Shown: piece by piece, positions 1 to 64,000 of the stretch
Layout: each line of letters starts with the position of its first letter
Numbering within the stretch: the first letter of the stretch is position 1
Assembly: GCF_020405205.1 (NCBI RefSeq)
Contig: NZ_CP084469.1
Coordinates: 124,001 to 188,000 of the forward strand
DNA length: 64,000 nucleotides
Direction: 5' to 3'
Source of the DNA: Natrinema salinisoli
GTDB lineage: Archaea; Halobacteriota; Halobacteria; Halobacteriales; Natrialbaceae
The notes under the pieces: generated by a model
What the model was told of the DNA's origin: nothing
The model's input: only the letters and a program-made list of their open reading frames with translations
Database searches by the model: none
Translations under genes and position numbers: made by a program

Positions 1-3000
1 TTATTCCACGATCTCGCATTCAACAACGGTGAGGGATTTGGGAAAACCGCGATTGTCTATCCGCGGAACGCGTTGCTTGAAGATCAACTTGAGCGCTTCC
101 TCGTCACGTTACATGAGATGAACGAGGAATACGACGCCAACATCTCGATCGGGATTTATAACGGCAATGTTCCGCGGGATAACAGTGATGTTGCGACAAG
201 TTCGCTCGTTGAAGACGGTGAATTCGCGGTTGCACAGTGGACAGGAGGTGAGCATGAAGACGACCCCGTTGCACTAGAGTGGGATGACGACGCGTATGCG
301 CTGACAGCTCCAGATGGTCCCACGTTCGGGGAAGACACACTGAAACTATCGCGTTCTGCTATGCAGCCGGATAATGGAGGAGATGTTCCCGACATTTTAC
401 TTACGACCATCAACTCCTTAGAAAACTTTGCACTCAAACCAAATTACCATATAATCGACGAGTTCCGGACGGTCGTGTTTGATGAGGTTCATCTCTATAA
501 CGGTATCTACGGATCGCACGCTTCACGCATTATCAAAAATACGCGTGAGTCGATCGCACGACGAGTCGATGACGATGTCGGAATGCTGTATATTGGCTCC
601 AGTGCAACGATCGCCCAGCCCAAACAGTTCGGCAGTGATTTGTTCGGAGTAGATTCAGGCAGTACCTCCGTGATCAGGACAAGACCAGAGGATAAACGTG
701 AGACCGACGACACGGAGCACTTCCACTTTGTGACTTCGGCAGAGGAAGTCGGAACGAGTTCCACGTTTATCCAGCAAATCCTGCTGTTTGCGCATGCGCT
801 TCTGGACGAGCGTGATGACCGCGAGCGAAAGAAGGCGCTTGCCTTTATCGACAGTGTGAGTCAGGTCAACCAACGGTATTTCCAGATACGGGATTTCGAA
901 AACGAAGGGCGGTGGCGTCATCACGATACTGATGAGGATGACTGGGATGCGGTCGCCAATGAGACTCCATATAGAGCCGCCAGGCCAACTGAGACACTTC
1001 CTGGACACGAGCTTATCCAAGATGACCTCAATATTGAGCGGACCACATCTGATCTCCGTCTTGGAGCAGACGAGTTCGGGAACACGGACCTAATACTGAG
1101 TACTTCCCTGCTCGAAGTAGGGATTGATATTCCAGCCATCAAGGTGATCAGCCAGTACCGGGCACCGTGGGAGATGTCCCAGTTCGTTCAACGAATCGGT
1201 CGTGCTTCGCGCCAAGAGGGGAATGACGCTCATTTCCTTGTCACATTGGAAAATGAAGGTGGTGATAGAACGCTGTTCCACCGAGCTGATCGGTTCCTTG
1301 AACCAGAAATCACCACCCCCCTGAACGTCGACAACGAGATTCTGATCTGGATTCACGATCAACTCTATCGCGCCTTTGAGATTATCTATCAACTCCGGAG
1401 CCAGCCGGGACTATCCAATAACGAGCAACGGGAAAATTTCCTTGAATCGTTCCTCAACGGTTCAGCTGAAGCCTCGTTCCAAGCATTTCTGCATCTGGTC
1501 CAGAATCCTAACACAATTTTGCAAAATACGTTTCAGCAGCAAGTCCGTGACTTGGACGGACTGGAGACCACAGATGGACTGCGACGGGCGTACCGTGAGT
1601 TGCAAGACATCCAAGACCGAGCCGTCTTCACGGAAATCGCTGGATTTGTCAATGAACCAGCGACACGCTTCACCCTCCAGCTGGAGGGGCGTGATGACCT
1701 CGATGAGTGGATAGATCAGGGATTGCGTACTCTGCGCACAGAAACTGAGGACCTGATAGACGATTCAGAGTCGGAAACTGCTGCTGCTGAACAGACGGTC
1801 GATGACATCCGTGATGACCTTGCGGACCTCACTGATCTGCTCACTGAGGATGAAATAGACCGCCGTGACCGGTATGACCGCCTCGACCGAATGCTGTACG
1901 ACATTCAGGGTGATCTGGCGTCTCTCGCGCAATCGTTGGACGGGGTACCCGATTCTTTCCCCTATAACCTGGGATACGGGGAGGCTATGGAGGCGCTGCA
2001 AACAGCTCGTGGAATCCGTAGAGACGATGAACTGCAGCAGCGATCTCAGCGGTGGCGACAGGCATACTACCTCAAGAAGTCCCTACAAGAATTGTACTGC
2101 TTTATCGGTCAGGAGTATGAGCGGGAGGATGCTGAAAACACGGTTTACGGCCATCTGATGGTTCGTGCGTTTAAGGCGTTGCTCCGCGGAGTGTACTTCT
2201 TTGATCGTGCCGTTGCGATGGATGATGTTGGTGAACAACTCCAGCCACCGCATTACGTGCCCACATCGTACTTCGCTGAGGCAGGGGAGACGTTTTCCAT
2301 CGTTCCTGAAGAGGAACACGACGAGGACGAAGAAGAAGACCGTGTCGATATCTTGTATGACCGTCGGTTTGTGAATAATGATGAGGACGGTGATGAAAAT
2401 GACACACAGCGTACAGAAGCACCGCTGACTACGCTTCTCTTTGAATATGCACCATACATGGCGAAATATCTGGCAGACCAATCACTGCAGATGTTTAACC
2501 CGCCTGTTCAGGATGCTCCTCCAGAGGAAGAGGCGGATTACTACTTCGATGTTGCCGGTCTCAGTACGGAGCCTGGACAGAACGTGATCACGCCGAACAC
2601 GCTGCCCGTAAAACGCGTCCGGGACTTTTCAGGTGATCGTGCCCAGTCGATCGTCCGGTACTGTACTGAGTCACTCTATGTGGCGCGTGATTTCTGGGAC
2701 ACTGGACCGCATGGAGGGGATACCATGGAATTTGGACAGCTTCATTCGGAGCCTCAGATCTCTACCGCCTTCAACGAGGATGTGCCAACAGAGGATGGGA
2801 TCACTGTCACGTATATGTCCCCGGATGTCCGACTAGACGCTGTTGATCTGACCATCACTCCCGCAGATCCCATGGGCGATCCGACGACTGGGGGCAGCAC
2901 CCCGTTTAATCCGGACCGGGATAACCAAGATGAGGTCTTGATCGAATTCGAACGACCGCTTGGGTTCTCACTCAGAACGCGAGGAGCGGTCTGGGATCTC

Positions 3001-3864
3001 AACGAGTTTATCGATGCGTTCCTCGAAGAAGAAGAATATCAGGTGTTCCGTGACAGATTTGACACCCAGAACCCGGACGGCGATCTGGAGACTGCAATCC
3101 ATTACACCGCTGCCCATCTCTTGTTGGAGATCATCGCAGACGTGAGTGGCGTTAACCAGGCTCAATTATTGTACGGTATCAACCCGGAGAATCGGCAGGT
3201 CGCTGTATTCGAGTACGCTGAAGGTGGACAAGGTATCGTTGATCTCTTTGATGATGTCCGGGACCAGGCGGAGCACGAAAAGCTACTTCGGTCGATCAAC
3301 CGAGTCGCATCTAATCCGCAGCTGATCAACGGTTATCTATGGACCGATCCGGAGTTCGTTTCCGCTGTCCAGAATGACAACTGGGATGCGGTTCGAGGCA
3401 GAATCGAGGACCGTGTCACCGTCGCTGTAGAGACCGTGGTCGACGACGTCGTTGAGATGGTCCGTAATACGGCTGATCGGGTCGGGGAATTTGCCAGAGA
3501 TGCTGGTATCGATCCGGACAACGCGTACGACCTCCGACAAGACGTTGTCCACCGGCAGTTCGTTGACGGAGATCATGAACCGGCTGAGGATCTCATCGAC
3601 GACCATGATCTGGACGTTACTGCTGAAAAGGTGCGGAATCTACTGGAAGAACCCGATGTCGATGGGTGTATCGAAAACCTCCACCAAGCTTACAGTATTG
3701 CTCCAGGAGACCAAAATGACGTACTGAGCTTTGCCGTTCTGGAGCCGCTGTATGAGCATCTGATCACACGGAAAGATGGCGATGAGTGGGGTGAAGACAT
3801 ACTCGACAACGAGGCGATGGCCGGAGCTCGAATCGATGGCACGAACATTTTCCATTCACTCTGA
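1..3864 (+). CDS. DEAD/DEAH-box helicase with DUF1998-like tail (DpdJ/DrmA-DrmB type), 5' truncated by the window
   Basis: The frame is open from base 1 and already reads a helicase motif Ia-like stretch (AIVYPRNALLEDQ) before the first TTG at 73, so the gene starts outside the window and the Walker A motif is not visible. Further motifs are DEVHLY (motif II), SSAT (III), STSLLEVGIDIP (V) and QFVQRIGRASR (VI). A long acidic middle region follows. Near the C-terminus EYAEGGQGIVDLF matches the DUF1998 signature seen in DrmB and DpdJ-like proteins. At least 1287 residues are present. Helicases of this kind act on DNA in DISARM and Dpd defence systems. Its stop overlaps the next gene, a PLD nuclease, which is the helicase-PLD pairing known from both systems. 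The family call is solid. Assignment to Dpd rather than DISARM rests on the nearby DpdA-like gene. Confidence 0.85.
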   Translation, partial: LFHDLAFNNGEGFGKTAIVYPRNALLEDQLERFLVTLHEMNEEYDANISIGIYNGNVPRDNSDVATSSLVEDGEFAVAQWTGGEHEDDPVALEWDDDAYALTAPDGPTFGEDTLKLSRSAMQPDNGGDVPDILLTTINSLENFALKPNYHIIDEFRTVVFDEVHLYNGIYGSHASRIIKNTRESIARRVDDDVGMLYIGSSATIAQPKQFGSDLFGVDSGSTSVIRTRPEDKRETDDTEHFHFVTSAEEVGTSSTFIQQILLFAHALLDERDDRERKKALAFIDSVSQVNQRYFQIRDFENEGRWRHHDTDEDDWDAVANETPYRAARPTETLPGHELIQDDLNIERTTSDLRLGADEFGNTDLILSTSLLEVGIDIPAIKVISQYRAPWEMSQFVQRIGRASRQEGNDAHFLVTLENEGGDRTLFHRADRFLEPEITTPLNVDNEILIWIHDQLYRAFEIIYQLRSQPGLSNNEQRENFLESFLNGSAEASFQAFLHLVQNPNTILQNTFQQQVRDLDGLETTDGLRRAYRELQDIQDRAVFTEIAGFVNEPATRFTLQLEGRDDLDEWIDQGLRTLRTETEDLIDDSESETAAAEQTVDDIRDDLADLTDLLTEDEIDRRDRYDRLDRMLYDIQGDLASLAQSLDGVPDSFPYNLGYGEAMEALQTARGIRRDDELQQRSQRWRQAYYLKKSLQELYCFIGQEYEREDAENTVYGHLMVRAFKALLRGVYFFDRAVAMDDVGEQLQPPHYVPTSYFAEAGETFSIVPEEEHDEDEEEDRVDILYDRRFVNNDEDGDENDTQRTEAPLTTLLFEYAPYMAKYLADQSLQMFNPPVQDAPPEEEADYYFDVAGLSTEPGQNVITPNTLPVKRVRDFSGDRAQSIVRYCTESLYVARDFWDTGPHGGDTMEFGQLHSEPQISTAFNEDVPTEDGITVTYMSPDVRLDAVDLTITPADPMGDPTTGGSTPFNPDRDNQDEVLIEFERPLGFSLRTRGAVWDLNEFIDAFLEEEEYQVFRDRFDTQNPDGDLETAIHYTAAHLLLEIIADVSGVNQAQLLYGINPENRQVAVFEYAEGGQGIVDLFDDVRDQAEHEKLLRSINRVASNPQLINGYLWTDPEFVSAVQNDNWDAVRGRIEDRVTVAVETVVDDVVEMVRNTADRVGEFARDAGIDPDNAYDLRQDVVHRQFVDGDHEPAEDLIDDHDLDVTAEKVRNLLEEPDVDGCIENLHQAYSIAPGDQNDVLSFAVLEPLYEHLITRKDGDEWGEDILDNEAMAGARIDGTNIFHSL

Positions 3865-4291
3865 CCTGATCGCCTCCTTCCTTGGGACGGCGTTCCTGAA
3901 CGCAGAGCGGATCGCGATCGTCTCACCCTGGGTAAGTGACATCACTGTCCAGTTCCCGGAAACTGATCAGCTCTCTGAACGCCAATTGCAGCTATCTGAA
4001 GCAGTGCGGTTCTTTGACGTTGATGTCTGGTTCGTCGTCGATCCCGCACAAGACGATCACAATCGGCTTCGACCTGCTGCATTACTCCCTCGTGTCTCGG
4101 ACGTGGCCTATATCAAAGAGGTTGAAAACCTTCATGCTAAAGCGATCGTGACAGACCAAGTACTGTATCAGGGCTCTGCAAACGTAACGTACCGCGGATT
4201 AAATATCAATATCGAGCTCTGTGATATTCGTGAAAACGAATGCGGGAGTATTAGCGGCTTTCTCGAGGATAGGCTTCAGATTGACCTCTAA
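3836..4291 (+). CDS. Phospholipase D-like nuclease domain protein (DpdK/DrmC type)
   Basis: This 151-residue protein carries one HKD-type motif: HAKAIVTD followed by GSANVTYRG and then a Glu (NIELCD), the pattern HxKx4D...GSxN of PLD-superfamily nucleases. An N-terminal segment (IAIVSPWVSD) fits the first strand of the fold. The ATG at 3836 overlaps the helicase stop by 29 bases, so the two are probably translated together. The reading frame stays open further upstream, but that part lies inside the helicase gene and looks non-coding. Single-motif PLD proteins usually dimerise to form the active site. DrmC in DISARM and DpdK in Dpd islands are the closest functional parallels. Its substrate cannot be read from the sequence. 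Confidence 0.75.
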   Translation: MARTFSIHSDLIASFLGTAFLNAERIAIVSPWVSDITVQFPETDQLSERQLQLSEAVRFFDVDVWFVVDPAQDDHNRLRPAALLPRVSDVAYIKEVENLHAKAIVTDQVLYQGSANVTYRGLNINIELCDIRENECGSISGFLEDRLQIDL

Positions 4292-4388
4292 AACCGACAT
4301 CCGGCTTTTGGCCTCGATCGTGTTTATAAAACCGTGGTTCGTTCGGGAACCCAAACGGCTTAACCAACTGGTCTAATAAACCCACGCT

Positions 4389-5321
4389 ATGGGAAAACGG
4401 CCTGAGATAGGGGCATACGCGGAGGAAGTCGAGGACTTCCACGCGGAACCCGACGATCTTGAAATCTTTGATCCGAATTTGGTCTTAGGGTATTTTCAAC
4501 GCTTAGAACTGATCTTAGAGAAATGTCCTGTGAATATCTATGCGGCCTCGTCTCTTAAACATCCCTGGCCATATCGGTTGCAGAAGGCTGGGGAGTGTGC
4601 TCCGGCATCGTTCTGGCGGAGTCAGCACCGCATCTTGGATTCTAATATCACTGATCCACGGGTCACCAACGAGGATATCCTTGAGGAGGCGATACAGAAG
4701 GACGCGACAGCTGTTGTCGCCAAAGACTACCTGCCATTTCATCTCTATGACCGCAAATTTGACCTGGAAAAGCTGACGGGGGCAGCAAACCATACAGAGG
4801 CAACGACCCAAAGCATCCAGGAGTTTATCGACCTCCATGATCCGGACCGGCACCCACCGGCATATATCCCGCTGCAGCCTCCGTATGTCGATCATATACA
4901 AGATATCAGGGAAATCGTCGTCGACAGTCATCTCGAGGAGAGGTACATGCTTGGCGGGCTCAAAAATGCGAACCCTAAACGACGGATCAGCGAAGCTCAG
5001 GCCCTCCGAGACGAAATCGGTAGCGAGCCGGACCTCCACGGACTGGGCTGGGGGCTCTCGGATGCCCTTGTTGAATCACTCCGGCATAATCCGGACCTGA
5101 TCGAGTCCGTCGATAACAGCGGTCCATCACAGGCCATTCTCAACGGTGGCCTGCTTGACAAGCACTGGCAAAAACAGCCATTTGGACTGGTCGAAGGACA
5201 GATGCGGAACTCGGTCGCAGGGGCATTCGAGTTCGGAATCCTCCTCCAGGCAACGCACCGGCTCACCAAGTACAATACCGAGTTTACCACCAACCAGAAA
5301 AGTATCAGCGACTACCAATAA
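4389..5321 (+). CDS. Divergent TGT-fold (tRNA-guanine transglycosylase-like) protein
   Basis: This 310-residue protein was not assigned by a single strong motif. Its second half reproduces the strand order of the TGT TIM barrel: YMLGGLKNANP, then RISEAQALRDEIG, then LHGLGWG, then ESVDNS. The neighbouring DpdA-like protein has IALGSLVPKKD, then LHVLGIG, then DTFDSTT at equivalent places. The Asp of ESVDNS lies where TGT enzymes have their nucleophile. No zinc-binding CxCxxC cluster is visible, so it lacks the TGT zinc domain. It may be a partner or base-recognition subunit of the DpdA-like enzyme. It may match a haloarchaeal DUF6610 family, but I could not check that. The gene starts 97 bases after the PLD gene and is followed after 8 bases by a DUF6884-type gene. 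Confidence 0.6.
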   Translation: MGKRPEIGAYAEEVEDFHAEPDDLEIFDPNLVLGYFQRLELILEKCPVNIYAASSLKHPWPYRLQKAGECAPASFWRSQHRILDSNITDPRVTNEDILEEAIQKDATAVVAKDYLPFHLYDRKFDLEKLTGAANHTEATTQSIQEFIDLHDPDRHPPAYIPLQPPYVDHIQDIREIVVDSHLEERYMLGGLKNANPKRRISEAQALRDEIGSEPDLHGLGWGLSDALVESLRHNPDLIESVDNSGPSQAILNGGLLDKHWQKQPFGLVEGQMRNSVAGAFEFGILLQATHRLTKYNTEFTTNQKSISDYQ

Positions 5322-5329
5322 AACGGGTC

Positions 5330-5779
5330 ATGACGAAAACCTTGGCGCTTGTGGGCTGTGGAAGCGAAAAACGTGATACGCGGACGGAAGCGAAGTCACT
5401 CTATACCTCCACCTACTTCGCTAAAAAACGGCAGTGGGCCGAAGGATGCGATACCTGGCGTATCCTTTCTGCTGAACACGGGGTAGTTCACCCAGCCACT
5501 GTTTTAGAACCGTACGATACCGCGATGGCCGACCTGAGCAACGAGCAGGCCAACGAATGGGCCACAGATGTCATGGCCGATTTGCGCCCACTGCTCAGTA
5601 GTTTTGACGAAGTTGTCGTCCTCGCTGGCCGTGACTACTTTGACCCAATCAGTGACGAACTTCGCCAAGCAGCACCCACGGTACAGTGGCCGTTCCAAGG
5701 AAAGAGGCTGTTCGAACAGATGGAATGGCTCGAGCAAACCTCACCCCCAGATCAGTCAACACTCGAGTCGTTCGAGTGA
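5330..5779 (+). CDS. DUF6884-type protein (first copy)
   Basis: This 149-residue protein has the features I associate with DUF6884: an N-terminal LVGCGSEKR strand and Cys, AKSLYTSTYF, WRILSAEHGVVHP and EPYDTAM. The conserved Cys, Tyr and SAEHG residues suggest an enzyme-like pocket. DUF6884 genes are commonly found in phages and islands near TGT-like genes, and the motif layout recalls YaaA/DUF328 proteins, the family of DpdC. The gene lies 8 bases after the TGT-fold gene, so the two are likely co-transcribed. Biochemical function is not established. A role in remodelling the 7-deazaguanine base is inference from context. Confidence 0.7.
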   Translation: MTKTLALVGCGSEKRDTRTEAKSLYTSTYFAKKRQWAEGCDTWRILSAEHGVVHPATVLEPYDTAMADLSNEQANEWATDVMADLRPLLSSFDEVVVLAGRDYFDPISDELRQAAPTVQWPFQGKRLFEQMEWLEQTSPPDQSTLESFE

Positions 5780-5977
5780 CACCCCATAGATATCGTTCTC
5801 TTTCTCTCAAAACAAAACCATGAGCGTATATAAGGGACTAGCCGGTTCTGGTTACCGTTGCCTATCCACTTATCTCAGAACCCCAGGTATGACTCCTGTA
5901 TCTGTTGAATTCTCCGGATACACGGCGCAGTAGAGAACGTGGTAAGCTATAAGGTCTCGGGGTCGAAAGAGGAAACC

Positions 5978-6460
5978 ATGTCAATACTGCTGGTACAGTC
6001 ATGCTCAAAGTCTAAAAATCAGCCGGGAGAACCGGTTAAGGCCCTCGAATTATACTCGGGCTATTTCTTCAAAATTATCAAAAAATCGATACGGGACGGC
6101 AAGCTTCAGGATGAAATCGATATTTGCGTTCTCTCGGCCGAACACGGACTAATCGATACAACTGACGAAATCAGCTACTATGATCGACGTATGAACGCAG
6201 ACCGGGCAGCTGAGATCCGGGATGACATCACGATGGAACTGCGATCACGAGTCGATGAGAACGATTATGACCATGTCATCTTCAATCTCGGATCTGCATA
6301 TAGGGGTGCGATCGGAGATTTGTCTGACCTTCCGGCATCAGTCCAGTTTATTGAGGGAGATGGCATCGGATACAAAGGGCACACACTCAAGCAAATTATT
6401 CGGGGCGACTATTCGTCGCTTGAGATGGAGGTGAGGAATGCCACAGCTCAAGCAGACTGA
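5978..6460 (+). CDS. DUF6884-type protein (second copy)
   Basis: This 160-residue protein is a paralogue of the 5330 gene. It shares LVQSCSKSKN at the N-terminus, ALELYSGYFF, CVLSAEHGLIDTTDEI and YYDRRM. The ATG at 5978 is chosen because a TATA-like element (ctataagg, about 5947-5954) lies upstream and the conserved strand begins right after this Met. The stop overlaps the start of the DpdA-like gene by 23 bases, implying coupled translation. Having two diverged copies beside one transglycosylase suggests a heteromer or two sequential steps. That is inference. Confidence 0.7.
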   Translation: MSILLVQSCSKSKNQPGEPVKALELYSGYFFKIIKKSIRDGKLQDEIDICVLSAEHGLIDTTDEISYYDRRMNADRAAEIRDDITMELRSRVDENDYDHVIFNLGSAYRGAIGDLSDLPASVQFIEGDGIGYKGHTLKQIIRGDYSSLEMEVRNATAQAD

Positions 6461-7682
6461 TCAGACTGCCTCGTTCCAAGTCGCTGCGACAGCTGGCGAT
6501 GCCCGTGCCGGGACCCTCACTGTCAACGGTCAGTCACTCGACACTCCAACGTTTTTCCCCGTCCTGAGTTTCTATGGCGGTGGTACGAAATCCAGCGTCT
6601 TCGGCGGCGGCGTTCACAGGACGATAAAGGAGTTCATGCTCGGTAAGGAGGAGATCGGTGGCGGAACGTACGACGAATACTTCCGCGGAACGATGACCTC
6701 TGTTGCATCTCTCACTGACTACGGCATCAACCGGGAACGATTTGACGATTATGTCTCGGACCAAATCAAAGAACGAGAAACGTTTTCCGACTATAACGGC
6801 CTCATCTTCGTTGATTCTGGCGGATACAAATTCTTACATAACGATGGGCTTGACGGGAGTGATTTCGAGATAGAGATCGATCAACGGGAAGCGTTCCGCA
6901 TCCAGAAGCAGCTCGGCGGCGATATCATCGTCAACCTTGATCGGCCGATCGCTCCCAGCGACACGTTCGACGAACGGCAACAGAAGGCTGAACGCACCGC
7001 CGAAAATGCGGTTGAGTTTGCACGTCTTACCCAGGATTATCCAGGAGCCCGGTACCTGACCGTCCATGGATATAACTATTCGATGCTCGACCGGTTCTTC
7101 GACCACGTGCAATCCCAGTTCGGGAATATTGATATTTCTACCCTGTTTGACGGGATCGCTCTCGGCAGCCTTGTCCCGAAGAAAGATGACAAAGCAGCAT
7201 TGATCACCGCGGTCATGGACTGTGTCGAAATCATGGAGGAACGCGGGCTTGCTGATCTTCCACTCCACGTACTGGGCATTGGCAGTGGATCGATCCCGCT
7301 CCTTGTCGCTGCCGGCGCCGACACGTTCGACTCAACGACCTATCTCCTGAACGCTATCAACGAGAAGTATGCCGTGGGTTTGACCGAGCATATTCCGCTG
7401 GACGAAGTCGATTTCACCCAGTGTGACTGTGCCGTGTGCTCGGACCCGATGCTAGTCAACTGGATGCAGGGGAACACTGAATACCAGAAAGATGTTCTCG
7501 GCCCGGTCGCTATGCACAATCTTATCATCCACAGACAGGAGGTGCAAGAACTCCGGCAGCGGATCAAGCAGCACGGCACGGAACCGGTTATCGACTACCT
7601 TGACGAGACCGTGGGCCGGAATGATTCAATCCGCAAACAGACGCATCGCGTTGTCAACGAAGCGCTCGGAGGGTATTTCTAA
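6438..7682 (+). CDS. dpdA: DpdA-like DNA/tRNA guanine transglycosylase (TGT superfamily)
   Basis: This 414-residue protein is a clear TGT-superfamily enzyme. VDSGGYKF around residue 126 corresponds to the DSGGFQ general-base Asp of TGTs. NLDRP lies near 167, LHVLGIGSG at 276-284, and DTFDSTT at 295-301 carries the putative nucleophile Asp298. The zinc site is CDCAVC (329-334) with HNLIIH (360-365). TGTs exchange guanine for a 7-deazaguanine; DpdA homologues do this in DNA using preQ0. Archaea make preQ0 for archaeosine, so the substrate is available. The protein lacks the PUA-bearing extension of archaeosine TGT (TgtA) and sits among defence genes, both of which favour a DNA substrate. The gene symbol is given by similarity; direct DNA modification is inference. 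Confidence 0.8.
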   Translation: MPQLKQTDQTASFQVAATAGDARAGTLTVNGQSLDTPTFFPVLSFYGGGTKSSVFGGGVHRTIKEFMLGKEEIGGGTYDEYFRGTMTSVASLTDYGINRERFDDYVSDQIKERETFSDYNGLIFVDSGGYKFLHNDGLDGSDFEIEIDQREAFRIQKQLGGDIIVNLDRPIAPSDTFDERQQKAERTAENAVEFARLTQDYPGARYLTVHGYNYSMLDRFFDHVQSQFGNIDISTLFDGIALGSLVPKKDDKAALITAVMDCVEIMEERGLADLPLHVLGIGSGSIPLLVAAGADTFDSTTYLLNAINEKYAVGLTEHIPLDEVDFTQCDCAVCSDPMLVNWMQGNTEYQKDVLGPVAMHNLIIHRQEVQELRQRIKQHGTEPVIDYLDETVGRNDSIRKQTHRVVNEALGGYF

Positions 7683-7684
7683 CA

Positions 7685-9250
7685 ATGAAACAACACCCGG
7701 AAGTCAACGAAGTACAGGAGTTTCTTGAGATTGCCAGCGATTTCGAGGATCCCCTCGAGATCATCCGTGAATCACTATCAAATGCGTACGATGCCGGTGC
7801 GACAGAGGTCGTGATAACGATCCGCGACACTGCCGCAGGCTCCGACATCATCATCGAAGACGACGGGCACGGCATGTCCCGGGACGATCTCAAGTCCTTC
7901 TTCGACCTCGGGAACTCCCGGAAGACCGACTCGATCGGCCACAAAGGCCACGGAACAAAAATCTTCTACAAGAGCGACCGTATTGTCGTTGACACCGCGC
8001 ACAACGGCTCAAACTACCACGCGGTCATGGACCAGCCCTGGGAGAAACTTAATGAGAAAACACTACCAGAATACGAGGTCACAGAAACAGAAACCCGCCC
8101 AGGCAATACTGGGACCCGTATCCAAATCAGTGGTTTCCGGTCCGGTGAAGGATTTGATCCAGAATCGCTGACGTACGACAAGATCCACCACTACCTGAAG
8201 TGGAAGACCATTGCCGGATCGACAGCACACTATTTCGACGACGATCAGCGCAAGATGGATATCGTGGTCGACCTCGATGAGGAGATTGACGATTCCCAAG
8301 AGCAGCTTGTCACGACCAACCAGCTTACATTCCCCAGCGAGCAGCTAGAACCAGACAACAGTGATTTCCCCGCCACCCGAATGTGTAAGCACTATCCGGC
8401 GCGTGAAATCGAATTCGAGCATGATGGAGGGACATCAACTGTGGAAATCGTCGGTATGGTTGGCGGTAAAGAGGCCCGCAATGAACTCCCTACCTACGGA
8501 CGGCACTCCGTCCAATTTGGTGTCTGGCTTGCAAAGGACCATATCAAGGTCGAACAGGTCAATGAAGTGCTGTCCCATGACAACGAGTTTATCCACTTCT
8601 TCTTCATCGCCAACTGCCAAGACCTCGAACTCTCGGCAAACCGAGGAAAGGTCCGGAACAAGGCGAGTTCACTGTATAAAGAACTGAAACAGGAACTCAA
8701 ACACTATCTGACGAAGGTGGCAGAAGATCCCTGGTTCAAGGAAGACTATCTAGAAACACGCAAACGCGCACAGCTACGGCGACGCGCACAGTCCCAGACA
8801 ACGTCACTTGAAGAACGACTGGAGTCCATTGATACCAACGACCGGTTCAAGCCGACCAATCGGTCGGAGGTCCTGCTGGCACTCGAACGCTCGAACAACG
8901 AGGCGGACAACAGTATCACCGTAAAAGAGTACAAAGCAGACCATGAGGTCCCGGCAATCCTGCTGGACGATGGCACGCTGCGTCCCAGTCACGTATACGT
9001 CGAACTCACCGAGCATTTCGAAGACGACTATCCGCTCGGTTCAGCCGACACGATTCTGTGCTGGAGCTACGGTGATATCGATATCCTGCGAGAATATGAA
9101 CGGAACGGATACCACGGCGGTGACGTGGAAATCAATCTTCAAGACAACCAAATCATCTACCACCATGAGAACCGTCACACCGTGGACATCATCACGGTCT
9201 CTGACCGGTTGGCCGCACTGGAGCACCAACCACTCCCATCACTGGATTAG
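7685..9250 (+). CDS. GHKL-type ATPase (HSP90/MORC-like), defence-associated
   Basis: This 521-residue protein opens with a Bergerat-fold ATP-binding domain. ESLSNAYDAGA carries the N-box Asn, IEDDGHGMS is the G1 box, and SIGHKGHGTK is the glycine-rich lid. The remainder, about residues 200-521, is acidic and has no recognised domain. Similar GHKL proteins act as conformational switches in MORC, MutL and several antiphage systems. It starts 2 bases after the DpdA-like stop and belongs to the same operon. In this setting it may couple sensing of modification state to the nuclease-like partners. That role is not shown by the sequence. Confidence 0.75.
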   Translation: MKQHPEVNEVQEFLEIASDFEDPLEIIRESLSNAYDAGATEVVITIRDTAAGSDIIIEDDGHGMSRDDLKSFFDLGNSRKTDSIGHKGHGTKIFYKSDRIVVDTAHNGSNYHAVMDQPWEKLNEKTLPEYEVTETETRPGNTGTRIQISGFRSGEGFDPESLTYDKIHHYLKWKTIAGSTAHYFDDDQRKMDIVVDLDEEIDDSQEQLVTTNQLTFPSEQLEPDNSDFPATRMCKHYPAREIEFEHDGGTSTVEIVGMVGGKEARNELPTYGRHSVQFGVWLAKDHIKVEQVNEVLSHDNEFIHFFFIANCQDLELSANRGKVRNKASSLYKELKQELKHYLTKVAEDPWFKEDYLETRKRAQLRRRAQSQTTSLEERLESIDTNDRFKPTNRSEVLLALERSNNEADNSITVKEYKADHEVPAILLDDGTLRPSHVYVELTEHFEDDYPLGSADTILCWSYGDIDILREYERNGYHGGDVEINLQDNQIIYHHENRHTVDIITVSDRLAALEHQPLPSLD

Positions 9251-9335
9251 GACGGTGACCGTTGCCTCTTAGGCAGGGAAATCGGGACTGTCTGCTACCA
9301 CAATATTAACGTGGAGATGACACGGGTGTAGGGAC

Positions 9336-11825
9336 ATGGAAAGCTCAGACGAAACACCACTTTGCGGTACTCGCGTTTTCCTGTATCCTGGTGACCCGGA
9401 CGGGACAGGGATCATCGACTATGATCCCACCGATTACCGGGAGATCTATCAGGATCTGGACTTCGTGGACAGTACCCAGTTTATCCGCTCTCTCGAGCAA
9501 GATATCAAGCTGAAAAACCGGTCTCTCCTCCGCGTGACCGACGGGGAACGGTTTGAAGTCCCGGAATACCAGCGAAATTTCTCGTGGGAGGAAGAACAGC
9601 ACGAGGAACTCTGGGATACGTTACTGTCAATTCTGACGCTGAAACCGAAATCTGGCGAACTCCCGGTGGACACCTACTTCGGCACTGTGTATATTGCTCG
9701 GTCCGCCCAGGGAGAAGTCTATGAGATCATCGACGGCCAGCAACGACTCTCCACGGTCTCTATCCTGCTGAAGAACATCAAGGACCACCTCGAAGAGAAG
9801 CGGACGAAGGTTGACGGGCAGCTCCAGGCGTACGCCGAACATATATGCGAGGAATACCTTGACGAATTGCTGTACCGGCGGAAAGGCCCGACGGAGACAC
9901 CGTTCCTAGAACTCAACGACCACGACGACAGCATCTACGAGCTGCTGTTTCAGGACCCGGAGAAAAAGGTTCAGACCCTGAAGGCGATGGACCAGTACGA
10001 CGGCCGCAAGCAGAATGCCATCCGTCTCCGGGACCTCTTCGACGAGGTTGGTATCCCCGAAGAGGTCTACGAAGAGGACGAGGAGCTGGCTGACACCGAT
10101 CTACTGGAATCGTTCCGGTACTTTGGTGACTCCCACCGCCGACTCGTGCGGACCGACGAATACTACGATGCGAAAGTCGCAGAGTTCGCAGACCGAGAGG
10201 AGTTCGACACGGCCGAGAAGGAGGTCAAGGCCCTGCTTAACCTCGCACATTTCACGCTGCGGTCTCTCCGCGTTTCCGAGTGTATCTTCCAGACTGATAA
10301 CCAGGAACTTCGGATCGAGGTCTTCCAGTCGCTGAATGACCGTGGTGTTGAGCTCTCCAGTATGGACAAGGTCCGGGCCCGTATCGTCGGCCGGTTCCAG
10401 GGCGAATCTGACAGCGACAAGCAGATCGCCCGCTGGGAGAACGTGGTCCAGATGTTCGGCGGTGACGCAGACGCCGTTGAAGACTTCCTTGCCCATTACC
10501 TGGCTGCGACCGAGAAATCGTTTGACACCGTGACTGATGCCCGCAGTAACATGCTGGAAGCGTTCCGGCTGAAACAGATCGGTCGCCGTGATATCAAGTC
10601 ACGGCTGGCAAGCCCTGGGCAGGCCCGAGACTTCCTCGAGGAACTGGAGAACTACGCAGGCCGGTACCGGGAAATCGTGACCGCGGACCTGACCGATGAC
10701 GACACTGAATTAAAAAAGGAGTACCGGGAAGAGTGCGAAGCCATCCTCCAACGGCTCAACAAGCTGGGAACAACACAGTGGCGGCCGTTCGTCATGTATG
10801 TCTACCAGGCCGTGACCGAGGCTCCCGGGAAGGATGCGTTCCTGCGCGACATCCTGAAAACGGTCGAGAACATCACGTTCCGTGTCGCGATTTCCGATCT
10901 CGTGGCGACCGTCGTCGATGATACCTATCCGAAAACCTGCCAAGCGTTCCGGGAGCTCGAACAGTCCGGGAACCAGTTCGACACTGAGCAGATCAGTGCA
11001 ACACTGGTCGATAACATCGATAGTTCGGCACGGCAGCTCTTTGGCGAGTCGTTCATCGATATCCTTGTCACCAGTGAAAACTGGCGGAACAACCAGACGA
11101 AGCAATTGTTCCTGAAGATCGCGGACGAGGATTTCCGGAGACGGAACCAGACCGGGATCACGAAGTCCGAACTAAGTGAGGATCCGAGCGAGGTCCACAT
11201 TGAGCACATCCTCCCCATCTCGTACTTCCTCCCCGGCAAAGAGAACCCGTATGCATGGCTGGAGTGCTTCTTCGATAACGGGAAGCGCAACATGATCGAA
11301 ACACAGATCGATTATCTGCGTACACGGGATGCCCACCTTCTCTCCTCTGACGATCCCGGCTACGATGAGATCGAGCAGATCATCGAGGGAATCGAGGAAC
11401 GGTTTGTCCGCGACCTAGGGAACATGATGCTCCTCGACGAAGAGGTCAACAAACCGATCAAGAACCGGCTGTTCTCGGTGAAGCTCCGAGAATACCACCT
11501 CCGGCACAGCAAGGACATGGACAACCTCGTCAACCAGTACTTCTCGACCGCCGATAACGTCTCGACCGACAAACTCGAGGAGCTTCTCGGGTTGGAGCTG
11601 CCAGAGGATGAAACTCAGTTCGGAGACGTCCATCCCACGGTCCAGTACTTCAACGAGTGGTGGACCTACGAACAGTTGATCGACCGGAAAGCGCAGCTCA
11701 TCACCGCCATACTGGAATCATTGAAGTTCCGTACGGAAGATGATGAATTCGAACCGTACATGGACGATATCGAAGACTACGTAGGAGAGGATATTGAGAA
11801 ACGGCTGGCAGTGCTGACCGCGTAA
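9336..11825 (+). CDS. DUF262/DUF1524 protein (GmrSD type IV restriction-like; DGQQR plus HNH)
   Basis: This 829-residue protein has an N-terminal DUF262 domain: FEVPEYQRNFSWEEEQ, GTVYIARS and IIDGQQRLSTV, the DGQQR nucleotide-handling motif. Near residue 620 HIEHILPISY is the His-rich core of the DUF1524 HNH nuclease. GmrS/GmrD proteins with this layout cleave modified DNA and hydrolyse NTP. DpdB of known Dpd systems also has a DGQ(Q)R ParB-like ATPase domain. It could therefore be the ATPase partner of the DpdA-like enzyme, the restriction component, or both. The gene follows the GHKL gene after 85 bases that contain an ATTAA-like promoter element (tattaacg near 9304). Confidence 0.8.
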   Translation: MESSDETPLCGTRVFLYPGDPDGTGIIDYDPTDYREIYQDLDFVDSTQFIRSLEQDIKLKNRSLLRVTDGERFEVPEYQRNFSWEEEQHEELWDTLLSILTLKPKSGELPVDTYFGTVYIARSAQGEVYEIIDGQQRLSTVSILLKNIKDHLEEKRTKVDGQLQAYAEHICEEYLDELLYRRKGPTETPFLELNDHDDSIYELLFQDPEKKVQTLKAMDQYDGRKQNAIRLRDLFDEVGIPEEVYEEDEELADTDLLESFRYFGDSHRRLVRTDEYYDAKVAEFADREEFDTAEKEVKALLNLAHFTLRSLRVSECIFQTDNQELRIEVFQSLNDRGVELSSMDKVRARIVGRFQGESDSDKQIARWENVVQMFGGDADAVEDFLAHYLAATEKSFDTVTDARSNMLEAFRLKQIGRRDIKSRLASPGQARDFLEELENYAGRYREIVTADLTDDDTELKKEYREECEAILQRLNKLGTTQWRPFVMYVYQAVTEAPGKDAFLRDILKTVENITFRVAISDLVATVVDDTYPKTCQAFRELEQSGNQFDTEQISATLVDNIDSSARQLFGESFIDILVTSENWRNNQTKQLFLKIADEDFRRRNQTGITKSELSEDPSEVHIEHILPISYFLPGKENPYAWLECFFDNGKRNMIETQIDYLRTRDAHLLSSDDPGYDEIEQIIEGIEERFVRDLGNMMLLDEEVNKPIKNRLFSVKLREYHLRHSKDMDNLVNQYFSTADNVSTDKLEELLGLELPEDETQFGDVHPTVQYFNEWWTYEQLIDRKAQLITAILESLKFRTEDDEFEPYMDDIEDYVGEDIEKRLAVLTA

Positions 11826-11843
11826 TAGAGAGACGGAATTCGG

Positions 11844-12407
11844 CTATTCGGTCCAGTCGGAAAGATCTGCAGAAGCCTCCTCGGGTTCCACGCCGAGGAA
11901 TTCAGATACGTTCTCATGGAAAATACGCTGGTGTGCATAGAGCGTTTTCTTTGTGGCCTCACTGTGGCCGGCCAGTTTGATCGTGTCGACCATCCGCAGC
12001 AAGTGCTCCAGTTTCTGCTTTGACCGGTTGTACGGCTCTGACCGGAACTCTCGTTCCTCCTCGGACACTAGTTCAACCGTTCCGTCCGGATGCTCAAGGT
12101 TCAGGTCGACGGAACCGCTCGGCGACGTGATTTCGTCGTCAAAATTCAAATACGGTTGGTGCGTAGACAGCAGTTTCTGTTCGGCACGGTCTGTCTCAGA
12201 CGTTTCCCACCAGTCCACGTAGGAAATATCCCAAATATCTAGTCGGCCGTAACTGACCACGCTGGAATCCTGCCGGACAAAGTGCTGTCTGAGGCGGCTC
12301 CGGAGTTTACTGGACTTTCCTGCATAGGCGGCTTTGCCATCAAGATCAAACATACAGTAGACACCCGGGGTTCCGGTTGGAACCGATTTGAGGTTCTCAG
12401 AAATCAT
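11844..12407 (-). CDS. GIY-YIG nuclease domain protein
   Basis: The 187-residue product begins with a GIY-YIG domain: GVYCMFDLDGKAAYAGKSS carries the GVY and YAG pair, followed by LRSRLRQHF with the catalytic-type Arg. GIY-YIG nucleases cut DNA in repair, homing and restriction. The rest of the protein is acidic with a helical C-terminus (SEATKKTLYAHQRIF). It converges on the DUF262 gene, with 18 bases between the stops. It is the last gene on the minus strand before the plus-strand defence operon and may be part of the mobile element or an anti-competitor nuclease. Confidence 0.75.
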   Translation of the reverse strand: MISENLKSVPTGTPGVYCMFDLDGKAAYAGKSSKLRSRLRQHFVRQDSSVVSYGRLDIWDISYVDWWETSETDRAEQKLLSTHQPYLNFDDEITSPSGSVDLNLEHPDGTVELVSEEEREFRSEPYNRSKQKLEHLLRMVDTIKLAGHSEATKKTLYAHQRIFHENVSEFLGVEPEEASADLSDWTE

Positions 12408-12446
12408 CTTCTGGGAGGAGTTCCGGCATACTACCGGTTAAATCCC

Positions 12447-12731
12447 CTACTCTTTCTCTATATATTCAGTCCACTGTTCCAACAGGTCATACGCCGGATG
12501 CTTGTATAGAACCTCGTCACACGATTTGCAGGCTGTGTACAGGCATCCTTTCTGGTCCCAGTAATCGGTGCGCTGGATCACTGCGTCCTCATGGTGGCCG
12601 TAGTGCCCGCCCTCGTACCGCATATGATCGAACTCGGTGCCTTGGCACTCAGGACACGGCTCGAGCAACCCTTCCCAATCATCCCGAGACACGTACTCGA
12701 CGTCCAGGGTATCGTCAGAGGTAAGATGCAA
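12447..12731 (-). CDS. Small zinc-ribbon protein
   Basis: This 94-residue protein has two CxxC pairs, PCPECQG and ACKSCDE, separated by a His-rich loop (GGHYGHHEDA), which fits one zinc ribbon. No ATG or GTG is available in frame after the upstream gene's stop, so a TTG at 12731 is taken as the start. The frame is open back to that stop. Function is unknown; many such proteins in this element may mediate DNA or RNA binding. Confidence 0.6.
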   Translation of the reverse strand: MHLTSDDTLDVEYVSRDDWEGLLEPCPECQGTEFDHMRYEGGHYGHHEDAVIQRTDYWDQKGCLYTACKSCDEVLYKHPAYDLLEQWTEYIEKE

Positions 12732-12779
12732 CTCGTACGTTTCAGTGAAGTCGTTCCCGTCGTCTGAGCCGATCGTGGT

Positions 12780-12980
12780 TCACCTGTCTGTTTCGTCGTG
12801 TTCGATGTGATCGCCGCGGAGGATGCGTTCTTCCTGGATATCGGCGCTGCTGTTGATGGCATGCAGGTACTGGGCGGCCTCGAGCAGCATCGCGATCTGG
12901 ACCGCATTGTACTCCTGCTGCAATCCTTTGAGTAGATCGGTAGCGGCCTGTACAAGATTCGGCCGTTCTTCGTCTGCCAC
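12780..12980 (-). CDS. Small helical protein of unknown function
   Basis: The 66-residue acidic product is predicted to be mostly helical (VQAATDLLKGLQQEYNAVQIAMLLEAAQYLHAI, here read as two helices). It starts with GTG at 12980. It precedes the zinc-ribbon gene on the same strand. No family was recognised. Regular amphipathic spacing supports a real gene. Confidence 0.5.
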   Translation of the reverse strand: MADEERPNLVQAATDLLKGLQQEYNAVQIAMLLEAAQYLHAINSSADIQEERILRGDHIEHDETDR

Positions 12981-13129
12981 GGGAAAATCACCGGGAGAAC
13001 CTGTACCCGTGGAGGCTTTTAACCGGATAGGCGGTTTCCATGCAACCGGTCAGATAGAATCGGCACCGGGTTACGCAACCCCCTCAAGCACTATTGCTAC
13101 GGAAAGACTTTCTACAGTCAAATGTCGTC

Positions 13130-14017
13130 ATGAGACACCCAGAGCCAGGAAAAACCTTCCTCGGGGTAATCGGTCGAATCAGCAATAATGGTAATGGGAT
13201 GATCGCAGACCATGAGATCAATATCGGTCCTGCATCTAATGCTGATGTCGGGAAAGCGGTAGAGGTGGATAGGGAAAGCGGTGAATATACGATCCGAGAG
13301 GAGATCCCTGAGGACACAGCCAAAGAATTACTGAAAAGACATGTTGATAGGAAGACCCCCTCGTCATTTAATCCGTTGCGATCACAGGGCGATCTTCAAG
13401 GAGAAGCAATAACGGTTGTTCCTAAAGAAACTCTCTATGAGGACGGCCTCTACTATGAAAATACAGGCGTTCCGGTTGCCAATGCTGAAGGAAGGACGAT
13501 CTTCGCTATAGGGGCTAACGTCGGTGAGGAAGTCAAGATCGAAGTTGAAAGTTCGAGTCCGTTATACGCGATCGGTGAAGTGGTTTCAGCTGCTGTTGAT
13601 GTGGAGTCAGATACGGGGTCGGCTGATTCCGATGAGGAGTCATCAGCGTCTACCCTCAACACGTTACGAGAAAAAGCCGAGGAGGACGCTGTTGATGAAG
13701 TGCCCGAAGATGCGGAAGTGAATCGGAGTTCAACAGAGCAATACACGCGGTCGTTGTGGGTGAAGCGATACGTCAAAGAACGGGCTGGGGGCCGATGCGA
13801 GGGTTGTGGAGAACCGGCGCCGTTCACTAGCAAAACGGGAGAACCATACCTACACGCCCATCACGTTCATGAATTGAGCAATGGTGGATCTGATACGCCT
13901 GATACCGTGATCGCTCTTTGTCCGAACTGCCATTACCGTATCCACCACGGTGACGACGGCGACGAATACAATGAAGACCTGCTCGAAATCGTTCAAGAGA
14001 TTGAGGGAGATGACTAG
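13130..14017 (+). CDS. HNH endonuclease with N-terminal TRAM/OB-like domain
   Basis: The 295-residue protein ends in an HNH domain: CEGCGEPAPF, LHAHHVHELSNGG and LCPNCHYRIHHG supply the two zinc CxxC pairs and the catalytic His residues. The N-terminus (FLGVIGRISNNGNGM, then ADHEINIGPA) resembles a TRAM or OB strand set. An acidic linker (SADSDEESSAS) joins them. The ATG at 13130 is preferred over the TTG at 13094 because the domain begins immediately after it. It faces the opposite direction from its neighbours and has its own promoter region at 12990-13120. McrA-like nucleases have a similar C-terminal domain; the target is unknown. Confidence 0.8.
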   Translation: MRHPEPGKTFLGVIGRISNNGNGMIADHEINIGPASNADVGKAVEVDRESGEYTIREEIPEDTAKELLKRHVDRKTPSSFNPLRSQGDLQGEAITVVPKETLYEDGLYYENTGVPVANAEGRTIFAIGANVGEEVKIEVESSSPLYAIGEVVSAAVDVESDTGSADSDEESSASTLNTLREKAEEDAVDEVPEDAEVNRSSTEQYTRSLWVKRYVKERAGGRCEGCGEPAPFTSKTGEPYLHAHHVHELSNGGSDTPDTVIALCPNCHYRIHHGDDGDEYNEDLLEIVQEIEGDD

Positions 14018-14286
14018 GGTTTCTTGTCTTCGAAATCTATGACGCAGGTTTCGTCCTGCGTTTCCACCTTCAGCAGTTGATCCACATCGGCATCGTTCAA
14101 TCCGTGCAGCCACCGGACCGTCATTGGCTCCGAGATTTGGTTTCCGCAGCAATCGCAGTAGGCTGCGTCAATCCGCATACTCCACGAGACCAGCGGGAGT
14201 CGGTATCCATCAACGGATGTTCTGAAATCGCCGTTTGCCAGCGTCAAATCGCGGCCGGGAACTGTGTGGACCGTGGATGCATCCAT
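14014..14286 (-). CDS. Small protein with CDCCG motif
   Basis: This 90-residue protein has one cysteine cluster (YCDCCGNQI) and no second pair, so it may hold zinc only as a dimer. It begins with ATG at 14286 and its stop overlaps the HNH stop by 4 bases on the other strand. It is the last gene of a minus-strand run that extends from about 16.8 kb. Function unknown. Confidence 0.5.
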   Translation of the reverse strand: MDASTVHTVPGRDLTLANGDFRTSVDGYRLPLVSWSMRIDAAYCDCCGNQISEPMTVRWLHGLNDADVDQLLKVETQDETCVIDFEDKKP

Positions 14287-14499
14287 TCAACTATCATCCT
14301 CCGAAGGGTTGTGTAGGAATTTTGGTCGGGCGTTGTCCAGCCCGTATGCAACCAAAGTAACCACAATCAGCGGGATGGCCAGTATCAACAGGATCACCAC
14401 CGCCAGCAACACGATGATCACGTACGGAATCGCCGTTATGCCAACGATTGTCTGCAGTACAGGGTTGTCAATCTCTTCACCCAAACCGCTGATTTTCAC
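14287..14499 (-). CDS. Small membrane protein
   Basis: The 70-residue product has one long hydrophobic stretch that can form two adjacent transmembrane helices (TIVGITAIPYVIIVLLAVVI and the following LLILAIPLIVVTLVAYGL). It ends in a short charged tail. The GTG start at 14499 overlaps the stop of the upstream gene (GTGA arrangement). Function unknown. Confidence 0.6.
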   Translation of the reverse strand: MKISGLGEEIDNPVLQTIVGITAIPYVIIVLLAVVILLILAIPLIVVTLVAYGLDNARPKFLHNPSEDDS

Positions 14500-14807
14500 C
14501 TCATATCACCCGCTGTAGGTTCGTCTCGGAAATCTTGTAGTAGGTAGTTCAGCAGGTTGATTGTGAACTGGATTTCATGGCTCTCATGCGGTGACTGGTA
14601 CATGACCAGCGGCCAGCTAGCATAGTCGTGCTCGCAATCCAATTCGTCATATTCCAGTGGATCATCGATATGGTTACCATGCCGTGTTATGTCTCGTTCC
14701 TGGCACTCAGCGCAGACACGAATCTCGTACACATTATCCTCTCTGTAGATCTCCATTGACTCCTCCAGGAAGTCAACCATGTCCTCAATCTCCTGCTCGC
14801 TCATCAT
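14496..14807 (-). CDS. Hypothetical protein with CxxC-type motif
   Basis: This 103-residue acidic protein begins at one of two adjacent ATG codons (14807 or 14804). It contains VCAECQERD and a later CEHDYASWP segment, suggesting metal binding. The N-terminus (EQEIEDMVDFLEESMEIY) is a charged helix. The gene is translationally coupled to the membrane-protein gene downstream. No known family was recognised. Confidence 0.5.
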   Translation of the reverse strand: MMSEQEIEDMVDFLEESMEIYREDNVYEIRVCAECQERDITRHGNHIDDPLEYDELDCEHDYASWPLVMYQSPHESHEIQFTINLLNYLLQDFRDEPTAGDMR

Positions 14808-14811
14808 CGCT

Positions 14812-14973
14812 CTAGTTCCCTCGGATCTCTTCAACCGCGTCTTCCAACTGCTCAATAAGTTTCTCTGCCTCCTCCGCATCCAGGTAGTGATCGCACGTAA
14901 TCATCCCGGACGGGCCACGCGCATCCATCAACCGTACCTGCTTTCCGTCAACTTCAGCTTCCAGCGTTCTCAC
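14812..14973 (-). CDS. Small hypothetical protein (53 aa)
   Basis: A 53-residue frame fills the space between two accepted genes. It starts with GTG at 14973 inside the shared junction sequence GAGGGTGAGA and stops with TAG at 14812-14814. The product reads MRTLEAEVDGKQVRL, then a GPSGMITCDHYLDAEEAEK segment and a helical end. The overlap of its start with the end of the zinc-ribbon gene upstream fits the element's coupling pattern. Function unknown. Confidence 0.55.
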   Translation of the reverse strand: MRTLEAEVDGKQVRLMDARGPSGMITCDHYLDAEEAEKLIEQLEDAVEEIRGN

Positions 14974-15160
14974 CCTCTTTTACCGGCATGTGCGGTAACT
15001 GCACTACCCGCCCACAGCCAGCACAGTAGTATTCCTCATCGTTTACCAGCGGATCTCGCCAGCGTGAGATAACGATATGAAACTCTTTGCTTCCACACTC
15101 ACTGCAGGAGACCATCCCCTCATAGTTGTCAATCCGTACACCGTCTGATCCTATTTCCAT
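14954..15160 (-). CDS. Zinc-ribbon protein
   Basis: The 68-residue product has two CxxC knuckles, SCSECGSKEF and YCAGCGRVV, about 26 residues apart, a classical zinc ribbon. It starts with ATG at 15160, one base after the stop region of the upstream gene. Likely a nucleic-acid-binding or protein-docking module. No specific family was recognised. Confidence 0.6.
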   Translation of the reverse strand: MEIGSDGVRIDNYEGMVSCSECGSKEFHIVISRWRDPLVNDEEYYCAGCGRVVQLPHMPVKEGENAGS

Positions 15161-15161
15161 T

Positions 15162-15488
15162 CTACTCGTCGCACCTCGTTTTCTGTCCGGAAACTCCGAG
15201 TTCGTTTTTTAGGTCAGCTATTACATCCTCTACATCCCTGAAACTCAGTCCACGATCGCCGCGAATATCCCGTCGTTCAATCTCTTCTTCCATCTCGTCT
15301 AATCGTTCGCGGAGGTCTTCGCCTGCATAGAGTTTGACGCGGTGCAGCTCATCCTTGCTTCCTCGTTCATCAGGTCCTCTATGAGCTGGACAGCCGTCTT
15401 CTCCCCATCCGACAAACGTATGGCCGCATTCTTCGCACCGCCACGCAAATTCCATGGCTGGTTCTATTTCGTCACTCAGTGCTATCAC
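15162..15488 (-). CDS. Zinc-finger and coiled-coil protein
   Basis: The N-terminal third carries RCEECGHTF and DGCPAHRGP (Cys and His ligands). The rest is a charged coiled coil (LRERLDEMEEEIERR). The start is GTG at 15488 within GAGGGTGATAGCACTGAG. An in-frame CTG lies three codons further, at the position where paralogous junctions have GTG AGT GAG. The junction sequence is identical over 18 bases to the one at 16357-16376. Function unknown. Confidence 0.55.
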   Translation of the reverse strand: MIALSDEIEPAMEFAWRCEECGHTFVGWGEDGCPAHRGPDERGSKDELHRVKLYAGEDLRERLDEMEEEIERRDIRGDRGLSFRDVEDVIADLKNELGVSGQKTRCDE

Positions 15489-15513
15489 CCTCAGTTTCCG
15501 CTCCGATCTCTAC

Positions 15514-15999
15514 CTATTGACTAGGTAGGACGGTTTCGAAGTTCTCGTGTTTAGCGTATGGATCTGCCCAACAATCGTCTTCATGGATCGCTTCTCTATC
15601 ATCAAGGAACTCGTCTATGTTGGTGCATCGCCGGAACACAATATGTGCGACAGCGTTGCTGTAATCGTCAAAAAGTGGGTATCCAGTGTTACGTGATGCG
15701 ACTTTGAAGTCGAATATGTCGACCTCCTCCGATCCAAGTAGTTTCTTGGCCTCAACTAGGCCCTCGACATCGATTGCGGACGGTCCAAGGACCTCAATGA
15801 GCAGAATGATATTATTCTCCTGCCCAGGTCCCTCAACCCAATTCCATCTATCAATCACCGATGCGCCACCCTCGGTGCATTTTTCAACAAGTTCACGTCC
15901 GAACTGGATGATGAATCCGTCCTCGATCACTGACTGCCAGTTTTCCGCAGTCACATTCCGTGTCTCTGGTTCGGGTTCTGGAACATCTGTATCACCCAT
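15514..15999 (-). CDS. Hypothetical protein, restriction-nuclease-like fold possible
   Basis: A 161-residue acidic protein read from ATG at 15999. It alternates hydrophobic strands and helices (NIILLIEVLGPSAIDVEGL, EVDIFDFKVASRNTGYP). That layout could fit an alpha/beta fold, but no catalytic motif is convincing. It lies between two genes with the typical GTG junction module. Function not assigned. Confidence 0.5.
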   Translation of the reverse strand: MGDTDVPEPEPETRNVTAENWQSVIEDGFIIQFGRELVEKCTEGGASVIDRWNWVEGPGQENNIILLIEVLGPSAIDVEGLVEAKKLLGSEEVDIFDFKVASRNTGYPLFDDYSNAVAHIVFRRCTNIDEFLDDREAIHEDDCWADPYAKHENFETVLPSQ

Positions 16000-16174
16000 C
16001 ACTCTCACCCTGCGATTTCTCTGCGGAAACTGCATCTCTCGCTTCCTGAATGATATTCTGACCGCCTTTCCGCTGGTCCTCAGTCAATAGTCCCTCGTTC
16101 TGCATCGTGAACAGCATGTCCTCAGTAACCTCTGCCAGCTTCATCACCGCAGTTTCTATCTGTTCCTCACTCAC
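15992..16174 (-). CDS. Small helical protein
   Basis: The 60-residue product starts GTG AGT GAG at 16174, four bases after an AGGTGGTAG ribosome-binding sequence. An in-frame GTG at 16183 is the alternative start. The sequence (QIETAVMKLAEVTEDMLF) is helical. It overlaps the next gene by 8 bases. Function unknown. Confidence 0.5.
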   Translation of the reverse strand: MSEEQIETAVMKLAEVTEDMLFTMQNEGLLTEDQRKGGQNIIQEARDAVSAEKSQGESDG

Positions 16175-16370
16175 CGCTACCACCTTTCTCGCCTTGGTAG
16201 TGTTCACATTCAGGATTCCAGCATTCCAGTTCCTCTGTCCACGGATTCCAGTATAGACGTTCATTGCATCCCTGATTACACCTGAATGCTGCTTCCGGCA
16301 CTGCTGCCGAGTTTAACGGTGACATCTCCGGCGGCTGTAAATAATCTGGCTTATTGCTCAGTGCTATCAC
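16167..16370 (-). CDS. Zinc-ribbon protein
   Basis: A 67-residue protein with RCNQGCNERLYW and ECWNPECEHY, two CxxxC-type pairs that could bind one zinc. The GTG start at 16370 lies in the sequence GAGGGTGATAGCACTGAG and overlaps the end of the upstream gene. Part of the small-gene run 14.0-16.8 kb. Confidence 0.5.
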   Translation of the reverse strand: MIALSNKPDYLQPPEMSPLNSAAVPEAAFRCNQGCNERLYWNPWTEELECWNPECEHYQGEKGGSGE

Positions 16371-16539
16371 CCTCCTCTTTCTCGCGGATATTTACGACGC
16401 GTCTTGCGATCGCCTCTGACAGCGTTTGTGCATCCCCATACCAGATCGTGTCATCCGGCAGCCGATCGTCATCTGCCTCCTGGATGACCTCACCGATCTC
16501 CTGAACTAGTTCGTGCTCATCATGCTCCATCGTCGTCAC
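16351..16539 (-). CDS. Small acidic hypothetical protein
   Basis: The 62-residue product is read from GTG at 16539; an ATG at 16530 is the alternative. It ends in KEEGDSTEQ, where the EGDST codons double as the ribosome-binding and start module of the next gene. A matching EGDSTE tail without a gene body lies near 15.49 kb. Function unknown. Confidence 0.5.
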   Translation of the reverse strand: MTTMEHDEHELVQEIGEVIQEADDDRLPDDTIWYGDAQTLSEAIARRVVNIREKEEGDSTEQ

Positions 16540-16555
16540 CTGTGTTGTTCCGGAG

Positions 16556-16756
16556 TTAGAGCCGGATCTTGTGATCGGACCAGAGGGTGAGCCGGTTGTT
16601 CAGTTCTTTCCTGTCCACCTTTCCTTGGTCGTGGAGTTCTTCGAGGTCGTCGGCGACGGTCTTCCAGTGGACGCCGAGTTGGTCGGCGATCGTGTTTGTG
16701 GAGACTGGTCGTTCCTCGTTCTCGAGTATCTGCAGGATTCGCTGTTTGCGGCTCAC
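16556..16756 (-). CDS. Winged-helix DNA-binding regulator
   Basis: The 66-residue product is almost entirely a winged helix-turn-helix: RKQRILQILENEERPVSTN, then TIADQLGVHWKTVADDLEEL as the recognition helix pair, then a wing (RKELNNRLTLW). The GTG at 16756 is chosen over an upstream in-frame start at 16804 because a TATA element and a perfect palindrome lie between them. The protein would be the first gene of the operon running down to 14.0 kb and a good candidate for an autorepressor that binds TGAGAACGTTCTCA. The binding target is inference from position. Confidence 0.7.
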   Translation of the reverse strand: MSRKQRILQILENEERPVSTNTIADQLGVHWKTVADDLEELHDQGKVDRKELNNRLTLWSDHKIRL

Positions 16757-16767
16757 CGCCTCACCAC

Positions 16768-16800
16768 TGAGAACGTTCTCACACCTGAACTTTTTATACC
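16768..16800 (-). promoter_or_regulatory. Promoter with TGAGAACGTTCTCA palindrome
   Basis: On the minus strand a TATA box (GGTATAAAAAG, 16790-16800) is followed by a perfect 14-bp palindrome TGAGAACGTTCTCA (16768-16781). The palindrome covers the expected transcription start, about 12 bases before the GTG of the winged-helix gene. A repressor bound here would block initiation. The same palindrome recurs at 35157-35170 and inside a gene at 21930-21943. Confidence 0.6.
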
Positions 16801-16838
16801 ACACCCCTGTTGACCACGGAGTTCACACTTCCTACAAG

Positions 16839-17633
16839 CTACACCGATTCCCCTTCTTTTCCGTGACTAGAGAAAATCGGATCGGATAACGACAACTCCA
16901 GAAAATTCTGCGGCCTATGCACCTCCTCAAGAGCCTCAAACAACGGTCTCAACAGATCACGCACAACGGTGAATGCAGGCGTATCAGCATACAGCTTCAC
17001 GTACTCGATGCACAGACCAGCCAATAAATCCAATCCCCACTCCAGGACCTGCCGCTCCTCGTCTTCTACATGCTCACCGTCTAGACGCGCCCCAACAATT
17101 CGGTGCGGATGTGCGCTACGATTACTGAGAAAGTTAAATGTCTGTAAGCCGTCATCAAATTCCTTGTAATTCTGCTTTTCCTCCCGGATCATCTCATAGA
17201 ACCGGTCCACCGAAACCACGCGATGCCGACTCAACAACGACATATCCTCGACTTCCTCCCGGACTTCCGCCATCTGCCGCGAATGGATCTGTGATGCCTC
17301 AATCTTGTGTTCGTTCAGGTGTTTCACCAAGAGATACGTCTCCATCAAATATCGGACATCCCGATACGCCGAATCATACCGCCGATGCTTAACGGAGATA
17401 TACAGAGATTCCAACGCATTTACGCCCTTAATCACGAAAATATCCTGGAACTCATGGCGAGAATCAATATACGACGAGTACCGACGATTCACCGTGGAAA
17501 CAGCAGTGTCTAGACGCGAGATTCCGGCCAGCAAGTGGTTGACAAGTTCATTATTCGAATGTTCGGACGTATATTCTTCTTTCTCTTGTAGCAGGTCGTG
17601 TTCATAGGCCTGTGCCTCACAATCTATGTCCAT
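16839..17633 (-). CDS. Helical protein of unknown function (possibly DUF5677/HEPN-like)
   Basis: A 264-residue protein, almost entirely alpha-helical, read from ATG at 17633, 4 bases after the upstream lipoprotein gene. Segments such as YRDVRYLMETYLLVKHLNEH and NFLSNRSAHPHRIVG recall the helix and Asn/His positions of DUF5677-type proteins. The similarity is weak and no active site is certain. It is probably co-transcribed with the lipoprotein gene. Role unknown. Confidence 0.45.
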   Translation of the reverse strand: MDIDCEAQAYEHDLLQEKEEYTSEHSNNELVNHLLAGISRLDTAVSTVNRRYSSYIDSRHEFQDIFVIKGVNALESLYISVKHRRYDSAYRDVRYLMETYLLVKHLNEHKIEASQIHSRQMAEVREEVEDMSLLSRHRVVSVDRFYEMIREEKQNYKEFDDGLQTFNFLSNRSAHPHRIVGARLDGEHVEDEERQVLEWGLDLLAGLCIEYVKLYADTPAFTVVRDLLRPLFEALEEVHRPQNFLELSLSDPIFSSHGKEGESV

Positions 17634-17637
17634 ACGT

Positions 17638-18810
17638 TTACTCGCCTCCGTTACGACAGTCCTCAACCGCCTCAGCAGACCTGTTCAGTGCATCCTCACC
17701 CTTCTCAATGATATTGCCGCCACCGCCCAAGATCCCACCACCGTCACCGCTGTCACCACTGTCGCCATCACTCGACTCGAGTACGGCATCACGGCATGCC
17801 GTGGCATCATCAGCTACTGTATCCAGCGCATCAGACGCGACCGATGAATCCACGTCTTCCAGCATACTGTCCACATCGGTATCGTGTTCATCCGCTATCG
17901 CCTCCAGGTCTTCCCAATCCAACTTGGTTCCCATCTCCTCCGCCTGCCGTAGCAGGTTCGACGTCCCGGTCACCATCGATGCACGCATGGTCACGTGTAC
18001 CTCGCTCATCGCAAGCGCCCAGCACCGGTCACCGCACATATACCGCAATCGGTACAGCCCGAGTTGACTCGCCTTGTTCGCCGTGAGCCGTGTGCCAACG
18101 AACGCCGGCTGGTAAAACGCGCCCGTCGAGATCAACGCCGCATCCACCCCGAACATCAACGTGGCAAACTGGTAGTCCTGGATCGCTGCATCCGTCCGCT
18201 CCTCCGAGGCAGCACACGCCGCCTCACTCATCTGATTGTAACTTCCGAGCAACGGCGCATACTTCGTCACATCACCGGTCCCACTTCGGATATCCTCAAA
18301 CGGTTCGACCGGGACCTGCCCATTGAACTCGTTCGCGATCTGCGCTCCGTAATGCGCCCGCCGCACCGTGTCACCCATGTCTGACCCGTTCTCTTCGAGC
18401 GCAGACGTGTTCACCCGACTGCTGTAGTTTTCTTCAAACCCGCAGTGCTCGTCCGCCGTCTCAAGGAACAGGTCGCGGCGTTCGGACTCGTTCTCCGGCA
18501 GTTCATCGTAGAACCCAACGACCAGGGCCTCCACCTGCTCCTGCTCAGAGCTGTTCAATCCGGCCGCACCCGACCCTTTCTCGTCACTGTACTCCGTCAG
18601 ATTCTGGCCCGGCTCCGGCCCGTAGTCCGAATCAATCGTATCATCAGAGTTATCGTCCTCTTCCGCTTCGGTCGTCACCACTGTCGGTTCCTGCGGCTCA
18701 GACTCGACCCCGTTCCCCGGATCACTGCCCGTGCTGCATCCGGCAAGAACCAGCATCGCTGCCACCACGATAACAGCCGCTTGTGTTCTGGTCTTTTTCT
18801 GGTTGAACAC
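17638..18810 (-). CDS. Secreted lipoprotein
   Basis: The product of about 390 residues has a charged N-terminus, a hydrophobic helix and a lipobox (AAMLVLAGCSTG). It should therefore be lipid-anchored on the outer face of the membrane. An acidic Thr/Glu/Asp-rich stretch follows, typical of haloarchaeal lipoproteins. The middle (VRRAHYGAQIANEFNGQ and later) is helical with several Cys. The GTG at 18810 is preferred; a TTG four codons upstream (18822) is possible. It may be a surface or virion-associated protein, but no family is recognised. Confidence 0.65.
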   Translation of the reverse strand: MFNQKKTRTQAAVIVVAAMLVLAGCSTGSDPGNGVESEPQEPTVVTTEAEEDDNSDDTIDSDYGPEPGQNLTEYSDEKGSGAAGLNSSEQEQVEALVVGFYDELPENESERRDLFLETADEHCGFEENYSSRVNTSALEENGSDMGDTVRRAHYGAQIANEFNGQVPVEPFEDIRSGTGDVTKYAPLLGSYNQMSEAACAASEERTDAAIQDYQFATLMFGVDAALISTGAFYQPAFVGTRLTANKASQLGLYRLRYMCGDRCWALAMSEVHVTMRASMVTGTSNLLRQAEEMGTKLDWEDLEAIADEHDTDVDSMLEDVDSSVASDALDTVADDATACRDAVLESSDGDSGDSGDGGGILGGGGNIIEKGEDALNRSAEAVEDCRNGGE

Positions 18811-19039
18811 GGATGATTGCAAACCTCGACTATATGCTACAGAAGTAATTCCTGTAACAAGATAGGTCTACCGCTCGAACCGCTATACCGCTATCAACTG
18901 AGTACCCACAGCAGGGTGACCGGAAGAACAGTGATCGATCGTGGGACGTGTTTCAGGCTCACCGGATTGTTCGGAACTGACACCGAACAATGACGGCTGC
19001 TCCAGAGCTCGATCAGAACCAGAGTGCGATAGAGAGCGG

Positions 19040-19189
19040 TTATGGATACGAGACAAAGGCTTTCAATCGTCCCGATTCGAGACCGCAACTCTTGCAGTAC
19101 CAAATACTGGTGTATCTGTTGCTGCTCGAGTCATTCGATTTCTCTCCGATACGCCCGGAACCGCAACTCGGACAACGCTTCTTTGCCAT
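19040..19189 (-). CDS. Small double-CxxC zinc-ribbon protein (49 aa)
   Basis: Reading the minus strand from ATG at 19189 to TAA at 19040 gives a 49-residue protein with RCPSCGSGRIG near the start and WYCKSCGLESG later. The two CPxCG-like knuckles are about 23 residues apart. Such micro-proteins are abundant in haloarchaea. The flanks (18811-19039 and 19190-19319) show no other supportable gene. Confidence 0.6.
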   Translation of the reverse strand: MAKKRCPSCGSGRIGEKSNDSSSNRYTSIWYCKSCGLESGRLKAFVSYP

Positions 19190-19319
19190 ACTTCATCCGC
19201 TGATTGGAGCTGGTCGTACGTAATGTGAGCGTGGTGAGCCATCACCGTGGCTATCCGCCACCACCGTGGTGTTTCCCACCGATCAATCAGAAGACGAGAA
19301 AGACACAGTGTAATTAGCT

Positions 19320-19568
19320 TTAATCGAGTCGGCGCTGTCGTTCTGCCCAAAACATAAGTTCATCACGCATCTCGTCCGGAACATCTCCAAAGAGACAACC
19401 AAATCGGTTCCCCAAGTTCTGCCAGCTTAGACGCTTGAAAGTGCCCTCACTATACGCCCCATCTTCTAGTGCATCTTCCCAGCCCTGGTGAAATGTACGT
19501 TCACGGCTACTGTCGAGTGGCTTTCGATCATCCTTTTCGTACATCAGGATAGTGTCAGGTGACACCAT
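19320..19568 (-). CDS. Haloarchaeal small hypothetical protein
   Basis: An 82-residue protein from ATG at 19568. The C-terminal half (LSWQNLGNRFGCLFGDVPDEM) resembles a short W-NLG-R-G-LFG motif that I recognise from other small haloarchaeal proteins without known function. It stands alone and has no neighbours within 100 bases on its strand. Confidence 0.5.
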   Translation of the reverse strand: MVSPDTILMYEKDDRKPLDSSRERTFHQGWEDALEDGAYSEGTFKRLSWQNLGNRFGCLFGDVPDEMRDELMFWAERQRRLD

Positions 19569-19698
19569 GTGCCGAACACCATGTTAGCTACAATAAAACC
19601 TTCTCTGAACCCATCAAATTGCAACGGGAGCTATCCTAGTTTCGTGAAAGATGGCAAGAATGAGTAGTTTCATAGCGATGCTCTTAATGTGAGAATCT

Positions 19699-19950
19699 AT
19701 GAAGATATTACACAAGCCGATTCTTGGAATTTCGATCGGCGATTGGGTAGTTTCAGTCCTCATATTCATCAGCAGCATTATCGCCTTCTACGGGTCACGC
19801 GCTGCACTAGTGTTTTTAATTCTTCTACTGTTCGTTCGGTTGGTATGGGCTCGCCGCCGTCGAGCACAGTTAGAACAACTTCAGGAACAGGTTGACCGAA
19901 TCGATGACGGGAATTTCTCGGGCACAATAACAGAAGGACGGTCGCTCTGA
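19699..19950 (+). CDS. Small membrane protein with coiled-coil tail
   Basis: The 83-residue product has two transmembrane helices (WVVSVLIFISSIIAFYG and ALVFLILLLFVRLVW). A cytoplasmic basic-then-coiled tail follows (ARRRRAQLEQLQEQVDRI). The ATG at 19699 is used. Single gene on the plus strand between minus-strand genes. Function unknown. Confidence 0.55.
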   Translation: MKILHKPILGISIGDWVVSVLIFISSIIAFYGSRAALVFLILLLFVRLVWARRRRAQLEQLQEQVDRIDDGNFSGTITEGRSL

Positions 19951-19999
19951 CTCCTCTGCCGAAAGCAGGTTCGTGTAAAAAGATTCGTTCTGTGCCGTG

Positions 20000-20401
20000 T
20001 TAATCGACGGTGGACAGTTTGATCTCTTCGTCTTCCCACGTGGGATCTTGGTCAAGGGTGGTGGTCCCTTCAAGGAAGGCGTCTACATGCTTGGCTTCAA
20101 GTTCCACGGTTGCCCTTCCAAGATTGTAGTCCTCAACGATGATCACACCGTCCGTATCGTAGATGTGGACGATGACGTCTTCCTCTAACTCAAGGATATC
20201 ACCGACGTGTTCCTCCCGCTCTTTTTGATAAATGGATTCAAGGCTTCTCTCGATTGCCTCGAATCGAGCAATACCGATCTCATCGTGTTCCCATCCCATC
20301 ATCCTGCGGTTCCCGCGTTCGTTCGAAACCTCCCACAGGTCAAACTCGACAAGCTCAAGGGACAACTGGTCGCGCTTTCCCTGGGCCAAATTGTGTGGCA
20401 T
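20000..20401 (-). CDS. Hypothetical protein
   Basis: A 133-residue acidic protein from ATG at 20401 (MPHNLAQGKRDQ). It has a helical centre (RFEAIERSLESIYQKEREEH) followed by a beta-rich stretch (DVIVHIYDTDGVIIVEDYN). No motif was recognised. An intergenic stretch of about 235 bases separates it from the next gene. Confidence 0.5.
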   Translation of the reverse strand: MPHNLAQGKRDQLSLELVEFDLWEVSNERGNRRMMGWEHDEIGIARFEAIERSLESIYQKEREEHVGDILELEEDVIVHIYDTDGVIIVEDYNLGRATVELEAKHVDAFLEGTTTLDQDPTWEDEEIKLSTVD

Positions 20402-20637
20402 GGGCCAACGTCCAACACGGAGCGTACTAAATGAAATAGGCGATGAAATGACTGGTCCGAACACCAGACTTCCCTAGACACACCTCCGAATTGTATCTCC
20501 AAGTAGGGCGCTACTGGCATCAAGCTGTTCCCGATCTCCGGCTAGGACTATCGTGTCACCACCGGAAACGACGTAGAATGGCGTTCAAACCGTGCCAAGA
20601 AGAAAAAGAAAGGAAACAGGGAGAGAAGCTTACTTCT

Positions 20638-22266
20638 CTATGATACGATGCGATGGTTCTTGACCGCACCATCCGGTCGATCCGGAGGCTCCTCGCCCTC
20701 TGGTTTCACCACGTATCCCTCGAACCGGTTATGCTGGAACCAGTTCACGTGCGTTACCGGGTCCTGCTTGTTGTCCCACTGTACACGTCCCGGTCTTGCT
20801 ACTGCCTCTAGGTCGAACACGGCATCACACTCCACGCACTTGATGTACCGGACCACGTCGTGTTCGCGGCACTCGTGGACACTGCCGACGATCTCCGGTT
20901 GCTGACTGTCTGGGAGGTCACCGGTGACCAAGGAAACATACGACTGCTGTGCGCCGACAAGGTCCGCGATCTCCTCCTGTGACCGGTCTGTTCGGTAGTG
21001 CAGGAGTTTGATCAGGTCGGCCTTGGACAGTTCCTTGATCGGGATGTCGTCCGGCAGGACATCCGTGATGTCGTCCGTCACTTCGTCTTCAACCGGCTTC
21101 TCCCAGTTTCCGGTCTCAGTTGCGGTAAACGTGGCATCGTTGAGGTCCTCTTCTTCGGCTGACACCGGTGCAACATCGTCCAAGTCCTGTTCGCCATCTA
21201 TCTCCGTTTCATCGTTGCGGACGATATCTGCATCACTGCGTCCTTCTGGTGCGTCCCGGACCGGTTCACCCATTTTTCGGTTCGTGTCAGTGTCGTCGCT
21301 GTGTTCCTCGGTGATGTGGGTCTCGAGCGCGGCGTCCGCTTCATCCGTGTCCTGGAACTCTTTACAGTAGTCGCAGTCTGGACAGTCGGCTACGTAGTCC
21401 GGGTGGATTTCGACACCATCAGTTGCTTCGTCGGCCTCGTCGTCGGTCTCGTCTTCGATGGTGGGTTTCTCACCGCGGTAGTACAGTTTGCGGTTCCCCG
21501 GCCTGTTCGGGTCTTGCATGTCCTCAAGTTCGAGATCTGTCTCGTTCCGGAGGTTGGAGATGTATGCCTTGTTACTGGCTGTCACGTCCTCTGCTTCTTT
21601 GTCGAACGCGATCGCTGCAAGCTCTTCAGACGTGTATGGCGTGTTCTCCTCAAGTTCGTTGTCAAGTCGCCTGTAGCGCCGTTCAAAGGCTGTCAGTTCC
21701 TCTTCCTCGTCCGTAGCGCTGTCTTTCTCTTCTCCGTCGGGTCTGATCCGATACTGTTTCCGTCGTCCGTCGGCCGGATCACGGCGTGACTCGATTTGGG
21801 CATCCAAGTCCGGATGATTGTGCCGTTGCTTGTGGAACTTTTCGCGGACAGCGTACGACGGATCAGATTGGCTGGTGACTTCCTGAGCGATCTCGTGTGT
21901 GGTCATCCAGCCGTTGTCCTGCATCGCGGTGAGAACGTTCTCAGGTGTCCACGTAATGGTGTCTACCCCTGATCCCGGGCAGTCATGGTACTTCGGTTGT
22001 GTCTTGACCGGTGCATCGAACTCTTGACCGCAGTTGCTGCACGTATACGTTGTCTCGGAGTTATCCTCGTCCGCAGCTTCATGATCGTCTTCGCGGTCGG
22101 CCGGATCAGTACGGTAGACTTTGATAGTTCCCTCATACTGGTTTTCCTCGAGGCTGAATCCGGCACCGCTCAACGCAGCTTTCACAGTATGGAGTTCGTC
22201 GGTCGCTGCCGATTCCTTGATGTTGCAGACGATGAGCGGGTCCTGTCCGTGGTTGCCGTCGCTCAT
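20638..22266 (-). CDS. Large acidic DNA-binding regulator with zinc ribbons and HTH
   Basis: The 542-residue protein is modular. A TCSNCGQEFDAP ribbon near residue 75 is followed by a winged-helix segment (LTAMQDNGWMTTHEIAQEV, about 110-170). A second possible HTH spans 195-260, and CPDCDYCKEF lies near 295. An XRE-like HTH (SQEEIADLVGAQQSYVSLV) lies near 435, and a final HECREHDVVRYIKCVECD ribbon near 470. Long acidic linkers separate them. It overlaps the LSm gene upstream (ATGA-type). It is likely a replication or transcription regulator of the element. A perfect TGAGAACGTTCTCA palindrome lies within its coding sequence at 21930-21943. Confidence 0.6.
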   Translation of the reverse strand: MSDGNHGQDPLIVCNIKESAATDELHTVKAALSGAGFSLEENQYEGTIKVYRTDPADREDDHEAADEDNSETTYTCSNCGQEFDAPVKTQPKYHDCPGSGVDTITWTPENVLTAMQDNGWMTTHEIAQEVTSQSDPSYAVREKFHKQRHNHPDLDAQIESRRDPADGRRKQYRIRPDGEEKDSATDEEEELTAFERRYRRLDNELEENTPYTSEELAAIAFDKEAEDVTASNKAYISNLRNETDLELEDMQDPNRPGNRKLYYRGEKPTIEDETDDEADEATDGVEIHPDYVADCPDCDYCKEFQDTDEADAALETHITEEHSDDTDTNRKMGEPVRDAPEGRSDADIVRNDETEIDGEQDLDDVAPVSAEEEDLNDATFTATETGNWEKPVEDEVTDDITDVLPDDIPIKELSKADLIKLLHYRTDRSQEEIADLVGAQQSYVSLVTGDLPDSQQPEIVGSVHECREHDVVRYIKCVECDAVFDLEAVARPGRVQWDNKQDPVTHVNWFQHNRFEGYVVKPEGEEPPDRPDGAVKNHRIVS

Positions 22267-22517
22267 TGGTTGTCGCCTCGGGCAGGCCGTACATCGGTAA
22301 CGGAGCCACCACGCTGAAAGAGCCGGCCGACGTCTTCCTGGTGCTGTGAGTCGGTCGCGTTGGAATAGACAATGGCATCGGTCAGCACCATGTTGACGTG
22401 ACGATCAAAGGCCTGGAGTGTGCCGTTGACCACGCTGCCATCGTGCCGGACGACCTCAACTGTGTTTCCGACGTATTCTTTCAGTAGATTGAACGGCTTC
22501 TCGTATCCGTTACTCAT
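22263..22517 (-). CDS. LSm (Sm-like) RNA-binding protein
   Basis: The 84-residue product matches the archaeal Sm fold. The Sm1 region reads VEVVRHDGSVVNGTLQAFDRHVNMVLTDA (two adjacent pieces), with the D-x-hydrophobic-N core at DRHVNMVL. Sm2 is less clear, ending with GRLFQRGGSVTDV where LSm proteins have IRG. LSm proteins form rings that bind U-rich RNA, as host Lsm and Hfq do. The ATG at 22517 overlaps the preceding small gene. A mobile-element-borne LSm could capture host or element RNAs. Confidence 0.75.
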   Translation of the reverse strand: MSNGYEKPFNLLKEYVGNTVEVVRHDGSVVNGTLQAFDRHVNMVLTDAIVYSNATDSQHQEDVGRLFQRGGSVTDVRPARGDNQ

Positions 22518-22641
22518 CGGTCTTGTCCTCCTCGTAGCCGAACTCATCAAGCAGCGCGTCACGCCAGGAGCGGTCGCCTTTCACCTGTTTGAGGAATTCA
22601 AATTCGTCATTTTCAACTGTTACACGTATATCTCGTACCAC
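22510..22641 (-). CDS. Small ribbon-type protein (43 aa)
   Basis: A 43-residue product read from GTG at 22641 after a GGAGGGG ribosome-binding sequence. It reads MVRDIRVTVENDEFEFL, then KQVKGDRSWRDALLDEFGYE. This matches a widespread haloarchaeal micro-protein pattern (RVTV...LK..KG.RSW) in which one strand and helices resemble CopG/RHH antitoxins. Its stop overlaps the LSm start by 8 bases, so it leads the operon. Confidence 0.65.
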   Translation of the reverse strand: MVRDIRVTVENDEFEFLKQVKGDRSWRDALLDEFGYEEDKTDE

Positions 22642-22675
22642 GGAGTGTTCCCCTCCGTATCACAATTATCAGAAA

Positions 22676-22729
22676 ATCTTTAATATGTGTGTGCGAGTGT
22701 GCCACACTTACGGTCCGAACGTTCGGACC
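22676..22729 (-). promoter_or_regulatory. Promoter and TCCGAACGTTCGGA operator of the LSm operon
   Basis: On the minus strand a TATA-like ATATTAAAG (about 22677-22685) lies 36-44 bases before the GTG start. Upstream of it, at 22712-22729, is the perfect palindrome GGTCCGAACGTTCGGACC. Its position before the TATA box fits an activator site or an upstream repressor site. The 14-bp core recurs at 35201 and 43755. Confidence 0.55.
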
Positions 22730-22733
22730 TGGT

Positions 22734-23015
22734 TTACTCCTCGCGGAGATCGGGATACCGGTAGTAAGAGTAGTCCTCCAGCGGTGGCTCCTCGAACACA
22801 ATCACCCAACCGATCAGCGGCGTCCCCAACGCCTCTGTGACCACATCACTGTCCTCGAACGTGTCCCACTCCCCGTTCTGGTGTACAGCGCCCGGCGGCA
22901 CATCGTCCGGCACTCTGTGCAACCCTTCCCGGATATCTCCGAACGTCTGCTGTACCCCGACCAAATTCATGACTGAGTATACCCGAACCTCGTACGCCTC
23001 CTTCACCCCCGACAT
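22734..23015 (-). CDS. Hypothetical protein
   Basis: A 93-residue protein from ATG at 23015 with alternating strands (EAYEVRVYSVMNLVGVQQ, TPLIGWVIVFEEPPLE). It is probably one compact alpha/beta domain. Its stop lies just upstream of the LSm operon operator. No family recognised. Confidence 0.5.
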   Translation of the reverse strand: MSGVKEAYEVRVYSVMNLVGVQQTFGDIREGLHRVPDDVPPGAVHQNGEWDTFEDSDVVTEALGTPLIGWVIVFEEPPLEDYSYYRYPDLREE

Positions 23016-23110
23016 ACGCCAGTATACGGCCGCAACTCGCAAGAAACTATAGGCTCACATCTCGATATCTACCCCTATCTATTATCACACTGTCCAATGA
23101 GAGAACCAGT

Positions 23111-23299
23111 ATGAACTGCGACTGGTGGCAGCCATGCGTCCGCAACGCCACCACCCAGCTCACGGTCCAAGACACCGAAGACGGGTCGCAGCAGACACAG
23201 CACTACTGTCCAGCACACTTCCAGATGCGACTGGCGGAAATCCAGGACAGCGACCACCTCATACTCCTCCGGTCTACCGACGCCGAAGCCTCATTGTAG
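23111..23299 (+). CDS. Small Cys/His protein
   Basis: The 62-residue product begins CDWWQPCVRNATTQLTV and ends with HYCPAHFQMRL. The spacing C-x5-C ... C-x2-H suggests one zinc site. ATG at 23111. It precedes the two membrane-protein genes on the same strand by 75 bases. Function unknown. Confidence 0.5.
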   Translation: MNCDWWQPCVRNATTQLTVQDTEDGSQQTQHYCPAHFQMRLAEIQDSDHLILLRSTDAEASL

Positions 23300-23374
23300 A
23301 CCAGCCACCCGTCACTACACCTGAATTTCTCGCAACTGTTTAGCCGCTGGCCTTGCTATACCCTCACAGGGAGA

Positions 23375-23854
23375 ATGAACGTATTCATCCAGTTGCTTGG
23401 ATGGTTGCTGTTAGCGCTTACCTTCATCGGGAGCTTCCGGCTATCCCGGTACCTGGCCCGGTCCGACGATGCTGTCCTGTATCCCGGACTGATCGCGTCC
23501 ACCGTCACCGCTGTCTTCATCATCATCGTCGACGTCGTGATCCTCGTCACTGGCGTACTGGCCATCACCCTACCCACGCTCTGGGCAGTGCAGCGATTCA
23601 CCGGGTACGACCCCTCTATCGATCTGTCCATGCCAGATATCCTCGCCCGCGGTACCGAGACGGAGCCTGACACGGACCACGGAACCCATCCGAACCCGGA
23701 GTCGGGTGGGCGACCGTTGCTCGATGTCGTCGGCCACCTCCAGAACAGATACGACCATATGGTACCGGACTGGCTCGGACAACAGTCGGACGAGATGGAA
23801 CCGATCGATATCGTAGAACTCGAGGACGACGACTACTGGGAAGACGATGACTGA
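23375..23854 (+). CDS. Membrane protein with acidic cytoplasmic tail
   Basis: A 159-residue protein with two transmembrane helices near the N-terminus (FIQLLGWLLLALTFIGSF and about 40-65, TVTAVFIIIVDVVILVTGVL). A hydrophilic, very acidic C-terminus follows. It overlaps the next gene by 8 bases. The pair may form a complex. No family recognised. Confidence 0.55.
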   Translation: MNVFIQLLGWLLLALTFIGSFRLSRYLARSDDAVLYPGLIASTVTAVFIIIVDVVILVTGVLAITLPTLWAVQRFTGYDPSIDLSMPDILARGTETEPDTDHGTHPNPESGGRPLLDVVGHLQNRYDHMVPDWLGQQSDEMEPIDIVELEDDDYWEDDD

Positions 23855-24344
23855 ACTCTCACACCCGGTCACAATCCACCAATTGATCGACCTAGCCGGT
23901 GGGATCATTCTCCTCGCCGCCGCGTACTACGCACTGCAGGCACGACGCTCGGAACACGAGGAGTATCGTCGGGCGTACGGCCGGGCAGTCGCACAGTGTA
24001 CCGCTCTCTTCCTCATTCTCGCCTACACCGCGTTCGTCCTGTACCCGGAATCACGGGCATGGCCGGTCCAGACCGGATACCACCTGTACCATTTCTTCAC
24101 CGAACTGGAGACGGTGCCGGCGAAAGCGGACGTCCACCTTACCGATTACTATCTCGTCCTGTTGCGGCAGATCGGGTATGCTACGGGTGCATCCCCCAGT
24201 CCGATGCCCAGTGTCCTCGGCATGGTCGAAGGCGGCGTCAGAAGTATTGGCCTCGTCGTCTACAGTGTTGTGTTCACGCTGGTGTCGCTCGGTGCGCAAG
24301 TTCCCAGCCGGATCGTCGGCGGCGTACAGAACGCGCTCGATTAG
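23847..24344 (+). CDS. Membrane protein
   Basis: The 165-residue product has hydrophobic helices at about 15-32 (LIDLAGGIILLAAAYYAL), 50-66 (ALFLILAYTAFVLYP) and 130-148 (GLVVYSVVFTLVSLG). It is translationally coupled to the preceding membrane protein. Together they may be part of an envelope or transfer apparatus. That is speculation from pairing only. Confidence 0.5.
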   Translation: MTELSHPVTIHQLIDLAGGIILLAAAYYALQARRSEHEEYRRAYGRAVAQCTALFLILAYTAFVLYPESRAWPVQTGYHLYHFFTELETVPAKADVHLTDYYLVLLRQIGYATGASPSPMPSVLGMVEGGVRSIGLVVYSVVFTLVSLGAQVPSRIVGGVQNALD

Positions 24345-24424
24345 AAATGGACGGCGTGGACAGGTATAGTCCATGGCACCGCATAGGAGCAAGATTCTCG
24401 GATTTAGAGCGTGACACGTTATAC

Positions 24425-24862
24425 ATGGCCACACAGCGGAATCGGACACTGATCATCTTGAAGCCGGACGCGGTGAAGCGGAATATCATCGGAACGGTTC
24501 TGGCCGAGATCGAATCCGCGGGTCTGGAGCTCGCCCGGCTCAAGACGGTGGATGCGGACCGGGAACTCATCAAAGTCCACTATCGCGAGAAGCAGGACGA
24601 GGATTTCTACGACGCATTAGTGGATTGGATGACGGACCTGGTGATCGTCGGGATCATTGAGGGCGAGAACGCGGCGGAACGGATGAAACAATTGGTCGGA
24701 GATACTGAGCCGGCGTCCGCTGCGCCGGGTACGATCCGCGGCAAATATAGTGACGATTCGTACAGCCGGGCGGATGCGGAGGACCGGCCGCTGCACAACG
24801 TGATTCACGCGAGTGAACCGGGAGAGGCCGAGGAGGAGATTGCCCTCTGGTTCGGAGAGTAA
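24425..24862 (+). CDS. ndk: Nucleoside diphosphate kinase
   Basis: The 145-residue protein matches NDP kinase along its whole length. It starts TLIILKPDAVKRN, continues AEIESAGLELARLK, and ends with the active-site region NVIHASEPGEAEEEIALWF, whose His is the phosphorylated residue. The enzyme moves the gamma-phosphate between NTPs and NDPs. It has diverged: the usual HGSDS is HASEP, and the middle (YREKQDEDFYDALVDWM) departs from the typical haloarchaeal host protein. The ATG at 24425 follows a TTATA-like promoter sequence. Carriage on a mobile element is unusual. Confidence 0.85.
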   Translation: MATQRNRTLIILKPDAVKRNIIGTVLAEIESAGLELARLKTVDADRELIKVHYREKQDEDFYDALVDWMTDLVIVGIIEGENAAERMKQLVGDTEPASAAPGTIRGKYSDDSYSRADAEDRPLHNVIHASEPGEAEEEIALWFGE

Positions 24863-24863
24863 T

Positions 24864-25079
24864 CTAACTACGGAGCCGGCCGAACCCGATGTCGATAAAC
24901 TTCCAGACGAGGGTCGTAGCCACAAACGCTAATCCAAATTCATCGAGGAATAGGTTGATATCCAGTTCTACGAACTGGGTCTGGCTCAGCAGGAAGAACA
25001 TCCCAATATAGACGCCGAACAGGATGACTGATCCGATGAAGACTTGGAACGCGAAGTCTGCGAACTCGTCCTGCACCAT
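24864..25079 (-). CDS. Small membrane protein
   Basis: A 71-residue product with two transmembrane helices (FIGSVILFGVYIGMFFLL and LAFVATTLVWKFIDIGF) separated by an acidic loop. It starts at ATG 25079 and has its own promoter with a GAACGTTC palindrome. It converges on ndk. Function unknown. Confidence 0.55.
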   Translation of the reverse strand: MVQDEFADFAFQVFIGSVILFGVYIGMFFLLSQTQFVELDINLFLDEFGLAFVATTLVWKFIDIGFGRLRS

Positions 25080-25101
25080 AACGTGCTACGGGGAAGAATC
25101 A

Positions 25102-25135
25102 TTTATATACCTAATCCGGAGTCAGAACGTTCGGA
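25102..25135 (-). promoter_or_regulatory. Promoter with GAACGTTC operator
   Basis: On the minus strand TATATAAAT (25102-25110) lies about 25 bases before the ATG at 25079, so the mRNA would be nearly leaderless. A near-perfect palindrome TCCGAACGTTCTGA (25122-25135) lies directly upstream of the TATA box. It belongs to the same operator family as the sites at 22714, 35201 and 43755. Confidence 0.55.
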
Positions 25136-25187
25136 ATAATCCTCTCCCATCTCTTTCATGCCACTTAATCTCGTACACCAGACTGCT

Positions 25188-25488
25188 ATGGCAGAGCACA
25201 GCCGTACGTCTGCAGAAAACGCCAAGCAACTCGAGGAGGGTGACGAATTTCAGTGGATCGGTGAAGGCTGGACCGATGACGGGCCCACGGCCACCGAACC
25301 GTGCGACCGTACAGGACAAGTATCCTGGCAAGGACCACGAAGGGGAATCAGCACAGGTCATCGAAATCGAAGGAGTACAAGGTGGAGAAGCCGAACTGTA
25401 CCTATACGAGGACAGGGATGAAGTCATCCTGTATGGATCGGCTGAGAAACCGGAACATGTCCTTGAAATCCAGCAGGACACCCGGTAA
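25188..25488 (+). pseudogene. Frameshifted small hypothetical gene
   Basis: The frame from ATG 25188 reads MAEHSRTSAENAKQLEEGD and continues through WTDDGPTATEPCD. It then becomes basic, low-complexity sequence. The other frame from about 25290 reads ATVQDKYPGKDHEGESAQVI, then EGVQGGEAELYLYEDRDEV, and ends at 25488. The two halves join into one sensible acidic protein of about 100 residues if one base shift is allowed near 25285-25305. It may be a broken gene, a sequencing error or a programmed frameshift. Confidence 0.5.
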
Positions 25489-25512
25489 CGAAGGAACGCG
25501 ACGGCTAGCCGT

Positions 25513-26298
25513 TCAGAGTGCTCCATCACCCTCATCATCAGTGACCGACTGATACACATCGCGGAGCTGATCAACCTGATCCGTATCTAGCTCTTCCCAC
25601 CGTTCCTCTCGCGGAATCACACGCCGATACAACCGTTCCTTCCGATCCATCAGCGTGCCGTACCGCTCCAAGTTAAACATCCGAGTAAGCGTACCAACAT
25701 TTTCTGCACGTTGAACCGCGATCGCTTCATACGATGGATAGTCCGCAGTATACATGATCGGCGTGATCTTCTCGTCGATATACTCTTCTACGACATCTTC
25801 CTCGAGATCCATATCCACGTAGTCCGGCCAATCAATGAATTCGCACCCGGCGTACCCGTCAACCTCGTAGTTGGCATGGTTTTCTGCATGCTCTGAGGTA
25901 TGGAACGCAACGACAGCCCACCACGTTTGATCACTGTCGAGTACGATATCTACCTCTTGCACTGGTGCATCCCGCCAGATACCCAGATAGTCGATCGCCA
26001 CACCCAGTGTTGCATCTGCTTCCTCGTCCGTTCCGATAACCAGTGTCGGCCAGCCTTTCTCAGTACTATCGACGGCCTCGAATTCACTCGCCGTGAAGTT
26101 CAACACGGAACTCGCGTTCACGGTCCGCTTCGGAATCGCGACCCCCAACGGCAGCGGAAGACCGATCTCTCCATTGTCAAGGGTGGACGTTAAGTCATCA
26201 AGTTCGACCATTTCTGCCGACAGGTTGGCACTGTACTGTCTTGATATTTTGTCTCGCATTCCGCTCACGGAAACCGTTGCAACCGGTGTATGACCCAC
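25513..26298 (-). CDS. Hypothetical protein
   Basis: A 261-residue acidic protein with a GTG start at 26298; an internal ATG at 26259 is possible. It contains strand-rich segments (GLPLPLGVAIPKRTVNASSV, WPTLVIGTDEEAD) and a helical C-terminus ending in VYQSVTDDEGDGAL. No conserved motif was recognised. It is flanked by about 210 bases of AT-rich sequence upstream (26299-26508) in which I see no gene. Confidence 0.5.
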   Translation of the reverse strand: MGHTPVATVSVSGMRDKISRQYSANLSAEMVELDDLTSTLDNGEIGLPLPLGVAIPKRTVNASSVLNFTASEFEAVDSTEKGWPTLVIGTDEEADATLGVAIDYLGIWRDAPVQEVDIVLDSDQTWWAVVAFHTSEHAENHANYEVDGYAGCEFIDWPDYVDMDLEEDVVEEYIDEKITPIMYTADYPSYEAIAVQRAENVGTLTRMFNLERYGTLMDRKERLYRRVIPREERWEELDTDQVDQLRDVYQSVTDDEGDGAL

Positions 26299-26508
26299 CG
26301 GTCATCGTTAGAGACTTCCGATCATCACCGTTTCAAACCATGTTCTCCACTGCCTCGATTATAGCGATACAGCAAATACTCGAAAATAAGACAAAACAGA
26401 TCAGGATTTTCTTGTACTCAAAGTAAGTGGTGCAGTGCTGTCGGCCGAATTTGGAGGTACAATTAAACGCTAGTGTGTAGAACGGTCTATTGACAGGTGA
26501 TCTGATAG

Positions 26509-26784
26509 ATGTCCCGGGCTGCTGATCCCCGTCCACCACTCCCCGACTGGGTGCTAGAGGCGTACACCGTACTCACCGACGCCATCACCGAGCATGATCG
26601 TGGTGAGAGTCATCGTCAGGTCCAGGCGATTCCCCGTGACGACGCGATCGAGGTACTGCTCTCTACTGACGAGCTAGACCTCGAGCCAGAGGACGCCGAC
26701 TATGCATTGACACGGCTGCTTGACCGTGGATACTTCTACGAGGTCGACAGCGAACTCCGTGTGACCACTCCGTCAGAAGCATAA
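26509..26784 (+). CDS. Small winged-helix-like haloarchaeal protein
   Basis: The 91-residue product reads PLPDWVLEAYTVLTDAI, then DDAIEVLLSTDELDLEPED and ADYALTRLLDRGYFYEVDSE. The helix, helix and two-strand wing layout resembles short winged-helix proteins common on haloarchaeal plasmids. ATG at 26509. It stands alone. DNA binding is likely but not proven. Confidence 0.6.
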   Translation: MSRAADPRPPLPDWVLEAYTVLTDAITEHDRGESHRQVQAIPRDDAIEVLLSTDELDLEPEDADYALTRLLDRGYFYEVDSELRVTTPSEA

Positions 26785-26785
26785 C

Positions 26786-26799
26786 TCCGAACGTTCAGA
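26786..26799. promoter_or_regulatory. GAACGTTC palindrome between convergent genes
   Basis: TCCGAACGTTCAGA lies 1 base after the stop of the small winged-helix gene and 32 bases before the end of the membrane-protein gene. It matches the operator family, but there is no promoter nearby. It could be a non-regulatory site, a terminator stem or a nucleoid-type binding site. Confidence 0.35.
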
Positions 26800-26831
26800 G
26801 TCCACAGGAATTGGACACCAGCAAAAAACGG

Positions 26832-27578
26832 TCACGCTGCGGCAGTGCGGAGTTCCATGTAAGCTTGCCACGTCACCACGGCACCGATCACGGACGGGAT
26901 CAGTACTACCAGTCCGAGCCACGGATCATGCCCGTACGCCATATCCACTCTGACGGTATAGACACCGGCCAAACTCATCACAGCGGCGATCCCACCGTTG
27001 ATCCACAGTCCCATCCTGTCACCATCCCGTCCGTCAAGCGCCGAGATCACGATCAGCGTCCCGACCAAGAGGAACAGGATCCCCAGTAGGATTTCACCCC
27101 TGGCCATCCAGGACTCGGCGGTCGCTGCCTCGTACACGCCCAGCACTCCTGGCGCGAAAAACATGAGACTGTACACGAGGAACACTGCCAAGTACAGGTC
27201 GGCCCAGTTCCCGGGTTCGACATCCCGGTCCTCCGGTTCGGCAGGAAGTATCTCTCGGTCGAACGATACCGGCAGCCACTCTTGAAGATTCGGCGTGCCC
27301 CGTACCATCACCACGGCACCGACCGCTACAACCCCGACACATACCAATACCAGCCCCACGGCGGCAAGCCGCACAGTCGAAAGCGGTCCAATCCCTCCTG
27401 TCTCCTCGATCACCACGTTGAGCCCGCTAATACCGACAAGTACACCGATACAGATCAAAATAAATCCGTAGTACAGCCTGTTCCATATGGACTCGTCCGC
27501 TGCCTCCTCGTCCGGCGTCTCCGGTGACCGAGCGGTCCCGCCCCGCGATCGCTCATGCTCTGTGCTATCGAACCCCAT
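26832..27578 (-). CDS. Polytopic membrane protein
   Basis: The 248-residue product has about six transmembrane helices, for example LYYGFILICIGVLVGISGL, AAVGLVLVCVGVVAVGAVVM, LAVFLVYSLMFFAPGVLGVY and EILLGILFLLVGTLIVISAL. A charged N-terminus precedes them. It may be a small transporter or an immunity-type membrane protein. No family recognised. Confidence 0.55.
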   Translation of the reverse strand: MGFDSTEHERSRGGTARSPETPDEEAADESIWNRLYYGFILICIGVLVGISGLNVVIEETGGIGPLSTVRLAAVGLVLVCVGVVAVGAVVMVRGTPNLQEWLPVSFDREILPAEPEDRDVEPGNWADLYLAVFLVYSLMFFAPGVLGVYEAATAESWMARGEILLGILFLLVGTLIVISALDGRDGDRMGLWINGGIAAVMSLAGVYTVRVDMAYGHDPWLGLVVLIPSVIGAVVTWQAYMELRTAAA

Positions 27579-27621
27579 GATACACGTACACGCTCCAGCA
27601 ACCTAGATTTTACGGGAGACA

Positions 27622-27906
27622 TCAGGAACGTGGTGAATCCACGGTGCTAACGCATTGCTCCGCCGTGTCCAACAACTCGTGTCGGTTCTGTCGTTTCCAC
27701 CGCTCGAAAAATTGTTTTGTGAGCTGTGTGCTCTGCGGGACGATGGCTTCGAGATCGTATCGTGGCTCCTCACTCCCTGGGCTACGCCGGTCGCGAACGT
27801 ACACTACTACGTCCAGATTGTAGTAGAACGCGTACTGCCGCTTCAGTTCCTGGCGCCACGCTCGGTTCCAGACGTACACCCAGTCCGCGGTATCCGTCAC
27901 CACAAG
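27622..27906 (-). CDS. Hypothetical protein, 5' end uncertain (possible frameshift)
   Basis: The product of about 94 residues reads DTADWVYVWNRAWRQELKRQ and FYYNLDVVVYVRDRR, which look like a real alpha/beta domain. The same frame stays open and protein-like upstream to about 28032 (EPLLEEITARIERIDPDRES), but has no start codon there. A TATA-like TTAAA (about 28060) and a GTG at 28036 lie ahead but in a frame shifted by one base. The gene probably begins at 28036 and is interrupted by a one-base indel, or starts late at 27906. Confidence 0.45.
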   Translation of the reverse strand, partial: LVVTDTADWVYVWNRAWRQELKRQYAFYYNLDVVVYVRDRRSPGSEEPRYDLEAIVPQSTQLTKQFFERWKRQNRHELLDTAEQCVSTVDSPRS

Positions 27907-28107
27907 CGTATACGGGTTGCCGTTCCCGCTTTCCCGGTCCGGGTCGATGCGTTCGATCCGGGCGGTGATTTCCTCAAGAAGGGGTTCGGTTACGCCGGTA
28001 TTCCGAGATGCACTGGTCGCGTCGATCGTATCTCACTGTAACAGTATGCGGAATGCAGGTTTAAGAGGGTATGAGTGGTGGTTCCGGGAGTTCCGGGATT
28101 GATGCGG

Positions 28108-28266
28108 TCAGTGTTTCTTCTTGCAGGCGTGGCAGACGTGTTTGGAGATCCACGAGCCAGCATCTTTGTAGATACGGTGCTCGAAGGAGCAGGCGATACA
28201 CAGCGTGCCACCGCAGAAGTGGCAGTTCCTATTCGCGCTTGACGCGTTGCAGCTTTTGCAACCCAT
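28108..28266 (-). CDS. Small Cys-rich zinc protein (52 aa)
   Basis: From ATG at 28266 to TGA at 28108 the minus strand encodes 52 residues with eight Cys in CxxC-like pairs: CKSCNASS, CHFCGGTLCIAC and VCHACKKKH. This is enough for two zinc sites. The cysteine spacing recalls treble-clef or LIM-like fingers. The length is below common gene-calling limits, so it is easily missed. Confidence 0.65.
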   Translation of the reverse strand: MGCKSCNASSANRNCHFCGGTLCIACSFEHRIYKDAGSWISKHVCHACKKKH

Positions 28267-28429
28267 ATGCGATCGTTCGTGTTCGACGGATAAACGGCAC
28301 TCAGGACACCCGGTGAGTGCGGTGATCCGCCACGGCTATGACGGACCGGGTCCCAGCGCTCCTTCAGAACTCTTCGAGGCCCCCTAGAACCATGACATCT
28401 TATATCGATGAAACTTGAATACCAATCTA

Positions 28430-28753
28430 ATGGCACAAAAACGTATTACCGATTACGAAGACGCTGGCCACAAAATGCAGCTGGTGATCGACTACTGTGC
28501 TCGCCATGCAGTCGTCCCTCGCAAAGACGACGATCCAGACCTGACTGAACCGTGGACCGGTGTCTCAACAGAAACCGTCCAAGAAGGCGTTCGCAAAGAG
28601 TTTGGAGAAGATATCGGGAACGGAACAGCCACCTACACGTGGCAACGGCTTGGTGCTGACCATGATGTCAACGCCGCACTGTCCTTCCTGAAAGACCGGC
28701 GGAAAGCCCTCCTCGATACTGGTCTCGAAGAGTTGGCCGCCTGGAAACCATAA
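28430..28753 (+). CDS. Hypothetical protein
   Basis: A 107-residue protein from ATG at 28430 (MAQKRITDYEDAGHKMQ). It has helical ends and a middle with VSTETVQEGVRKEFGEDIG that could be a helix-turn-helix. A TATA-like tatatcgat lies 30 bases upstream. The TTG/ATG five codons earlier is ignored because it lies in the promoter. Function unknown. Confidence 0.5.
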   Translation: MAQKRITDYEDAGHKMQLVIDYCARHAVVPRKDDDPDLTEPWTGVSTETVQEGVRKEFGEDIGNGTATYTWQRLGADHDVNAALSFLKDRRKALLDTGLEELAAWKP

Positions 28754-28781
28754 TACTATCCAGAGCTGGACTCCGAGAAGG

Positions 28782-29174
28782 TCATCCCCACTCTGCCGCC
28801 AAGTCATCTCGTATATTTTCGAAGATGCTCTCCTTCGTTCCTCCTTCTGGCGAATATTGGAGTTGGTCGATTAACGTGAAAAACCGGTCACTGGGAATCT
28901 GCTGATCTTTATTCACAACAACGGCTGAAAGCGGTGGACGTCCTGCTTTATCTTCCATTCTACTGATGGTTCCAAGAACCACACTCATATACCGCTGCTT
29001 ATCAGTATGAATCTGGTCAGCCAACGTCTTATACTCGATAAGCTCTCGGTCCCCCGCCTTTTGTTTGAGTATTGGATAGGCATCTTCTACACGGCGACGA
29101 AGCGTTTCTCTCCGCGGATTATAGTCGGTCCCCTGGTAGAATTGCAGTACCTGTTCAAAGTGTTCTTCGTTCAT
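28782..29174 (-). CDS. Hypothetical protein
   Basis: A 130-residue protein from ATG at 29174 (MNEEHFEQVLQFYQGTDY). It reads RRVEDAYPILKQKAGDREL, then VVLGTISRMEDKAGRPPLSA, then FFTLIDQLQYSPEGG. The core VVVNKDQQIPSDRFF recalls helical domains of restriction-associated proteins, but the family is not recognised. Confidence 0.5.
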   Translation of the reverse strand: MNEEHFEQVLQFYQGTDYNPRRETLRRRVEDAYPILKQKAGDRELIEYKTLADQIHTDKQRYMSVVLGTISRMEDKAGRPPLSAVVVNKDQQIPSDRFFTLIDQLQYSPEGGTKESIFENIRDDLAAEWG

Positions 29175-29214
29175 ACAGTCGATATGTCGTGTACGGACGA
29201 AATGTCTTACTGTC

Positions 29215-29772
29215 TCAGAACCCGTACTTCCCGCGTCCCTGATCACGAGCCTGGTCCTTCAGTTCCTCGCGAGCGTTACCCCACCGGGCAAAAAAGGACT
29301 GCCCGCTCCGCACACCGTCGAGCGTCTCAGTCACGACCTCTGACCTGTCCGCGTCTGCCTCCTCAAGTCGTCCCTCTATCTCCCTCTCAATCTCGCGAAA
29401 CGCCTCTTCAACGACATCGATCTTCGTGTCAAACTCGTTGGATTCTTCCACAGCCTCTTCGTCGAACATCGCCCGGTAATTGTTGACCGGTGCCAACTGC
29501 GTGTTCACGTCCCGATTCGGTGCCTGCGCGATCATACTGGCCGCGAAGTACATCCGAGTTTTGTCCCTTTCATCCGCCGGCACATCAATGAATAACGCAG
29601 CTCCGAGGAGATAGTCATCACGGCGTTTATCCGCCGGTTCTCCGTTCGGTCCCTGTCGAAATCGTGGACCGAGGACATCGTCTACAGCCTCGTACAGAAG
29701 AGGGTGCGCTCCGTACGGGGGGCTGCATCTCACGTCCAATTCACCTGGGTCTATGGCTCCAAGTCCTGCCAT
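29215..29772 (-). CDS. Hypothetical protein
   Basis: A 185-residue acidic protein from ATG at 29772 (MAGLGAIDPGELDVRCSPPY). The centre is charged and helical (EEAFREIEREIEGRLEEAD), probably a coiled coil. It ends DQARDQGRGKYGF. It is separated from the gene downstream by 40 bases. No family recognised. Confidence 0.5.
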   Translation of the reverse strand: MAGLGAIDPGELDVRCSPPYGAHPLLYEAVDDVLGPRFRQGPNGEPADKRRDDYLLGAALFIDVPADERDKTRMYFAASMIAQAPNRDVNTQLAPVNNYRAMFDEEAVEESNEFDTKIDVVEEAFREIEREIEGRLEEADADRSEVVTETLDGVRSGQSFFARWGNAREELKDQARDQGRGKYGF

Positions 29773-29838
29773 AGTATCCCTTTGCAGCGGTACAATAGTC
29801 AATCCGACGGACAGTTAGGACCTCATTCTACTAGACCG

Positions 29839-29891
29839 GAATGACGCTAGAAGAGAATGAGCGAATGACGAATGAGTGAATGCCGGAATGA
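29839..29891. repeat. Iteron-like GAATGA direct repeats
   Basis: Five copies of GAATGA start at 29839, 29855, 29863, 29870 and 29886, with a sixth variant GAATGC at 29878. From the second copy on the spacing is 7-8 bases. A hairpin (GGGCG ... CGCCC, 29896-29911) and a GAACGTTC palindrome (29954-29965) follow in the same 234-base intergenic region (29803-30036). Short iterons next to palindromes can mark plasmid origins or partition sites, but no replication initiator gene is adjacent. Confidence 0.5.
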
Positions 29892-30036
29892 GGAAGGGCG
29901 AAGCCACGCCCGAAGGTAACACCATGCTGTCCGGGTGAACCCAGTTCATCCAATGAACGTTCTCACAGCCCCACCTCCCAAATGGAAGCGCGGTTCTGAA
30001 TAAACACTTACGTCAAACCTGTACCTGCATCGAAAT

Positions 30037-30600
30037 GTGACCGCGCAGACGGAGGAATCGGACGAGACCGGTGACGCCAGCAAGGACGAGGACGAGGCAG
30101 CTACCGAGCCCGCATACGATATCGAGACATATCGACATGCACTGGAAGAAGCCCGTCGTACCTTGGATCAACAGCTCGAGGCGTTCAACGACGTGACTGA
30201 CAAAGCGTGGCGCATCGTCCAGATGAACGGAATCATTGCCACCGTCTACACCGCGGCTGTTGCAAATGCCCTCCCAGAACTATCGTTTACGTACCTCAGT
30301 GGAATCCCCATCGGCTTGGGCCTAATCCTCCTCGGCGTCTCCGTCTACCTCGCTACAGAGGGTCAAGAAGCGCAAACAGTGACGATCGGACAAAGCAGTG
30401 ACGCATTCGAAAGCCTCCGAGCAACCGACCCGCCCGAAATCGCATACCTCTACGAGACACTGAAAGACTACGAGACCTGGATAGACCAAGTCAACGAGAA
30501 AACGACAACGAATGGCGATACCGTCAACACCGCGAAACGCGCATTAATCGTGGGCGTAGTCTTTATCGTCATCGGGACATTACTAGCAGTTGTTGTATGA
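30037..30600 (+). CDS. Membrane protein with coiled-coil and 2-3 TM helices
   Basis: The 187-residue product has an acidic N-terminus and a helix (YRHALEEARRTLDQQLEAF). Two closely spaced membrane helices follow (MNGIIATVYTAAVANAL and SGIPIGLGLILLGVSVYLA). After a cytoplasmic domain comes a C-terminal helix (ALIVGVVFIVIGTLLAVVV). This layout is like 2TM effectors such as SLATT proteins in defence systems, but no sensor partner is linked. The GTG at 30037 is the start. It overlaps the next micro-gene (ATGA). Confidence 0.55.
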   Translation: MTAQTEESDETGDASKDEDEAATEPAYDIETYRHALEEARRTLDQQLEAFNDVTDKAWRIVQMNGIIATVYTAAVANALPELSFTYLSGIPIGLGLILLGVSVYLATEGQEAQTVTIGQSSDAFESLRATDPPEIAYLYETLKDYETWIDQVNEKTTTNGDTVNTAKRALIVGVVFIVIGTLLAVVV

Positions 30601-30767
30601 GCAACGACGGAAATTCCAACGAATCCGGACAATCTGCGGCCGACGCCGCATCCGAATCCGGATTCGAGTCAAGCGGCCAGGACACGTCGAAGGGCAGGTT
30701 CAACTCGGACGGCAAAAGTTCGACGGTCGAAAAAGCTGGCGGAGATTCCTCGGGATCAGACGAGTAA
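30597..30767 (+). CDS. Low-complexity Ser/Gly/Asp-rich micro-protein (56 aa)
   Basis: Read from ATG at 30597, overlapping the previous stop (ATGA), to TAA at 30767. The product is rich in Ser, Gly, Asp and Asn (SNDGNSNESGQSAADAASES) and likely disordered. Coupled translation with the membrane protein suggests a partner or regulator role. Confidence 0.5.
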   Translation: MSNDGNSNESGQSAADAASESGFESSGQDTSKGRFNSDGKSSTVEKAGGDSSGSDE

Positions 30768-30842
30768 ACGGACCGGCGCGGTCTGCACAGAGCGAAACCA
30801 TTTTCTTTAACGCAAAACCGTCTCCGCGAACGACTGCTGGAT

Positions 30843-30935
30843 CTAGACCACCTCTTTGCACGGCGTTTTCGGATGGTGGTACCGGCCGCAGTAGATGCAC
30901 AGTTCGGGCCGTCCTTTACTGTGACCACCGTGCAA
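30843..30935 (-). CDS. Possible 30-aa zinc-knuckle protein
   Basis: A TTG at 30935 overlapping the end of the upstream gene opens a 30-codon frame to TAG at 30843. It reads MHGGHSKGRPELCIYCGRYH, then HPKTPCKEVV. C-x2-C-x3-H-x5-C is close to a CCHC zinc knuckle. The size and TTG start make it uncertain, but the motif and overlap fit the element's gene style. Confidence 0.4.
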   Translation of the reverse strand: MHGGHSKGRPELCIYCGRYHHPKTPCKEVV

Positions 30936-31209
30936 GCGCCATCTGACCGTCTCGCTCCGCTTTTACAAGGATGCTGCCTACTTCGTCTATTGCGACGACC
31001 TCTTTCCCGGTGCGTCGGCTGACCGTTACCTGGTCCGTCTGGAGCGTGATAGCCTCGACGTCTTTGTGTCCCTGACTGACAGCGCGGCCGTCTACCAGAT
31101 TAACGCGCCAGATACGACCGTACATCTCGGGCACGATATCCTGCTGATCCACATGGTAGAAGCCGGTCGCTCGTTCCTCACCCAACTGGACAACAGTCTC
31201 CTTGATCAC
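30916..31209 (-). CDS. Hypothetical beta-rich protein
   Basis: A 97-residue protein from ATG at 31209. Strands such as RIWRVNLVDGRAVSQGH, ITLQTDQVTVSRRTGK and VVAIDEVGSILVKAER suggest a small beta-barrel (OB or SH3-like). It overlaps the HTH gene upstream (ATGA). Likely part of the operon starting at 35.0 kb. Confidence 0.5.
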   Translation of the reverse strand: MIKETVVQLGEERATGFYHVDQQDIVPEMYGRIWRVNLVDGRAVSQGHKDVEAITLQTDQVTVSRRTGKEVVAIDEVGSILVKAERDGQMALARWSQ

Positions 31210-31469
31210 TGCTCCACCACCTCGAGGTCAGCGTCCGCGATCTCATTATGCAGTTCAACTGCGAGCATCGCGATCAACCGTAGCCGTGTCTCCTCTTCCA
31301 TCGTCCGGAATCGGCGCTTGTACCGGTGCAGCGTGTTCCGCGAGATTCCGGTATCCTTCTTGATTTCACGGATATTGTATGCTAACCCGCGGCAGACGTA
31401 CTGTTTCGCGTTTTCTGGTGTCAGATTGTAGTCCTTCAATAGCTGATCGAGTGATTTCAGTGTCACCAC
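31206..31469 (-). CDS. HTH DNA-binding protein
   Basis: An 87-residue protein whose centre (YNIREIKKDTGISRNTLHRY) is a good helix-turn-helix with the turn at TGIS. The C-terminal helix (EEETRLRLIAMLAVELHNEI) may dimerise. It starts at 31469 with GTG. It probably regulates part of the element. Confidence 0.6.
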   Translation of the reverse strand: MVTLKSLDQLLKDYNLTPENAKQYVCRGLAYNIREIKKDTGISRNTLHRYKRRFRTMEEETRLRLIAMLAVELHNEIADADLEVVEQ

Positions 31470-31490
31470 CTGAAATGCAGCGGCCGGGAG

Positions 31491-31622
31491 CTACCCGGAC
31501 CACTGCGACAGATCGGCCTGCGTCAATCCGCTGTCACCGGCATCCTCGTCCTCACGATCATCGTCGTTCTTCTCCTGAAGGCGGCCCCTGTCCGTCAACG
31601 TCGAACCACGCCATAGGCTCAC
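31491..31622 (-). CDS. Small acidic protein (43 aa)
   Basis: GTG at 31622 overlaps the stop of the methyltransferase-like gene (GTGA), preceded by GGTGGTGAT. The frame runs to TAG at 31491. The product is hydrophilic (RLQEKNDDDREDEDAGDSG). The coupling signal supports it; no function is apparent. Confidence 0.5.
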   Translation of the reverse strand: MSLWRGSTLTDRGRLQEKNDDDREDEDAGDSGLTQADLSQWSG

Positions 31623-32410
31623 GACGTATCACCACCGTACTCGTCGAACGTGGCCTGGCGCAGTTCCACATCTACCGCGTCCAGAGCTGGTGAATCCGCG
31701 CTGATGTCGTCCTCCGCTATTTGTTCGTCGTCGGTGTCCGATGTGGACAAGGCGGCCTCAAACGGATTCCCGTACTCCTCTGGATCGAGTTCGCGGACAC
31801 TACCACCGAAGGGACTGCTCCGGGTCTGCCACAGCCGCCGGGCCTCCACCCGGAGCGAGTCACCGAGGACCGCGTACCCGTCTACGTTGAATAGGCAGAG
31901 GTTGAGCGCGGTCATCTTGCCGCACATGGGGTCCTTGTCCTGTCCGTAGAACACCGCAGCCTCCACGTCGTCAGGGATGGCCTGGGCCGCACTTATGAGC
32001 ATCCGACCGCTGCCACACGCCGGATCAGCTACCGTCAATGGATCATCTTGACTGTACTGCGTACTGTCCACATCGTCGAGGTTCATCGCTGCCATCGCAT
32101 CGGAGACGTTGTGCGGCGTGAAGTACTGGCCGAACGCATCACTGCTCTGGCCGTACGCCTCGTAGATCACACCGAGCAGGTCGGCATCCGTTGCCGCCAT
32201 ACCCTGCTGGAGCTGGGCGAATGCTTCCGTGAAGTAGTCGATCTCGCGGTTACCTTCCGGCCGGTCGTTGTCGTACTGTTCCACGATCTCGAGGTACGGA
32301 TCGTCCCGCCGCTGCAACGCGTACAGCATCAGATCAAGCCAGTCATCGAACACGTTGTGACGGCTGTACCTTTGCTGCTCGATCGCGGTCAGTGCGTCCG
32401 TGACCGGCAT
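31619..32410 (-). CDS. N-6 DNA methylase-like protein lacking the NPPY motif
   Basis: The 263-residue protein resembles the HsdM core. FGQYFTPHNVSDAM is the typical segment before the SAM site, ADPACGSGRMLISAA is motif I, and FYGQDKDPMCGKMTALNL is motif II. The region that should carry NPPY/NPPF (motif IV) is replaced by an acidic C-terminus. Catalysis is therefore doubtful. Truncated methylases of this type occur in haloviruses and plasmids. It could bind SAM or DNA as a decoy, or be a decaying gene. Confidence 0.75.
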   Translation of the reverse strand: MPVTDALTAIEQQRYSRHNVFDDWLDLMLYALQRRDDPYLEIVEQYDNDRPEGNREIDYFTEAFAQLQQGMAATDADLLGVIYEAYGQSSDAFGQYFTPHNVSDAMAAMNLDDVDSTQYSQDDPLTVADPACGSGRMLISAAQAIPDDVEAAVFYGQDKDPMCGKMTALNLCLFNVDGYAVLGDSLRVEARRLWQTRSSPFGGSVRELDPEEYGNPFEAALSTSDTDDEQIAEDDISADSPALDAVDVELRQATFDEYGGDTS

Positions 32411-32451
32411 GACGTGTTCTCTGTATTTGTGGTATTCTGGGCCGGTGCCGA

Positions 32452-33264
32452 TCAGGTACCACCCTGCTCGATCATCTGTTCCAGCATCTCGTTCAGCGTT
32501 TCCGGCTTCTCTGTGAACGCATCAAGTGACGCCTGTTCCGACGGCTGCAGGTCGTGTTTCTCCACGAAGAAATTCGGGTGGTCCACCCGGCCCGGTACGG
32601 CACCGATATGCATCTGTGGGTTGCCGAACGGCGGCTGCGTCATGACATCGATCCGCTTCCCGAAGATGAACGTCCGCTTCCGGCGCTGTGGAACACCATA
32701 GTTCGCGGCGTTCAAGATATCCCATGTGACGTTGTACCCACCCTGCCGGAACTCGTCGCACACCCGCTGAATCACGTCGCCATCCTCCATCGTTGCTAAT
32801 CCCGGTACGTTCTCCATCACGAAGAACACGGGCTTGGCCTGATGCACGATGCGGACCATCTCCAGGTATAGCGCGTTCCGTTCGTCGTCCGGGTCACGGT
32901 TCCCCGCCATCGAAAACCCTTGGCACGGTGGACCGCCGAAGATCACAGTGATCCCGCCGACACCGACATCTGCGGCCTCCAGAATCTCTGACGTGCCAAC
33001 CTCACGGATGTCCTCTTGGATAATCGTCGACTCCGTATGATCGTTGAACGCCTCCATGTTCAGTCGCAGCGTATCGCAGGCGGTCTCCTCGTTCTCCACC
33101 ATGACGCGAACATCAAACCCGGCCTGCTCGAATCCCAGATCAAACCCGCCTGCCCCGGTGAACAGACTGACACCAATCGGCGGGTCGCAGTGACCGAGCC
33201 GTTCCTGCAAGTCCTGCTCGTCCTCATACCAGAACTGCCCCATCGGACTGCTGTTCTCAATCAC
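32452..33264 (-). CDS. C5-cytosine DNA methyltransferase
   Basis: A 270-residue protein with the canonical order. SLFTGAGGFDLGFEQAG is motif I, FGGPPCQGFSMAGN is motif IV with the catalytic Cys, FVMENVPGL is motif VI (ENV) and GVPQRRKRTFIFG is motif VIII. The target-recognition region and motifs IX-X are short, so it is near the lower size limit of the family. No cognate endonuclease is adjacent, which suggests an orphan methylase protecting the element or masking host restriction sites. Confidence 0.85.
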   Translation of the reverse strand: MIENSSPMGQFWYEDEQDLQERLGHCDPPIGVSLFTGAGGFDLGFEQAGFDVRVMVENEETACDTLRLNMEAFNDHTESTIIQEDIREVGTSEILEAADVGVGGITVIFGGPPCQGFSMAGNRDPDDERNALYLEMVRIVHQAKPVFFVMENVPGLATMEDGDVIQRVCDEFRQGGYNVTWDILNAANYGVPQRRKRTFIFGKRIDVMTQPPFGNPQMHIGAVPGRVDHPNFFVEKHDLQPSEQASLDAFTEKPETLNEMLEQMIEQGGT

Positions 33265-33659
33265 TCTGCGCCACCCTCGATAACGATATCTGCGTAGTTT
33301 GCTCCGCCTTGATCGACGCGGATGAACTCGCTCGTGCCCAGCGTTTGCAGCACCAGATCAACGTCCTCTGGGAGAGCGTGAGTAAAGACGAGTCCGGCAA
33401 CGTGCCGATCCTCGTCACCTCCATATGCCGTCTGTGACCGTCCACTGTCGTCACCATATTCGGCGATGTGATCCCATGCACTGCTGTCGTCGTGGAACTG
33501 TTTTCCACAGGAGCAGGCGTACCAGTAGCCGTCACGGTCGCCGCTGTGATCTGCGACCACGCCGGGACCGGTCGGCACAAGGCCGCCACCGCCTTCTGTC
33601 ATCCCCATCGGGATTTCCCGGACCAGTGACTCGTACTTCGTCAATTGGTGTTCACTCAC
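33261..33659 (-). CDS. Zinc-binding hypothetical protein
   Basis: A 132-residue protein from GTG at 33659 (GTG AGT GAA). YACSCGKQFHDDSSAWDHI is a C2H2-like finger (CxC...H). The C-terminal half (DLVLQTLGTSEFIRVDQGGA) is an alpha/beta domain. It overlaps the methyltransferase gene by 4 bases and the upstream small ribbon gene by 8. Function unknown. Confidence 0.55.
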   Translation of the reverse strand: MSEHQLTKYESLVREIPMGMTEGGGGLVPTGPGVVADHSGDRDGYWYACSCGKQFHDDSSAWDHIAEYGDDSGRSQTAYGGDEDRHVAGLVFTHALPEDVDLVLQTLGTSEFIRVDQGGANYADIVIEGGAE

Positions 33660-33828
33660 CGGTATCCACCTCTTCACCGCACACTGCACAACGAGGGCCG
33701 GATACGTCTGGTTCGCCTATGCCATTGGACGTAATCACTTCGCCTCGCTCGTTGACTATGACGCGCTTGGTCTGTATGACGGTCTGGAAAAACCGGTTTC
33801 CACTGCACTCGTTCGGGCACTCGTACAT
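33652..33828 (-). CDS. Small zinc-ribbon protein (58 aa)
   Basis: ATG at 33828 to TGA at 33652. The product starts MYECPNECSGNRFFQ and ends RCAVCGEEVDTGE, giving CxxxC and CxxC pairs about 44 residues apart. It is shorter than usual gene-calling limits. It overlaps both neighbours by a few bases, as expected in this operon. Confidence 0.6.
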   Translation of the reverse strand: MYECPNECSGNRFFQTVIQTKRVIVNERGEVITSNGIGEPDVSGPRCAVCGEEVDTGE

Positions 33829-34205
33829 CACTGCTCACCCGTCCGCACCGGGCCTTCCGGCATCTTGAACTGCTCAATCTCGTCTTTGGACTCCACGACA
33901 GCAGCCACCCACGGCGCTTGCTCCAGATGCTGTCGGCACACTGCCGCACCTCTACTGCCCTGCAGGTGGTATGCGCCTTCTTTCTCACAGTGTTCGCAAC
34001 GGTCTTCGACCTGGAACTCTTCGACCGCGTATAGCACGCCGAACACATTGTCACAGCCCTCGGCCATGCTCTGGCCTTCCGGTGTGGATGGGTCCACAAT
34101 TGTATACAGCACCTCCGGCGTCTGCCGGTTCAAATGGTCTTGGAACCCGGCGACCGTGGCGAATGTCTCGCCACAGTCGCAGGTAATGCCGTGTCCCGTA
34201 CTCAC
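33828..34205 (-). CDS. Zinc-finger protein
   Basis: A 125-residue protein starting GTG AGT ACG at 34205. It has a C2H2-like finger (CDCGETFATVAGFQDHLNR) at the N-terminus and a second metal site (RCEHCEKEGAYHL ... CRQHLEQ) later. The final acidic part has no known motif. Probably nucleic-acid binding. Confidence 0.55.
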   Translation of the reverse strand: MSTGHGITCDCGETFATVAGFQDHLNRQTPEVLYTIVDPSTPEGQSMAEGCDNVFGVLYAVEEFQVEDRCEHCEKEGAYHLQGSRGAAVCRQHLEQAPWVAAVVESKDEIEQFKMPEGPVRTGEQ

Positions 34206-34654
34206 TGGGTTTCACCCTGTCCGGTGTTCCGCAGTTTCCGGTACAGGTCAGCCTGAGCATCCGCAAACTTCTGTGCTGTCGCTATCACGTCCTCGTCCGT
34301 ACTGTCCTCCCGGTGCTGGTGGTGCAGGACTGCCGAACGGAGTGCGGACTGTGCGCCGATACGGGCATCGTTCATGGAAAACGGCTCTTCTCCGGCGGTA
34401 TCGCCGTAAGTCTCTGGGCCGTTCGATTCCTCCACGATTTCCACCGAACCGGGCACGATATTCCGGTGATCACCGTTCTCTACGTACCGAAACTGGATTG
34501 TGACGCCTTCCCCGATCTCTTCTACGTCTTCGTCGTTGAACGTGGTGTACCGGGTTCCGTCAACGTGGACGCCGTGCGGCTTGTTCTCGCTGCTACTCCG
34601 GTAAAGGTCAGTAACAGAACCGGATGCTTCCGTTCCTTCTTGGTCGTCGCTCAT
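34202..34654 (-). CDS. Hypothetical protein
   Basis: A 150-residue acidic protein from ATG at 34654. VTIQFRYVENGDHRNIVPGS and VEIVEESN are strands, and IGAQSALRSAVLHHQHRED with the following helix suggests an alpha-helical C-terminal half. Overlaps both neighbours by 4 bases. No family recognised. Confidence 0.5.
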   Translation of the reverse strand: MSDDQEGTEASGSVTDLYRSSSENKPHGVHVDGTRYTTFNDEDVEEIGEGVTIQFRYVENGDHRNIVPGSVEIVEESNGPETYGDTAGEEPFSMNDARIGAQSALRSAVLHHQHREDSTDEDVIATAQKFADAQADLYRKLRNTGQGETQ

Positions 34655-35034
34655 GCGACCACCTCTTGTGCAGGAGAGGCAGGAGCGGCCTCACGGGCCG
34701 CCTCCACGAATCCCTGCCGTTCAAGGTCGTCATCCCACGTATCCAGTGCGAACGCTGTCGCGTCCACAAGGCCGCCTTCATCCCGCTGGTAGACGAACGG
34801 ATCTTGTCGGTATTCGACCGCTACCCAGACCTGTGTATCGAACACGATCTCCGGGTCACGCATCAGGTCGCCGTTCTGCTCATAGTAGTGTGCAACAGAA
34901 AGACGGTGTGCGTCAACTTTCTCGATAACGAGCGGCATGAAACCGTCTACTTCGAGTTTGATTTCGTAACTGATCGGCATATCCTCCACGGAGTCGAACC
35001 CGTGGAGTTCGAGGATTTCTTGGATTGTGTTCAT
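34651..35034 (-). CDS. DUF6908-like protein, first gene of the 35-30.8 kb operon
   Basis: A 127-residue protein from ATG at 35034, 6 bases after a CAGGTGAAC ribosome-binding site. It begins TIQEILELHGFDSVEDMPIS and contains two strand segments (SVAHYYEQNGDLMRDPEIV, TQVWVAVEYRQDPFVY). The N-terminus resembles haloarchaeal DUF6908 proteins as I recall them; I could not check this. It is the promoter-proximal gene of a long minus-strand operon. Confidence 0.5.
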   Translation of the reverse strand: MNTIQEILELHGFDSVEDMPISYEIKLEVDGFMPLVIEKVDAHRLSVAHYYEQNGDLMRDPEIVFDTQVWVAVEYRQDPFVYQRDEGGLVDATAFALDTWDDDLERQGFVEAAREAAPASPAQEVVA

Positions 35035-35072
35035 GAGTGCTGTTCACCTGGTGGGAAATGTATGTGTTCTAA

Positions 35073-35214
35073 TCTTTTTATACGTTACATACTGTAATAG
35101 TCGAGGTACAGCCGCTATACTCTTCGTCAGCGCTCTATCTGGAAACTGAGGCGCAGTGAGAACGTTCTCACTCCGAACCAGGTGTTCGATCACGCCACAC
35201 TCCGAACGTTCGGA
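35073..35214 (-). promoter_or_regulatory. Promoter with two GAACGTTC palindromes
   Basis: TATA box GTATAAAAAGA lies at 35073-35083 on the minus strand. Further upstream are two perfect 14-bp palindromes, TGAGAACGTTCTCA (35157-35170) and TCCGAACGTTCGGA (35201-35214). Both classes of the repeated operator occur together here, about 44 bases apart. They may allow two regulators, or one dimer pair, to control the operon that carries the methyltransferases. Confidence 0.6.
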
Positions 35215-35399
35215 TGTCCAACACCGGCGAACACTCCCGAACCCGGCGAACCACAACCCAAAAACTCGAAACCACACAGCGATTTCCACGAGGAGTATAC
35301 TACACCGCATTCGAGATGAAACATGATAACGCCCGACCGTAGACAGTATACTATCTCGCTCGTCTACCCCGTACAATCAATCGCACCGAAGCATACGTA

Positions 35400-35480
35400 A
35401 TCGAATCCTCCGCGTGAGAAACCACTCGGATGACTTGCTTAATGCGGAAGCTCGCCGCCCTACGGCGGGGAGGAGTGCGG
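35400..35480 (+). repeat. Possible IS200/IS605-type right-end remnant
   Basis: The sequence tcctccgcgtgagaaac near 35405 is followed by an imperfect hairpin gccgccctacggcgg and gggaggag. It resembles the right end with hairpin (and TnpB omega-RNA scaffold) of haloarchaeal IS605/IS1341-type elements. No tnpA or tnpB frame is beside it. If correct, this is a solo end left by deletion. The call rests on recall, not on alignment. Confidence 0.35.
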
Positions 35481-35518
35481 TGACGATCACGTTCTGTGCC
35501 GAATCCCAGAGTGGTGGC

Positions 35519-36319
35519 TTAGTCTGTAGATTCGTGTTCAGGAAGTTCGACCTGCGGTGCTAACACATCAGATGGATCACCAAGATCAAACTCGACAGCT
35601 CGGAGTTCATCAAGCAGCCGTGGGAAAATGACGCTTCGTTGTTCGATAGCAACCCGCTTGATGTCCCAAGATGGTGTCTCCACCACCTGGATATGCCACC
35701 GCTCGAGTCCATGTTTCTCACATAGGTGGATACAGTGGTCAGTAGGATATGATTCGTCACCCTCCTCGCTGCTGATCAATATATGGAGTTGCCACGTATC
35801 GTAGTCCGTTGAACCACTCTTGTTCACCCAGGTGGAAATTTCGACCTCATCAGTGTCCGCTACCGTCCGGTCGGGACGAACAGCAAGTCCCTCGTTGTCC
35901 ACGTATGCTTCAAGATATGACTTGATTCGGGTCCCAATCAACTCGAAATCCTGCTCCGGTGGCAGCCCGAGAATCGACCGGATCTCTGCACGCTCCTCCG
36001 GCGAGAGATCAAACTGTGTCGTGATAATCGAGAACAGTTCCTCTGCATCAGACTCCGGTAACTCCGTCTTCTCCAGTTGCTCGGGATCAGGTTTGAAATC
36101 ATCCGGTCCCAGCGTCCCCGATTCCTCCGTGTAAATGATCCCCAGCGCTTTGAACGACTGGATCGTCGACCACGAAATCTCATTCCCATCCCTGAGCCCA
36201 TGCTTCCAGACAACCGGATCACCTTCCTCCTTGATCTTATACGTGATATTCCCCGCGCCAGACGGACGTGCCCGGATATAATACCCTTCCTCGTCCACAT
36301 AGCGATTGATCGTCGGCAT
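35519..36319 (-). CDS. Hypothetical protein (266 aa)
   Basis: Read from ATG at 36319. The N-terminus (DEEGYYIRARPSGAGNITY) is beta-rich, the middle helical (DAEELFSIITTQFDLSPEE), and the C-terminus alternates strand and helix (TWQLHILISSEEGDESYP, CIHLCEKHGLERWHIQV). The last part suggests a nuclease- or PIN-like alpha/beta domain, but no catalytic motif was certain. It ends in LAPQVELPEHESTD. Confidence 0.5.
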   Translation of the reverse strand: MPTINRYVDEEGYYIRARPSGAGNITYKIKEEGDPVVWKHGLRDGNEISWSTIQSFKALGIIYTEESGTLGPDDFKPDPEQLEKTELPESDAEELFSIITTQFDLSPEERAEIRSILGLPPEQDFELIGTRIKSYLEAYVDNEGLAVRPDRTVADTDEVEISTWVNKSGSTDYDTWQLHILISSEEGDESYPTDHCIHLCEKHGLERWHIQVVETPSWDIKRVAIEQRSVIFPRLLDELRAVEFDLGDPSDVLAPQVELPEHESTD

Positions 36320-36460
36320 GACTCTGTACTATCAGCAGCATGGAAATATACCCTCTTGAGAGTATCGGGCATCCCGACCGCGATCATCACCTAACGCACA
36401 TTGTGCGCTGTCAACATCCTGTATGTTTATGATGTCCTACTAGAGTCTTTCAGATATCCC

Positions 36461-36613
36461 ATGCCCACCTGCGGCGAATGCGACGCATACGTGACCAGTG
36501 ACTTCGTCCGCGTATTCGGCATCGACGGCGAAGTCTATGGCTGCCCCGACTGCACGACATACCGGGAACTCCAAGACGGCGAGGCAGTCGACCAACATGA
36601 CGACCGCACCTGA
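36461..36613 (+). CDS. DUF7563-like small zinc-ribbon protein
   Basis: A 50-residue protein, MPTCGECDAYVTSDFVRVFG, then VYGCPDCTTYRELQ. The start MPTC-x2-C and the second CPxC pair match a widespread haloarchaeal micro-protein family, which I recall as DUF7563. The ATG at 36461 is chosen by that match. The 255 bases after it (36614-36868) show no supportable gene. Confidence 0.65.
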   Translation: MPTCGECDAYVTSDFVRVFGIDGEVYGCPDCTTYRELQDGEAVDQHDDRT

Positions 36614-36868
36614 ACCACCGGCGACTCGGTAGACGAACCGATCAACATCACCAGCCAGCCGTCCTCGGGCGCGGCCGGAGCACGGGCAGCACTACCGACG
36701 GCACCTACTGCCGGTGCGAAGTGCCGCGCCCCTATACTCTCATTCTAGGCGTCCGACCGCGGTCTGCGTCCTGTGGACGCTGTCCGCCTGTGAACGCCCA
36801 TTATTTTCCCGCTGACCCTACCGACCTACCGCAACTCCTATCAACCTAGTCTTTGTCGGTAATCCTGT

Positions 36869-37375
36869 ATGTCAACTACGCTGACCAGTGACCAAGAAGT
36901 CATCCGCTGCTACAACAAGCCCGCCATCTCCGAGGATCTTCAGGCCCGGTTAACGGCCGAAGGCCTCTTCGTCGCCGACTATAACAATGGACGGTCTCTC
37001 GAGAGTTCGGCCGTCCCTGACGACAACCGCAGATCTGCTGCTGGACTCGCCTTCAACCGGATCGAGACCATTACCCAGGAAGGTGGAATCGGTCTCATCC
37101 GGACACCGAACGACGATGACAAGATCATCACCGTTGGCGAATGGAAACCGAACTGCGCTACGTTCAAAGAAATCGACGGCACCCAACTCAAAGGCATCCA
37201 GATGGCACGATATGGGCTAATCGTTCCCTCTGACGAGCTCTATAACAAACTGGACGGGGCCTTCGACACAGGTGGCAAAACAGTCATTGACGTCGACGAC
37301 TATCAGGACACCATCGAAAAAGCGATCAACACGCTCGAACGCGAAGGCCGCCTCCGCAAACCAGCATACTTCTAA
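36869..37375 (+). CDS. Hypothetical protein
   Basis: A 168-residue protein from ATG at 36869. It is acidic and alpha/beta (GIGLIRTPNDDDKIITVGEW, MARYGLIVPSDELYNKLDGA), with a helical end (YQDTIEKAINTLEREGRLRK). A repeated pattern of strand-helix blocks suggests a compact fold, but no motif was recognised. It lies on the plus strand between minus-strand operons. Confidence 0.5.
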   Translation: MSTTLTSDQEVIRCYNKPAISEDLQARLTAEGLFVADYNNGRSLESSAVPDDNRRSAAGLAFNRIETITQEGGIGLIRTPNDDDKIITVGEWKPNCATFKEIDGTQLKGIQMARYGLIVPSDELYNKLDGAFDTGGKTVIDVDDYQDTIEKAINTLEREGRLRKPAYF

Positions 37376-37508
37376 GACGGAATCTTCCGGTCTACCGCAC
37401 CCCGCCACGACTCACCGAGACCCTCAATCTTCGCTTTAAGTGCTTCTAGTCACAAGGAGTAGATACGAAGGACTTCTCCGGAACCTCACATCGACGAGCT
37501 ACTGGTAT

Positions 37509-37940
37509 TCAGTCGTCGAACACTCCCTCCTCTTCGACCTCGAGCGCCGCACAGTCTGCACAGATCGCTGCGTTCCGATTCTTCGACGTCCCGCACATCC
37601 CCGTGCCGACACCGATTGAGCCGCCGCACCGGAAACACGGTGCGTCCTTGAACACCAGCTCCACATCTCCGTCGCACTCCGGACACAGATCTCCTAGGTA
37701 CCGCTCCCTCTCCGGCACCACGTAGCCGCACCGGGGGCAGACATGATCTGGGAACTCGTTCCGCGGACTCCACTCGTGGTAACCGCACAGATTACAGCCG
37801 TTCCACCCCTCGTCACCGGTCTTGTTGTCACAGCCCGGTACCGGACACTCCGGCCCATCACACGGATGCGCACCCGCCTGGATCACCGCTCGCCGCGGCC
37901 GATCCGGCTCGAGCCCGATACGTTTCTGCCACTCAGTCAT
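37509..37940 (-). CDS. Multi-zinc-ribbon protein
   Basis: A 143-residue protein packed with cysteine pairs: CDGPECPVPGCDN, GCNLCGYHEW, VCPRCGYVVPE, LCPECDGDVE, CFRCGGSIG and ICADCAA. At least three zinc sites are likely. It overlaps the Fic gene by 8 bases and ends the minus-strand operon. Such proteins can act as adaptor scaffolds. No family was identified. Confidence 0.65.
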   Translation of the reverse strand: MTEWQKRIGLEPDRPRRAVIQAGAHPCDGPECPVPGCDNKTGDEGWNGCNLCGYHEWSPRNEFPDHVCPRCGYVVPERERYLGDLCPECDGDVELVFKDAPCFRCGGSIGVGTGMCGTSKNRNAAICADCAALEVEEEGVFDD

Positions 37941-38418
37941 CCGTATCGACCTCCTGGAAAAGACCGTAGTACCCGTTTCGGTCCCTTGCCCGGAACAGGA
38001 TCGGTGTCACACCGAGTTGGTGACAGTGCCACCAGTACAGCATCCGACCAACACGGCCGTTCCCATCCGCAAACGGATGGATCTTCTCGAACCTGACATG
38101 CCACCGCAGCGCATCGACCGGTGTCTCCGGCCGGTTCGCCGCACCCAGAAGCTCGGTCATCAACTGCTTCACCTGCTCCGGTTCTGGCGGCACGTGTCCA
38201 CCGACATACACCCGGCAATCACGGTACTCACCCGCAATATCCGGCTGCCGACGCTCCATGATCCGCAGATGCGTCTGCCGGATCACCTCATGCGTCAACC
38301 GCTCCTGCTTCCGCAGATACTGCCACGCATCCAGACTGTCCTCAACAGCCTGCTCCTCGTGAACACCCTCAATCTTGTTCGACTCCTCGATGTACTTGCG
38401 GATATTAACTGCAATCAC
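37933..38418 (-). CDS. Fic-domain AMP-transferase
   Basis: The 161-residue protein contains the Fic motif HPFADGNGRVGRM (residues about 115-127), with the catalytic His and the P-loop-like GNGR. An N-terminal segment SNKIEG matches the inhibitory-helix pattern (S/T)xxxE(G/N) that silences Fic activity in cis. Fic proteins attach AMP (or other nucleotide parts) to Ser/Thr/Tyr of targets and often act as toxins or host modulators. The GTG at 38418 overlaps the upstream gene. No separate antitoxin is needed if the inhibitory helix is functional. Confidence 0.8.
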   Translation of the reverse strand: MIAVNIRKYIEESNKIEGVHEEQAVEDSLDAWQYLRKQERLTHEVIRQTHLRIMERRQPDIAGEYRDCRVYVGGHVPPEPEQVKQLMTELLGAANRPETPVDALRWHVRFEKIHPFADGNGRVGRMLYWWHCHQLGVTPILFRARDRNGYYGLFQEVDTDD

Positions 38419-38729
38419 CCTGTCCGTCGCCGCACCGGCACCACCGGCACATCCAGTCGGTCACGTTCGACCGGTACGAACGCCAATTCGAACCGCTGCG
38501 ACTGATTATTTGCATACACGCACTCGAACCGGTGCGACCACTTCAACGGCTGACAGTCCACCGGTCCATACCGATCCGACAGGCCCGATTCCAGGTCCTC
38601 GAGGAATCGATCCTTGAACACCGAATTCTCCGCAGGCTCCGCTGGCTCCATGATCGCCAAGAACGCCATTAACACTACCATCACCACTAATGCAGCAACT
38701 CCCCACCACGTAAACTCCGAATCACCCAC
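38415..38729 (-). CDS. Single-pass membrane protein
   Basis: A 104-residue protein with a transmembrane helix near the N-terminus (WWGVAALVVMVVLMAFLAIM) and a soluble domain outside or inside (WSHRFECVYANNQSQRFELA). GTG start at 38729 after a GGTGATACGC ribosome-binding sequence. Function unknown. Confidence 0.55.
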   Translation of the reverse strand: MGDSEFTWWGVAALVVMVVLMAFLAIMEPAEPAENSVFKDRFLEDLESGLSDRYGPVDCQPLKWSHRFECVYANNQSQRFELAFVPVERDRLDVPVVPVRRRTG

Positions 38730-38735
38730 CGCGTA

Positions 38736-39095
38736 TCACCAGTCGTCCATCCACTTCTTCAAGTGGTCCATCCGGTCTGCTTGTTTGAATTGCGTGAAGA
38801 TCCAGCCAGTGACCCAGTTACTGTTCGGCACGTACCCTGCCTCAAACATGCTGTAGAGTACATCGCACGTCGCGTTGTCGTACTCGTCATGGATCTCCTC
38901 GTAAAATTTCTCGTCCCGCGCTATCAGCTGGATACGCCTCCCGTTCCGCACTTCGTAACTGGCCATCTTCATGTACTCGGCCACCATCTGATTCGTGAAC
39001 CTCGTTCCATCCCCACCGAAATGCGTTGATTTGTCGTTGTCGAACTCGACGTACTCCTCATCGTCGTGATTTACCAGTACAAATGTCATCCCCAC
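38736..39095 (-). CDS. Hypothetical protein
   Basis: A 119-residue protein from GTG at 39095; an ATG two codons further is possible. It contains FVLVNHDDEEYVEFDNDKS, then a helical middle (FTNQMVAEYMKMASYEV) and a Trp-rich end (NWVTGWIFTQFKQADRMDHL). No recognised family. Coupled to neighbours through the GAAGGTGATGAC junction. Confidence 0.5.
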   Translation of the reverse strand: MGMTFVLVNHDDEEYVEFDNDKSTHFGGDGTRFTNQMVAEYMKMASYEVRNGRRIQLIARDEKFYEEIHDEYDNATCDVLYSMFEAGYVPNSNWVTGWIFTQFKQADRMDHLKKWMDDW

Positions 39096-39467
39096 TTAGT
39101 CATCACCTTCCTCGTCATCATCTTCTGCATCGTCGCCAGTTCGGTACCCGGAGGTCCGCGCCGTGATCTCCGGCGGAATCTTCGGCTCCGGATACTCTGC
39201 ATCAAGTTCGAACCCGACTGGGTCCTCCACCTCGATCTCCTTGCACGCCGCATCACACGTCTCCACGATCTCCAGGTGGCCGTCACCGCGCTCCGTGATC
39301 GCCTGACACTGCCAGAATGCCTTCTCCTCATCCACGTATACCTTGTTGAGGGCGCCGTGCTCCCGGCAGTACGGCTTCCGGTTGTACCGCGGCCCCTTCA
39401 CGACCACCTTCGAAAAATCCTGGTCCTCACTACCCGGATCAACGTACTCAGTCCGCACCGATATCAC
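39096..39467 (-). CDS. Cysteine-containing hypothetical protein
   Basis: A 123-residue protein from GTG at 39467, or the GTG at 39458. It has scattered Cys and His (YCREHGALNKV, FWQCQAITERG, TCDAACKEI) that could bind zinc, and a strongly acidic tail (DDAEDDDEEGDD). The tail codons form the ribosome-binding module for the next gene. Confidence 0.5.
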   Translation of the reverse strand: MISVRTEYVDPGSEDQDFSKVVVKGPRYNRKPYCREHGALNKVYVDEEKAFWQCQAITERGDGHLEIVETCDAACKEIEVEDPVGFELDAEYPEPKIPPEITARTSGYRTGDDAEDDDEEGDD

Positions 39468-39921
39468 CGTTCTGTACTACGCCTATAATCTGGTTTGCCA
39501 GTTGGACTGCATCCTCTTCCTGGCACCACGTTGCTGATATCACCGACGTTGAGTTCGCATCATCGATCCGTATATAGCCGTCATCGAACGCCTCGACATC
39601 AAACCGTTCAGAACCGGTATCTGCGGCAGCTACCAGCGATTCCGCGAACTGTTCCATCCGTTCGTGCTTCTCCTTCGTCGAATGACCATCCCATGCAACA
39701 TCCCGCTCCTTGAGCCAGTCCGGCAGCTCGTTTCGCGGCACATGCCACGCTATCTGCCCTTCCGGCGTCTCCGCGAACACCACCGGCCACGCCGGATCCT
39801 CGTCAACACGATACCCGACCATGTGACCACGATCCTGCAGCACTGCCAGTAAGAGGAACACCGCTTGGTTCCGTTCAAAGAACGTCTCGTCAACCGTCTC
39901 ATCCTCGCCGATCACAGACAC
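39448..39921 (-). CDS. Hypothetical phage/plasmid-type protein
   Basis: A 157-residue protein from GTG at 39921. The central stretch IAWHVPRNELPDWL, then DVAWDGHSTKEKHERM, recalls a motif (W-DGH-T-EK-RI) seen in many phage proteins of unknown function. The N-terminus is helical (FFERNQAVFLLLAVLQDRG). A small regulatory or structural role is possible. Confidence 0.5.
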   Translation of the reverse strand: MSVIGEDETVDETFFERNQAVFLLLAVLQDRGHMVGYRVDEDPAWPVVFAETPEGQIAWHVPRNELPDWLKERDVAWDGHSTKEKHERMEQFAESLVAAADTGSERFDVEAFDDGYIRIDDANSTSVISATWCQEEDAVQLANQIIGVVQNGDIGAD

Positions 39922-39926
39922 CTCAA

Positions 39927-40316
39927 CTACGCGTTCACCGTTCTGTCATCCGGTAACGGACGATCCACCAATGCCATAAGGAAGTCTCTGCAGCAGGTTG
40001 CCCGTTGCTTGTACCGGTTGTACGTTTCGCGACTCCCGTCCCGGTTGTTCAATTCCTTCGCGATCTCCCCGCACGCCTTCAACTCCCAGTACTCCTTCTG
40101 GTCCCGCAGTGCCTCGATCATCTCCTCTTTCGAGGTCCGCGTCTGAAAACTCGGTAACTTGGTGAACTGCGTCCGTGGCGGCACCCGACCGGTCTCGACG
40201 AGCGACTCCTCCGTCGTCCGCTCATCCATCCACTCACACCAGAACCGGTCCGGAATCGCCACAAAATAATGGTCCTCCCCATCAACCTTCAGCAGATCCG
40301 CCTGCAACTCACTCAC
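39927..40316 (-). CDS. Hypothetical protein
   Basis: A 129-residue protein starting GTG AGT GAG at 40316, five bases after GAGGGTGAT. It reads HYFVAIPDRFWCEWMDERTT, then a helical C-terminus (LRDQKEYWELKACGEIAKEL). Resembles small helical phage-recombination or antirestriction proteins only in general form. Not identified. Confidence 0.5.
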   Translation of the reverse strand: MSELQADLLKVDGEDHYFVAIPDRFWCEWMDERTTEESLVETGRVPPRTQFTKLPSFQTRTSKEEMIEALRDQKEYWELKACGEIAKELNNRDGSRETYNRYKQRATCCRDFLMALVDRPLPDDRTVNA

Positions 40317-40450
40317 CGCACATCACCCTCTGACGCCGGTTCTACACCGAGAACGTCCAGCAAAAACTCGGCCACGTCACAGGCCAGGAACGTCAACACG
40401 ATATCGTCCTCCTTCGTCATCATCAACTCGCCGTCCTCGTTCCGATACAT
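40313..40450 (-). CDS. Small hypothetical protein (45 aa)
   Basis: The ATG at 40450 overlaps the stop of the preceding gene (TGATG), giving MYRNEDGELMMTKEDDIVLT and a hydrophobic helix region (FLACDVAEFLLDVLGV). A TTG at 40501 would give a longer protein overlapping the upstream gene by 52 bases; the ATG is preferred. The end (EGDVR) carries the next junction module. Confidence 0.5.
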   Translation of the reverse strand: MYRNEDGELMMTKEDDIVLTFLACDVAEFLLDVLGVEPASEGDVR

Positions 40451-40923
40451 CAGCACATCTTCCCCCGGATAATCACGTTCTCCTGATCGCGTTTCCGACA
40501 ACTATGCACCTTCGTCGGCCACTCCACCCACCGCGGCGTCTTCGCAATATGCTGCATCTTCTCGTTCAACTCCTGCAGCAACTCGAACCGATCCGACCCG
40601 ATCTCCGCCTCCTTCATCAACGCCTTCACCTCGTGCTTCAACTGGATGAACTGGCGTCTACAGTAGAGCCATTTCGCGCAGCCCCTGCGTAAGAGCGAAA
40701 GTCGCACCACGTTCTTCCCTTCTTCATCCAGATCGAACGCCTTCGCCAGATCGGATACGATAAGCTCAGGGTGATTTTGACGGCATTGCCAGATTGTAGC
40801 CGGATCAATATCCACATCTGAGAAATCGTAATGCCCCGGCACTTCCGGGCCCACGGTTTCATCCAGATAGAACCGCCGCGGCCGCCGCAACTGCCGATCA
40901 TACGCCTCACTCACCGCAACCAC
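40450..40923 (-). CDS. Basic helical protein
   Basis: A 157-residue protein from GTG at 40923; GTG AGT GAG at 40914 is also possible. It contains a putative HTH (DPATIWQCRQNHPELIVSDL, then AKAFDLDEEGKNVVRLSLL) and basic helices (FIQLKHEVKALMKEAEIG). It may bind DNA. It overlaps its downstream neighbour by one base (TGATG). Confidence 0.5.
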   Translation of the reverse strand: MVAVSEAYDRQLRRPRRFYLDETVGPEVPGHYDFSDVDIDPATIWQCRQNHPELIVSDLAKAFDLDEEGKNVVRLSLLRRGCAKWLYCRRQFIQLKHEVKALMKEAEIGSDRFELLQELNEKMQHIAKTPRWVEWPTKVHSCRKRDQENVIIRGKMC

Positions 40924-41117
40924 CTCACGAACAGGACGACTACGCCGAGCACCGCGTACCAGAACAAAGCGTTCAGCCCGACCACGTACACCGCCGAACT
41001 CCAGAACTCGGCCATGAACGCTTCTCGACTCGTTGCCGGTAGCGTCATCAACAGCGCGAAATACGCGATCACCGCTGCTACCACTCGTTTCCCTGTGAAC
41101 AGACTAACGGGTATCAC
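40911..41117 (-). CDS. Small membrane protein
   Basis: The 68-residue product, from GTG at 41117 inside CAGGGTGATA, has two transmembrane helices (VAAVIAYFALLMTLPA and AVYVVGLNALFWYAVLGVVV). Ends VLFVRWLR. Function unknown. Confidence 0.5.
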   Translation of the reverse strand: MIPVSLFTGKRVVAAVIAYFALLMTLPATSREAFMAEFWSSAVYVVGLNALFWYAVLGVVVLFVRWLR

Positions 41118-41346
41118 CCTGCCTCTCAATATATTCCTGGACCGCTTCCGGGTCCTGACCGATCATCCTGTGCTTCTGTTCATCATACAATTCCCATCCA
41201 TGCTGCAGACACAGTAACGGACTCTGAAACCCGTGCTTCCGGGTTTCCAGAATCAGATAACCCGGCTGGTCACAGTCCTCCGGCCGATACTCACATCTCT
41301 CAACGAACAGCTTCTGCAGAAATCGTCTAATTCGCAACGTTATCAC
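41104..41346 (-). CDS. Hypothetical protein with Cys pair
   Basis: An 80-residue protein from GTG at 41346 within GAGGGTGATA. It reads FLQKLFVERCEYRPEDCDQ and ESPLLCLQHGWELYDE-like text (actual SPLLCLQHGWELYDEQKHRM). Cys and His could form a zinc site. It ends in QGDTR, providing the next junction. Confidence 0.5.
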   Translation of the reverse strand: MITLRIRRFLQKLFVERCEYRPEDCDQPGYLILETRKHGFQSPLLCLQHGWELYDEQKHRMIGQDPEAVQEYIERQGDTR

Positions 41347-41806
41347 CCTCGGATTCGATAACTGGTTTCCCACGCGACCGTCGAACACTATTCCGGATAC
41401 GTCGCCGCTCATCCTCATCCAACGGCTCCAGACCAGTGGCCTCCTTGACGATACTAACGGCACGCGAAAACACTGACTCGGACATATCAAACCGTCGGAA
41501 CAACGATCCCCGACCCGTCTCTTTCCGCTGCTCCTCCGCAAACACATGATACAGATACGACCGCCGAAAAAATAACCGCTGCAATTCCGCTGCGCCTCCG
41601 TCTTCGCTATACGCCGCAAGCACGTCATCCAATACTTCCTTCCAGGCATCAAGCCGTGCCCCTTCCTCGGAGATCCACAGCCGAGCCTCGGGATCCGGCT
41701 GGTACGGATGCGCCATCTCCTTGCACTCCTGCAACCGGTCGGCTGCATCGCTGATCTGATCCGCGCATTCACTGACGAGATGCTCGCGTTCGAGATTCTT
41801 ACCCAC
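41327..41806 (-). CDS. Hypothetical protein, paralogue of the 42170 gene
   Basis: A 159-residue protein from GTG at 41806 (GTG GGT AAG, after GAGGGTGGTAGCG); an in-frame GTG at 41815 is possible. It is helical. Its segment SLFRRFDMSESVFSRAVS matches SLYDRIDMSESAFRKNIV of the 42170 gene, so the two are paralogues. The DMSES motif precedes a likely DNA- or protein-binding helix. Function unknown. Confidence 0.55.
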   Translation of the reverse strand: MGKNLEREHLVSECADQISDAADRLQECKEMAHPYQPDPEARLWISEEGARLDAWKEVLDDVLAAYSEDGGAAELQRLFFRRSYLYHVFAEEQRKETGRGSLFRRFDMSESVFSRAVSIVKEATGLEPLDEDERRRIRNSVRRSRGKPVIESEGDNVAN

Positions 41807-41987
41807 CGCTACCACCCTCGAACCGCGACAGAATCGCATCGACAAATCGCATCAGGTGCTTCACCGCGATCCCAAACGAGATAACAGTCGCCACCAGCAA
41901 CAGCATCGGGACGATAAACCAGGCGAACAGCCCCAAGACAAACTCTTCATCGTACTCTTCTAACAGTTCCGGCGTCGGCTCACTCAC
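41799..41987 (-). CDS. Small membrane protein
   Basis: A 62-residue protein, GTG AGT GAG at 41987, with one or two hydrophobic helices (LGLFAWFIVPMLLLVATVIS). Ends RFEGGSGG, whose last codons carry GAGGGTGGT, the start module of the next gene. Function unknown. Confidence 0.5.
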   Translation of the reverse strand: MSEPTPELLEEYDEEFVLGLFAWFIVPMLLLVATVISFGIAVKHLMRFVDAILSRFEGGSGG

Positions 41988-42186
41988 CACAACCACCCTC
42001 GTCAGGACCAATATCGCTGTGCATCTCCCGGACCGATTCCGGAACCTCGGATTCATCGACCTCAACCTTCTCGTCGGCAATGATCCGCTCAGGATGGCCG
42101 TCAACTTCCTCCCACTCCGTCACCCTGTACCAGTTCCCGGTCAACGGACTCTTCCCGTACCGTACATCCTCACTCAGCGATATCAC
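41980..42186 (-). CDS. Hypothetical protein
   Basis: A 68-residue protein from GTG at 42186 in GAGGGTGATATCGCTGAGTGAG; an in-frame CTG AGT GAG lies three codons later. It reads YGKSPLTGNWYRVTEWEEVD and ends PDEGGCGE. Beta-rich; function unknown. Confidence 0.5.
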   Translation of the reverse strand: MISLSEDVRYGKSPLTGNWYRVTEWEEVDGHPERIIADEKVEVDESEVPESVREMHSDIGPDEGGCGE

Positions 42187-42790
42187 CCTCTGTAACCGGC
42201 TCAAAACCGCCGATCTTCTCTTCCTCCGTACGTTCAAACGTCACCTCGTACAGCGTGACCTCACCGTCCCGGCACTCTACGCGATACAGTGTGGCTTCGT
42301 CGTCACCGTCACGGTCCATCGCATCTATCCGCTGGAACTCATGCTCGATCGAACTATGCCACACGACAAATGGTTCAGTGCACTTGCTAACCGCGGACCA
42401 GAATCGGAAAAACTCACTCTGTGACGTCCCGTACGCCAGGCCAAACCGCTCAACATTGTAATTATACCCGATCGGCCCTGTCCGGTAGTCCTCATGACTT
42501 TCGATTATCTTGGTCAGATTCTGCTTATCCGGGTTATGGTCTAACGCGAATGCATCCGATGGCTTCCACGTCTTGAATCCCTTCAAAACGTCGTATTCCC
42601 GTATCGGATACTCACTGTAATCCTTCTCCCGGTCAGTGACGATGTTCTTCCGGAACGCGCTCTCTGACATATCGATTCGGTCGTACAACGATTCGAACTC
42701 CTCCTTCTCCAGAATTTTCGGCGGTCGATCACCGACATTACCATCCTCCGTCAGCCGATACAGCTGCGAATACGCTGCCGTGAAACTCAG
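42170..42790 (-). CDS. Hypothetical protein with apparent CTG start
   Basis: The frame from CTG at 42790 (overlapping the upstream TGA as CTGA, five bases after GAGGGTGAT) to 42170 gives 206 residues. TTG at 42688 is the first conventional start but would cut the region (KEEFESLYDRIDMSES) that aligns with the paralogue at 41327. No ATG or GTG exists in frame between the upstream in-frame TGA and 42688. The DMSESAFRK motif precedes a domain with YPIREYDVLKGFKTWKPSDA and a beta-rich end. Function unknown; the CTG start is inference. Confidence 0.5.
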   Translation of the reverse strand: MSFTAAYSQLYRLTEDGNVGDRPPKILEKEEFESLYDRIDMSESAFRKNIVTDREKDYSEYPIREYDVLKGFKTWKPSDAFALDHNPDKQNLTKIIESHEDYRTGPIGYNYNVERFGLAYGTSQSEFFRFWSAVSKCTEPFVVWHSSIEHEFQRIDAMDRDGDDEATLYRVECRDGEVTLYEVTFERTEEEKIGGFEPVTEGDIAE

Positions 42791-43197
42791 TGCGTATCAC
42801 CCTCGTCCTCAACGTATTCCGCGAACTCCTCGAACATGGAAAACGCCTCACGGACACTCCGGCCGTTCTCATCGTCGTAACAGGCAATCGTATACCGTTG
42901 CCCGGTATTCGCATCAGGATACCCGGCACGGTACCCCTGATCCTCGCAGAACGCGTCCACCGTCTCATCGTCAAGTGAGGCCGCGACCACCTGTTCCGTG
43001 ACCGTCCCATCCGGCACCTGCACAGCGGATGCTGTACTGTCCACTGGAGCATCGTCTACCGCAGTACCGCTATCTCCGAAGATAACGGTAATCCCGATAA
43101 TGAACGCGGCACCAAGCAGAAACGCGATACACAGATACGGAACCATCTCCTCCGCACTATACCCATCCTCCCGCCACGGCTTCTGATCAGTAATCAG
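42787..43197 (-). CDS. Single-pass membrane protein, CTG or ATG start
   Basis: From ATG at 43146 the product (119 residues) starts with a membrane helix (MVPYLCIAFLLGAAFIIGIT) and has an extracellular-type domain with EDQGYRAGYPDANTGQRYTI. The frame continues upstream as KPWREDGYSAEE to CTG 43197. That CTG overlaps the previous stop (CTGA) two bases after GAGGGTGAT. The 136-residue CTG version gives a normal cytoplasmic N-tail. Confidence 0.5.
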   Translation of the reverse strand: MITDQKPWREDGYSAEEMVPYLCIAFLLGAAFIIGITVIFGDSGTAVDDAPVDSTASAVQVPDGTVTEQVVAASLDDETVDAFCEDQGYRAGYPDANTGQRYTIACYDDENGRSVREAFSMFEEFAEYVEDEGDTH

Positions 43198-43535
43198 GTA
43201 TCACCCTCTTGCTCGAGTTCCTCAGCGAACTTCCTGCCTTCCTCGGCCAGTTCCTCGGCACCTTCCATGTAGACCTCCTGCAGTTCGTCTTGGTCACGGA
43301 TCACTGCCACCTCGTCATCCACGAACTCGTCGACAACCGCTTCCTCCACCCGGTCAACAATAGCATCGTCCAGATCCGTCCGGCGAACAGCACCGATCAC
43401 AAGCTCCGCCCAGTCATGATAATGAACAGGACCGAGCCCGTAGAACATGATCTCATCCCCCGTATCGATAACGTACTGCTCCGTTTTCTCCCCTTCAGCG
43501 TACCGCCGCGGCCATCCTATCCGCATATAGCTCAC
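43194..43535 (-). CDS. Acidic hypothetical protein
   Basis: A 113-residue protein from GTG at 43535, four bases after GGAGGGTGAT. It has an N-terminal beta segment (MRIGWPRRYAEGEKTEQYVI) and then acidic helices (EAVVDEFVDDEVAVIRDQDE). Ends EQEGDT, the module for the next gene. Function unknown. Confidence 0.5.
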   Translation of the reverse strand: MSYMRIGWPRRYAEGEKTEQYVIDTGDEIMFYGLGPVHYHDWAELVIGAVRRTDLDDAIVDRVEEAVVDEFVDDEVAVIRDQDELQEVYMEGAEELAEEGRKFAEELEQEGDT

Positions 43536-43699
43536 GAGTCATCACCCTCCTTCTCAACATCCTTTACTTCCAGTGTCACGATATCGCCATCCTCGATATC
43601 CTCTTCCTGGACGATATGCTGCCAGATCGTTGCCTCGATCGTCCCATCCGCATTGGCTTCCCGCGCCGTCGTCTCGAACTCCGTCCCCACTCTCCCCAC
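43532..43699 (-). CDS. Small beta-rich protein (55 aa), first gene of the 43.7-37.5 kb operon
   Basis: GTG at 43699 to TGA at 43532. The product reads MGRVGTEFETTAREANADGT, then IEATIWQHIVQEEDIEDGDI and VTLEVKDVEKEGDDS. It resembles an AbrB/OB-like mini-domain. It lies directly behind a 17-bp palindrome and a TATA-like element, so it heads the operon and could be its regulator. Its tail codes for the GAGGGTGAT junction. Confidence 0.55.
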   Translation of the reverse strand: MGRVGTEFETTAREANADGTIEATIWQHIVQEEDIEDGDIVTLEVKDVEKEGDDS

Positions 43700-43768
43700 C
43701 TGCTATACTATAGCAGATTTCCACTTTTTTAACAGTAATCCACAGTCCGAACACTCCGAACGTTCGGA
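43700..43768 (-). promoter_or_regulatory. Promoter with two palindromes ahead of the small-gene operon
   Basis: A perfect 17-bp palindrome CTGCTATACTATAGCAG (43700-43716) abuts the GTG start. A TTAAAAAAG TATA-like box is at about 43724-43733 (minus strand), and TCCGAACGTTCGGA is at 43755-43768. The first palindrome overlaps the expected transcription start and should act as a repressor site. The second lies upstream of the TATA box. Confidence 0.55.
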
Positions 43769-43980
43769 CCCCCTCAGCCGCCAGTGCGAAATCTCCGATT
43801 GAGTACCCCATGGTGCCGCAGAAACTCCGCGGCACCCCACACCACGGATCGACCCACACACAAGTCGATCCCCGCGTTGCTCGAGGCAACCACCCACCAG
43901 CACACTCGAGCAACCCCTCAATCAAGCAATGTATCCATTGCGCCGCGCCACCCCGCATCGGCAACCACCGTCCCGATCAT

Positions 43981-44070
43981 CCTCCTTCTCCTCTTCCCCT
44001 CTCCATTCTTTCATTCCCATTCCTTCTCCTCTTCTTCTTTCCCCCTATTCCTCTCCACCTCCTTCTTATT
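43981..44070. other. Homopyrimidine tract in the 43769-44298 intergenic region
   Basis: Ninety bases of the plus strand contain no G and only six A; the rest are C and T. The region around it (43769-44298) has no supportable gene on either strand. It lies between the operon promoter and the end of the ATPase gene. Such tracts can form triplex DNA, act as origin or packaging-type sites, or give a purine-rich 3' RNA tail to the ATPase transcript. An inverted repeat GTTCTCACCCTGAGAAC (44245-44261) follows close to the ATPase stop and could be a terminator or operator. Confidence 0.45.
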
Positions 44071-44298
44071 GGATGCTGCAAGAATATCGAGGCAGCATTA
44101 GAGGATCGATAGTCAATTCTGGTGCCGTGAGACAGGAGAACAATAAGGTCAGCAAAGAACAACGGCCGCAGAGAATTTTAGAAATATTCTCCGCGAATCT
44201 CAGGGCTCTATCCCCGGATCAGGAACAGCAGGATATCGCTTTTCGTTCTCACCCTGAGAACAATTGATCCCGGGCCAGTTCCACGTTAAACTGTCAGT

Positions 44299-46362
44299 TC
44301 AGACGTACTCGGATGCCGGGACGAATTCTATCTGGTCCGGCACTCCACCAAACTCGTCTTCTACCGCCGATCGTATCTGATCCATGACACCGTCCTCGAG
44401 GTACACCACCTCCACTCGGTCCACCCCGTAATCGAGACATTTCCGGATGTTCTCCAGTTCGTGCCACGCCGACCGTGCGACCTCGACCGCTATCGACACA
44501 ACACCGCGCTCGACATAGACATCGATCGACTCACTCCCCACCGCGTGCTCGATCTCCACGTCAAACCCGTCGGATTCGTAAAACTCCTTAATCTGATGTT
44601 GCCAGTACCGGTGCTCGACCCCACGCCTCCCAGTCTCCGGTACATCGTACCCACGGTCCTCGAGAACAGTACGGCCCTTCTCGGTCAACTCCAGTAGCGT
44701 CGGATTCTTCCCGCGCTTTCCGTTCCGCACCGTCTCCTCACTTACCAAGTCTAGAGCCACCAATTCTTCTTTCGCCGCCGTCCCTTTCTTCGACCCGACA
44801 CCGATCACGTCGTACCGCTCTGAGACGGACAGGAACGGCTCCTCCACGATACTGATCAGCAGGGCTTCCGCTACCGCGTCCGGTCCGTCATCGTCACCGT
44901 CACCAGCATTTTCGTCCTGCTCTATCGGTTCGTCACCACTCGAGTCTTCCCCGACTTCACTCTGGAACAGCGACGGCTGCATCCGCTCTGCACAGTCCAG
45001 TCTGTCGAGTTCCGACCGCATCCGCTCCCTAATCTCTGTCTCGGTCACCGACTTCTCCAGCTGGTAATCCGGTAACTCGACCGGCACCGGGCCGCGGTCC
45101 GCCACGGTCAACAGTGCTTCTCCCTTCTCCAACGTCCGCGTATACTCCGTCTCCTCCGCATCCAACCCAAACGTCCGCTGCATCTCCTCCGTATCCTTCC
45201 CCGAACCGAGGGACATCCACAGCTTCGCGTTCGTATTCGCTTTCAGCGAGTCCGACAACTTACTCGGTTCGTGATCGGCTACGATCAATGCCTCACCGAA
45301 TTCCCGGACCTGCCCCATCAACGTGGATATCGGCGGATTCGGCGAATCACTGTCTCGCTCCCGGTTCACGTCGAACACGTGCTTGGCCTCGTCGAACAGG
45401 ACAACGTGCCGCAACCCCTGCCGATGCCCCTGCGCCTCCCGGTAATAGAAGATCCACGTCAACAACGCTTCCACCACGAACACCTGCACGTCCTCGATCG
45501 GCTCCTGCAACTCGACCACCACGTTCCGCTCGAGAAACTCCTCAAACGGATAGCTCTGACTGCAGTCGAACACCTCGCCGGAGAACCCGGTCATCCCGGT
45601 CAACCGGTTATCCAGACGTTCCTTGTACCGGTACCGTGGCGAGGCGTACGGGATCTCATCGGCCCGTACCAGCTCTAAGAGTTCGTACAGCGACGGCCAC
45701 TCACCAGCATCAGTATCGTAGAACCCGTACAGTTCACGGAGCTTTCGGATGAAGTAGCCGCGTGACGCCTTCCACAATCCCATCGCGTGCGTCCACGTAT
45801 CCGCCATGACCTCCGCCCACCGCGCCACAGAGACATCGGGCGGCGGCTGCAACGGATTAAATTTGAGATCCCGCCAGTTCACCACGAGCAGGTCACGGTG
45901 TCCGGCCAGATGCCGGTAATCGTTCTTGAAATCGAACACCAAGAACGGCAGATCCATCCCGGCGCACTCGTCCATCAGATTGTAGAACAGGGTCGTCTTC
46001 CCCGCACCGGTCCGACCCACAATCAGCATGTGCTCGTTCAACTGCTCCCGAGTCAACCCGACCGGCTGCCCCTCCGGGTTCGTCCCGATCCGGAAATCCC
46101 CATCATACGACTCGAACGGGTACTCCCAGTCATAGTACGTATCCCGGCTCTCGATCTCCTCGACCTGCGGCCGATACATCTCCACAAAGCTGTCGTGCGC
46201 GTCCCGATCCATCGCCGCCATCGAAAGGATCTGCTTGATCTTCTCTGCGGACAGGCCGACCAGTTCCAGCATCTCCCGCAACTCCGCGAGCTCCTCCCGG
46301 GACGGCGTATCCTCGTCGTTGCCGATCCATGCCATACCCGGCGGTACGGCAGTGATCTGCAT
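44299..46362 (-). CDS. HerA/TraG-type ATPase with C-terminal winged helix and nuclease-like domain
   Basis: The 687-residue protein has a Walker A at HMLIVGRTGAGKTTLFYNL (about 110-128). FLVFDFKNDYRHL follows, and VVLFDEAKHVFDV is the Walker B region. AEALIVADHEPSKLSDSLKA-like text (actual FGEALIVADHEPSKL) corresponds to the sensor region of VirD4/TraG/HerA pumps. The second part contains a winged-helix segment (GTAAKEELVALDLVSEETV). The end (FDVEIEHAVGSESIDVYVE, then VVSIAVEVARS) resembles a restriction-nuclease fold with partly degraded catalytic residues. ATG at 46362 is used. A role in DNA transfer, packaging or segregation is likely. Confidence 0.75.
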   Translation of the reverse strand: MQITAVPPGMAWIGNDEDTPSREELAELREMLELVGLSAEKIKQILSMAAMDRDAHDSFVEMYRPQVEEIESRDTYYDWEYPFESYDGDFRIGTNPEGQPVGLTREQLNEHMLIVGRTGAGKTTLFYNLMDECAGMDLPFLVFDFKNDYRHLAGHRDLLVVNWRDLKFNPLQPPPDVSVARWAEVMADTWTHAMGLWKASRGYFIRKLRELYGFYDTDAGEWPSLYELLELVRADEIPYASPRYRYKERLDNRLTGMTGFSGEVFDCSQSYPFEEFLERNVVVELQEPIEDVQVFVVEALLTWIFYYREAQGHRQGLRHVVLFDEAKHVFDVNRERDSDSPNPPISTLMGQVREFGEALIVADHEPSKLSDSLKANTNAKLWMSLGSGKDTEEMQRTFGLDAEETEYTRTLEKGEALLTVADRGPVPVELPDYQLEKSVTETEIRERMRSELDRLDCAERMQPSLFQSEVGEDSSGDEPIEQDENAGDGDDDGPDAVAEALLISIVEEPFLSVSERYDVIGVGSKKGTAAKEELVALDLVSEETVRNGKRGKNPTLLELTEKGRTVLEDRGYDVPETGRRGVEHRYWQHQIKEFYESDGFDVEIEHAVGSESIDVYVERGVVSIAVEVARSAWHELENIRKCLDYGVDRVEVVYLEDGVMDQIRSAVEDEFGGVPDQIEFVPASEYV

Positions 46363-46414
46363 ACTCGGACTGCGGCGGACCACGGATCCGTGGAATCACC
46401 ACGGCCGTGGCATC

Positions 46415-47428
46415 TCAGATGTTGTCGAGGTACTGCCGTCGCTGCTCCATCTTCTCCCGCTTGGTCCGACGATCATAGTGTTCGTCGATCACTCCTTCGG
46501 ACACGTTCGCCCGGTTGCTCACGGCCTTGGTCGGCCACTCCTGATTAAGCGCGTACGTGATCCCGCCACGCCGCAGTGCATGGGGACTCACGCTTGAGGG
46601 ACACTCGTACGGATGCTCGTGATCGAGCGCCGAACAGGTATCCTGGTCGCGGTCATGCGGACAGTTCCCGGTGACGATGCAGGGTCGAGTGAACCGGTAG
46701 CAGTCACCGCGCAGCGTCCCCTTATGGGCGCGGCCCTGCCGTGTTGCCAGTAACGGTTCGCGGCCGTACTCGTCGGTGACATCCGGACGACGCGTCTCGA
46801 TCCAGTCGTCAAGCAGTGCACAGAGGTCGTCGGAGATTGCGACCAGCCGCTCACCCTTCGCTTGGTTCTTGATCGGGGTGCCCGTGTCCGGCTGGTGATG
46901 GATTTCCAAGAGTTGCTCGTCCGGGTCGTAGTCATCCACATCGAGCGCGTGTGCTGCCCCGACGCGCATCATCGTATGCCACAACAGGCTCAGCAAGACG
47001 TGGGGCCGTGACGCGTACTCGTACTTCTCAAGGTAGTCCAGGATCTCGTCTGCCCGGTCCTGTTCCAGCATCACGTCACGGACGTTGTCCTTCCCCGTCA
47101 GCAGTGGTGATCGGACCTTGACGTGCAGATCTTCTTCCGCGGCGTCGATCGACTCGAGGTACTTCACGAACACGCGGACGGTATCCATCTGCGTCTTCTC
47201 GGAGGCCGGTGACAGGTCACCGTCTTCGCGGCGCCACATCCGGTATTCCTGCATCTTCCGGCCGGTCAAGTCGTTCAGGTTGTCGATACCCTGTTCGTTG
47301 CACCAGCGCACGAAATGGCCGAGACGGGAGCTGTGGGAGTACAGTGTTGCTTGCGTGACCTCGGTATCGCGGTCGGTCAGGTACAGGTCCAGTGCGGTTT
47401 CCGGGTCGATGGGTTCCAAGTTCTCCAT
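46415..47428 (-). CDS. int: Tyrosine recombinase (integrase)
   Basis: The 337-residue protein shows the N-terminal SAM-like core-binding domain (TLYSHSSRLGHFVRWCNEQG). The catalytic domain reads LWHTMMRVGAAHALDVDDYD (first Arg), SPHALRRGGITYAL (HxxR) and EHYDRRTKR (Tyr). It has an insert with a Cys/His cluster (CPHDRDQDTCSALDHEHPYEC), as in many haloarchaeal integrases. The ATG at 47428 is used. It lies next to the att-like sequence and probably moves the element in and out of a tRNA gene. Confidence 0.85.
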   Translation of the reverse strand: MENLEPIDPETALDLYLTDRDTEVTQATLYSHSSRLGHFVRWCNEQGIDNLNDLTGRKMQEYRMWRREDGDLSPASEKTQMDTVRVFVKYLESIDAAEEDLHVKVRSPLLTGKDNVRDVMLEQDRADEILDYLEKYEYASRPHVLLSLLWHTMMRVGAAHALDVDDYDPDEQLLEIHHQPDTGTPIKNQAKGERLVAISDDLCALLDDWIETRRPDVTDEYGREPLLATRQGRAHKGTLRGDCYRFTRPCIVTGNCPHDRDQDTCSALDHEHPYECPSSVSPHALRRGGITYALNQEWPTKAVSNRANVSEGVIDEHYDRRTKREKMEQRRQYLDNI

Positions 47429-47636
47429 GGGTTGACACACGGAACCAGGGTGGAGAACAGACCTGCGGTGACCGGACGTAACCCGGCGATTCTACGCTCA
47501 GAAAGTGGATTCGTTCGAGGCGCGTCCGCAAGCCTGCAGCGCCCATGTTTCTGTCGCGAACAAATTCGTGAGCGACAGATACCGGATCGCGAAGGATTTG
47601 ACATAGACGGCGGCGAGCGAAGCGAGCCGACGGCGT

Positions 47637-47658
47637 GGTTCAAATCCTGTCGCGCTCA
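47637..47658 (+). other. Putative attR: tRNA 3'-end-like sequence
   Basis: The plus strand contains GGTTCAAATCCTGTCGCGCT followed by CA, matching a T-loop (TTCAAAT), its 3' stem and a 7-base acceptor strand ending in A. The sequence upstream does not pair with it, so only the 3' end of a tRNA is present. This is the expected outcome when an element integrates into a tRNA gene and the intact tRNA lies at the far end. The integrase starts about 210 bases away. The rest of 47429-47839 holds no supportable gene. Confidence 0.5.
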
Positions 47659-47839
47659 TCCACATCCTGCCCGGTTCTGGACTACTTGCAACCCTCTCGA
47701 GTCCCGTTCCCTGCCGTGGGCAAGGGGCTGGTACCACTTCTCTGAGATGCGCCGTCGACTGACGTCCAGATACTGTCGTTCTCTGGCTTCCGTCATGTCA
47801 GAGCAGCCGATCGCCTACTCTCTGTCCAGTATAGACAGG

Positions 47840-49795
47840 TCACGCGTCTAACTCGGATTCAGCCGGAACCGTGAACGAAACCGTTGCCCCGTCGCCGGGC
47901 GCAGAGTCGATCCAGATATCGCCGCCGTGTCGCTCGACGATCCGGCGACAGAGCGCGAGACCGATCCCCGTCCCTTCGTACTCCTCGCGGCTGTGCAGTC
48001 GGTTGAAGACGGTGAAGACGCGGTCGTGATCCGCCGGATCGATTCCGATCCCCTCGTCCCGAACCGAGAGCACCCACTCGTCACCCTGCTGTTCGGCACT
48101 GACGCGGACGCGCGGCGGGTCGTCACCGCTGTACGTGATCGCGTTCGAGAGCAGGTTCTGGAACACCTGCCGTAGTTGGCTGGTGTCCCCCGCTACCTCT
48201 GGCAATTCCCCGGTCGTGATCTCGGCGTCGCTTTCGTCGACAGTGAGCTGCAGATCCGCCAGGGCGTCGTCGAACGCCGCGTTCAAATCGACCGGCTCGA
48301 ACGGATCGCCTCGAGACTCGACTCGGGAATACTCGAGCAGCGCGTCGATCATCGCGCGCATCCGCTCGGCGCCGTCGACGGCGAATTCGAGGAACGCTTC
48401 GCCGTCTTCGCCAAAGCAGTCACCGTACCGGCTCTCGAGCAACTGGAGATAGCTCGTGACCATCCGCAGGGGTTCCTGGAGATCGTGCGAGGCGGCGTAG
48501 GCGAACTGCTCCAGGCGCTCGTTGGATGCCTCGAGCTTTCGCTGGTAGTCCCGGCGTTCGGTGTCGTCCTGGACGACGACCATCCCGGCGAAGACGTCGC
48601 CTCTGGTATTCCCGACCGGTAGGGTGTGTGCGTGGAGGTGTCGATCGCCGAGTTCGACGTCGAACGAGGTCGCCTCGCCGTCGAGGGCGGCGCGGAAGTG
48701 TGGCTCGATGTCTTCGACGAGGTCGTCCGGGTGGAGTTCGAGGATGGTTTTTCCGATTCGGTTCTCCGGGTCGATACTGAGGGTATCCAGGAGCTGTCCG
48801 CCGACCGCGGTATATCGCAGGTCCCAATCGAACAGACCGACCGCCCCGTTCGGGAAGTTTTCGACGAGGGTTCGGTAGCGGCGCTCGCTCTCCTCGAGCT
48901 GTCGTTCGTACTCGTCGCGTTCGGTGACGTCCTGGGACATCCCCAATGCGGAGGAGATTTCGCCGTCGTCGTCGCGAATCGGGACGATTCGGATGTCGTA
49001 GACGCGATCGCCGGTTCTGACCTCGAACGTACTGGACTCCCCCTCCAGCGCGGCTTCGTAGCGAGGGACGAGTTCGTCGGCCAACTCCGGAGGGAGGCTC
49101 TGCACCCGCGAGTCCTCGACTTCCTCGATCGTCCGGCCGGCCACCTCGAGCGGGTCGCCGCCGACGGTCCGGTAGCGCAGGTTCTCGTCGACGAGGGCGA
49201 CGGCACCGTTCGGGAAGTGTTCGATCAGCGTCCGGTAACGGCGCTCGGACTCCTCGAGCTCGGTCTCCGTCTGGTCGTTCTCGATCGCGGTTCCGAGGAT
49301 GTTCGCGACGCTCTTCACGAAGGTCGCATCGTGGTCCGTGAACTCGCGATACGCGGTCGTGTGCGTTCCCAGTACTCCCCACGGGTTCTCGACGGATCCG
49401 ACGACGACGCTGATCCCGCTGACGACGTCGTGGCTGGTGAGCAACTCGGGTCCGGAAAAGCGGTCCTCGGTCCGGAGGTCGTCGACGATGACCGGCTCGT
49501 CCGTGACCAGGGTGTAGCCGGCCTGCGAGTCCAGAACGGTAGGTGCCGTCGCCGCGCCGACGAGTCCGTCGCGCCAGCCGACGCCCTGCCGGAGAATCAC
49601 CTCGTCACCGTCGGGGAGGAGTTCCAGGACTTTCGCGTACTCGTTGCCGAGGGTCTCCGCGACTGCGACCGAGGCGTCGCGCATCAACCCGTCGAGATCG
49701 TCGGTCTCGAGCGCCTGCTGCCCGAGTTCGGCGACGACCTCCTGCTGGCGAACCCGCCGGCGCAGTTCCGGCTCCGCCTCGGGAGTCGAGTCCAT
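47840..49795 (-). CDS. Sensor histidine kinase with GAF and two PAS domains
   Basis: The 651-residue protein lacks membrane helices and is cytoplasmic. A GAF domain (about 20-175) is followed by two PAS domains (about 190-300 and 310-430), then HisKA with FAYAASHDLQEPLRMV (phosphorylated His). A Bergerat ATPase domain (NAITYSGDDPPRVRVS, RDEGIGIDPAD, GTGIGLALCRRIVERHGG) ends the protein. It probably responds to redox, light or a small ligand through its PAS pockets. No response regulator is adjacent. It is GC-rich and typical host chromosome. ATG at 49795. Confidence 0.85.
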   Translation of the reverse strand: MDSTPEAEPELRRRVRQQEVVAELGQQALETDDLDGLMRDASVAVAETLGNEYAKVLELLPDGDEVILRQGVGWRDGLVGAATAPTVLDSQAGYTLVTDEPVIVDDLRTEDRFSGPELLTSHDVVSGISVVVGSVENPWGVLGTHTTAYREFTDHDATFVKSVANILGTAIENDQTETELEESERRYRTLIEHFPNGAVALVDENLRYRTVGGDPLEVAGRTIEEVEDSRVQSLPPELADELVPRYEAALEGESSTFEVRTGDRVYDIRIVPIRDDDGEISSALGMSQDVTERDEYERQLEESERRYRTLVENFPNGAVGLFDWDLRYTAVGGQLLDTLSIDPENRIGKTILELHPDDLVEDIEPHFRAALDGEATSFDVELGDRHLHAHTLPVGNTRGDVFAGMVVVQDDTERRDYQRKLEASNERLEQFAYAASHDLQEPLRMVTSYLQLLESRYGDCFGEDGEAFLEFAVDGAERMRAMIDALLEYSRVESRGDPFEPVDLNAAFDDALADLQLTVDESDAEITTGELPEVAGDTSQLRQVFQNLLSNAITYSGDDPPRVRVSAEQQGDEWVLSVRDEGIGIDPADHDRVFTVFNRLHSREEYEGTGIGLALCRRIVERHGGDIWIDSAPGDGATVSFTVPAESELDA

Positions 49796-50022
49796 TCTAG
49801 CGCTACTACCGGGTTCGACAGGTAAAGCGTTCCGTTTGAGTTTTAAAATAGACTATCGAACGATGTCTAGGTTACACAAACGTCTATATATTTCAGTTTT
49901 CGTTCTCAAACGTTCAGTTTCGGTGACTCACACGTCGAGTATCGAATGGAATTCGGTATCACGCTCGAGACGACTACTATCTCCATCGTGTTTTATCACA
50001 AATTGGCCTGTAGGAGACTCTC

Positions 50023-50742
50023 ATGTCCGCCGGACGGTTCGCGTTCGATATCGAGACGATCAACCCGCAACTCGAGGCCGGCCGAAGCCCCGACTTCCAG
50101 AACCCGGACCACTTCGAGCTGTTCTCGCTGTGTTGTGCACAGCAACCCGAACCCGGGGCCGAGATCGACTACGACGTCTTCTTTCGCGAGGGCCGCGGCC
50201 CGGCGTCGGAGCTGGACCTGATCGACCGAGCGATCGAGTGGTTCGAATCCCGCGCCGGCGAGTCGATCATCACCTACAACGGCGAGTACTTCGACTTCGT
50301 GCAGTTCGAGGGGCGGGCTCGAGTCGCCAGCGAGACGCTGGGAGCGCGCGAGGGCGTCGTCGACCGCGTGGCGGCGCTGCTGGACGAGCTCGAGAGCGAC
50401 GACCTGAAAGGGGAGTCGTGGGAGTGTTTCGGCGAGTATACGAGATTCGAGGAGACCTGCGAGCGCTGCGACGTCGACGTGCCGCGAACGATGCTGTCCG
50501 AGTTCGACATCGACACGGAGCGCTATCACGAGCATCGGGATACCACGGACGCACTGAAGCCACACTTCGTCGGCGGTGACGTTCCGGTCGCCGGCGAGCG
50601 ATATCTCGATCTGCTCGAGGCCGGTGCGACCGAGACGAAGACGTTCCGCGAACTCGAGCGGATGCTAACCCACTACGCGACGACCGACGTCGTGCCGCTG
50701 TTCGAACTCGCGGATTCGCGGCCTTTCGGTGACGAAACGTAG
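50023..50742 (+). CDS. RNase H-fold 3'-5' exonuclease-like protein
   Basis: The 239-residue protein opens RFAFDIETINPQ, the DxE motif I of DEDD exonucleases. ITYNGEYFDFVQFEGRAR is a motif II-like region (NGxxFD). HYATTDVVPLFELAD near the end supplies the third acidic residues. This is the PolB/ribonuclease H-like exonuclease pattern common in haloarchaea. ATG at 50023. It is the last GC-rich gene before the AT-rich island. Confidence 0.7.
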   Translation: MSAGRFAFDIETINPQLEAGRSPDFQNPDHFELFSLCCAQQPEPGAEIDYDVFFREGRGPASELDLIDRAIEWFESRAGESIITYNGEYFDFVQFEGRARVASETLGAREGVVDRVAALLDELESDDLKGESWECFGEYTRFEETCERCDVDVPRTMLSEFDIDTERYHEHRDTTDALKPHFVGGDVPVAGERYLDLLEAGATETKTFRELERMLTHYATTDVVPLFELADSRPFGDET

Positions 50743-50952
50743 TTTTCAGACCCTCAAAGTCAGATCTCTCCTGTTTTAGTGAGTGATTTGTTCGAGAACC
50801 AAATTCGAGGGCCGAAATCCTGATATTGATTTCGTTCACCGATTGGAAAACGGGACATTGTGGACGGATGATTAGCTAGATGACTGCTACAACCGTACCC
50901 TGAGACCTGCAAGGCCATTCAACTACACGCACATAAGCAAGTGCCCCCCTAA

Positions 50953-51096
50953 AGCTGGTCACTCCACGATCTCCGCAAGACGAGGCTGACGAAATACTGG
51001 AACAACGGGGTCCCGCGCAGCATCGTTTCCGATCGACTCGACGCTTCGGATGAGACTCCCGACAAGCACTACGACCGAGCCACCCGACGTGAGTGA
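50953..51096 (+). pseudogene. C-terminal remnant of a tyrosine integrase
   Basis: A short frame reads SLHDLRKTRLTKYWNNGVPR, then SIVSDRLDASDETPDKHYDR and ATRRE before TGA. It matches the HxLRxT...HYDRxTxRE end of haloarchaeal integrases, with the HxxR and Tyr region intact. No N-terminal part exists; a TAA precedes it. Within the 545-base gap 50743-51288 this is the only recognisable feature. It marks the left edge of the AT-rich island. Confidence 0.7.
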
Positions 51097-51288
51097 GTAA
51101 TTGGACTCCAACAGGATTCGTGTACATCTAAGTTGGTGTCAACTAAGAAAATAAGCTGCCAAATGACACGTAGCACTTCGCTTACGCTTGGTAACAGATT
51201 CATGCAGTCCGCACAATACGACAGAAACCACCTGCGTGCTTCAATACAGATTTAAGAGGCCCCCGTATTAATAAAATAATCTCTACCG

Positions 51289-52389
51289 ATGGGCACCAGT
51301 CTCAATCCCGATGCATGGGAAGGCAGAAGCGTACATAGTGAATCTACACTTCATCAGCTATCGCCTTTTTTGGGTAAAATGAAGTCCACCATGGCAAAAG
51401 AATTGGTTCAGACCTACTCATCACCGGGCGACACTATTCTTGATCCTTTTTCTGGATCTGGCACAGTCCCTCTTGAAGCCGCTATTGAGCAAAGAGCAGC
51501 AATCGGCGTGGATAGAAACCCATATTCAATTTTGTTATCGAAAGCAAAATTAAACCCTCCAGAAACAGAGAAGAAGGCCAAGCAGAAGGCTAAAGAATAT
51601 CTCGCTAAAATTGAGCCACACCCAGGGAAAGGAACTGAATCCATCCCAGAGTGGGTCGCTGATTTCTTCCACCCAAAAACACTGTCCGGAATTGCTCAGC
51701 TAAGTCCCTTACTTCGAGAGGAAAACGAACACTTTCTTCTTGCCTGTCTGCTAGGAATTCTCCATCACCAGAGACCTGGATTCCTGTCATATCCTGCTAG
51801 CAATTTAAAACCATATCTGAGAGATAAGAAATTCCCACGGGACGAGTACCCGGAAAAATACGAGTATCGGGAGATTGAGTCCCGATTAATCTCGAAAATT
51901 GAGCGAGCATACCGTAGGTTTCCAGAATTTGATGATTCTCTCACACGATCAGTATATATGGGAGATACAGAAGAGATTATAAATCAAGAAATCCCAAATA
52001 ATTCAGTCGACACCATTATCACGAGTCCACCATATATGAACAAACTTGATTATGGGAGGGACAACCGCCTGAGGCTATACTTTTTGGGAATTGAAGATTA
52101 TAAAGAGTTGGATGGGAGTCCAGAAAGCAAAAAACAATATAGAGACTTCTTAGATAGGTTCCTAACAGAAGCAATCTCTGTACTACGTCCAGACGGAAAT
52201 TTAATTTTCGTGATGGGCGAGTCACAGCGCTCAGGTGCAGCTGTGGACACCTCAGAAGTTCTTACTGAGATGGTAAACAAAAACAAATATGGTCTAAAAA
52301 TGGAGCAAGTAATACAAGATAAAGTCCCGAGAAGAGAAATAAACTCAATGTCTACAAAGTCTGAGACAATTTTAGCACTTAAAAACTAA
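51289..52389 (+). CDS. DNA methyltransferase (N4/N6 type, DPF.GSGT / TSPPY)
   Basis: A 366-residue protein with DTILDPFSGSGTVPLEAA (SAM motif I, about 48-65) and IITSPPYMNKLDYG (motif IV SPPY, about 243). RPDGNLIFVMGES follows as a late strand. The order places it among the amino-methyltransferases. It is the first gene of an AT-rich cassette with unusual codon use, and its stop is one base before the kinase-ATPase gene. It probably modifies host DNA to mark self. Target sequence unknown. Confidence 0.85.
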   Translation: MGTSLNPDAWEGRSVHSESTLHQLSPFLGKMKSTMAKELVQTYSSPGDTILDPFSGSGTVPLEAAIEQRAAIGVDRNPYSILLSKAKLNPPETEKKAKQKAKEYLAKIEPHPGKGTESIPEWVADFFHPKTLSGIAQLSPLLREENEHFLLACLLGILHHQRPGFLSYPASNLKPYLRDKKFPRDEYPEKYEYREIESRLISKIERAYRRFPEFDDSLTRSVYMGDTEEIINQEIPNNSVDTIITSPPYMNKLDYGRDNRLRLYFLGIEDYKELDGSPESKKQYRDFLDRFLTEAISVLRPDGNLIFVMGESQRSGAAVDTSEVLTEMVNKNKYGLKMEQVIQDKVPRREINSMSTKSETILALKN

Positions 52390-52390
52390 T

Positions 52391-54934
52391 ATGACAGTCA
52401 AGAAACCTTCAAAGTCGAGCATTATTGGAAAAACGTTACTAAATAATTGGGAGGTTGTTGAGGAAATTGACTCGGGTAATAATGGGGTTGTTTATCGTGC
52501 GGCACACACCGCTGAAGAGGTAGATATGGATTCGGCATGCAAACTCATGCCAATAGGAGATCTGACCGAGGGTTGGGAAAAAGAAGTTGAGAAGGCAACC
52601 ATGATGGATACTCATCCAAATGTTGTTAGTATCAAAGATTACACAAGAATTGAAATAGACAAAACAGAATACGCATGTGTGATATCAGAATTCGTTGATG
52701 GTCCCTCACTTCTAAAATATATACAAGATAAACCAGATCAGATTACTGTATCATTTGTCTGTTCAGTAGCAGAGGCAATTCTTGATGTGCTTCATGGAAT
52801 GGAACGAAGGGAAATCAATCATAACGACCTACATACTGGGAACGTCCTTTTATCAAAATCAGATATTACAATTAGCGACGAACCCCAAATCAAGATAACC
52901 GATTTTGGAATTGGGGGGTCCCGAAATTCAATGCAGCCCAAAAATGACTACGCGCAATTGGGCGACATAATTCTAGATCTGCTTTCGGAAATCGATCGAT
53001 CAAAGTTAGATACTCTTGACGAGTACCGCTACGAATTCTTAGTTGATGAATTCGTTGCCAAATATATCGTAGAGGAAGATCCTACCAAAGGCGAGTATGT
53101 CCGCTCGCCGCAGGAATTGCAAGGTAAACTAAAAGAAAACAAATCGAAGGCGAGAGAACGGATGGGTGACAAGCCAACTGTTGAACTACAAAGTCCATTT
53201 GATTACTTGAGCTGCGAGCAGATGGGTGATTCGTTTAGACTCATAGAAAAACTCTACTCCAGAGACTTTCCAGGATATGGCCAACTTCACAGTCGAACAA
53301 ATACACTTCTCACTGGTCCGAGGGGTTGTGGCAAGACAACTATTTTAAAGAATATGGATCTTGAAACACAGTTGGAGACTGGGCAAATAAAATCTGCTGA
53401 TGAAATTGATTATTTCGGTATATTCTATCCATGCCGCGACTTGTATTTTGCCTTTCATTATATGGATGACAAGGATCCAAGCTCATATAATCAAAATCTA
53501 TTGATCCACTATCTATCACTCTCTCTGCTTAAGAAATTTATAAATCGAGTTAGGTTACTCCGTGATCAATTTGGAAATAATATCTCTGAGGATTCTTTGA
53601 GGCTGTTGGAGGAGAATATTTCCAGAACCCTTCGAGATTACTCTAGCCCTCCAGCAGGCACTGATGTTCTTGACCATCTTACCTCCGTTCTTGAGAAAGA
53701 GAAAAGAAAGGTTGACGATACACTAAGACGAGGTGAATCAGGTTACAGCGATGAAACTCGTCTGATGGGAATCGATAGGCTCCCAAAAACTTGCAAAAAT
53801 TTCATTAATTCAGTTGATTGGCTTAAAAACACACCCCTATTCTTTTTAGTTGACGATTATTCTCTTCCAAAAATCACTCAGGGTATGCAGAGCACACTAA
53901 ATGACCTAGTGATGGAGCGGTGGGACCAGGTATATTTCAAAATATCCACCGAAAGCATCGCATCCTTCCATCCATATGACCGGTCTGAGAAACTTCTTGA
54001 GGAGTCAAGAGAATTTGAGGTTGTTGATCTAGCGAATCATTTCATTAGTAATACTGAAAAGCGCAACAAATTCTTAACAGAAGTGCTGAATACGCGCTTA
54101 GAGACCACCAGTGGAATCCATTCCAAATACACGGATATCTATGAGATATTAGGAGAGAGGCCCTATGACTCATATAATGACCTAGCTCGACAGCTTCGAA
54201 GTGACTCTGATGTTGATTATGCAGGTTTTGAAACCTTGAGAGATATGTTCTCAGGCGATATTTCTGAGATGCTTCGCTTAGTACGGGGGATGTTTAATGA
54301 GGTGGGCCAAAACAAAAACTGGGAAGAAGGAAGCGTTGAAGTCCCAATTCCACCACAAAAGCAGGATGAAGTTATCAAGAGATACGGGGGGAGTTTCCTT
54401 AATAAGATAGAATCAATACCAGAGAGCGGCGAACGACTCCGAGAGGTCGCTGAAGCATTCGGACAACATGCGAATCAATTGCTCATGGAGAAGACCAGTA
54501 AAAATGAGACTGGTAACCCTCCACTTCAAGCCTTCCGGATTGAGATACGCGACTCATTCTCATTTGACTCGGATGAACACGTTAACGAAGTACTTAGAGT
54601 CCTACGTAGGAATACCTCGCGCCGTCCCGAAAAACAGGACATCTCAGAGGAAGCAGAATCTATTTATAACGATTTACTCCAATACGGAATATTCCTCTTA
54701 GACACTCGTGGAAAGAGTATTCGCGGCGGAGCGGTTCCTCGCCTTTATCTGCGGAGACTCCTACTTCCAAAATTCAATCTCACCCCAAGCCAGCGCGACA
54801 ACGTCTCTCTAGAGCCTGCCGAATTCATGTATTTGTTGTCGAATCCTGAAGGCTATGACGCTTCAGACTTTGAGCGATCGGAAACAGAAAGTCTCTCCAG
54901 GTTCATCGATGATTCAGACGAGAAATCGGAGTGA
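52391..54934 (+). CDS. Ser/Thr protein kinase fused to P-loop ATPase
   Basis: The 847-residue protein combines two machines. Residues about 18-240 are a protein kinase: IDSGNNGVVYRA is the glycine loop, SACKLM holds Lys51, INHNDLHTGN is the catalytic loop with Asp146 and Asn151, and ITDFGIG holds Asp171. All key residues are present. Residues about 270-700 form an AAA/STAND-like ATPase: LLTGPRGCGKTTI (Walker A, Lys315) and LFFLVDDYS (Walker B, 483-490). A helical and winged C-terminus follows. BREX/Pgl systems use a separate PglW kinase and PglY ATPase; here one protein does both. Likely a signalling switch that activates on infection. This is inference. Confidence 0.8.
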   Translation: MTVKKPSKSSIIGKTLLNNWEVVEEIDSGNNGVVYRAAHTAEEVDMDSACKLMPIGDLTEGWEKEVEKATMMDTHPNVVSIKDYTRIEIDKTEYACVISEFVDGPSLLKYIQDKPDQITVSFVCSVAEAILDVLHGMERREINHNDLHTGNVLLSKSDITISDEPQIKITDFGIGGSRNSMQPKNDYAQLGDIILDLLSEIDRSKLDTLDEYRYEFLVDEFVAKYIVEEDPTKGEYVRSPQELQGKLKENKSKARERMGDKPTVELQSPFDYLSCEQMGDSFRLIEKLYSRDFPGYGQLHSRTNTLLTGPRGCGKTTILKNMDLETQLETGQIKSADEIDYFGIFYPCRDLYFAFHYMDDKDPSSYNQNLLIHYLSLSLLKKFINRVRLLRDQFGNNISEDSLRLLEENISRTLRDYSSPPAGTDVLDHLTSVLEKEKRKVDDTLRRGESGYSDETRLMGIDRLPKTCKNFINSVDWLKNTPLFFLVDDYSLPKITQGMQSTLNDLVMERWDQVYFKISTESIASFHPYDRSEKLLEESREFEVVDLANHFISNTEKRNKFLTEVLNTRLETTSGIHSKYTDIYEILGERPYDSYNDLARQLRSDSDVDYAGFETLRDMFSGDISEMLRLVRGMFNEVGQNKNWEEGSVEVPIPPQKQDEVIKRYGGSFLNKIESIPESGERLREVAEAFGQHANQLLMEKTSKNETGNPPLQAFRIEIRDSFSFDSDEHVNEVLRVLRRNTSRRPEKQDISEEAESIYNDLLQYGIFLLDTRGKSIRGGAVPRLYLRRLLLPKFNLTPSQRDNVSLEPAEFMYLLSNPEGYDASDFERSETESLSRFIDDSDEKSE

Positions 54935-54941
54935 GTTCAAT

Positions 54942-56036
54942 ATGGATTTCCCAGAGATCACAAAGTTTGAAGAAGTCAAAATTGATGCCCCGACATCAGT
55001 TGTTACTGTAGCAGGTTTTGAGGACAGGGCGAAAGCGATATTTGAAGAATTGGCTTCTCGTGATGACGCAGATGCCATTCAAACCGGAGCAGGAATCCGT
55101 TACAAGCCCTTCAACGAACGAAACGACGTAGAAGGAATGAAGAACGGGATGGCCTCAATCGGATTATCTGATGATTCGACCGAAAGCCTAGTTTTCGATC
55201 GACATGATCCCGATTCCTTCGAACCCATTTTTGAGGCATTCTTGGAGTCAATCTCCGAGGAACACATCCTTTTGGATATTTCTGGCATGTCGAAGTTGCT
55301 GATTATGGTTACATTGGATATTCTCGCTGAGAAAGATTATTCTGTAACAATATTCTACGCTGAAGCAAAAGTGTACACCCCTACTAAGGATGAGTACACT
55401 GACACTCTCCAGTCCAGAGATGATTCTGATAGGACTCCAGCATTCCTTACTCATGGTATCTACGATATTGTAACCAGTAGAGGTCTCTCTTCGGCATTAG
55501 GAAGTGATCAGCCGATGATTGTAGTAGCTTTCCCAACATTCAATCATCAAGAGCTTATGGCATTAGCTAGCGAACTTTCCCCTACTCAACTGGTTTCTAT
55601 TGAAGGAATACCTAATAGGAAAGAAGATTACTGGCGGAAAGAAAGTATTCGGGAACTCAACGAGGGAGTGGAGTCCCACATCCATGTCGATTGGCGCGAA
55701 ACAAGTACCTTTGATTACGGAAGCACCACAAGATTGTTGAATAATATCTACAATGAATACGGTGACAAGTATCGGATGATCCTGGCTCCAACCGGTAGTA
55801 AATTACAGACTGTTGGTTGCCTCATATTTAGACGGCAGCACCAAGATACACAAATAGTTTACCCGGTGACAAGAGAATTCTCAGAAACCTATTCACAGGG
55901 TTGGAAAGCTACATGGGGGATCGAATTAGGAAACATTGACGATAAAATTGTCACTGATGGAGAAGAATATCAGCAGAAAATTTCCGAACTACGGTCCAAG
56001 ATTGAGGATATTAATGACTCAGTGAAAGATACATAA
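54942..56036 (+). CDS. Rossmann-like putative sensor/effector of the AT-rich cassette
   Basis: A 364-residue protein from ATG at 54942, 7 bases after the kinase-ATPase stop. It starts SVVTVAGFEDRAKAIFEEL. Two glycine/serine loops, LLDISGMSKLL and LAPTGSKLQTVG, sit after hydrophobic strands and are related to each other. They recall the D-x-T/S-G-x-(S/T)-K loops of CARF-type Rossmann domains. The C-terminus is helical (YQQKISELRSKIEDINDS). No nuclease motif was found. It might sense a nucleotide signal or act as the partner that restrains the kinase-ATPase. Function unknown. Confidence 0.6.
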   Translation: MDFPEITKFEEVKIDAPTSVVTVAGFEDRAKAIFEELASRDDADAIQTGAGIRYKPFNERNDVEGMKNGMASIGLSDDSTESLVFDRHDPDSFEPIFEAFLESISEEHILLDISGMSKLLIMVTLDILAEKDYSVTIFYAEAKVYTPTKDEYTDTLQSRDDSDRTPAFLTHGIYDIVTSRGLSSALGSDQPMIVVAFPTFNHQELMALASELSPTQLVSIEGIPNRKEDYWRKESIRELNEGVESHIHVDWRETSTFDYGSTTRLLNNIYNEYGDKYRMILAPTGSKLQTVGCLIFRRQHQDTQIVYPVTREFSETYSQGWKATWGIELGNIDDKIVTDGEEYQQKISELRSKIEDINDSVKDT

Positions 56037-56054
56037 TCTGATTTCTATTTATGA

Positions 56055-56303
56055 TTGAGTGGGCTGAGTATCTGGACAAGCGATGACGTCTTGGGGGAGG
56101 GCTACCAGCGACAGCTCGCTGTCGTCTCGGTGCTTTTAGAACTGACAAACTCCAAACAGGTTGTCGAAGAGACCCTCCGGCTGTACCCGCTCGCGTACGT
56201 CATCTTTCGCGAAACGGTTGAGACTACCGCGGTCGGCGGCGGGCCGCACCATTGTATCGGGATGCGGTACGCGATGATGGAGTTCAAGTTCGTATCTATT
56301 TAG
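56055..56303 (+). pseudogene. Cytochrome P450 remnant with internal deletion
   Basis: The frame reads VVEETLRLYPLAYVIFRETV, the K-helix ExxR region. It then jumps directly to GGGPHHCIGMRYAMMEFK, the haem-binding Cys loop. A normal P450 has about 80-100 residues between these two. The N-terminal 250 or more residues are also missing. It is a decayed chromosomal gene and marks the right edge of the island. The frame start has no valid initiation. Confidence 0.75.
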
Positions 56304-56574
56304 ACGATTCGGTGATAAAGCAGTCGTCTAAAACTTCCAAAGGTGGGTTAGAGAAATTAGGTATTTTGGCCTTGAAAATGGCTAGAGGAGATTTGGACAA
56401 ACCATAATACTATGACATGTGTGCCCGACAGTACTGGAAATCAGTATAGATAGGCTGGGACAGTAGTATCCCTGTATAATCAAGCGTCCATCGTCTATGC
56501 TGCCTTATTCCATCCAATAATCAATAGATATAAGTTGCAACGAGTCAACAATCGGGATGGAAGCCACACTCCAA

Positions 56575-56660
56575 GTGTCGCAGGGGGCTGCGCGCAAATG
56601 CCCCGGGTGCTGGAGACACCCGAGACGTTGCTTCCAAACCCCGGACGGGGATTTGCAAGC
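56575..56660. other. Hairpin-rich intergenic sequence (56304-56754 has no gene)
   Basis: Two strong inverted repeats occur: GGGTGCTGGAGACACCC (56605-56621) and CAAACCCCGGACGGGGATTTG (56635-56655). A CAGGGGGCTGCGCG stretch precedes them. The short GC-rich block differs from its AT-rich surroundings. It could encode a structured small RNA or a transcription terminator. It does not fit a tRNA, because no T-loop or acceptor pairing was found. Confidence 0.35.
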
Positions 56661-56754
56661 ATGATTCCGTATATCCTAGCGGGATATAAACGTCCCGCAC
56701 GCCGACAGGACGCATCGCCTCGAGCAGCCATAGCACCCTCGAGCGGAGGCCACC

Positions 56755-56907
56755 ATGCCTAACCACTCCGAGGACCAGCCGCCGGACTGTCCCCACTGCG
56801 GGCGGCCGGTGACCGCGATCTCGGTCGTCGGGCCGACGGAGGCGTACGTCTCCCCGTGTGGCTGCGAGATCGCACCCGGGCTGCTCGCGACGGGATTCGA
56901 GCGCTGA
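56755..56907 (+). CDS. Small CPxCG zinc protein (50 aa)
   Basis: ATG at 56755 to TGA at 56907. The product reads MPNHSEDQPPDCPHCGRPVT and ends SPCGCEIAPGLLATGFER, with CPHCG and a second CGC cluster. It is GC-rich like the host. Haloarchaea carry many such micro-proteins, some with regulatory roles. The next 230 bases to the AOR gene hold no supportable gene. Confidence 0.6.
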   Translation: MPNHSEDQPPDCPHCGRPVTAISVVGPTEAYVSPCGCEIAPGLLATGFER

Positions 56908-57137
56908 CCGCCCGATCGCACGACCACCGCGCAATCGGTGCGTTGCAGGTGGCACCGCTCGAGCCGCGGCGGACAGTCGGGCCGTCGACGGCGGTCGATC
57001 GAAACCACCCGTCTCGACACACCACCCACGGCCGCGGTCGGCTCCCGGCCCGTGATCTCGGCTCGAGCGCGCTCATTTTTCCTCTCGAAACCGACGCTCG
57101 AGCACCGGCGACCGAGAACTCACTGTCTCGATCCGAG

Positions 57138-58931
57138 CTACCGCCCCTCGCTCGAGCAGTGCTCCTGATCCGCGAGCAGCGAGTCGCCGTCGACCGCGTC
57201 GGTCAACCCGAGGCGCTCGACGGTCGCTCGAGTCGGCCGCCCGTCGGGCCCCCAGCCCCGCGCCCGGTAGTACCGGTCGAGGGTCGTCTCGAACCATTCC
57301 TCGTCGACTGACTGTCCGGCGTTCGGTCCCGACTCGAGGGGCTCTCGCAGGGCCGCCGGCAGTTCGTCGTCCGCCCGTGCCATTCCCTCGCGGACGTTGA
57401 ACAGCCGCGTCAGGGTCCAGACCCGCTCGCCGACGGTCCGCAGGTCGCCGGCCGTCTCGAGCCGGACGGCCTCGAGCCACTCCGCCCCGAGGTCGTCGAA
57501 CGCGTCGCCCACGAAGTCGTCGACGATGAGACACCAGAGGACCGACCGCCGGTTCTGTTCCGCGACGACGACTCGAGCGGTGCGGTCGGGGCTCCACCGC
57601 TCGTCGAACACCTCTCGCTCGATCGGCCGGGCGCGGCGGTGACAGGCCCCGCGGTCGCTGGTCGCGTACGCGAGTGCCATGCTCCGCGCGCCCCGCGGGT
57701 CGTACGCCGGGAGCTCCATCGCCTTGACCGTCGGGACGAGATCGGTACCGCCGAACCGGGCCGCCGCCGCGGCGACGCCGTCCGCAAGCGCGTCGCCGAG
57801 GGGCCCGTCTCGGGCGGCGATCTCCTCGAGCACGCGGCGAGCCCCGTCGGAATCCCCGAACGCGAGCGAGCGATCGAGGAGGCCGGCGTCAGCGGCGTTG
57901 ACCGCCCACGCGACCGCACTGCCGGCGCTGATGAGGTCCATCCCGAGCCTGTCGCAGGTCTGGCCCAGCTCCGCGACGGCGTCGAAGTCGTCGATACCGA
58001 GGCCGGCCCCCAGCGTCATCGACGCGGCCCCGCGCGGGACGTAGTCGCCGTCGGCCGTCTCGACCCGGAACCCGCCCGAGTCGGCGTCGGTGCCGTCGCC
58101 GCCGTCGTACTCTCGCTCGCTCGTCAGTTCCTTGACCGCGGCGGCCCCGATCGAGTCGGTTCCCTCGAACGTGCCCTCCGCCCAGCCGCGGGTCGAGAGC
58201 GCGCCGACCTCGTTCGCGAAGTCGACGGTTTCGATCGTCTCGCTCGCTTCCATCCACTGCCCGGTCTCGCCCTCGCGGTATCGCTCGGCGTAGGCGTCGC
58301 GCAGGGCCGCTAATCCCGCGGGCGGCTCCCCCCTCGCGACGACGGCCTTCAGCCGTTTCGACCCCATGACGGCACCGGCACCGCCCCTGCCCGCGTGGTG
58401 ATCTCCCTCGTCGGACGCGATCGTCGCGTACGCCACCTGCCGTTCGCCCGCCGGTCCGATACAGGCGACCGACGCGTCGGGGTAGCTCGTGGCCGTCTCG
58501 ACCGTGTCCTCGCCCCACGCGTCGGTCGGCTCGACGGACACCGTGCCGTCCTCGACGACGAGACGAACGGGTTCCGTCGCCCTGCCGGTGACGAGCACTC
58601 CGATATGGGGCCCGAGCGAGCCTGCGAGCGCGTCCGGAAACGCACCGCCGGCGTAGGAGTCGAGAAAGCCGCCGGTCAACGGCGATTTCGTTATGGCAGC
58701 GTACCGCGACTCTCCGGGTAGATACCCCGAGAGCGGACCGAGCATGAACAGAAGCGCGTTCTCCGGACCGAGCGGATCGGTACCGGCCTCGAGTTCGTCA
58801 GAGAGATAGCGAGCGCCCAGCCCCTTCCCGCCGACGTACCGCCGAAGCCACGCCACCGGGACCGGGACGCTCTCGACCGATCGCGTCGAGAGATCGACGC
58901 GAAGGAGGCGGTCGGGTGTAGCGAGTGTCAC
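57138..58931 (-). CDS. Aldehyde ferredoxin oxidoreductase (tungsten/molybdopterin enzyme)
   Basis: The 597-residue protein has the AOR N-terminal domain. It starts LLRVDLSTRSVESVPVPVAW, then VGGKGLGARYLSDEL with the pterin-binding GGKGLG loop. GPLSGYLPGESRYAAITKSP and GRGGAGAVMGSKRLKAVV are conserved pterin contacts. The C-terminal region carries CHRRARPIEREVFDE. The usual CxxCxxxC cluster for the 4Fe-4S site is not clearly present, since only a few Cys are visible. AOR oxidises aldehydes to acids with ferredoxin. It shares orientation with the YqeC-like gene upstream. Confidence 0.8.
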   Translation of the reverse strand: MTLATPDRLLRVDLSTRSVESVPVPVAWLRRYVGGKGLGARYLSDELEAGTDPLGPENALLFMLGPLSGYLPGESRYAAITKSPLTGGFLDSYAGGAFPDALAGSLGPHIGVLVTGRATEPVRLVVEDGTVSVEPTDAWGEDTVETATSYPDASVACIGPAGERQVAYATIASDEGDHHAGRGGAGAVMGSKRLKAVVARGEPPAGLAALRDAYAERYREGETGQWMEASETIETVDFANEVGALSTRGWAEGTFEGTDSIGAAAVKELTSEREYDGGDGTDADSGGFRVETADGDYVPRGAASMTLGAGLGIDDFDAVAELGQTCDRLGMDLISAGSAVAWAVNAADAGLLDRSLAFGDSDGARRVLEEIAARDGPLGDALADGVAAAAARFGGTDLVPTVKAMELPAYDPRGARSMALAYATSDRGACHRRARPIEREVFDERWSPDRTARVVVAEQNRRSVLWCLIVDDFVGDAFDDLGAEWLEAVRLETAGDLRTVGERVWTLTRLFNVREGMARADDELPAALREPLESGPNAGQSVDEEWFETTLDRYYRARGWGPDGRPTRATVERLGLTDAVDGDSLLADQEHCSSEGR

Positions 58932-59107
58932 TACACCAGGGGACGCCGTCGACGGGAAAAAGGGTTATTACAGCACCTGTCGGCTGTCTGTCGACATGTG
59001 ACGAAATATAGCACCGCACTTCTGATCCCTGCGAGGACGGACCGACCCCGACTGGCCGCGCCCGACATCTCGACCGCACGGTAAACCGAGATGGGCGAAG
59101 GCCAGTC

Positions 59108-59827
59108 CTACACGACGGCCACGAGCGGCCGTTCGGCGCGCATCTCCGCGAGGACGACCCGCGGCACGTCCGCCTGTTCGTGGATCTCAGCGGCGATCTG
59201 ACGCGCAGTTTCCTCGAGCTCATCGTCGTCCACCATGTTGAGCAGGGGAATCACCGTCGCCCCGTCCGGCACGTCCTTGCAGCCGCCCCGGTCGCTGGCC
59301 AGGACGGTCGCGACGTCGGCCGGTCGGATCTCGTCGCCGGGTTCCAGGCCGGTCAGCGCGGCAACTCGCTCGATCCGATGAACGCGATCCTCGGTGAGCG
59401 GCTGGCCGACCACGTGGGCGCTCGCGATCGGAACCACCGTCGTTGCACGTTCGGGAAGCTGTGGTTCCCGATCGTTCGGGGCCTTGAACCGGCGCATTCG
59501 TGCGCCATCCGCTTTCACGAGCACGGGCACGTCGAGGGCCGCGAGTTCGTCGACCGTCGCACGGTCGTACCCGAGGTAGCGGTCCTCCCGTTCCCGTTCC
59601 GGGACGAGACCGAGCGGCCAGCCGCCGGCCGTTTCGACGGCCTTCACCGGATCCGGCGTGACCACGACCTGCTCGACCCAGTCGTCGAAAATGGGAATGC
59701 GAACGGTGGCGGTGACGACCGCGCGCTCGAGCGCCGCCGCGAGCGTCGCCATCGTCGTTTTCTTGCCGCCCGCCCCGACGACGCAGGTCGTTCCGCGCTG
59801 GGCCTCGAGGGCCTCGACGACGTCCAT
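59108..59827 (-). CDS. yqeC: YqeC-family protein (selenium/molybdenum hydroxylase accessory)
   Basis: The 239-residue protein has a P-loop-like start (CVVGAGGKKTTMATLAAAL), VLVKADGARMRRFKAPNDRE with the conserved KADGAR and RRFKAP, and LLNMVDDDELEETARQIAAE. This matches YqeC proteins, which act in labile-selenium or molybdenum cofactor maturation. It lies upstream of AOR with 176 bases between, which suggests it helps mature the pterin enzyme. ATG at 59827. Confidence 0.75.
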   Translation of the reverse strand: MDVVEALEAQRGTTCVVGAGGKKTTMATLAAALERAVVTATVRIPIFDDWVEQVVVTPDPVKAVETAGGWPLGLVPEREREDRYLGYDRATVDELAALDVPVLVKADGARMRRFKAPNDREPQLPERATTVVPIASAHVVGQPLTEDRVHRIERVAALTGLEPGDEIRPADVATVLASDRGGCKDVPDGATVIPLLNMVDDDELEETARQIAAEIHEQADVPRVVLAEMRAERPLVAVV

Positions 59828-59910
59828 ACTGTTGGCAACGGATCGCCGGTGATAACGGTTTACCTCCGGTCACGAGCCCGGCGAGGGGCGACCGCCCCGT
59901 CGATACTGAT

Positions 59911-60183
59911 TCACCGCAGTTCCATCTCGTCGGCGCGTTCGACGGCGAGCTCGGAGATCTCCTCGACGGTGCTATCGGAGCGATCCGCGAGGACGCGCGT
60001 CAACATCCCGAGCTGGATCGCCGCGGCCTCGCGGAGTTCGGCCGCCTCCTCGGTGTCGTTGCCCAAATAATACTCGTGACGGCCGTCCTCGTGGACGAGA
60101 CCGGTGTACACCGAGCGGAGGTCGTCCTCGGTGATCGCTGCAGCGGCTTCCGTCTTCACTTCCTCGAATTGTGGGTTCGCCAT
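59911..60183 (-). CDS. Conserved small haloarchaeal protein
   Basis: The 90-residue acidic product starts at ATG 60183 (MANPQFEEVKTEAAAAITED); an upstream ATG at 60225 is rejected because the sequence before 60183 looks non-coding. It is helical throughout (ELREAAAIQLGMLTRVLADR, EEISELAVERADEMELR). Such small helical proteins occur near metal-enzyme genes in haloarchaea. Role unknown. Confidence 0.55.
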   Translation of the reverse strand: MANPQFEEVKTEAAAAITEDDLRSVYTGLVHEDGRHEYYLGNDTEEAAELREAAAIQLGMLTRVLADRSDSTVEEISELAVERADEMELR

Positions 60184-60389
60184 ATCCGACCGCCGCGCCC
60201 GAGCGACTAAACGGGTGTGGTCCACGCCGAAAACCGCCCGATGGCGGCCAAAATATGATGTCGTATCGACAGTAGTCCCAGTCTATAAACTCTCGAAAAC
60301 CTATTTGAAGTTGTATCGTGTTATAATCTAACACGTTAGGCCGGACAGTTAAAAAATATTAAAAGGAGGGACTTGCACGAGAGCGGTGT

Positions 60390-61679
60390 ATGTCAGAGGC
60401 AGACACGGACAAGAATCGATGGCTCATTGCGCTTTCCGCCGTCGCAATTCATCTCTCGATCGGGTCGATTTACGCGTACAGTGTCTATCAGAACCCGCTG
60501 CAGGATCTCAACGGATGGAGCATCTCCGACGTGACGTTCGCGTTTACCGTCGCGATCTTCGTCCTCGGCATCTCGGCGGCGTTCCTCGGGAAGTACGTCG
60601 AGAAGTACGGCCCGCGGAAGGCCGGACTCGCCGCGGCAGTGATGTTCGGCGGCGGGACGATGCTCGCAGGCGCCGCGATACAGGCCGGGAGCTACATCGG
60701 CTTCCTCGTCACCTACGGGGTACTCGGTGGTGCCGGACTCGGTCTCGGCTATATCGCACCCGTCTCCACGCTCGTCGAGTGGTTCCCGGACCGCCGCGGC
60801 ATGGCGACCGGGATGGCGGTCATGGGCTTCGGTGCCGGCGCGCTCATCACCGGTCCGGTTGCACAGGGCCTGATGACGTCGCTGAGTATTCCCATGAACT
60901 TCTACATCCTCGGTGCAGCCTATTTCCTGGCGATGGCACTCGGCGCGAGCTACATCCAGAAGCCGCCGGCCGGCTGGATCCCCGAGGGAATGGACCCCGA
61001 CGAACTCGAGGACACCAACAGCAAGGGCGTCACCGTGTCGACTGATCTGTCTCAGCTTACCGCCAACGAGGCGATCAAGACCAAGCGGTTCTGGCTCGTC
61101 TGGCTGGCGCTGTTCATCAACGTCTCGGCCGGTATCATGCTCCTGTCGGTCGCCTCCAACATGACCCAGGAGATCACCGGTGCGTCGGCTGCCCTCGCCG
61201 CCTCGATCGTCGGGGTCATCGGCGTGTTCAACGGCGCCGGCCGAATCGTCTGGGCGAGCGCCTCGGATTACCTCGGCCGAACGGCGACCTACGCGACGTT
61301 CTTCGGCATTCAGGTCGTGGCGTTCGCACTGATGCCCAACATCTCCAACGTCTGGGTCTTCGCCGCGTTCATGTTCGCGATCGTCACCTGCTACGGTGGC
61401 GGCTTCGCCTGCCTGCCCGCGTACCTCGGTGACCTGTTCGGAACGAAGGAACTCGGCGCCATTCACGGCTACTCGCTTACCGCGTGGGCGCTCGCCGGCG
61501 TCGCCGGCCCGACGCTCGTCTCGAAGATCGTCGAGCAGACCGGGAGCTACTCGCTGTCGTTCTACATCGTCGCCGCCACGCTCCTCGTCGGCCTCGCGTC
61601 CATGGCGCTCCTGCGCTTCGATATCAACGGCATCAAAGCGGACAACCAGAGCACGAGCGGACAGCCGACACTGGACTGA
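60390..61679 (+). CDS. OFA-family MFS transporter (oxalate/formate antiporter type)
   Basis: The 429-residue protein has about 12 transmembrane helices with the OFA signature. It starts SVAIHLSIGSIYAYSVYQNP. GKYVEKYGPRKAGLAAAVMF is the helix 2-3 loop, and FPDRRGMATGMAVMGFGAGA is characteristic of OxlT relatives. It imports or exchanges small acids such as formate or oxalate. It sits just before the formate dehydrogenase-like genes, so formate is a reasonable substrate. A TTAAAA-like promoter element lies at about 60349. Confidence 0.8.
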   Translation: MSEADTDKNRWLIALSAVAIHLSIGSIYAYSVYQNPLQDLNGWSISDVTFAFTVAIFVLGISAAFLGKYVEKYGPRKAGLAAAVMFGGGTMLAGAAIQAGSYIGFLVTYGVLGGAGLGLGYIAPVSTLVEWFPDRRGMATGMAVMGFGAGALITGPVAQGLMTSLSIPMNFYILGAAYFLAMALGASYIQKPPAGWIPEGMDPDELEDTNSKGVTVSTDLSQLTANEAIKTKRFWLVWLALFINVSAGIMLLSVASNMTQEITGASAALAASIVGVIGVFNGAGRIVWASASDYLGRTATYATFFGIQVVAFALMPNISNVWVFAAFMFAIVTCYGGGFACLPAYLGDLFGTKELGAIHGYSLTAWALAGVAGPTLVSKIVEQTGSYSLSFYIVAATLLVGLASMALLRFDINGIKADNQSTSGQPTLD

Positions 61680-61864
61680 GAGACGACGATCGACCGCTCG
61701 TGACGTCAGGATCCGTTCCGACTCGCGTGCGTCGATCGTCGAGACGAACTCCCAGCCCTGAAACGCGGCAAGTTACCAGGCCGCACCAGACACCGCCGGC
61801 ACTGCGAGCCGGCGACCTCGCTGCAGTCAGCAGATACCCACCACTGAAATACATTGAATACAAG

Positions 61865-63386
61865 ATGGCATCGATGACTGATACCACGCCCGCGGTCGGG
61901 CGGTCGCCGATCCTCAGGGTCGCGACCGATCCGACGACCACGGGCCGCGAAACCGCGTACGAAACGGCGCGTCGCACAGCCGATTCGGTCCCTGTCGTTC
62001 GGACGGGACCGACCGGAATCACCGCGTACGATCCGCTGGTACTCGCTACCGTCGACGGCCGAACGGCCGTCCACCCCGATCCGGACCACGAGGCGATCGC
62101 CGAGATCGTCAGTGCGCTCGAGGAGGGCGAGTTATCACCCGACGACGCCGCTGCGGTCGTCGAACACGAGCCGGAGACGCGTTCGCTCCCCGTCCCCGAA
62201 ACCGGTCCGTTGGCCGCCGGCCGACGCGACGTTCTCGGGCCGTGCGGATGGGTCAACCCGCTGGCCACCGATGACTACGACCTCGTCTCGCCCGAGCGCG
62301 ACGCGAGCGGCGTCCGCGATATCGGGTTGCTCGGACGCGGGCCGCGGGGACGCGGCCGCCGACGAGGAGGTCGGAGAAACCTGGGCCGAGATCCGCGAGA
62401 CGGACGGCGAGCCGGTCGTCGTCGTCAACGCCAACGACACTGACGACAGACAGGGGATCGACCGACTGCTCCTTGAAAGCGCCCCGATTGCCGTCCTCGA
62501 CGGAATCGCGGCGATCGCCGACCACGTCGGCGCAGCGGACGCAGTGATCTACGTCAACGAGACCGAGACGGCGCTCCACCGCCACCTCGGCGCGGCTGTC
62601 GACGCGGCCGCCGACGACCTCCCGGTCGTTCCGCAGCTGGTCGCCGGTCCGGACGAGTACCGCGCCGGCGCGCCGACCGCGGCGCTCGAGGCGCTCGAAG
62701 GAAACGACCGAGTCGAGCCGCGAATCCAACCGCCGTCGCCGGCGGTCCACGGCCTGTACGGCCGGCCGACGGCGGTCCACTCCGTCCGAACGGTGCTGCA
62801 GGTCCGACGGGCGCTGCGGGACGATGCGACCGGCGCCGACCCCGGCACCCGCCTGTTCACCGTCACCGGCGACGTGGCGGCACCGGCGACCGTCGAACTC
62901 GCCGATGGCGACACGCTCGAGTCCGTTCTCGAGGCCGTCGACCTCGAGGGGTCGCTCAAGATGGCCGCCGTGGGCGACGTCTTCGGTGGGATCACCCGGA
63001 CGCTCGACGTGGACGCGACGCGGCGCGCGCTGAGCGCGGCCGATCTCGGGACGGAGGGCGTGATCGAGTTGCTGAACGACGACCGGTGTGCGGTTGCGAC
63101 CGCCGGCGAGCGTGCGCGGTTCGCCGCCACCGAGAACAGCGGTCGCTGCGTCCCCGGGCGCGAGGGGACGAAACAGCTCACCGAACTCCTGCGCGACGTC
63201 TATCAGGGCTCGTTCGATCTCGCGAAGATCCGCGAACTGGGCCGGACGATGGAGCGGACGAGCAACTGCCGGATCGGCGCGAATGCGCCGCGTCCGGTGA
63301 TGACGGCGATGGACGAGTTCGAACCCGAGTTCCGCGCGCACGCCGACGGCCGCTGTCCCAGCGGCACCTGTACTGAGAAACTATGA
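61865..63386 (+). pseudogene. NuoF-like NADH-binding/SLBB subunit with apparent +1 frameshift
   Basis: The first frame from ATG 61865 reads MASMTDTTPAVGRSPILRVA and continues to about 62345. The second frame from about 62350 (DAAADEEVGETWAEIRETDG) runs to the TGA at 63386. Removing one G from the GGGG run at 62346-62349 joins them into a single product of about 507 residues. That product has FGGITRTL (SLBB-like) and an end CVPGREGTKQLTELLRDVYQ ... RTSNCRIGANAP (4Fe-4S Cys motif of the 51-kDa subunit). It would pass electrons from formate dehydrogenase to NAD. It may be a sequencing error or a real mutation. Confidence 0.65.
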
Positions 63387-64000
63387 GTACGAACACGAAC
63401 GCGAACGAGACGCTTCCAGGCGTTCCAGACCTCACTGATCCGCAAGAAGAGACGCCGGTCACGGCCGAATTCGAGACCGGGACCGCGAACGATCCGGACG
63501 TCGGCACTCGCAACGCCGAGCCGACGACCGTAACGGTCGACGGTGAGCCGGTGACCGTCCCGCCGGGGTCGACGATCATCGACGCGATGCAGTCGCTCGA
63601 CGACGACGTCGTCAGCGTCGATCCCGGCGCGGACGCCGTCGAGGACGACGCCGACGTGCCCGCGCTCTGTTACTACGACCGCGACGGCGACTGTAGCGAC
63701 GAGATCGGGCCGCGCAGCGAGTGTCGGACCTGCATGGTCGAAACCGAGGAACACGGACTCGTTCCGTCGTGTTCGTTCCCGGCGGAGGACGGGCTCACCG
63801 TCGAGACGGACACGCCCGACGCCGAGGAGAGTCGCAGCGTCAACCTCGACCTCGTCCTCTCGAACCACAACCTCCGGTGTACGACTTGCAACGGCAACGG
63901 CCGGTGTGAACTCCAGAGCGCGGCGATCAGCGAAGACGTCGATCACCCGCGCTACGGCGTCTTCGACGAGCGCGACCGGTACGAACCGCTCGACGACACG
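63383..64000 (+). CDS. Formate dehydrogenase alpha/NuoG-like subunit, 3' truncated by the window
   Basis: ATG at 63383 overlaps the stop of the NuoF-like gene (ATGA) and the frame is open to the window end. After an acidic leader the protein has TVDGEPVTVPPGSTIIDAM, the 2Fe-2S ferredoxin fold of FdhF/NuoG. CYYDRDGDCS, then SECRTCMVETE and VPSCSFP, supply the 2Fe-2S Cys ligands. NHNLRCTTCNGNGRCELQ is the His-Cys3 cluster that follows. The rest (4Fe-4S and molybdopterin domains) lies outside. With the NuoF-like gene it forms an NAD-linked formate dehydrogenase module. Confidence 0.8.
   Translation, partial: MSTNTNANETLPGVPDLTDPQEETPVTAEFETGTANDPDVGTRNAEPTTVTVDGEPVTVPPGSTIIDAMQSLDDDVVSVDPGADAVEDDADVPALCYYDRDGDCSDEIGPRSECRTCMVETEEHGLVPSCSFPAEDGLTVETDTPDAEESRSVNLDLVLSNHNLRCTTCNGNGRCELQSAAISEDVDHPRYGVFDERDRYEPLDDT

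Follow-up and report, generated by a model that had tools for sequence, protein, structure and literature searches.

We find that a plus-strand gene cluster at the left edge of the window (the whole stretch of 64,000 nucleotides analysed here, G000:C1:124001-188000 of a 4.7-Mb haloarchaeal genome) is probably a Dpd-like system for DNA base modification and restriction that is organised around a distinct core. In bacterial Dpd systems, guanine in the cell's own DNA is swapped for an altered base and unmarked DNA is attacked; the archaeal cluster looks like a cousin of this immune system with a different core. The first-pass annotation had already proposed a Dpd-like island with an unusual gene set. 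Comparative genomics supports this proposal well, through a conserved gene triad and the place of a GHKL ATPase in the core; the role given to the DGQQR protein is unlikely, and one gene had been counted twice.

All the parts named in that annotation are indeed present on the plus strand, as seen from open reading frames and family matches (Table 1). The DGQQR protein and the DUF262/DUF1524 protein, which had been counted separately, turned out to be one gene, and the apparent left end of the cluster is an artefact of the window: the helicase gene begins 371 bases upstream of it. Gene junctions are mostly short gaps or overlaps; the DpdK-like reading frame overlaps the 3' end of the helicase gene, and about 200 bases lie between C1 and the conserved start of C2. 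No tRNA gene was found for the island ends, either in the window or in the 36 kb upstream.

Table 1. Genes of the cluster in plus-strand order, with the divergent neighbour last; positions refer to the window.
Feature	Position	Strand	Length or best evidence
DpdJ-like SF2 helicase	1..3864 within window; start at -371 (G000:C1:123629; L003:15629)	+	1411 aa (full ORF)
DpdK-like PLD-family nuclease, one HKD motif (HAKAIVTD)	3776..4291	+	DpdK E=1.8e-16
Short DpdA, virus-type TGT-fold protein, 310 aa	4389..5321	+	HRTV-29 DpdA 28%; fold match
C1, DUF6884 (CxxxK) protein, paired with short DpdA	5330..5779	+	DUF6884 3.4e-38
C2, DUF6884 (CxxxK) protein, triad gene 1	5978..6460 (ORF from 5939; conserved family start 5978)	+	DUF6884 3.8e-13
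TGT2 transglycosylase	6438..7682	+	Pfam TGT 1.8e-25
GHKL ATPase, MORC/MutL/Hsp90-like	7685..9250	+	HATPase_c_3 1.1e-13
GmrSD-type protein (DUF262 with DGQQR motif + DUF1524)	9336..11825	+	GmrSD_N 2.6e-27, GmrSD_C 1.4e-7
GIY-YIG nuclease, optional neighbour	11844..12407	- (divergent)	GIY-YIG 1.4e-7

The core is formed by C2, TGT2 and the GHKL ATPase. Homologs of TGT2 (E<=1e-40, 46-100% identity) were detected in 42 of 391 haloarchaeal genomes, spread over 25 genera, and in 42/42 loci the three genes are contiguous, co-oriented and in constant order, with only a few bases between them or an overlap in most cases. An arrangement kept in this way is not chance. The comparison of gene order across haloarchaea that had been suggested for the cluster gave a triad which recurs as a unit in 42 genomes, and the GHKL ATPase, present at every one of them as C2 is, is well supported as a true member of the cluster. 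About 11% of haloarchaeal genomes carry this defined gene set, among them named species such as Halorubrum lipolyticum, Haloplanus ruber and Natrinema mahii. Both DUF6884 proteins, C1 and C2, exceed the Pfam cut-off for this family and match the DpdC model weakly; a reading of both as YaaA proteins was dropped, as DUF6884 matches far better. The earlier statement that DpdC is not recognisable was too strong, given that DUF6884 has been described as the DpdC domain (PMC11888242), although those DpdC-model matches are weak.

TGT2 has the features of the TGT superfamily, namely catalytic aspartates (D126, D298) and a CxCxxC...H zinc site (C329, C331, C334, H360), all invariant in 10 diverse members, and Pfam gave no matched region outside its TGT catalytic domain. 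Among curated models, that of the tRNA enzyme TgtA fits TGT2 best, with 107 bits (cut-off 350); the DpdA model NF041059 scores 26 bits (cut-off 200). TGT2 does not appear to be a known viral gene, because we found none in viral contigs and only weak matches of 21-29% in phage records, all of them in unannotated contigs. Taken together with the 114 bits that the ArcS model gives for the fusion enzyme described below, the TgtA match could mean that the TGT proteins modify tRNA or other RNA, as extra archaeosine-pathway paralogs placed in a defence island. We consider this unlikely, as both scores are far below cut-off and canonical TgtA scores above its own cut-off in 10/10 genomes tested, so that tRNA archaeosine appears to be served already; full-length ArcS paralogs are also present in the genomes examined. 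A position of the TGT within the tRNA archaeosine clade had been named beforehand as grounds against a DNA modification island. In our tree, TgtA and ArcS (10 sequences each) form one clade each, TGT2 falls outside both, and TGT2 and the ArcS-like fusion group together with a support of 0.99-1.0. The strict linkage to a DpdJ-like helicase and the use of the short DpdA pair by DNA viruses, both detailed below, likewise suit DNA better than RNA.

For the role of DpdB, a DndB/ParB-like DGQHR ATPase, another protein has to be considered. The model NF041060 gave no match in the whole genome even at E<=10, in agreement with the earlier remark that DpdB is not recognisable. DpdA NF041059 had no match across the genome at E<=0.01, and the Dpd models D, E, F, G, H and I are absent among the matches listed for the eight cluster proteins. 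The DGQQR protein, put forward at first as the substitute for DpdB, is disfavoured and unlikely in this role: its GmrSD family is found at 12/43 loci, while the GHKL ATPase is missing from none of the 42 triads. The best reading is that the GHKL ATPase would be the better stand-in. The idea that the DUF6884 pair fills the missing roles survives in part, in that a DpdC/ArcS-like function is the best reading of these two proteins, whereas the DpdB role would go better to the ATPase. The GHKL protein is conserved over most of its length and its ATPase motifs are intact in 42 homologs. The best fold match of its predicted model (pTM 0.59) is the MORC4 ATPase, closely followed by Hsp90, GyrB and MutL, and prokaryotic MORC/paraMORC ATPases are known to act mainly in restriction-modification systems with SF2 helicases and nucleases (PMC2292703). 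The family does not seem to be confined to the triad system, because no transglycosylase is annotated within 10 kb of a Caballeronia homolog (31%).

A preQ0 operon of QueD, QueE and QueC, often with FolE, adjoins 13/42 triads; its QueC is the sole genomic copy in some of these genomes and a second copy in others. In the genome of the window, the single QueC match is far from the cluster, which fits the earlier suggestion that the system would share the preQ0 supply of the host.

The helicase and the PLD protein are, by their model scores, clear homologs and not equivalogs of DpdJ (149-155 bits, NCBIfam cut-off 800) and DpdK (55 bits, cut-off 100). Counted at E<=1e-60, the DpdJ-like helicase occurs in 29/386 haloarchaeal genomes, and 29/29 of these carry the triad or the fusion (p~2e-33, relatedness ignored). 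It is dispensable to the core, since, of the five closest clusters, those of G028, G290 and G370 (for G370, a 20-kb locus only) are without it. DpdK is reduced to a fragment in G028 and G370. At L036 (~9275-9394) and L038 (~8768-8887), the DpdJ helicase is missing and all that is left of DpdK is a fragment of 40 residues ahead of short DpdA; here the DpdJ/K module was lost naturally and the modification core was retained. The set of effectors varies from locus to locus, and the GIY-YIG nuclease is found at 11/43 of them. As a separate observation, a five-gene module (F14 helicase, F7, F6, F5, F11) adjoins the triad in about a dozen genomes, for example at L076 (41-6644); its proteins are mostly without family matches, and it is possibly another restriction module.

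In the GmrSD protein, GmrSD_N (DUF262) and GmrSD_C (DUF1524) both exceed the Pfam cut-off, which is the domain composition of the type IV GmrSD enzymes. The presence of such a type IV-like restriction family, and the fact that some haloviruses encode preQ0 pathways or DpdA (PMC8651126), would be in accord with a modification-dependent cluster that senses or reverses viral 7-deazaguanine DNA and does not mark self. We regard this as improbable: GmrSD is present at just the 12 loci mentioned, and a constant second TGT-type enzyme together with the preQ0 operon next to 13 triads suits the making of a base, not its sensing.

This second enzyme comes in two forms. The first, the fusion, is a protein of about 630-683 aa in which an N-terminal TGT domain is followed by an ArcS-core domain (DUF5591) at the C-terminus; we found it in all 37 triad genomes that lack short DpdA, in 31 of them within the retrieved locus and in 6 at another place in the genome. 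The second is the short DpdA, which together with C1 is located inside the cluster in the genome of the window and in G028, G290, G295 and G370, all five without the fusion (0/5). Every triad genome thus carries a second TGT-type enzyme (42/42). The evidence that one form excludes the other comes from five clusters that are related to each other, with short DpdA proteins 83-96% identical, and may reflect one or two events. The co-occurrence of triad and fusion gives a hypergeometric p~3e-45 with relatedness ignored, and only one of 391 genomes, G236, has the fusion without the triad, flanked there by a DpdJ-like helicase on one side and a phage-type TGT on the other. Haladaptatus sp. YSMS36 has the order DpdJ-DpdK-DUF6884-TGT-GHKL without short DpdA and C1, and long TGT genes are nearby. 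Because the window genome and its four relatives lack the fusion and hold the pair in the cluster, and YSMS36 is without the pair, short DpdA and C1 plausibly do the work of the fusion. On the YSMS36 plasmid (L157 21503-26202), two more annotated tRNA-guanine transglycosylases of 655 and 674 aa are situated near the triad TGT; some loci thus hold three TGT genes.

That DUF6884 is homologous to the ArcS core in the fusion is no more than suggested by hhalign, which aligns the CSxxK motifs colinearly but weakly (E=0.0012, probability 8%); a correspondence of C1 to the C-terminal domain of the fusion would depend on this alignment. Relatives of the fusion exist in Cyanobacteria, Poribacteria, Chloroflexi and one Proteobacterium. 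The cyanobacterial ones adjoin a DUF262 protein and a HEPN protein, those of Chloroflexi adjoin helicase genes, one with a MrfA-type zinc domain, and the proteobacterial homolog (L133) adjoins a GHKL ATPase, so that beyond the archaea, too, the fusion is found paired with proteins of the DUF262 or GHKL type. At the cyanobacterial loci L117, L121 and L127, the fusion is followed by the DUF262 protein and then by a protein of ~210-220 aa (MAE_28990-type HEPN in L121); this recurrent unit may be a separate modification or defence system.

The short DpdA itself gave no family match in profile searches by sequence. Its predicted model (pLDDT 72) has PDB TGTs and the DNA preQ0 insertase DpdA 7ui4 as top fold matches, and D84, H217, G189/G190 and D242 are invariant in 15 homologs. 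The protein therefore combines the TGT fold with catalytic aspartates; no zinc site was found in it. The nearest annotated viral relative is the DpdA of HRTV-29 (28% identity), predicted to use host preQ0 (PMC8651126). This similarity and the fold matches of the model together uphold the first description of a second TGT-fold protein in the cluster. The HRTV-29 gene adjoins a DUF6884 gene whose product is 40% identical to C1. Searches with two divergent short-DpdA sub-alignments recovered seven viral contigs, while an alignment of the close short-DpdA set gave no viral matches; in 5/7 of the contigs, HRTV-29 included, a DUF6884 gene stands next to this DpdA. The same pair also occurs at two provirus-like haloarchaeal loci, in G361, which has the fusion as well, and in G346, one of the loci lying by an integrase and near a packaging ATPase.

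Its solitary occurrence at these provirus-like loci and in tailed viruses might indicate that the pair is viral cargo, present in the cluster by chance and functionally unrelated to the triad. We judge this quite improbable, as the pair is flanked by DpdK and C2 within the cluster, a place where it is absent in Haladaptatus, and is kept there in five genomes, precisely those without the fusion. The probable history is that short DpdA and C1 were acquired from a tailed virus and took the place of the fusion enzyme.

TGT-fold enzymes can act on proteins too, as known for Cap10. An attachment of 7-deazaguanine to protein, with TGT2 as a transglycosylase remodelled for signalling in the manner of Cap9/Cap10 of type IV CBASS, which conjugates protein via QueC-like and TGT-family enzymes (PMC11996544), is highly improbable: the PADLOC TGT model and solved Cap10 match TGT2 only weakly, no CD-NTase nucleotidyltransferase, QueC-like protein or CBASS effector was recognised among the cluster proteins, where QueC is a neighbour at other loci, it is a normal enzyme of the preQ0 pathway, and the catalytic Asp and zinc residues of TGT2 are intact and invariant.

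For the preferred reading, a Dpd-like system acting on DNA, we infer the following course. Host preQ0, made for tRNA archaeosine, would be put in place of guanine in the DNA of the cell itself by the TGT-type enzymes, TGT2 acting together with the second TGT (the short DpdA here, the fusion of TGT and ArcS core in most relatives). The GHKL ATPase, as a MORC/MutL-like DNA clamp or remodeller, could open duplex DNA to the TGTs, like the bacterial DpdB ATPase. Like DpdC and the ArcS core, C1 and C2 may then act on the nitrile of the inserted base and turn it into an amide or amidine. Unmarked DNA would be attacked by the DpdJ-like helicase and the DpdK-like PLD nuclease, and the GmrSD and GIY-YIG nucleases would serve as further effectors that are optional.

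Further features were seen elsewhere in the window. Close to the cluster, at 13094-14017, the C-terminal half of a protein matches IscB (NF040563), probably via the common HNH nuclease domain, and a weak TRAM-domain match is present. At 44299-47440, where a strong negative GC skew (about 35-46 kb) ends, a HerA/DUF87 ATPase adjoins a tyrosine integrase, and this is probably an integrated mobile element. The region 51289-56036, with a GC content of about 40-45%, encodes a DNA methylase, a fusion of a protein kinase and an ORC-CDC6-like ATPase and a 393-aa protein without recognised family; this three-gene block resembles a further defence module.

Bacteria are documented to carry chromosomal systems that couple 7-deazaguanine modification of DNA to restriction, and haloviruses are known to contain the modified base. 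Bacterial Dpd islands and the DpdA of phages and haloviruses have already been described (PMC6884629, PMC8651126, PMC11888242); one haloarchaeal protein, EMA11768, has been named as a host DpdA, which was suggested to act for HVTV-1 (PMC6884629). In the literature searched, whose coverage is incomplete, we found no description of a host-encoded archaeal 7-deazaguanine DNA system. The C2-TGT2-GHKL core, the obligate second TGT and the viral swap are apparently undescribed as well, within the same incomplete coverage, which is no proof of novelty. If our reading is true, haloarchaea use the preQ0 that they make anyway for tRNA to mark DNA with a different enzyme set, in which a MORC/MutL-type ATPase replaces DpdB and two TGTs act instead of one. 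A viral modification pair would moreover have been exchanged, as it appears, into a host restriction locus, and the system may bear on how haloviruses without their own DpdA, such as HVTV-1, become modified (PMC6884629). One may speculate further, though with less than even confidence, about an archaeal class of DNA-transglycosylation defence that combines two different TGTs, TGT2 and either an ArcS-type fusion or a short DpdA of viral origin, with a MORC-like GHKL ATPase that drives them, possibly makes a hypermodified base beyond dPreQ0/dADG and has recruited a viral anti-restriction enzyme into host restriction.

Compared with known systems, the cluster shares with the bacterial Dpd islands (dpdA-C for synthesis and dpdD-K for restriction, as in Salmonella Montevideo) the TGT(s), DUF6884/DpdC-type proteins, a DpdJ-like helicase and a DpdK-like PLD protein, and often nearby preQ0 genes. 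It differs in having neither DpdB nor a DpdA above cut-off, in DpdJ and DpdK scores below cut-off, in the lack of D-I models among the listed matches, in the GHKL ATPase within the core, in the presence of two TGTs and two DUF6884 proteins, and in its GmrSD and GIY-YIG neighbours. The HRTV-29 (Dpdavirus) DUF6884-DpdA pair gp32-gp33 consists of the same two adjacent families as C1 and short DpdA, but the pair in the window is chromosomal, has the reversed gene order and is located inside a restriction-type cluster. With the archaeosine tRNA pathway (TgtA, ArcS), the TGT fold is common, and the fusion of the relatives carries the ArcS core domain (DUF5591); unlike in that pathway, TGT2 and the fusion stand outside the TgtA and ArcS clades and coexist with canonical TgtA and full-length ArcS paralogs. 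The BRC systems (BREX-related capture with TGT/GNAT, PMC12839542) likewise have a TGT without DpdB/DpdC, with another ATPase proposed for the place of DpdB; the present cluster, however, gave no PglZ, HerA, DUF6079 or DUF4007 matches and its ATPase is of the GHKL and not the STAND type. Finally, the prokaryotic MORC/paraMORC restriction-modification operons (PMC2292703) also join a GHKL ATPase, of the MORC type that the one here resembles, to SF2 helicase and nuclease genes, but their modification genes are methylases, that paper mentioning no transglycosylase, whereas those of the haloarchaeal cluster are TGT and DUF6884 genes.

Follow-up and report, generated by a model that had tools for sequence, protein, structure and literature searches.

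Where does translation begin when a reading frame overlaps the stop codon of its upstream neighbor and offers no ATG, GTG or TTG nearby? Two junctions in one operon raise this question. They lie in the window (the whole stretch of DNA that was analyzed, 64,000 nucleotides), which corresponds to C1:124001-188000 of a 4.70 Mb haloarchaeal genome. The operon runs on the minus strand from about 43700 to 37500, behind genes for a HerA/DUF87-type ATPase (44299-46383, minus strand) and a tyrosine recombinase (46415-47440, minus strand; Phage_integrase match). The ATPase has a 69% identical homologue in G295, a genome of the same family. As in integrative elements, the integrase gene (46415-47440) sits at one element end. 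A search for att repeats found no direct repeat of at least 17 bp shared between the integrase flank and any other part of the window, and family matches were absent for most of the products tested. The operon with the two junctions is probably part of a haloarchaeal integrative element, and a further minus-strand operon of small genes lies in the window at about 16780-14000.

Palindromes around GAACGTTC (e.g., GGTCCGAACGTTCGGACC) occur at or near several operon promoters in the window (22712, 35155, 35197, 43751 and ~16780), and palindromes of this type are also present at L042 ~13124 and before the x1 homologue in G295. They resemble an operator common to several operons. Elsewhere in the window, a defense-like cluster (73-11825, plus strand) encodes a DpdJ-like helicase, a TGT/DpdA-like transglycosylase, a HATPase protein and a GmrSD-type nuclease. 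A low-GC stretch (51289-54934, plus strand) carries a type II methyltransferase-like gene and a kinase-like gene that matches PD-T4-6, MADS and CARF-STK models.

Predicted start codons of genes d and c

The first-pass annotation had proposed that both genes start with CTG in CTGA stop-start overlaps. The layout that it described is present in the sequence. CTGA overlaps lie on the minus strand at 42790-42787 and 43197-43194, each behind GAGGGTGAT, and GGTGAT and CTG are separated by 5 nt at 42790 and by 2 nt at 43197, which agrees with the two to five bases given there. Both downstream frames are closed by a TGA within GGTGAT, with two codons between TGA and CTG at 42790 and one at 43197. Nearby canonical codons are indeed lacking, the first ATG, GTG or TTG being ATG 43146 for gene c and TTG 42688 for gene d. 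Sister junctions at 43535, 41987, 41806, 41337 and 40316 have GTG or TTG at the same place, and the first-pass argument from GTG at sister junctions holds.

Gene d (42170-42790, minus strand, 206 codons) has a proposed CTG start at 42790-42788, in a 4-nt overlap (CTGA) with gene c's stop. Its ribosome-binding sequence, GAGGGTGAT (42796-42804, minus strand), was assigned from the sequence and the 16S tail GGATCACCTCC and ends 5 nt before CTG. Five plasmid records matched gene d in tblastn searches; H1, H3 and H5 were opened, and H2 and H4 were left out. In the plasmid records of Halocatena marina RDMS1 and Halomontanus rarus, the homologue has ATG exactly at residue 1, and a scan of genome contigs placed ATG in the column of d's CTG in Halocatena marina DFN5 and Halobacteriales archaeon YIM A00010 as well. 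All four of the fetched homologues that reach the N terminus therefore carry ATG at this column, and the N terminus LSFTAAYS of d aligns with MSFTAAYS, MSFTAAYS, MSFTSAYS and MSYTAVYG. Two partial homologues (L017 and L013) begin at residues 39 and 24, respectively, and are uninformative about the start; a search of viral contigs gave nothing useful. The 33 codons before TTG 42688 are conserved in the homologues, and this extension scores as coding relative to off-frame windows (P=0.013). Together, the homologues' ATG and the codon score make the predicted start of gene d at CTG 42790 well supported.

The extra N-terminal codons of gene d had also been said to align with a paralogue. BLASTP of the 206-aa protein against the product of 41327-41803 returned a single notable match of 22 residues, which covers residues 34-55 and adjoins TTG 42688; nothing notable was found in the extension, and it is the distant homologues that align from residue 1. 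That part of the first-pass annotation did not hold up.

For gene c (42787-43194, minus strand, 135 codons), the G143 orthologue points instead to an ATT start at 43194-43192, one codon after CTG 43197. ATT 43194 forms TGATT, a 1-nt overlap with the stop of gene b, and the corresponding overlap in G143 is TAATT. The ribosome-binding sequence of c, GAGGGTGAT (43200-43208, minus strand), lies 5 nt before ATT and 2 nt before CTG; gene b (43194-43535, minus strand), its upstream partner, has its own GTG start 5 nt behind GAGGGTGAT. Among 322 class genomes searched, a full-length homologue of c was found in one genome besides its own, G143 of the same genus (61% identity), and searches of plasmids and viral contigs gave nothing useful. 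The DNA alignment across the junction is free of gaps, with GGTGAT-AC-CTG-ATT-ACT in the window and GGTGAT-AG-CTA-ATT-ACC in G143. Thus, the orthologue has CTA for CTG 43197, keeps ATT and has GTA for ATG 43146, and its first canonical codon comes 22 codons after its ATT. The 16-codon extension of c is kept in the orthologue (P, W, G, Y and S conserved) and scores as coding relative to off-frame windows (P=0.012). Since the orthologue keeps ATT and neither CTG nor ATG 43146, and since the gap to ATT is the regular 5 nt, the start of c was placed at ATT 43194. With the orthologue favoring a codon one position later, c is not a clear CTG case; ATT 43194 is most likely its start, and CTG 43197 is the lesser option.

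Junction codons in the window and in related elements

Further candidate starts were found in the window. Gene e (41980-42177, minus strand, 65 codons) would start at CTG 42177 (GGTGAT-atcg-CTGAGTGAG; codon score P=0.023) and gene f (16167-16361, minus strand) at CTG 16361 (GGTGAT-agca-CTGAGC; P=0.032). Gene g (15162-15479, minus strand), which is without a stop-start overlap, would start at CTG 15479 (GGTGAT-agca-CTGAGTGAC; P=0.31, not significant), and gene h (14812-14964, minus strand) at CTG 14964 (GGTGAG-aacg-CTGGAA). In these four, CTG stands 4 nt behind GGTGAT or GGTGAG, and the GTG of GGTG is in frame three codons upstream. They are weaker candidates than d and c because the 4-nt gap puts that GTG in frame. 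Homologue searches in plasmids for e, f, g and the par protein, and in viral contigs for g, gave nothing useful.

An identical 18-bp cassette comprising the ribosome-binding sequence and CTG stands before two genes of the second operon (15475-15492 and 16357-16374) and ranks with the longest exact direct repeats of the window. GTT, which is not one mismatch from ATG, occurs 4 nt behind GGTGAT and in the next gene's frame at 41108 and 38409. The first of these would head gene i2 (40911-41108, minus strand), whose second codon is Ser. The second belongs to a Fic gene, where the GTG inside the motif at 38418 could serve as start; the Fic homologue does not settle GTT 38409. At 32452-32455, GGTGGT-acctg-ATC (or CTG) overlaps the stop of a C5-methylase gene and stands 14 to 15 codons before the ATG of an N6-methylase gene.

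Junctions were scanned in the window's element and in parts of G143 (20 kb), G295 (49 kb) and G051 (38 kb), with the downstream frame chosen by length and not by codon. The scan gave 51 rows, and the 28 whose upstream frame reads GGT GAT and continues to a stop were kept. Their codons were GTG (9), ATT (5), CTG (5), ATC (3), ATG (2), TTG (1), ATA (1), GTT (1) and CAC (1): 12 canonical, 14 near-cognate (CTG, ATT, ATC or ATA) and 2 other, so that 26 of 28 are start codons or single-mismatch codons. The near-cognate codons account for 14 of the 16 junctions that lack ATG, GTG and TTG, compared with 6.9% in coding frames (binomial, 6e-15), and for 10 of 12 without the four rows that led to these places (1.5e-10); this test assumes independent rows, an assumption somewhat violated by repeats such as the 18-bp cassette at 15475 and 16357. 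The 19 junctions with a 5-nt gap comprise 9 with ATG or GTG, 10 near-cognate and none other. When the whole window was scanned on both strands in a slightly different way, 13 rows resulted, with 5 canonical, 4 near-cognate and 4 other codons (GTT twice, CAC and GGG). The same second scan of 80 kb more of the G143 contig and five plasmid or contig loci gave 5 rows, with 1 canonical, 4 other and no near-cognate codons; two of these rows are the same site in two strains.

G295 contains homologues of HerA (69%), the C5-methylase (81%), gene j (75%), x1 (55%) and x2 (92% over 51 aa) and therefore holds a related element. Among its junction codons are CTG, one ATC and two ATT that share an identical 15-mer. 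The second ATT heads an XF1762-like gene with its frame closed three codons before ATT and no canonical codon until number 32. The plasmid homologues H13 to H17 align to this protein from residues 4, 6, 4, 8 and 14, each with an ATG within about ten residues of the alignment start, and an NCBIfam profile covers residues 29-167, that is, from before codon 32. (XF1762-like genes with an in-frame ATG are also present in the plasmids NZ_CP098517.1 and NZ_CP127176.1 [L089 and L091] without an annotated feature, in a gene table that is incomplete by design.) The search with the G295 CTG protein gave one weak partial match. The ATC start of a G295 helicase is unconfirmed, because its close homologues carry a different N-terminal domain. 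After x2, the window has CTG, and G295 has GTG and a different gene; at the start of gene j, the same column holds GTG in the window and ATG in G295.

A second ATT was found in G143, and the sole plasmid matches to its frame begin at residue 19, ahead of the first canonical codon (number 35). G051, from another family, has nearby genes for relatives of HerA (34%) and the C5-methylase (35%). In one G051 operon (G051:C4:249972-253606, minus strand), the motif is followed by ATC, CTG, ATC, ATA and ATC, and in another (G051:C4:261889-264729, plus strand) by ATC, ATT and ATC; the motif is GGTGAT, once GGTGAA across both operons. The first canonical codons in both lie 21 to 208 codons inside. Searches of viral contigs and plasmids for homologues of the G051 proteins that reach the N terminus found none, and the plasmid matches listed extend only from about residue 97 on. 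The CTG/ATT/ATC/ATA layout is common to the window, two relatives (G295 and G143) and the distant G051 element.

Class-wide, near-cognate junctions of this layout are few. The pattern GAGGGTGATN{1,6}CTGA has five matches in the 4.70 Mb genome, all five in the window on the coding strand, and a reversed-pattern control has none. GGTGATN{1,7}NTGAGYGA matches 13 times in the same genome (ATG 7, GTG 3, CTG 3, TTG 0; control 0); its sole CTG match outside the window, C1:3909972, lies within a longer frame and was discarded. In 391 class genomes, GAGGGTGATN{1,6}CTGAGYRA has seven matches in five genomes, three of them in the window; only one of the other four, that in G295, is a gene junction. GAGGTGATN{1,6}BTSAGYGA gave 116 rows in 242 genomes (GTG 64, GTC 30, TTC 8, CTG 6, CTC 5 and TTG 3). 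Three of the six CTG places are inside longer frames and three head frames of 46, 53 and 7 codons, with no clear start among them. With CTG 6 versus CTC 5 behind GAGGTGAT in these 242 genomes, the idea that haloarchaea generally use CTG as a start behind a strong Shine-Dalgarno sequence was rejected. AGGGTGATNNNTRATH gave 36 rows in 351 class genomes. The 27 read in context include three clear junctions (gene c in the window, G143 and G295), plus one ATT in G051.

A coupled-reinitiation model and its rivals

At many junctions of these elements, the upstream gene encodes Gly-Asp (GGT GAT) at its end, a stretch that doubles as a strong Shine-Dalgarno sequence, and the downstream frame begins 4 to 6 nt after GGTGAT, mostly with ATG, GTG or TTG or with a single-mismatch CTG, ATT, ATC or ATA. 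The 16S tail, read in two of the three 16S loci of the genome (Rfam 16S family), is GGATCACCTCC; therefore, GGTGAT pairs with it over six bases. Both matches to the initiator-like arm CGGGCTCANAACCCG of tRNA-Met, searched by this arm alone, carry CAT, and no tRNA genes were found in the window. The predicted sites combine a stop-start overlap (CTGA at 42790, TGATT at 43194) with a Shine-Dalgarno motif in the upstream gene and an N terminus that is conserved, in four homologues for d and in one orthologue for c. The codons there are CTG and ATT, not the canonical starts of coupled gene pairs, and CTG, ATT, ATC and ATA each differ from AUG at one position.

In the model that we favor, a ribosome finishing the upstream gene would be held by GGTGAT pairing next to the overlapping codon, and the ordinary initiator tRNA-Met (CAU) would start there in spite of the mismatch. 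What may make the mismatch tolerable is that Shine-Dalgarno pairing holds the ribosome and that, at overlaps, termination has only just taken place at that spot. The product would be Met initiated, and translation would probably be weaker. Stop-start coupled reinitiation of this kind, with d starting at CTG 42790 and c at ATT 43194, is in our judgment quite probable. A broader version, in which the start is set mainly by GGTGAT and the 4- to 6-nt gap and CUG, AUU, AUC and AUA are used about as often as AUG, GUG and UUG in several elements, has an even chance of being correct.

The original proposal that both genes start at CTG has in its favor the CTGA at both places behind GAGGGTGAT and appears correct for 42790. 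As an account of 43197 as well, it is unlikely: the orthologue has CTA, the gap is 2 nt versus the usual 4 to 5, and conservation is seen at the ATT that follows, which has a 5-nt gap. Were translation to begin at TTG 42688 and ATG 43146 and leave the upstream codons untranslated, it would use the first ATG, GTG or TTG of each frame. This reading is very improbable, since homologues that start at ATG match the 33 codons preceding TTG 42688, ATG 43146 is GTA in the orthologue, and no GGTGAT lies near either codon. For two genes there is support for the core idea that a strong ribosome-binding sequence precedes a stop-start overlap with a non-canonical start. Of the two CTG starts, 42790 stands, with ATG in the column of four homologues, and 43197 gives way to the likelier ATT 43194. 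The earlier observation is thus partly confirmed, being wider than first noted with one of its two codons misassigned, and its interpretation of junctions 42790 and 43197 is partly supported.

If e, f, g and h, all with a 4-nt gap, started at the GTG inside GGTGAT, only d and c would need non-canonical codons. That GTG is in frame in each of the four, as it is for the 4-nt-gap CTG codons of G295 and G051. It would lack a ribosome-binding sequence at the usual distance, however, and where these genes have CTG, GTG or TTG is found at sister junctions whose gap is also 4 nt; we regard such starts as rather unlikely. There is very little chance that the start codons were lost and the genes are silent or decaying, or that the C and ATT calls are sequencing errors. 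Near-cognate starts are generally weak, ATT reaching about 0.3% of ATG in a 64-codon test (Hecht 2017, as cited in PMC10666635), but these reading frames remain intact and are conserved, several junctions in separate assemblies (G000, G143, G295 and G051) share the pattern, and 26 of 28 junction codons are starts or single mismatches.

Relation to known systems and consequences

Single bacterial genes with AUU or CUG starts are known, and codons with one mismatch are read by the ordinary initiator tRNA. Those bacterial starts are isolated cases, whereas the predicted near-cognate starts recur across the junctions of a single type of archaeal element. Overlapping gene pairs (ATGA and TGATG) with termination-reinitiation have been described in Haloferax volcanii and E. 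coli (PMC6728339, PMC10666635). The junctions resemble the coupled pairs of H. volcanii in their 4-nt and 1-nt overlaps, in the Shine-Dalgarno sequence inside the upstream gene and in host class. They differ from the pairs described in those two papers, which have canonical starts, in using CTG, ATT, ATC and ATA; PMC10666635 mentions ATT only as a possible rare explanation of -5 overlaps. CTG has also been proposed as a haloarchaeal start for small proteins of H. volcanii, where Table 1 of PMC12482152 gives it for three of the seven listed proteins detected by mass spectrometry. Those are peptides encoded by small RNAs, whereas the element's genes belong to operons, have a Shine-Dalgarno sequence and an overlap, and have homologues that carry ATG at the corresponding column.

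A passage in a review of archaeal initiation (PMC7531240) names only AUG, GUG and UUG, and CUG, AUU and the term near-cognate are absent from the review's main text; the curated haloarchaeal start codons as given in excerpts of PMC4500146 include no CTG, and start codons go unmentioned in excerpts of PMC8651126. No report of recurrent CTG, ATT or ATC starts in haloarchaeal elements was found in titles and abstract openings of the open literature, a scope that lies mostly outside subscription papers. Judged from sequence, the recurrent near-cognate starts are a variant of known coupled Shine-Dalgarno initiation that would be new in the codons used.

Since near-cognate starts are not accepted by gene finders, annotations probably shorten such genes or miss them. 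If the predicted starts are correct, genes of haloarchaeal mobile elements are truncated or overlooked by gene finders limited to ATG, GTG and TTG, and if codons with one mismatch to AUG are used as often as canonical ones, whole operons of such elements would be misannotated. If this wider reading is true, weak codons may also set stoichiometry along the operon. The junctions, with the same ribosome-binding sequence and gap and a varying codon, would form a natural, testable series for the stringency of archaeal start codon selection in reinitiation.
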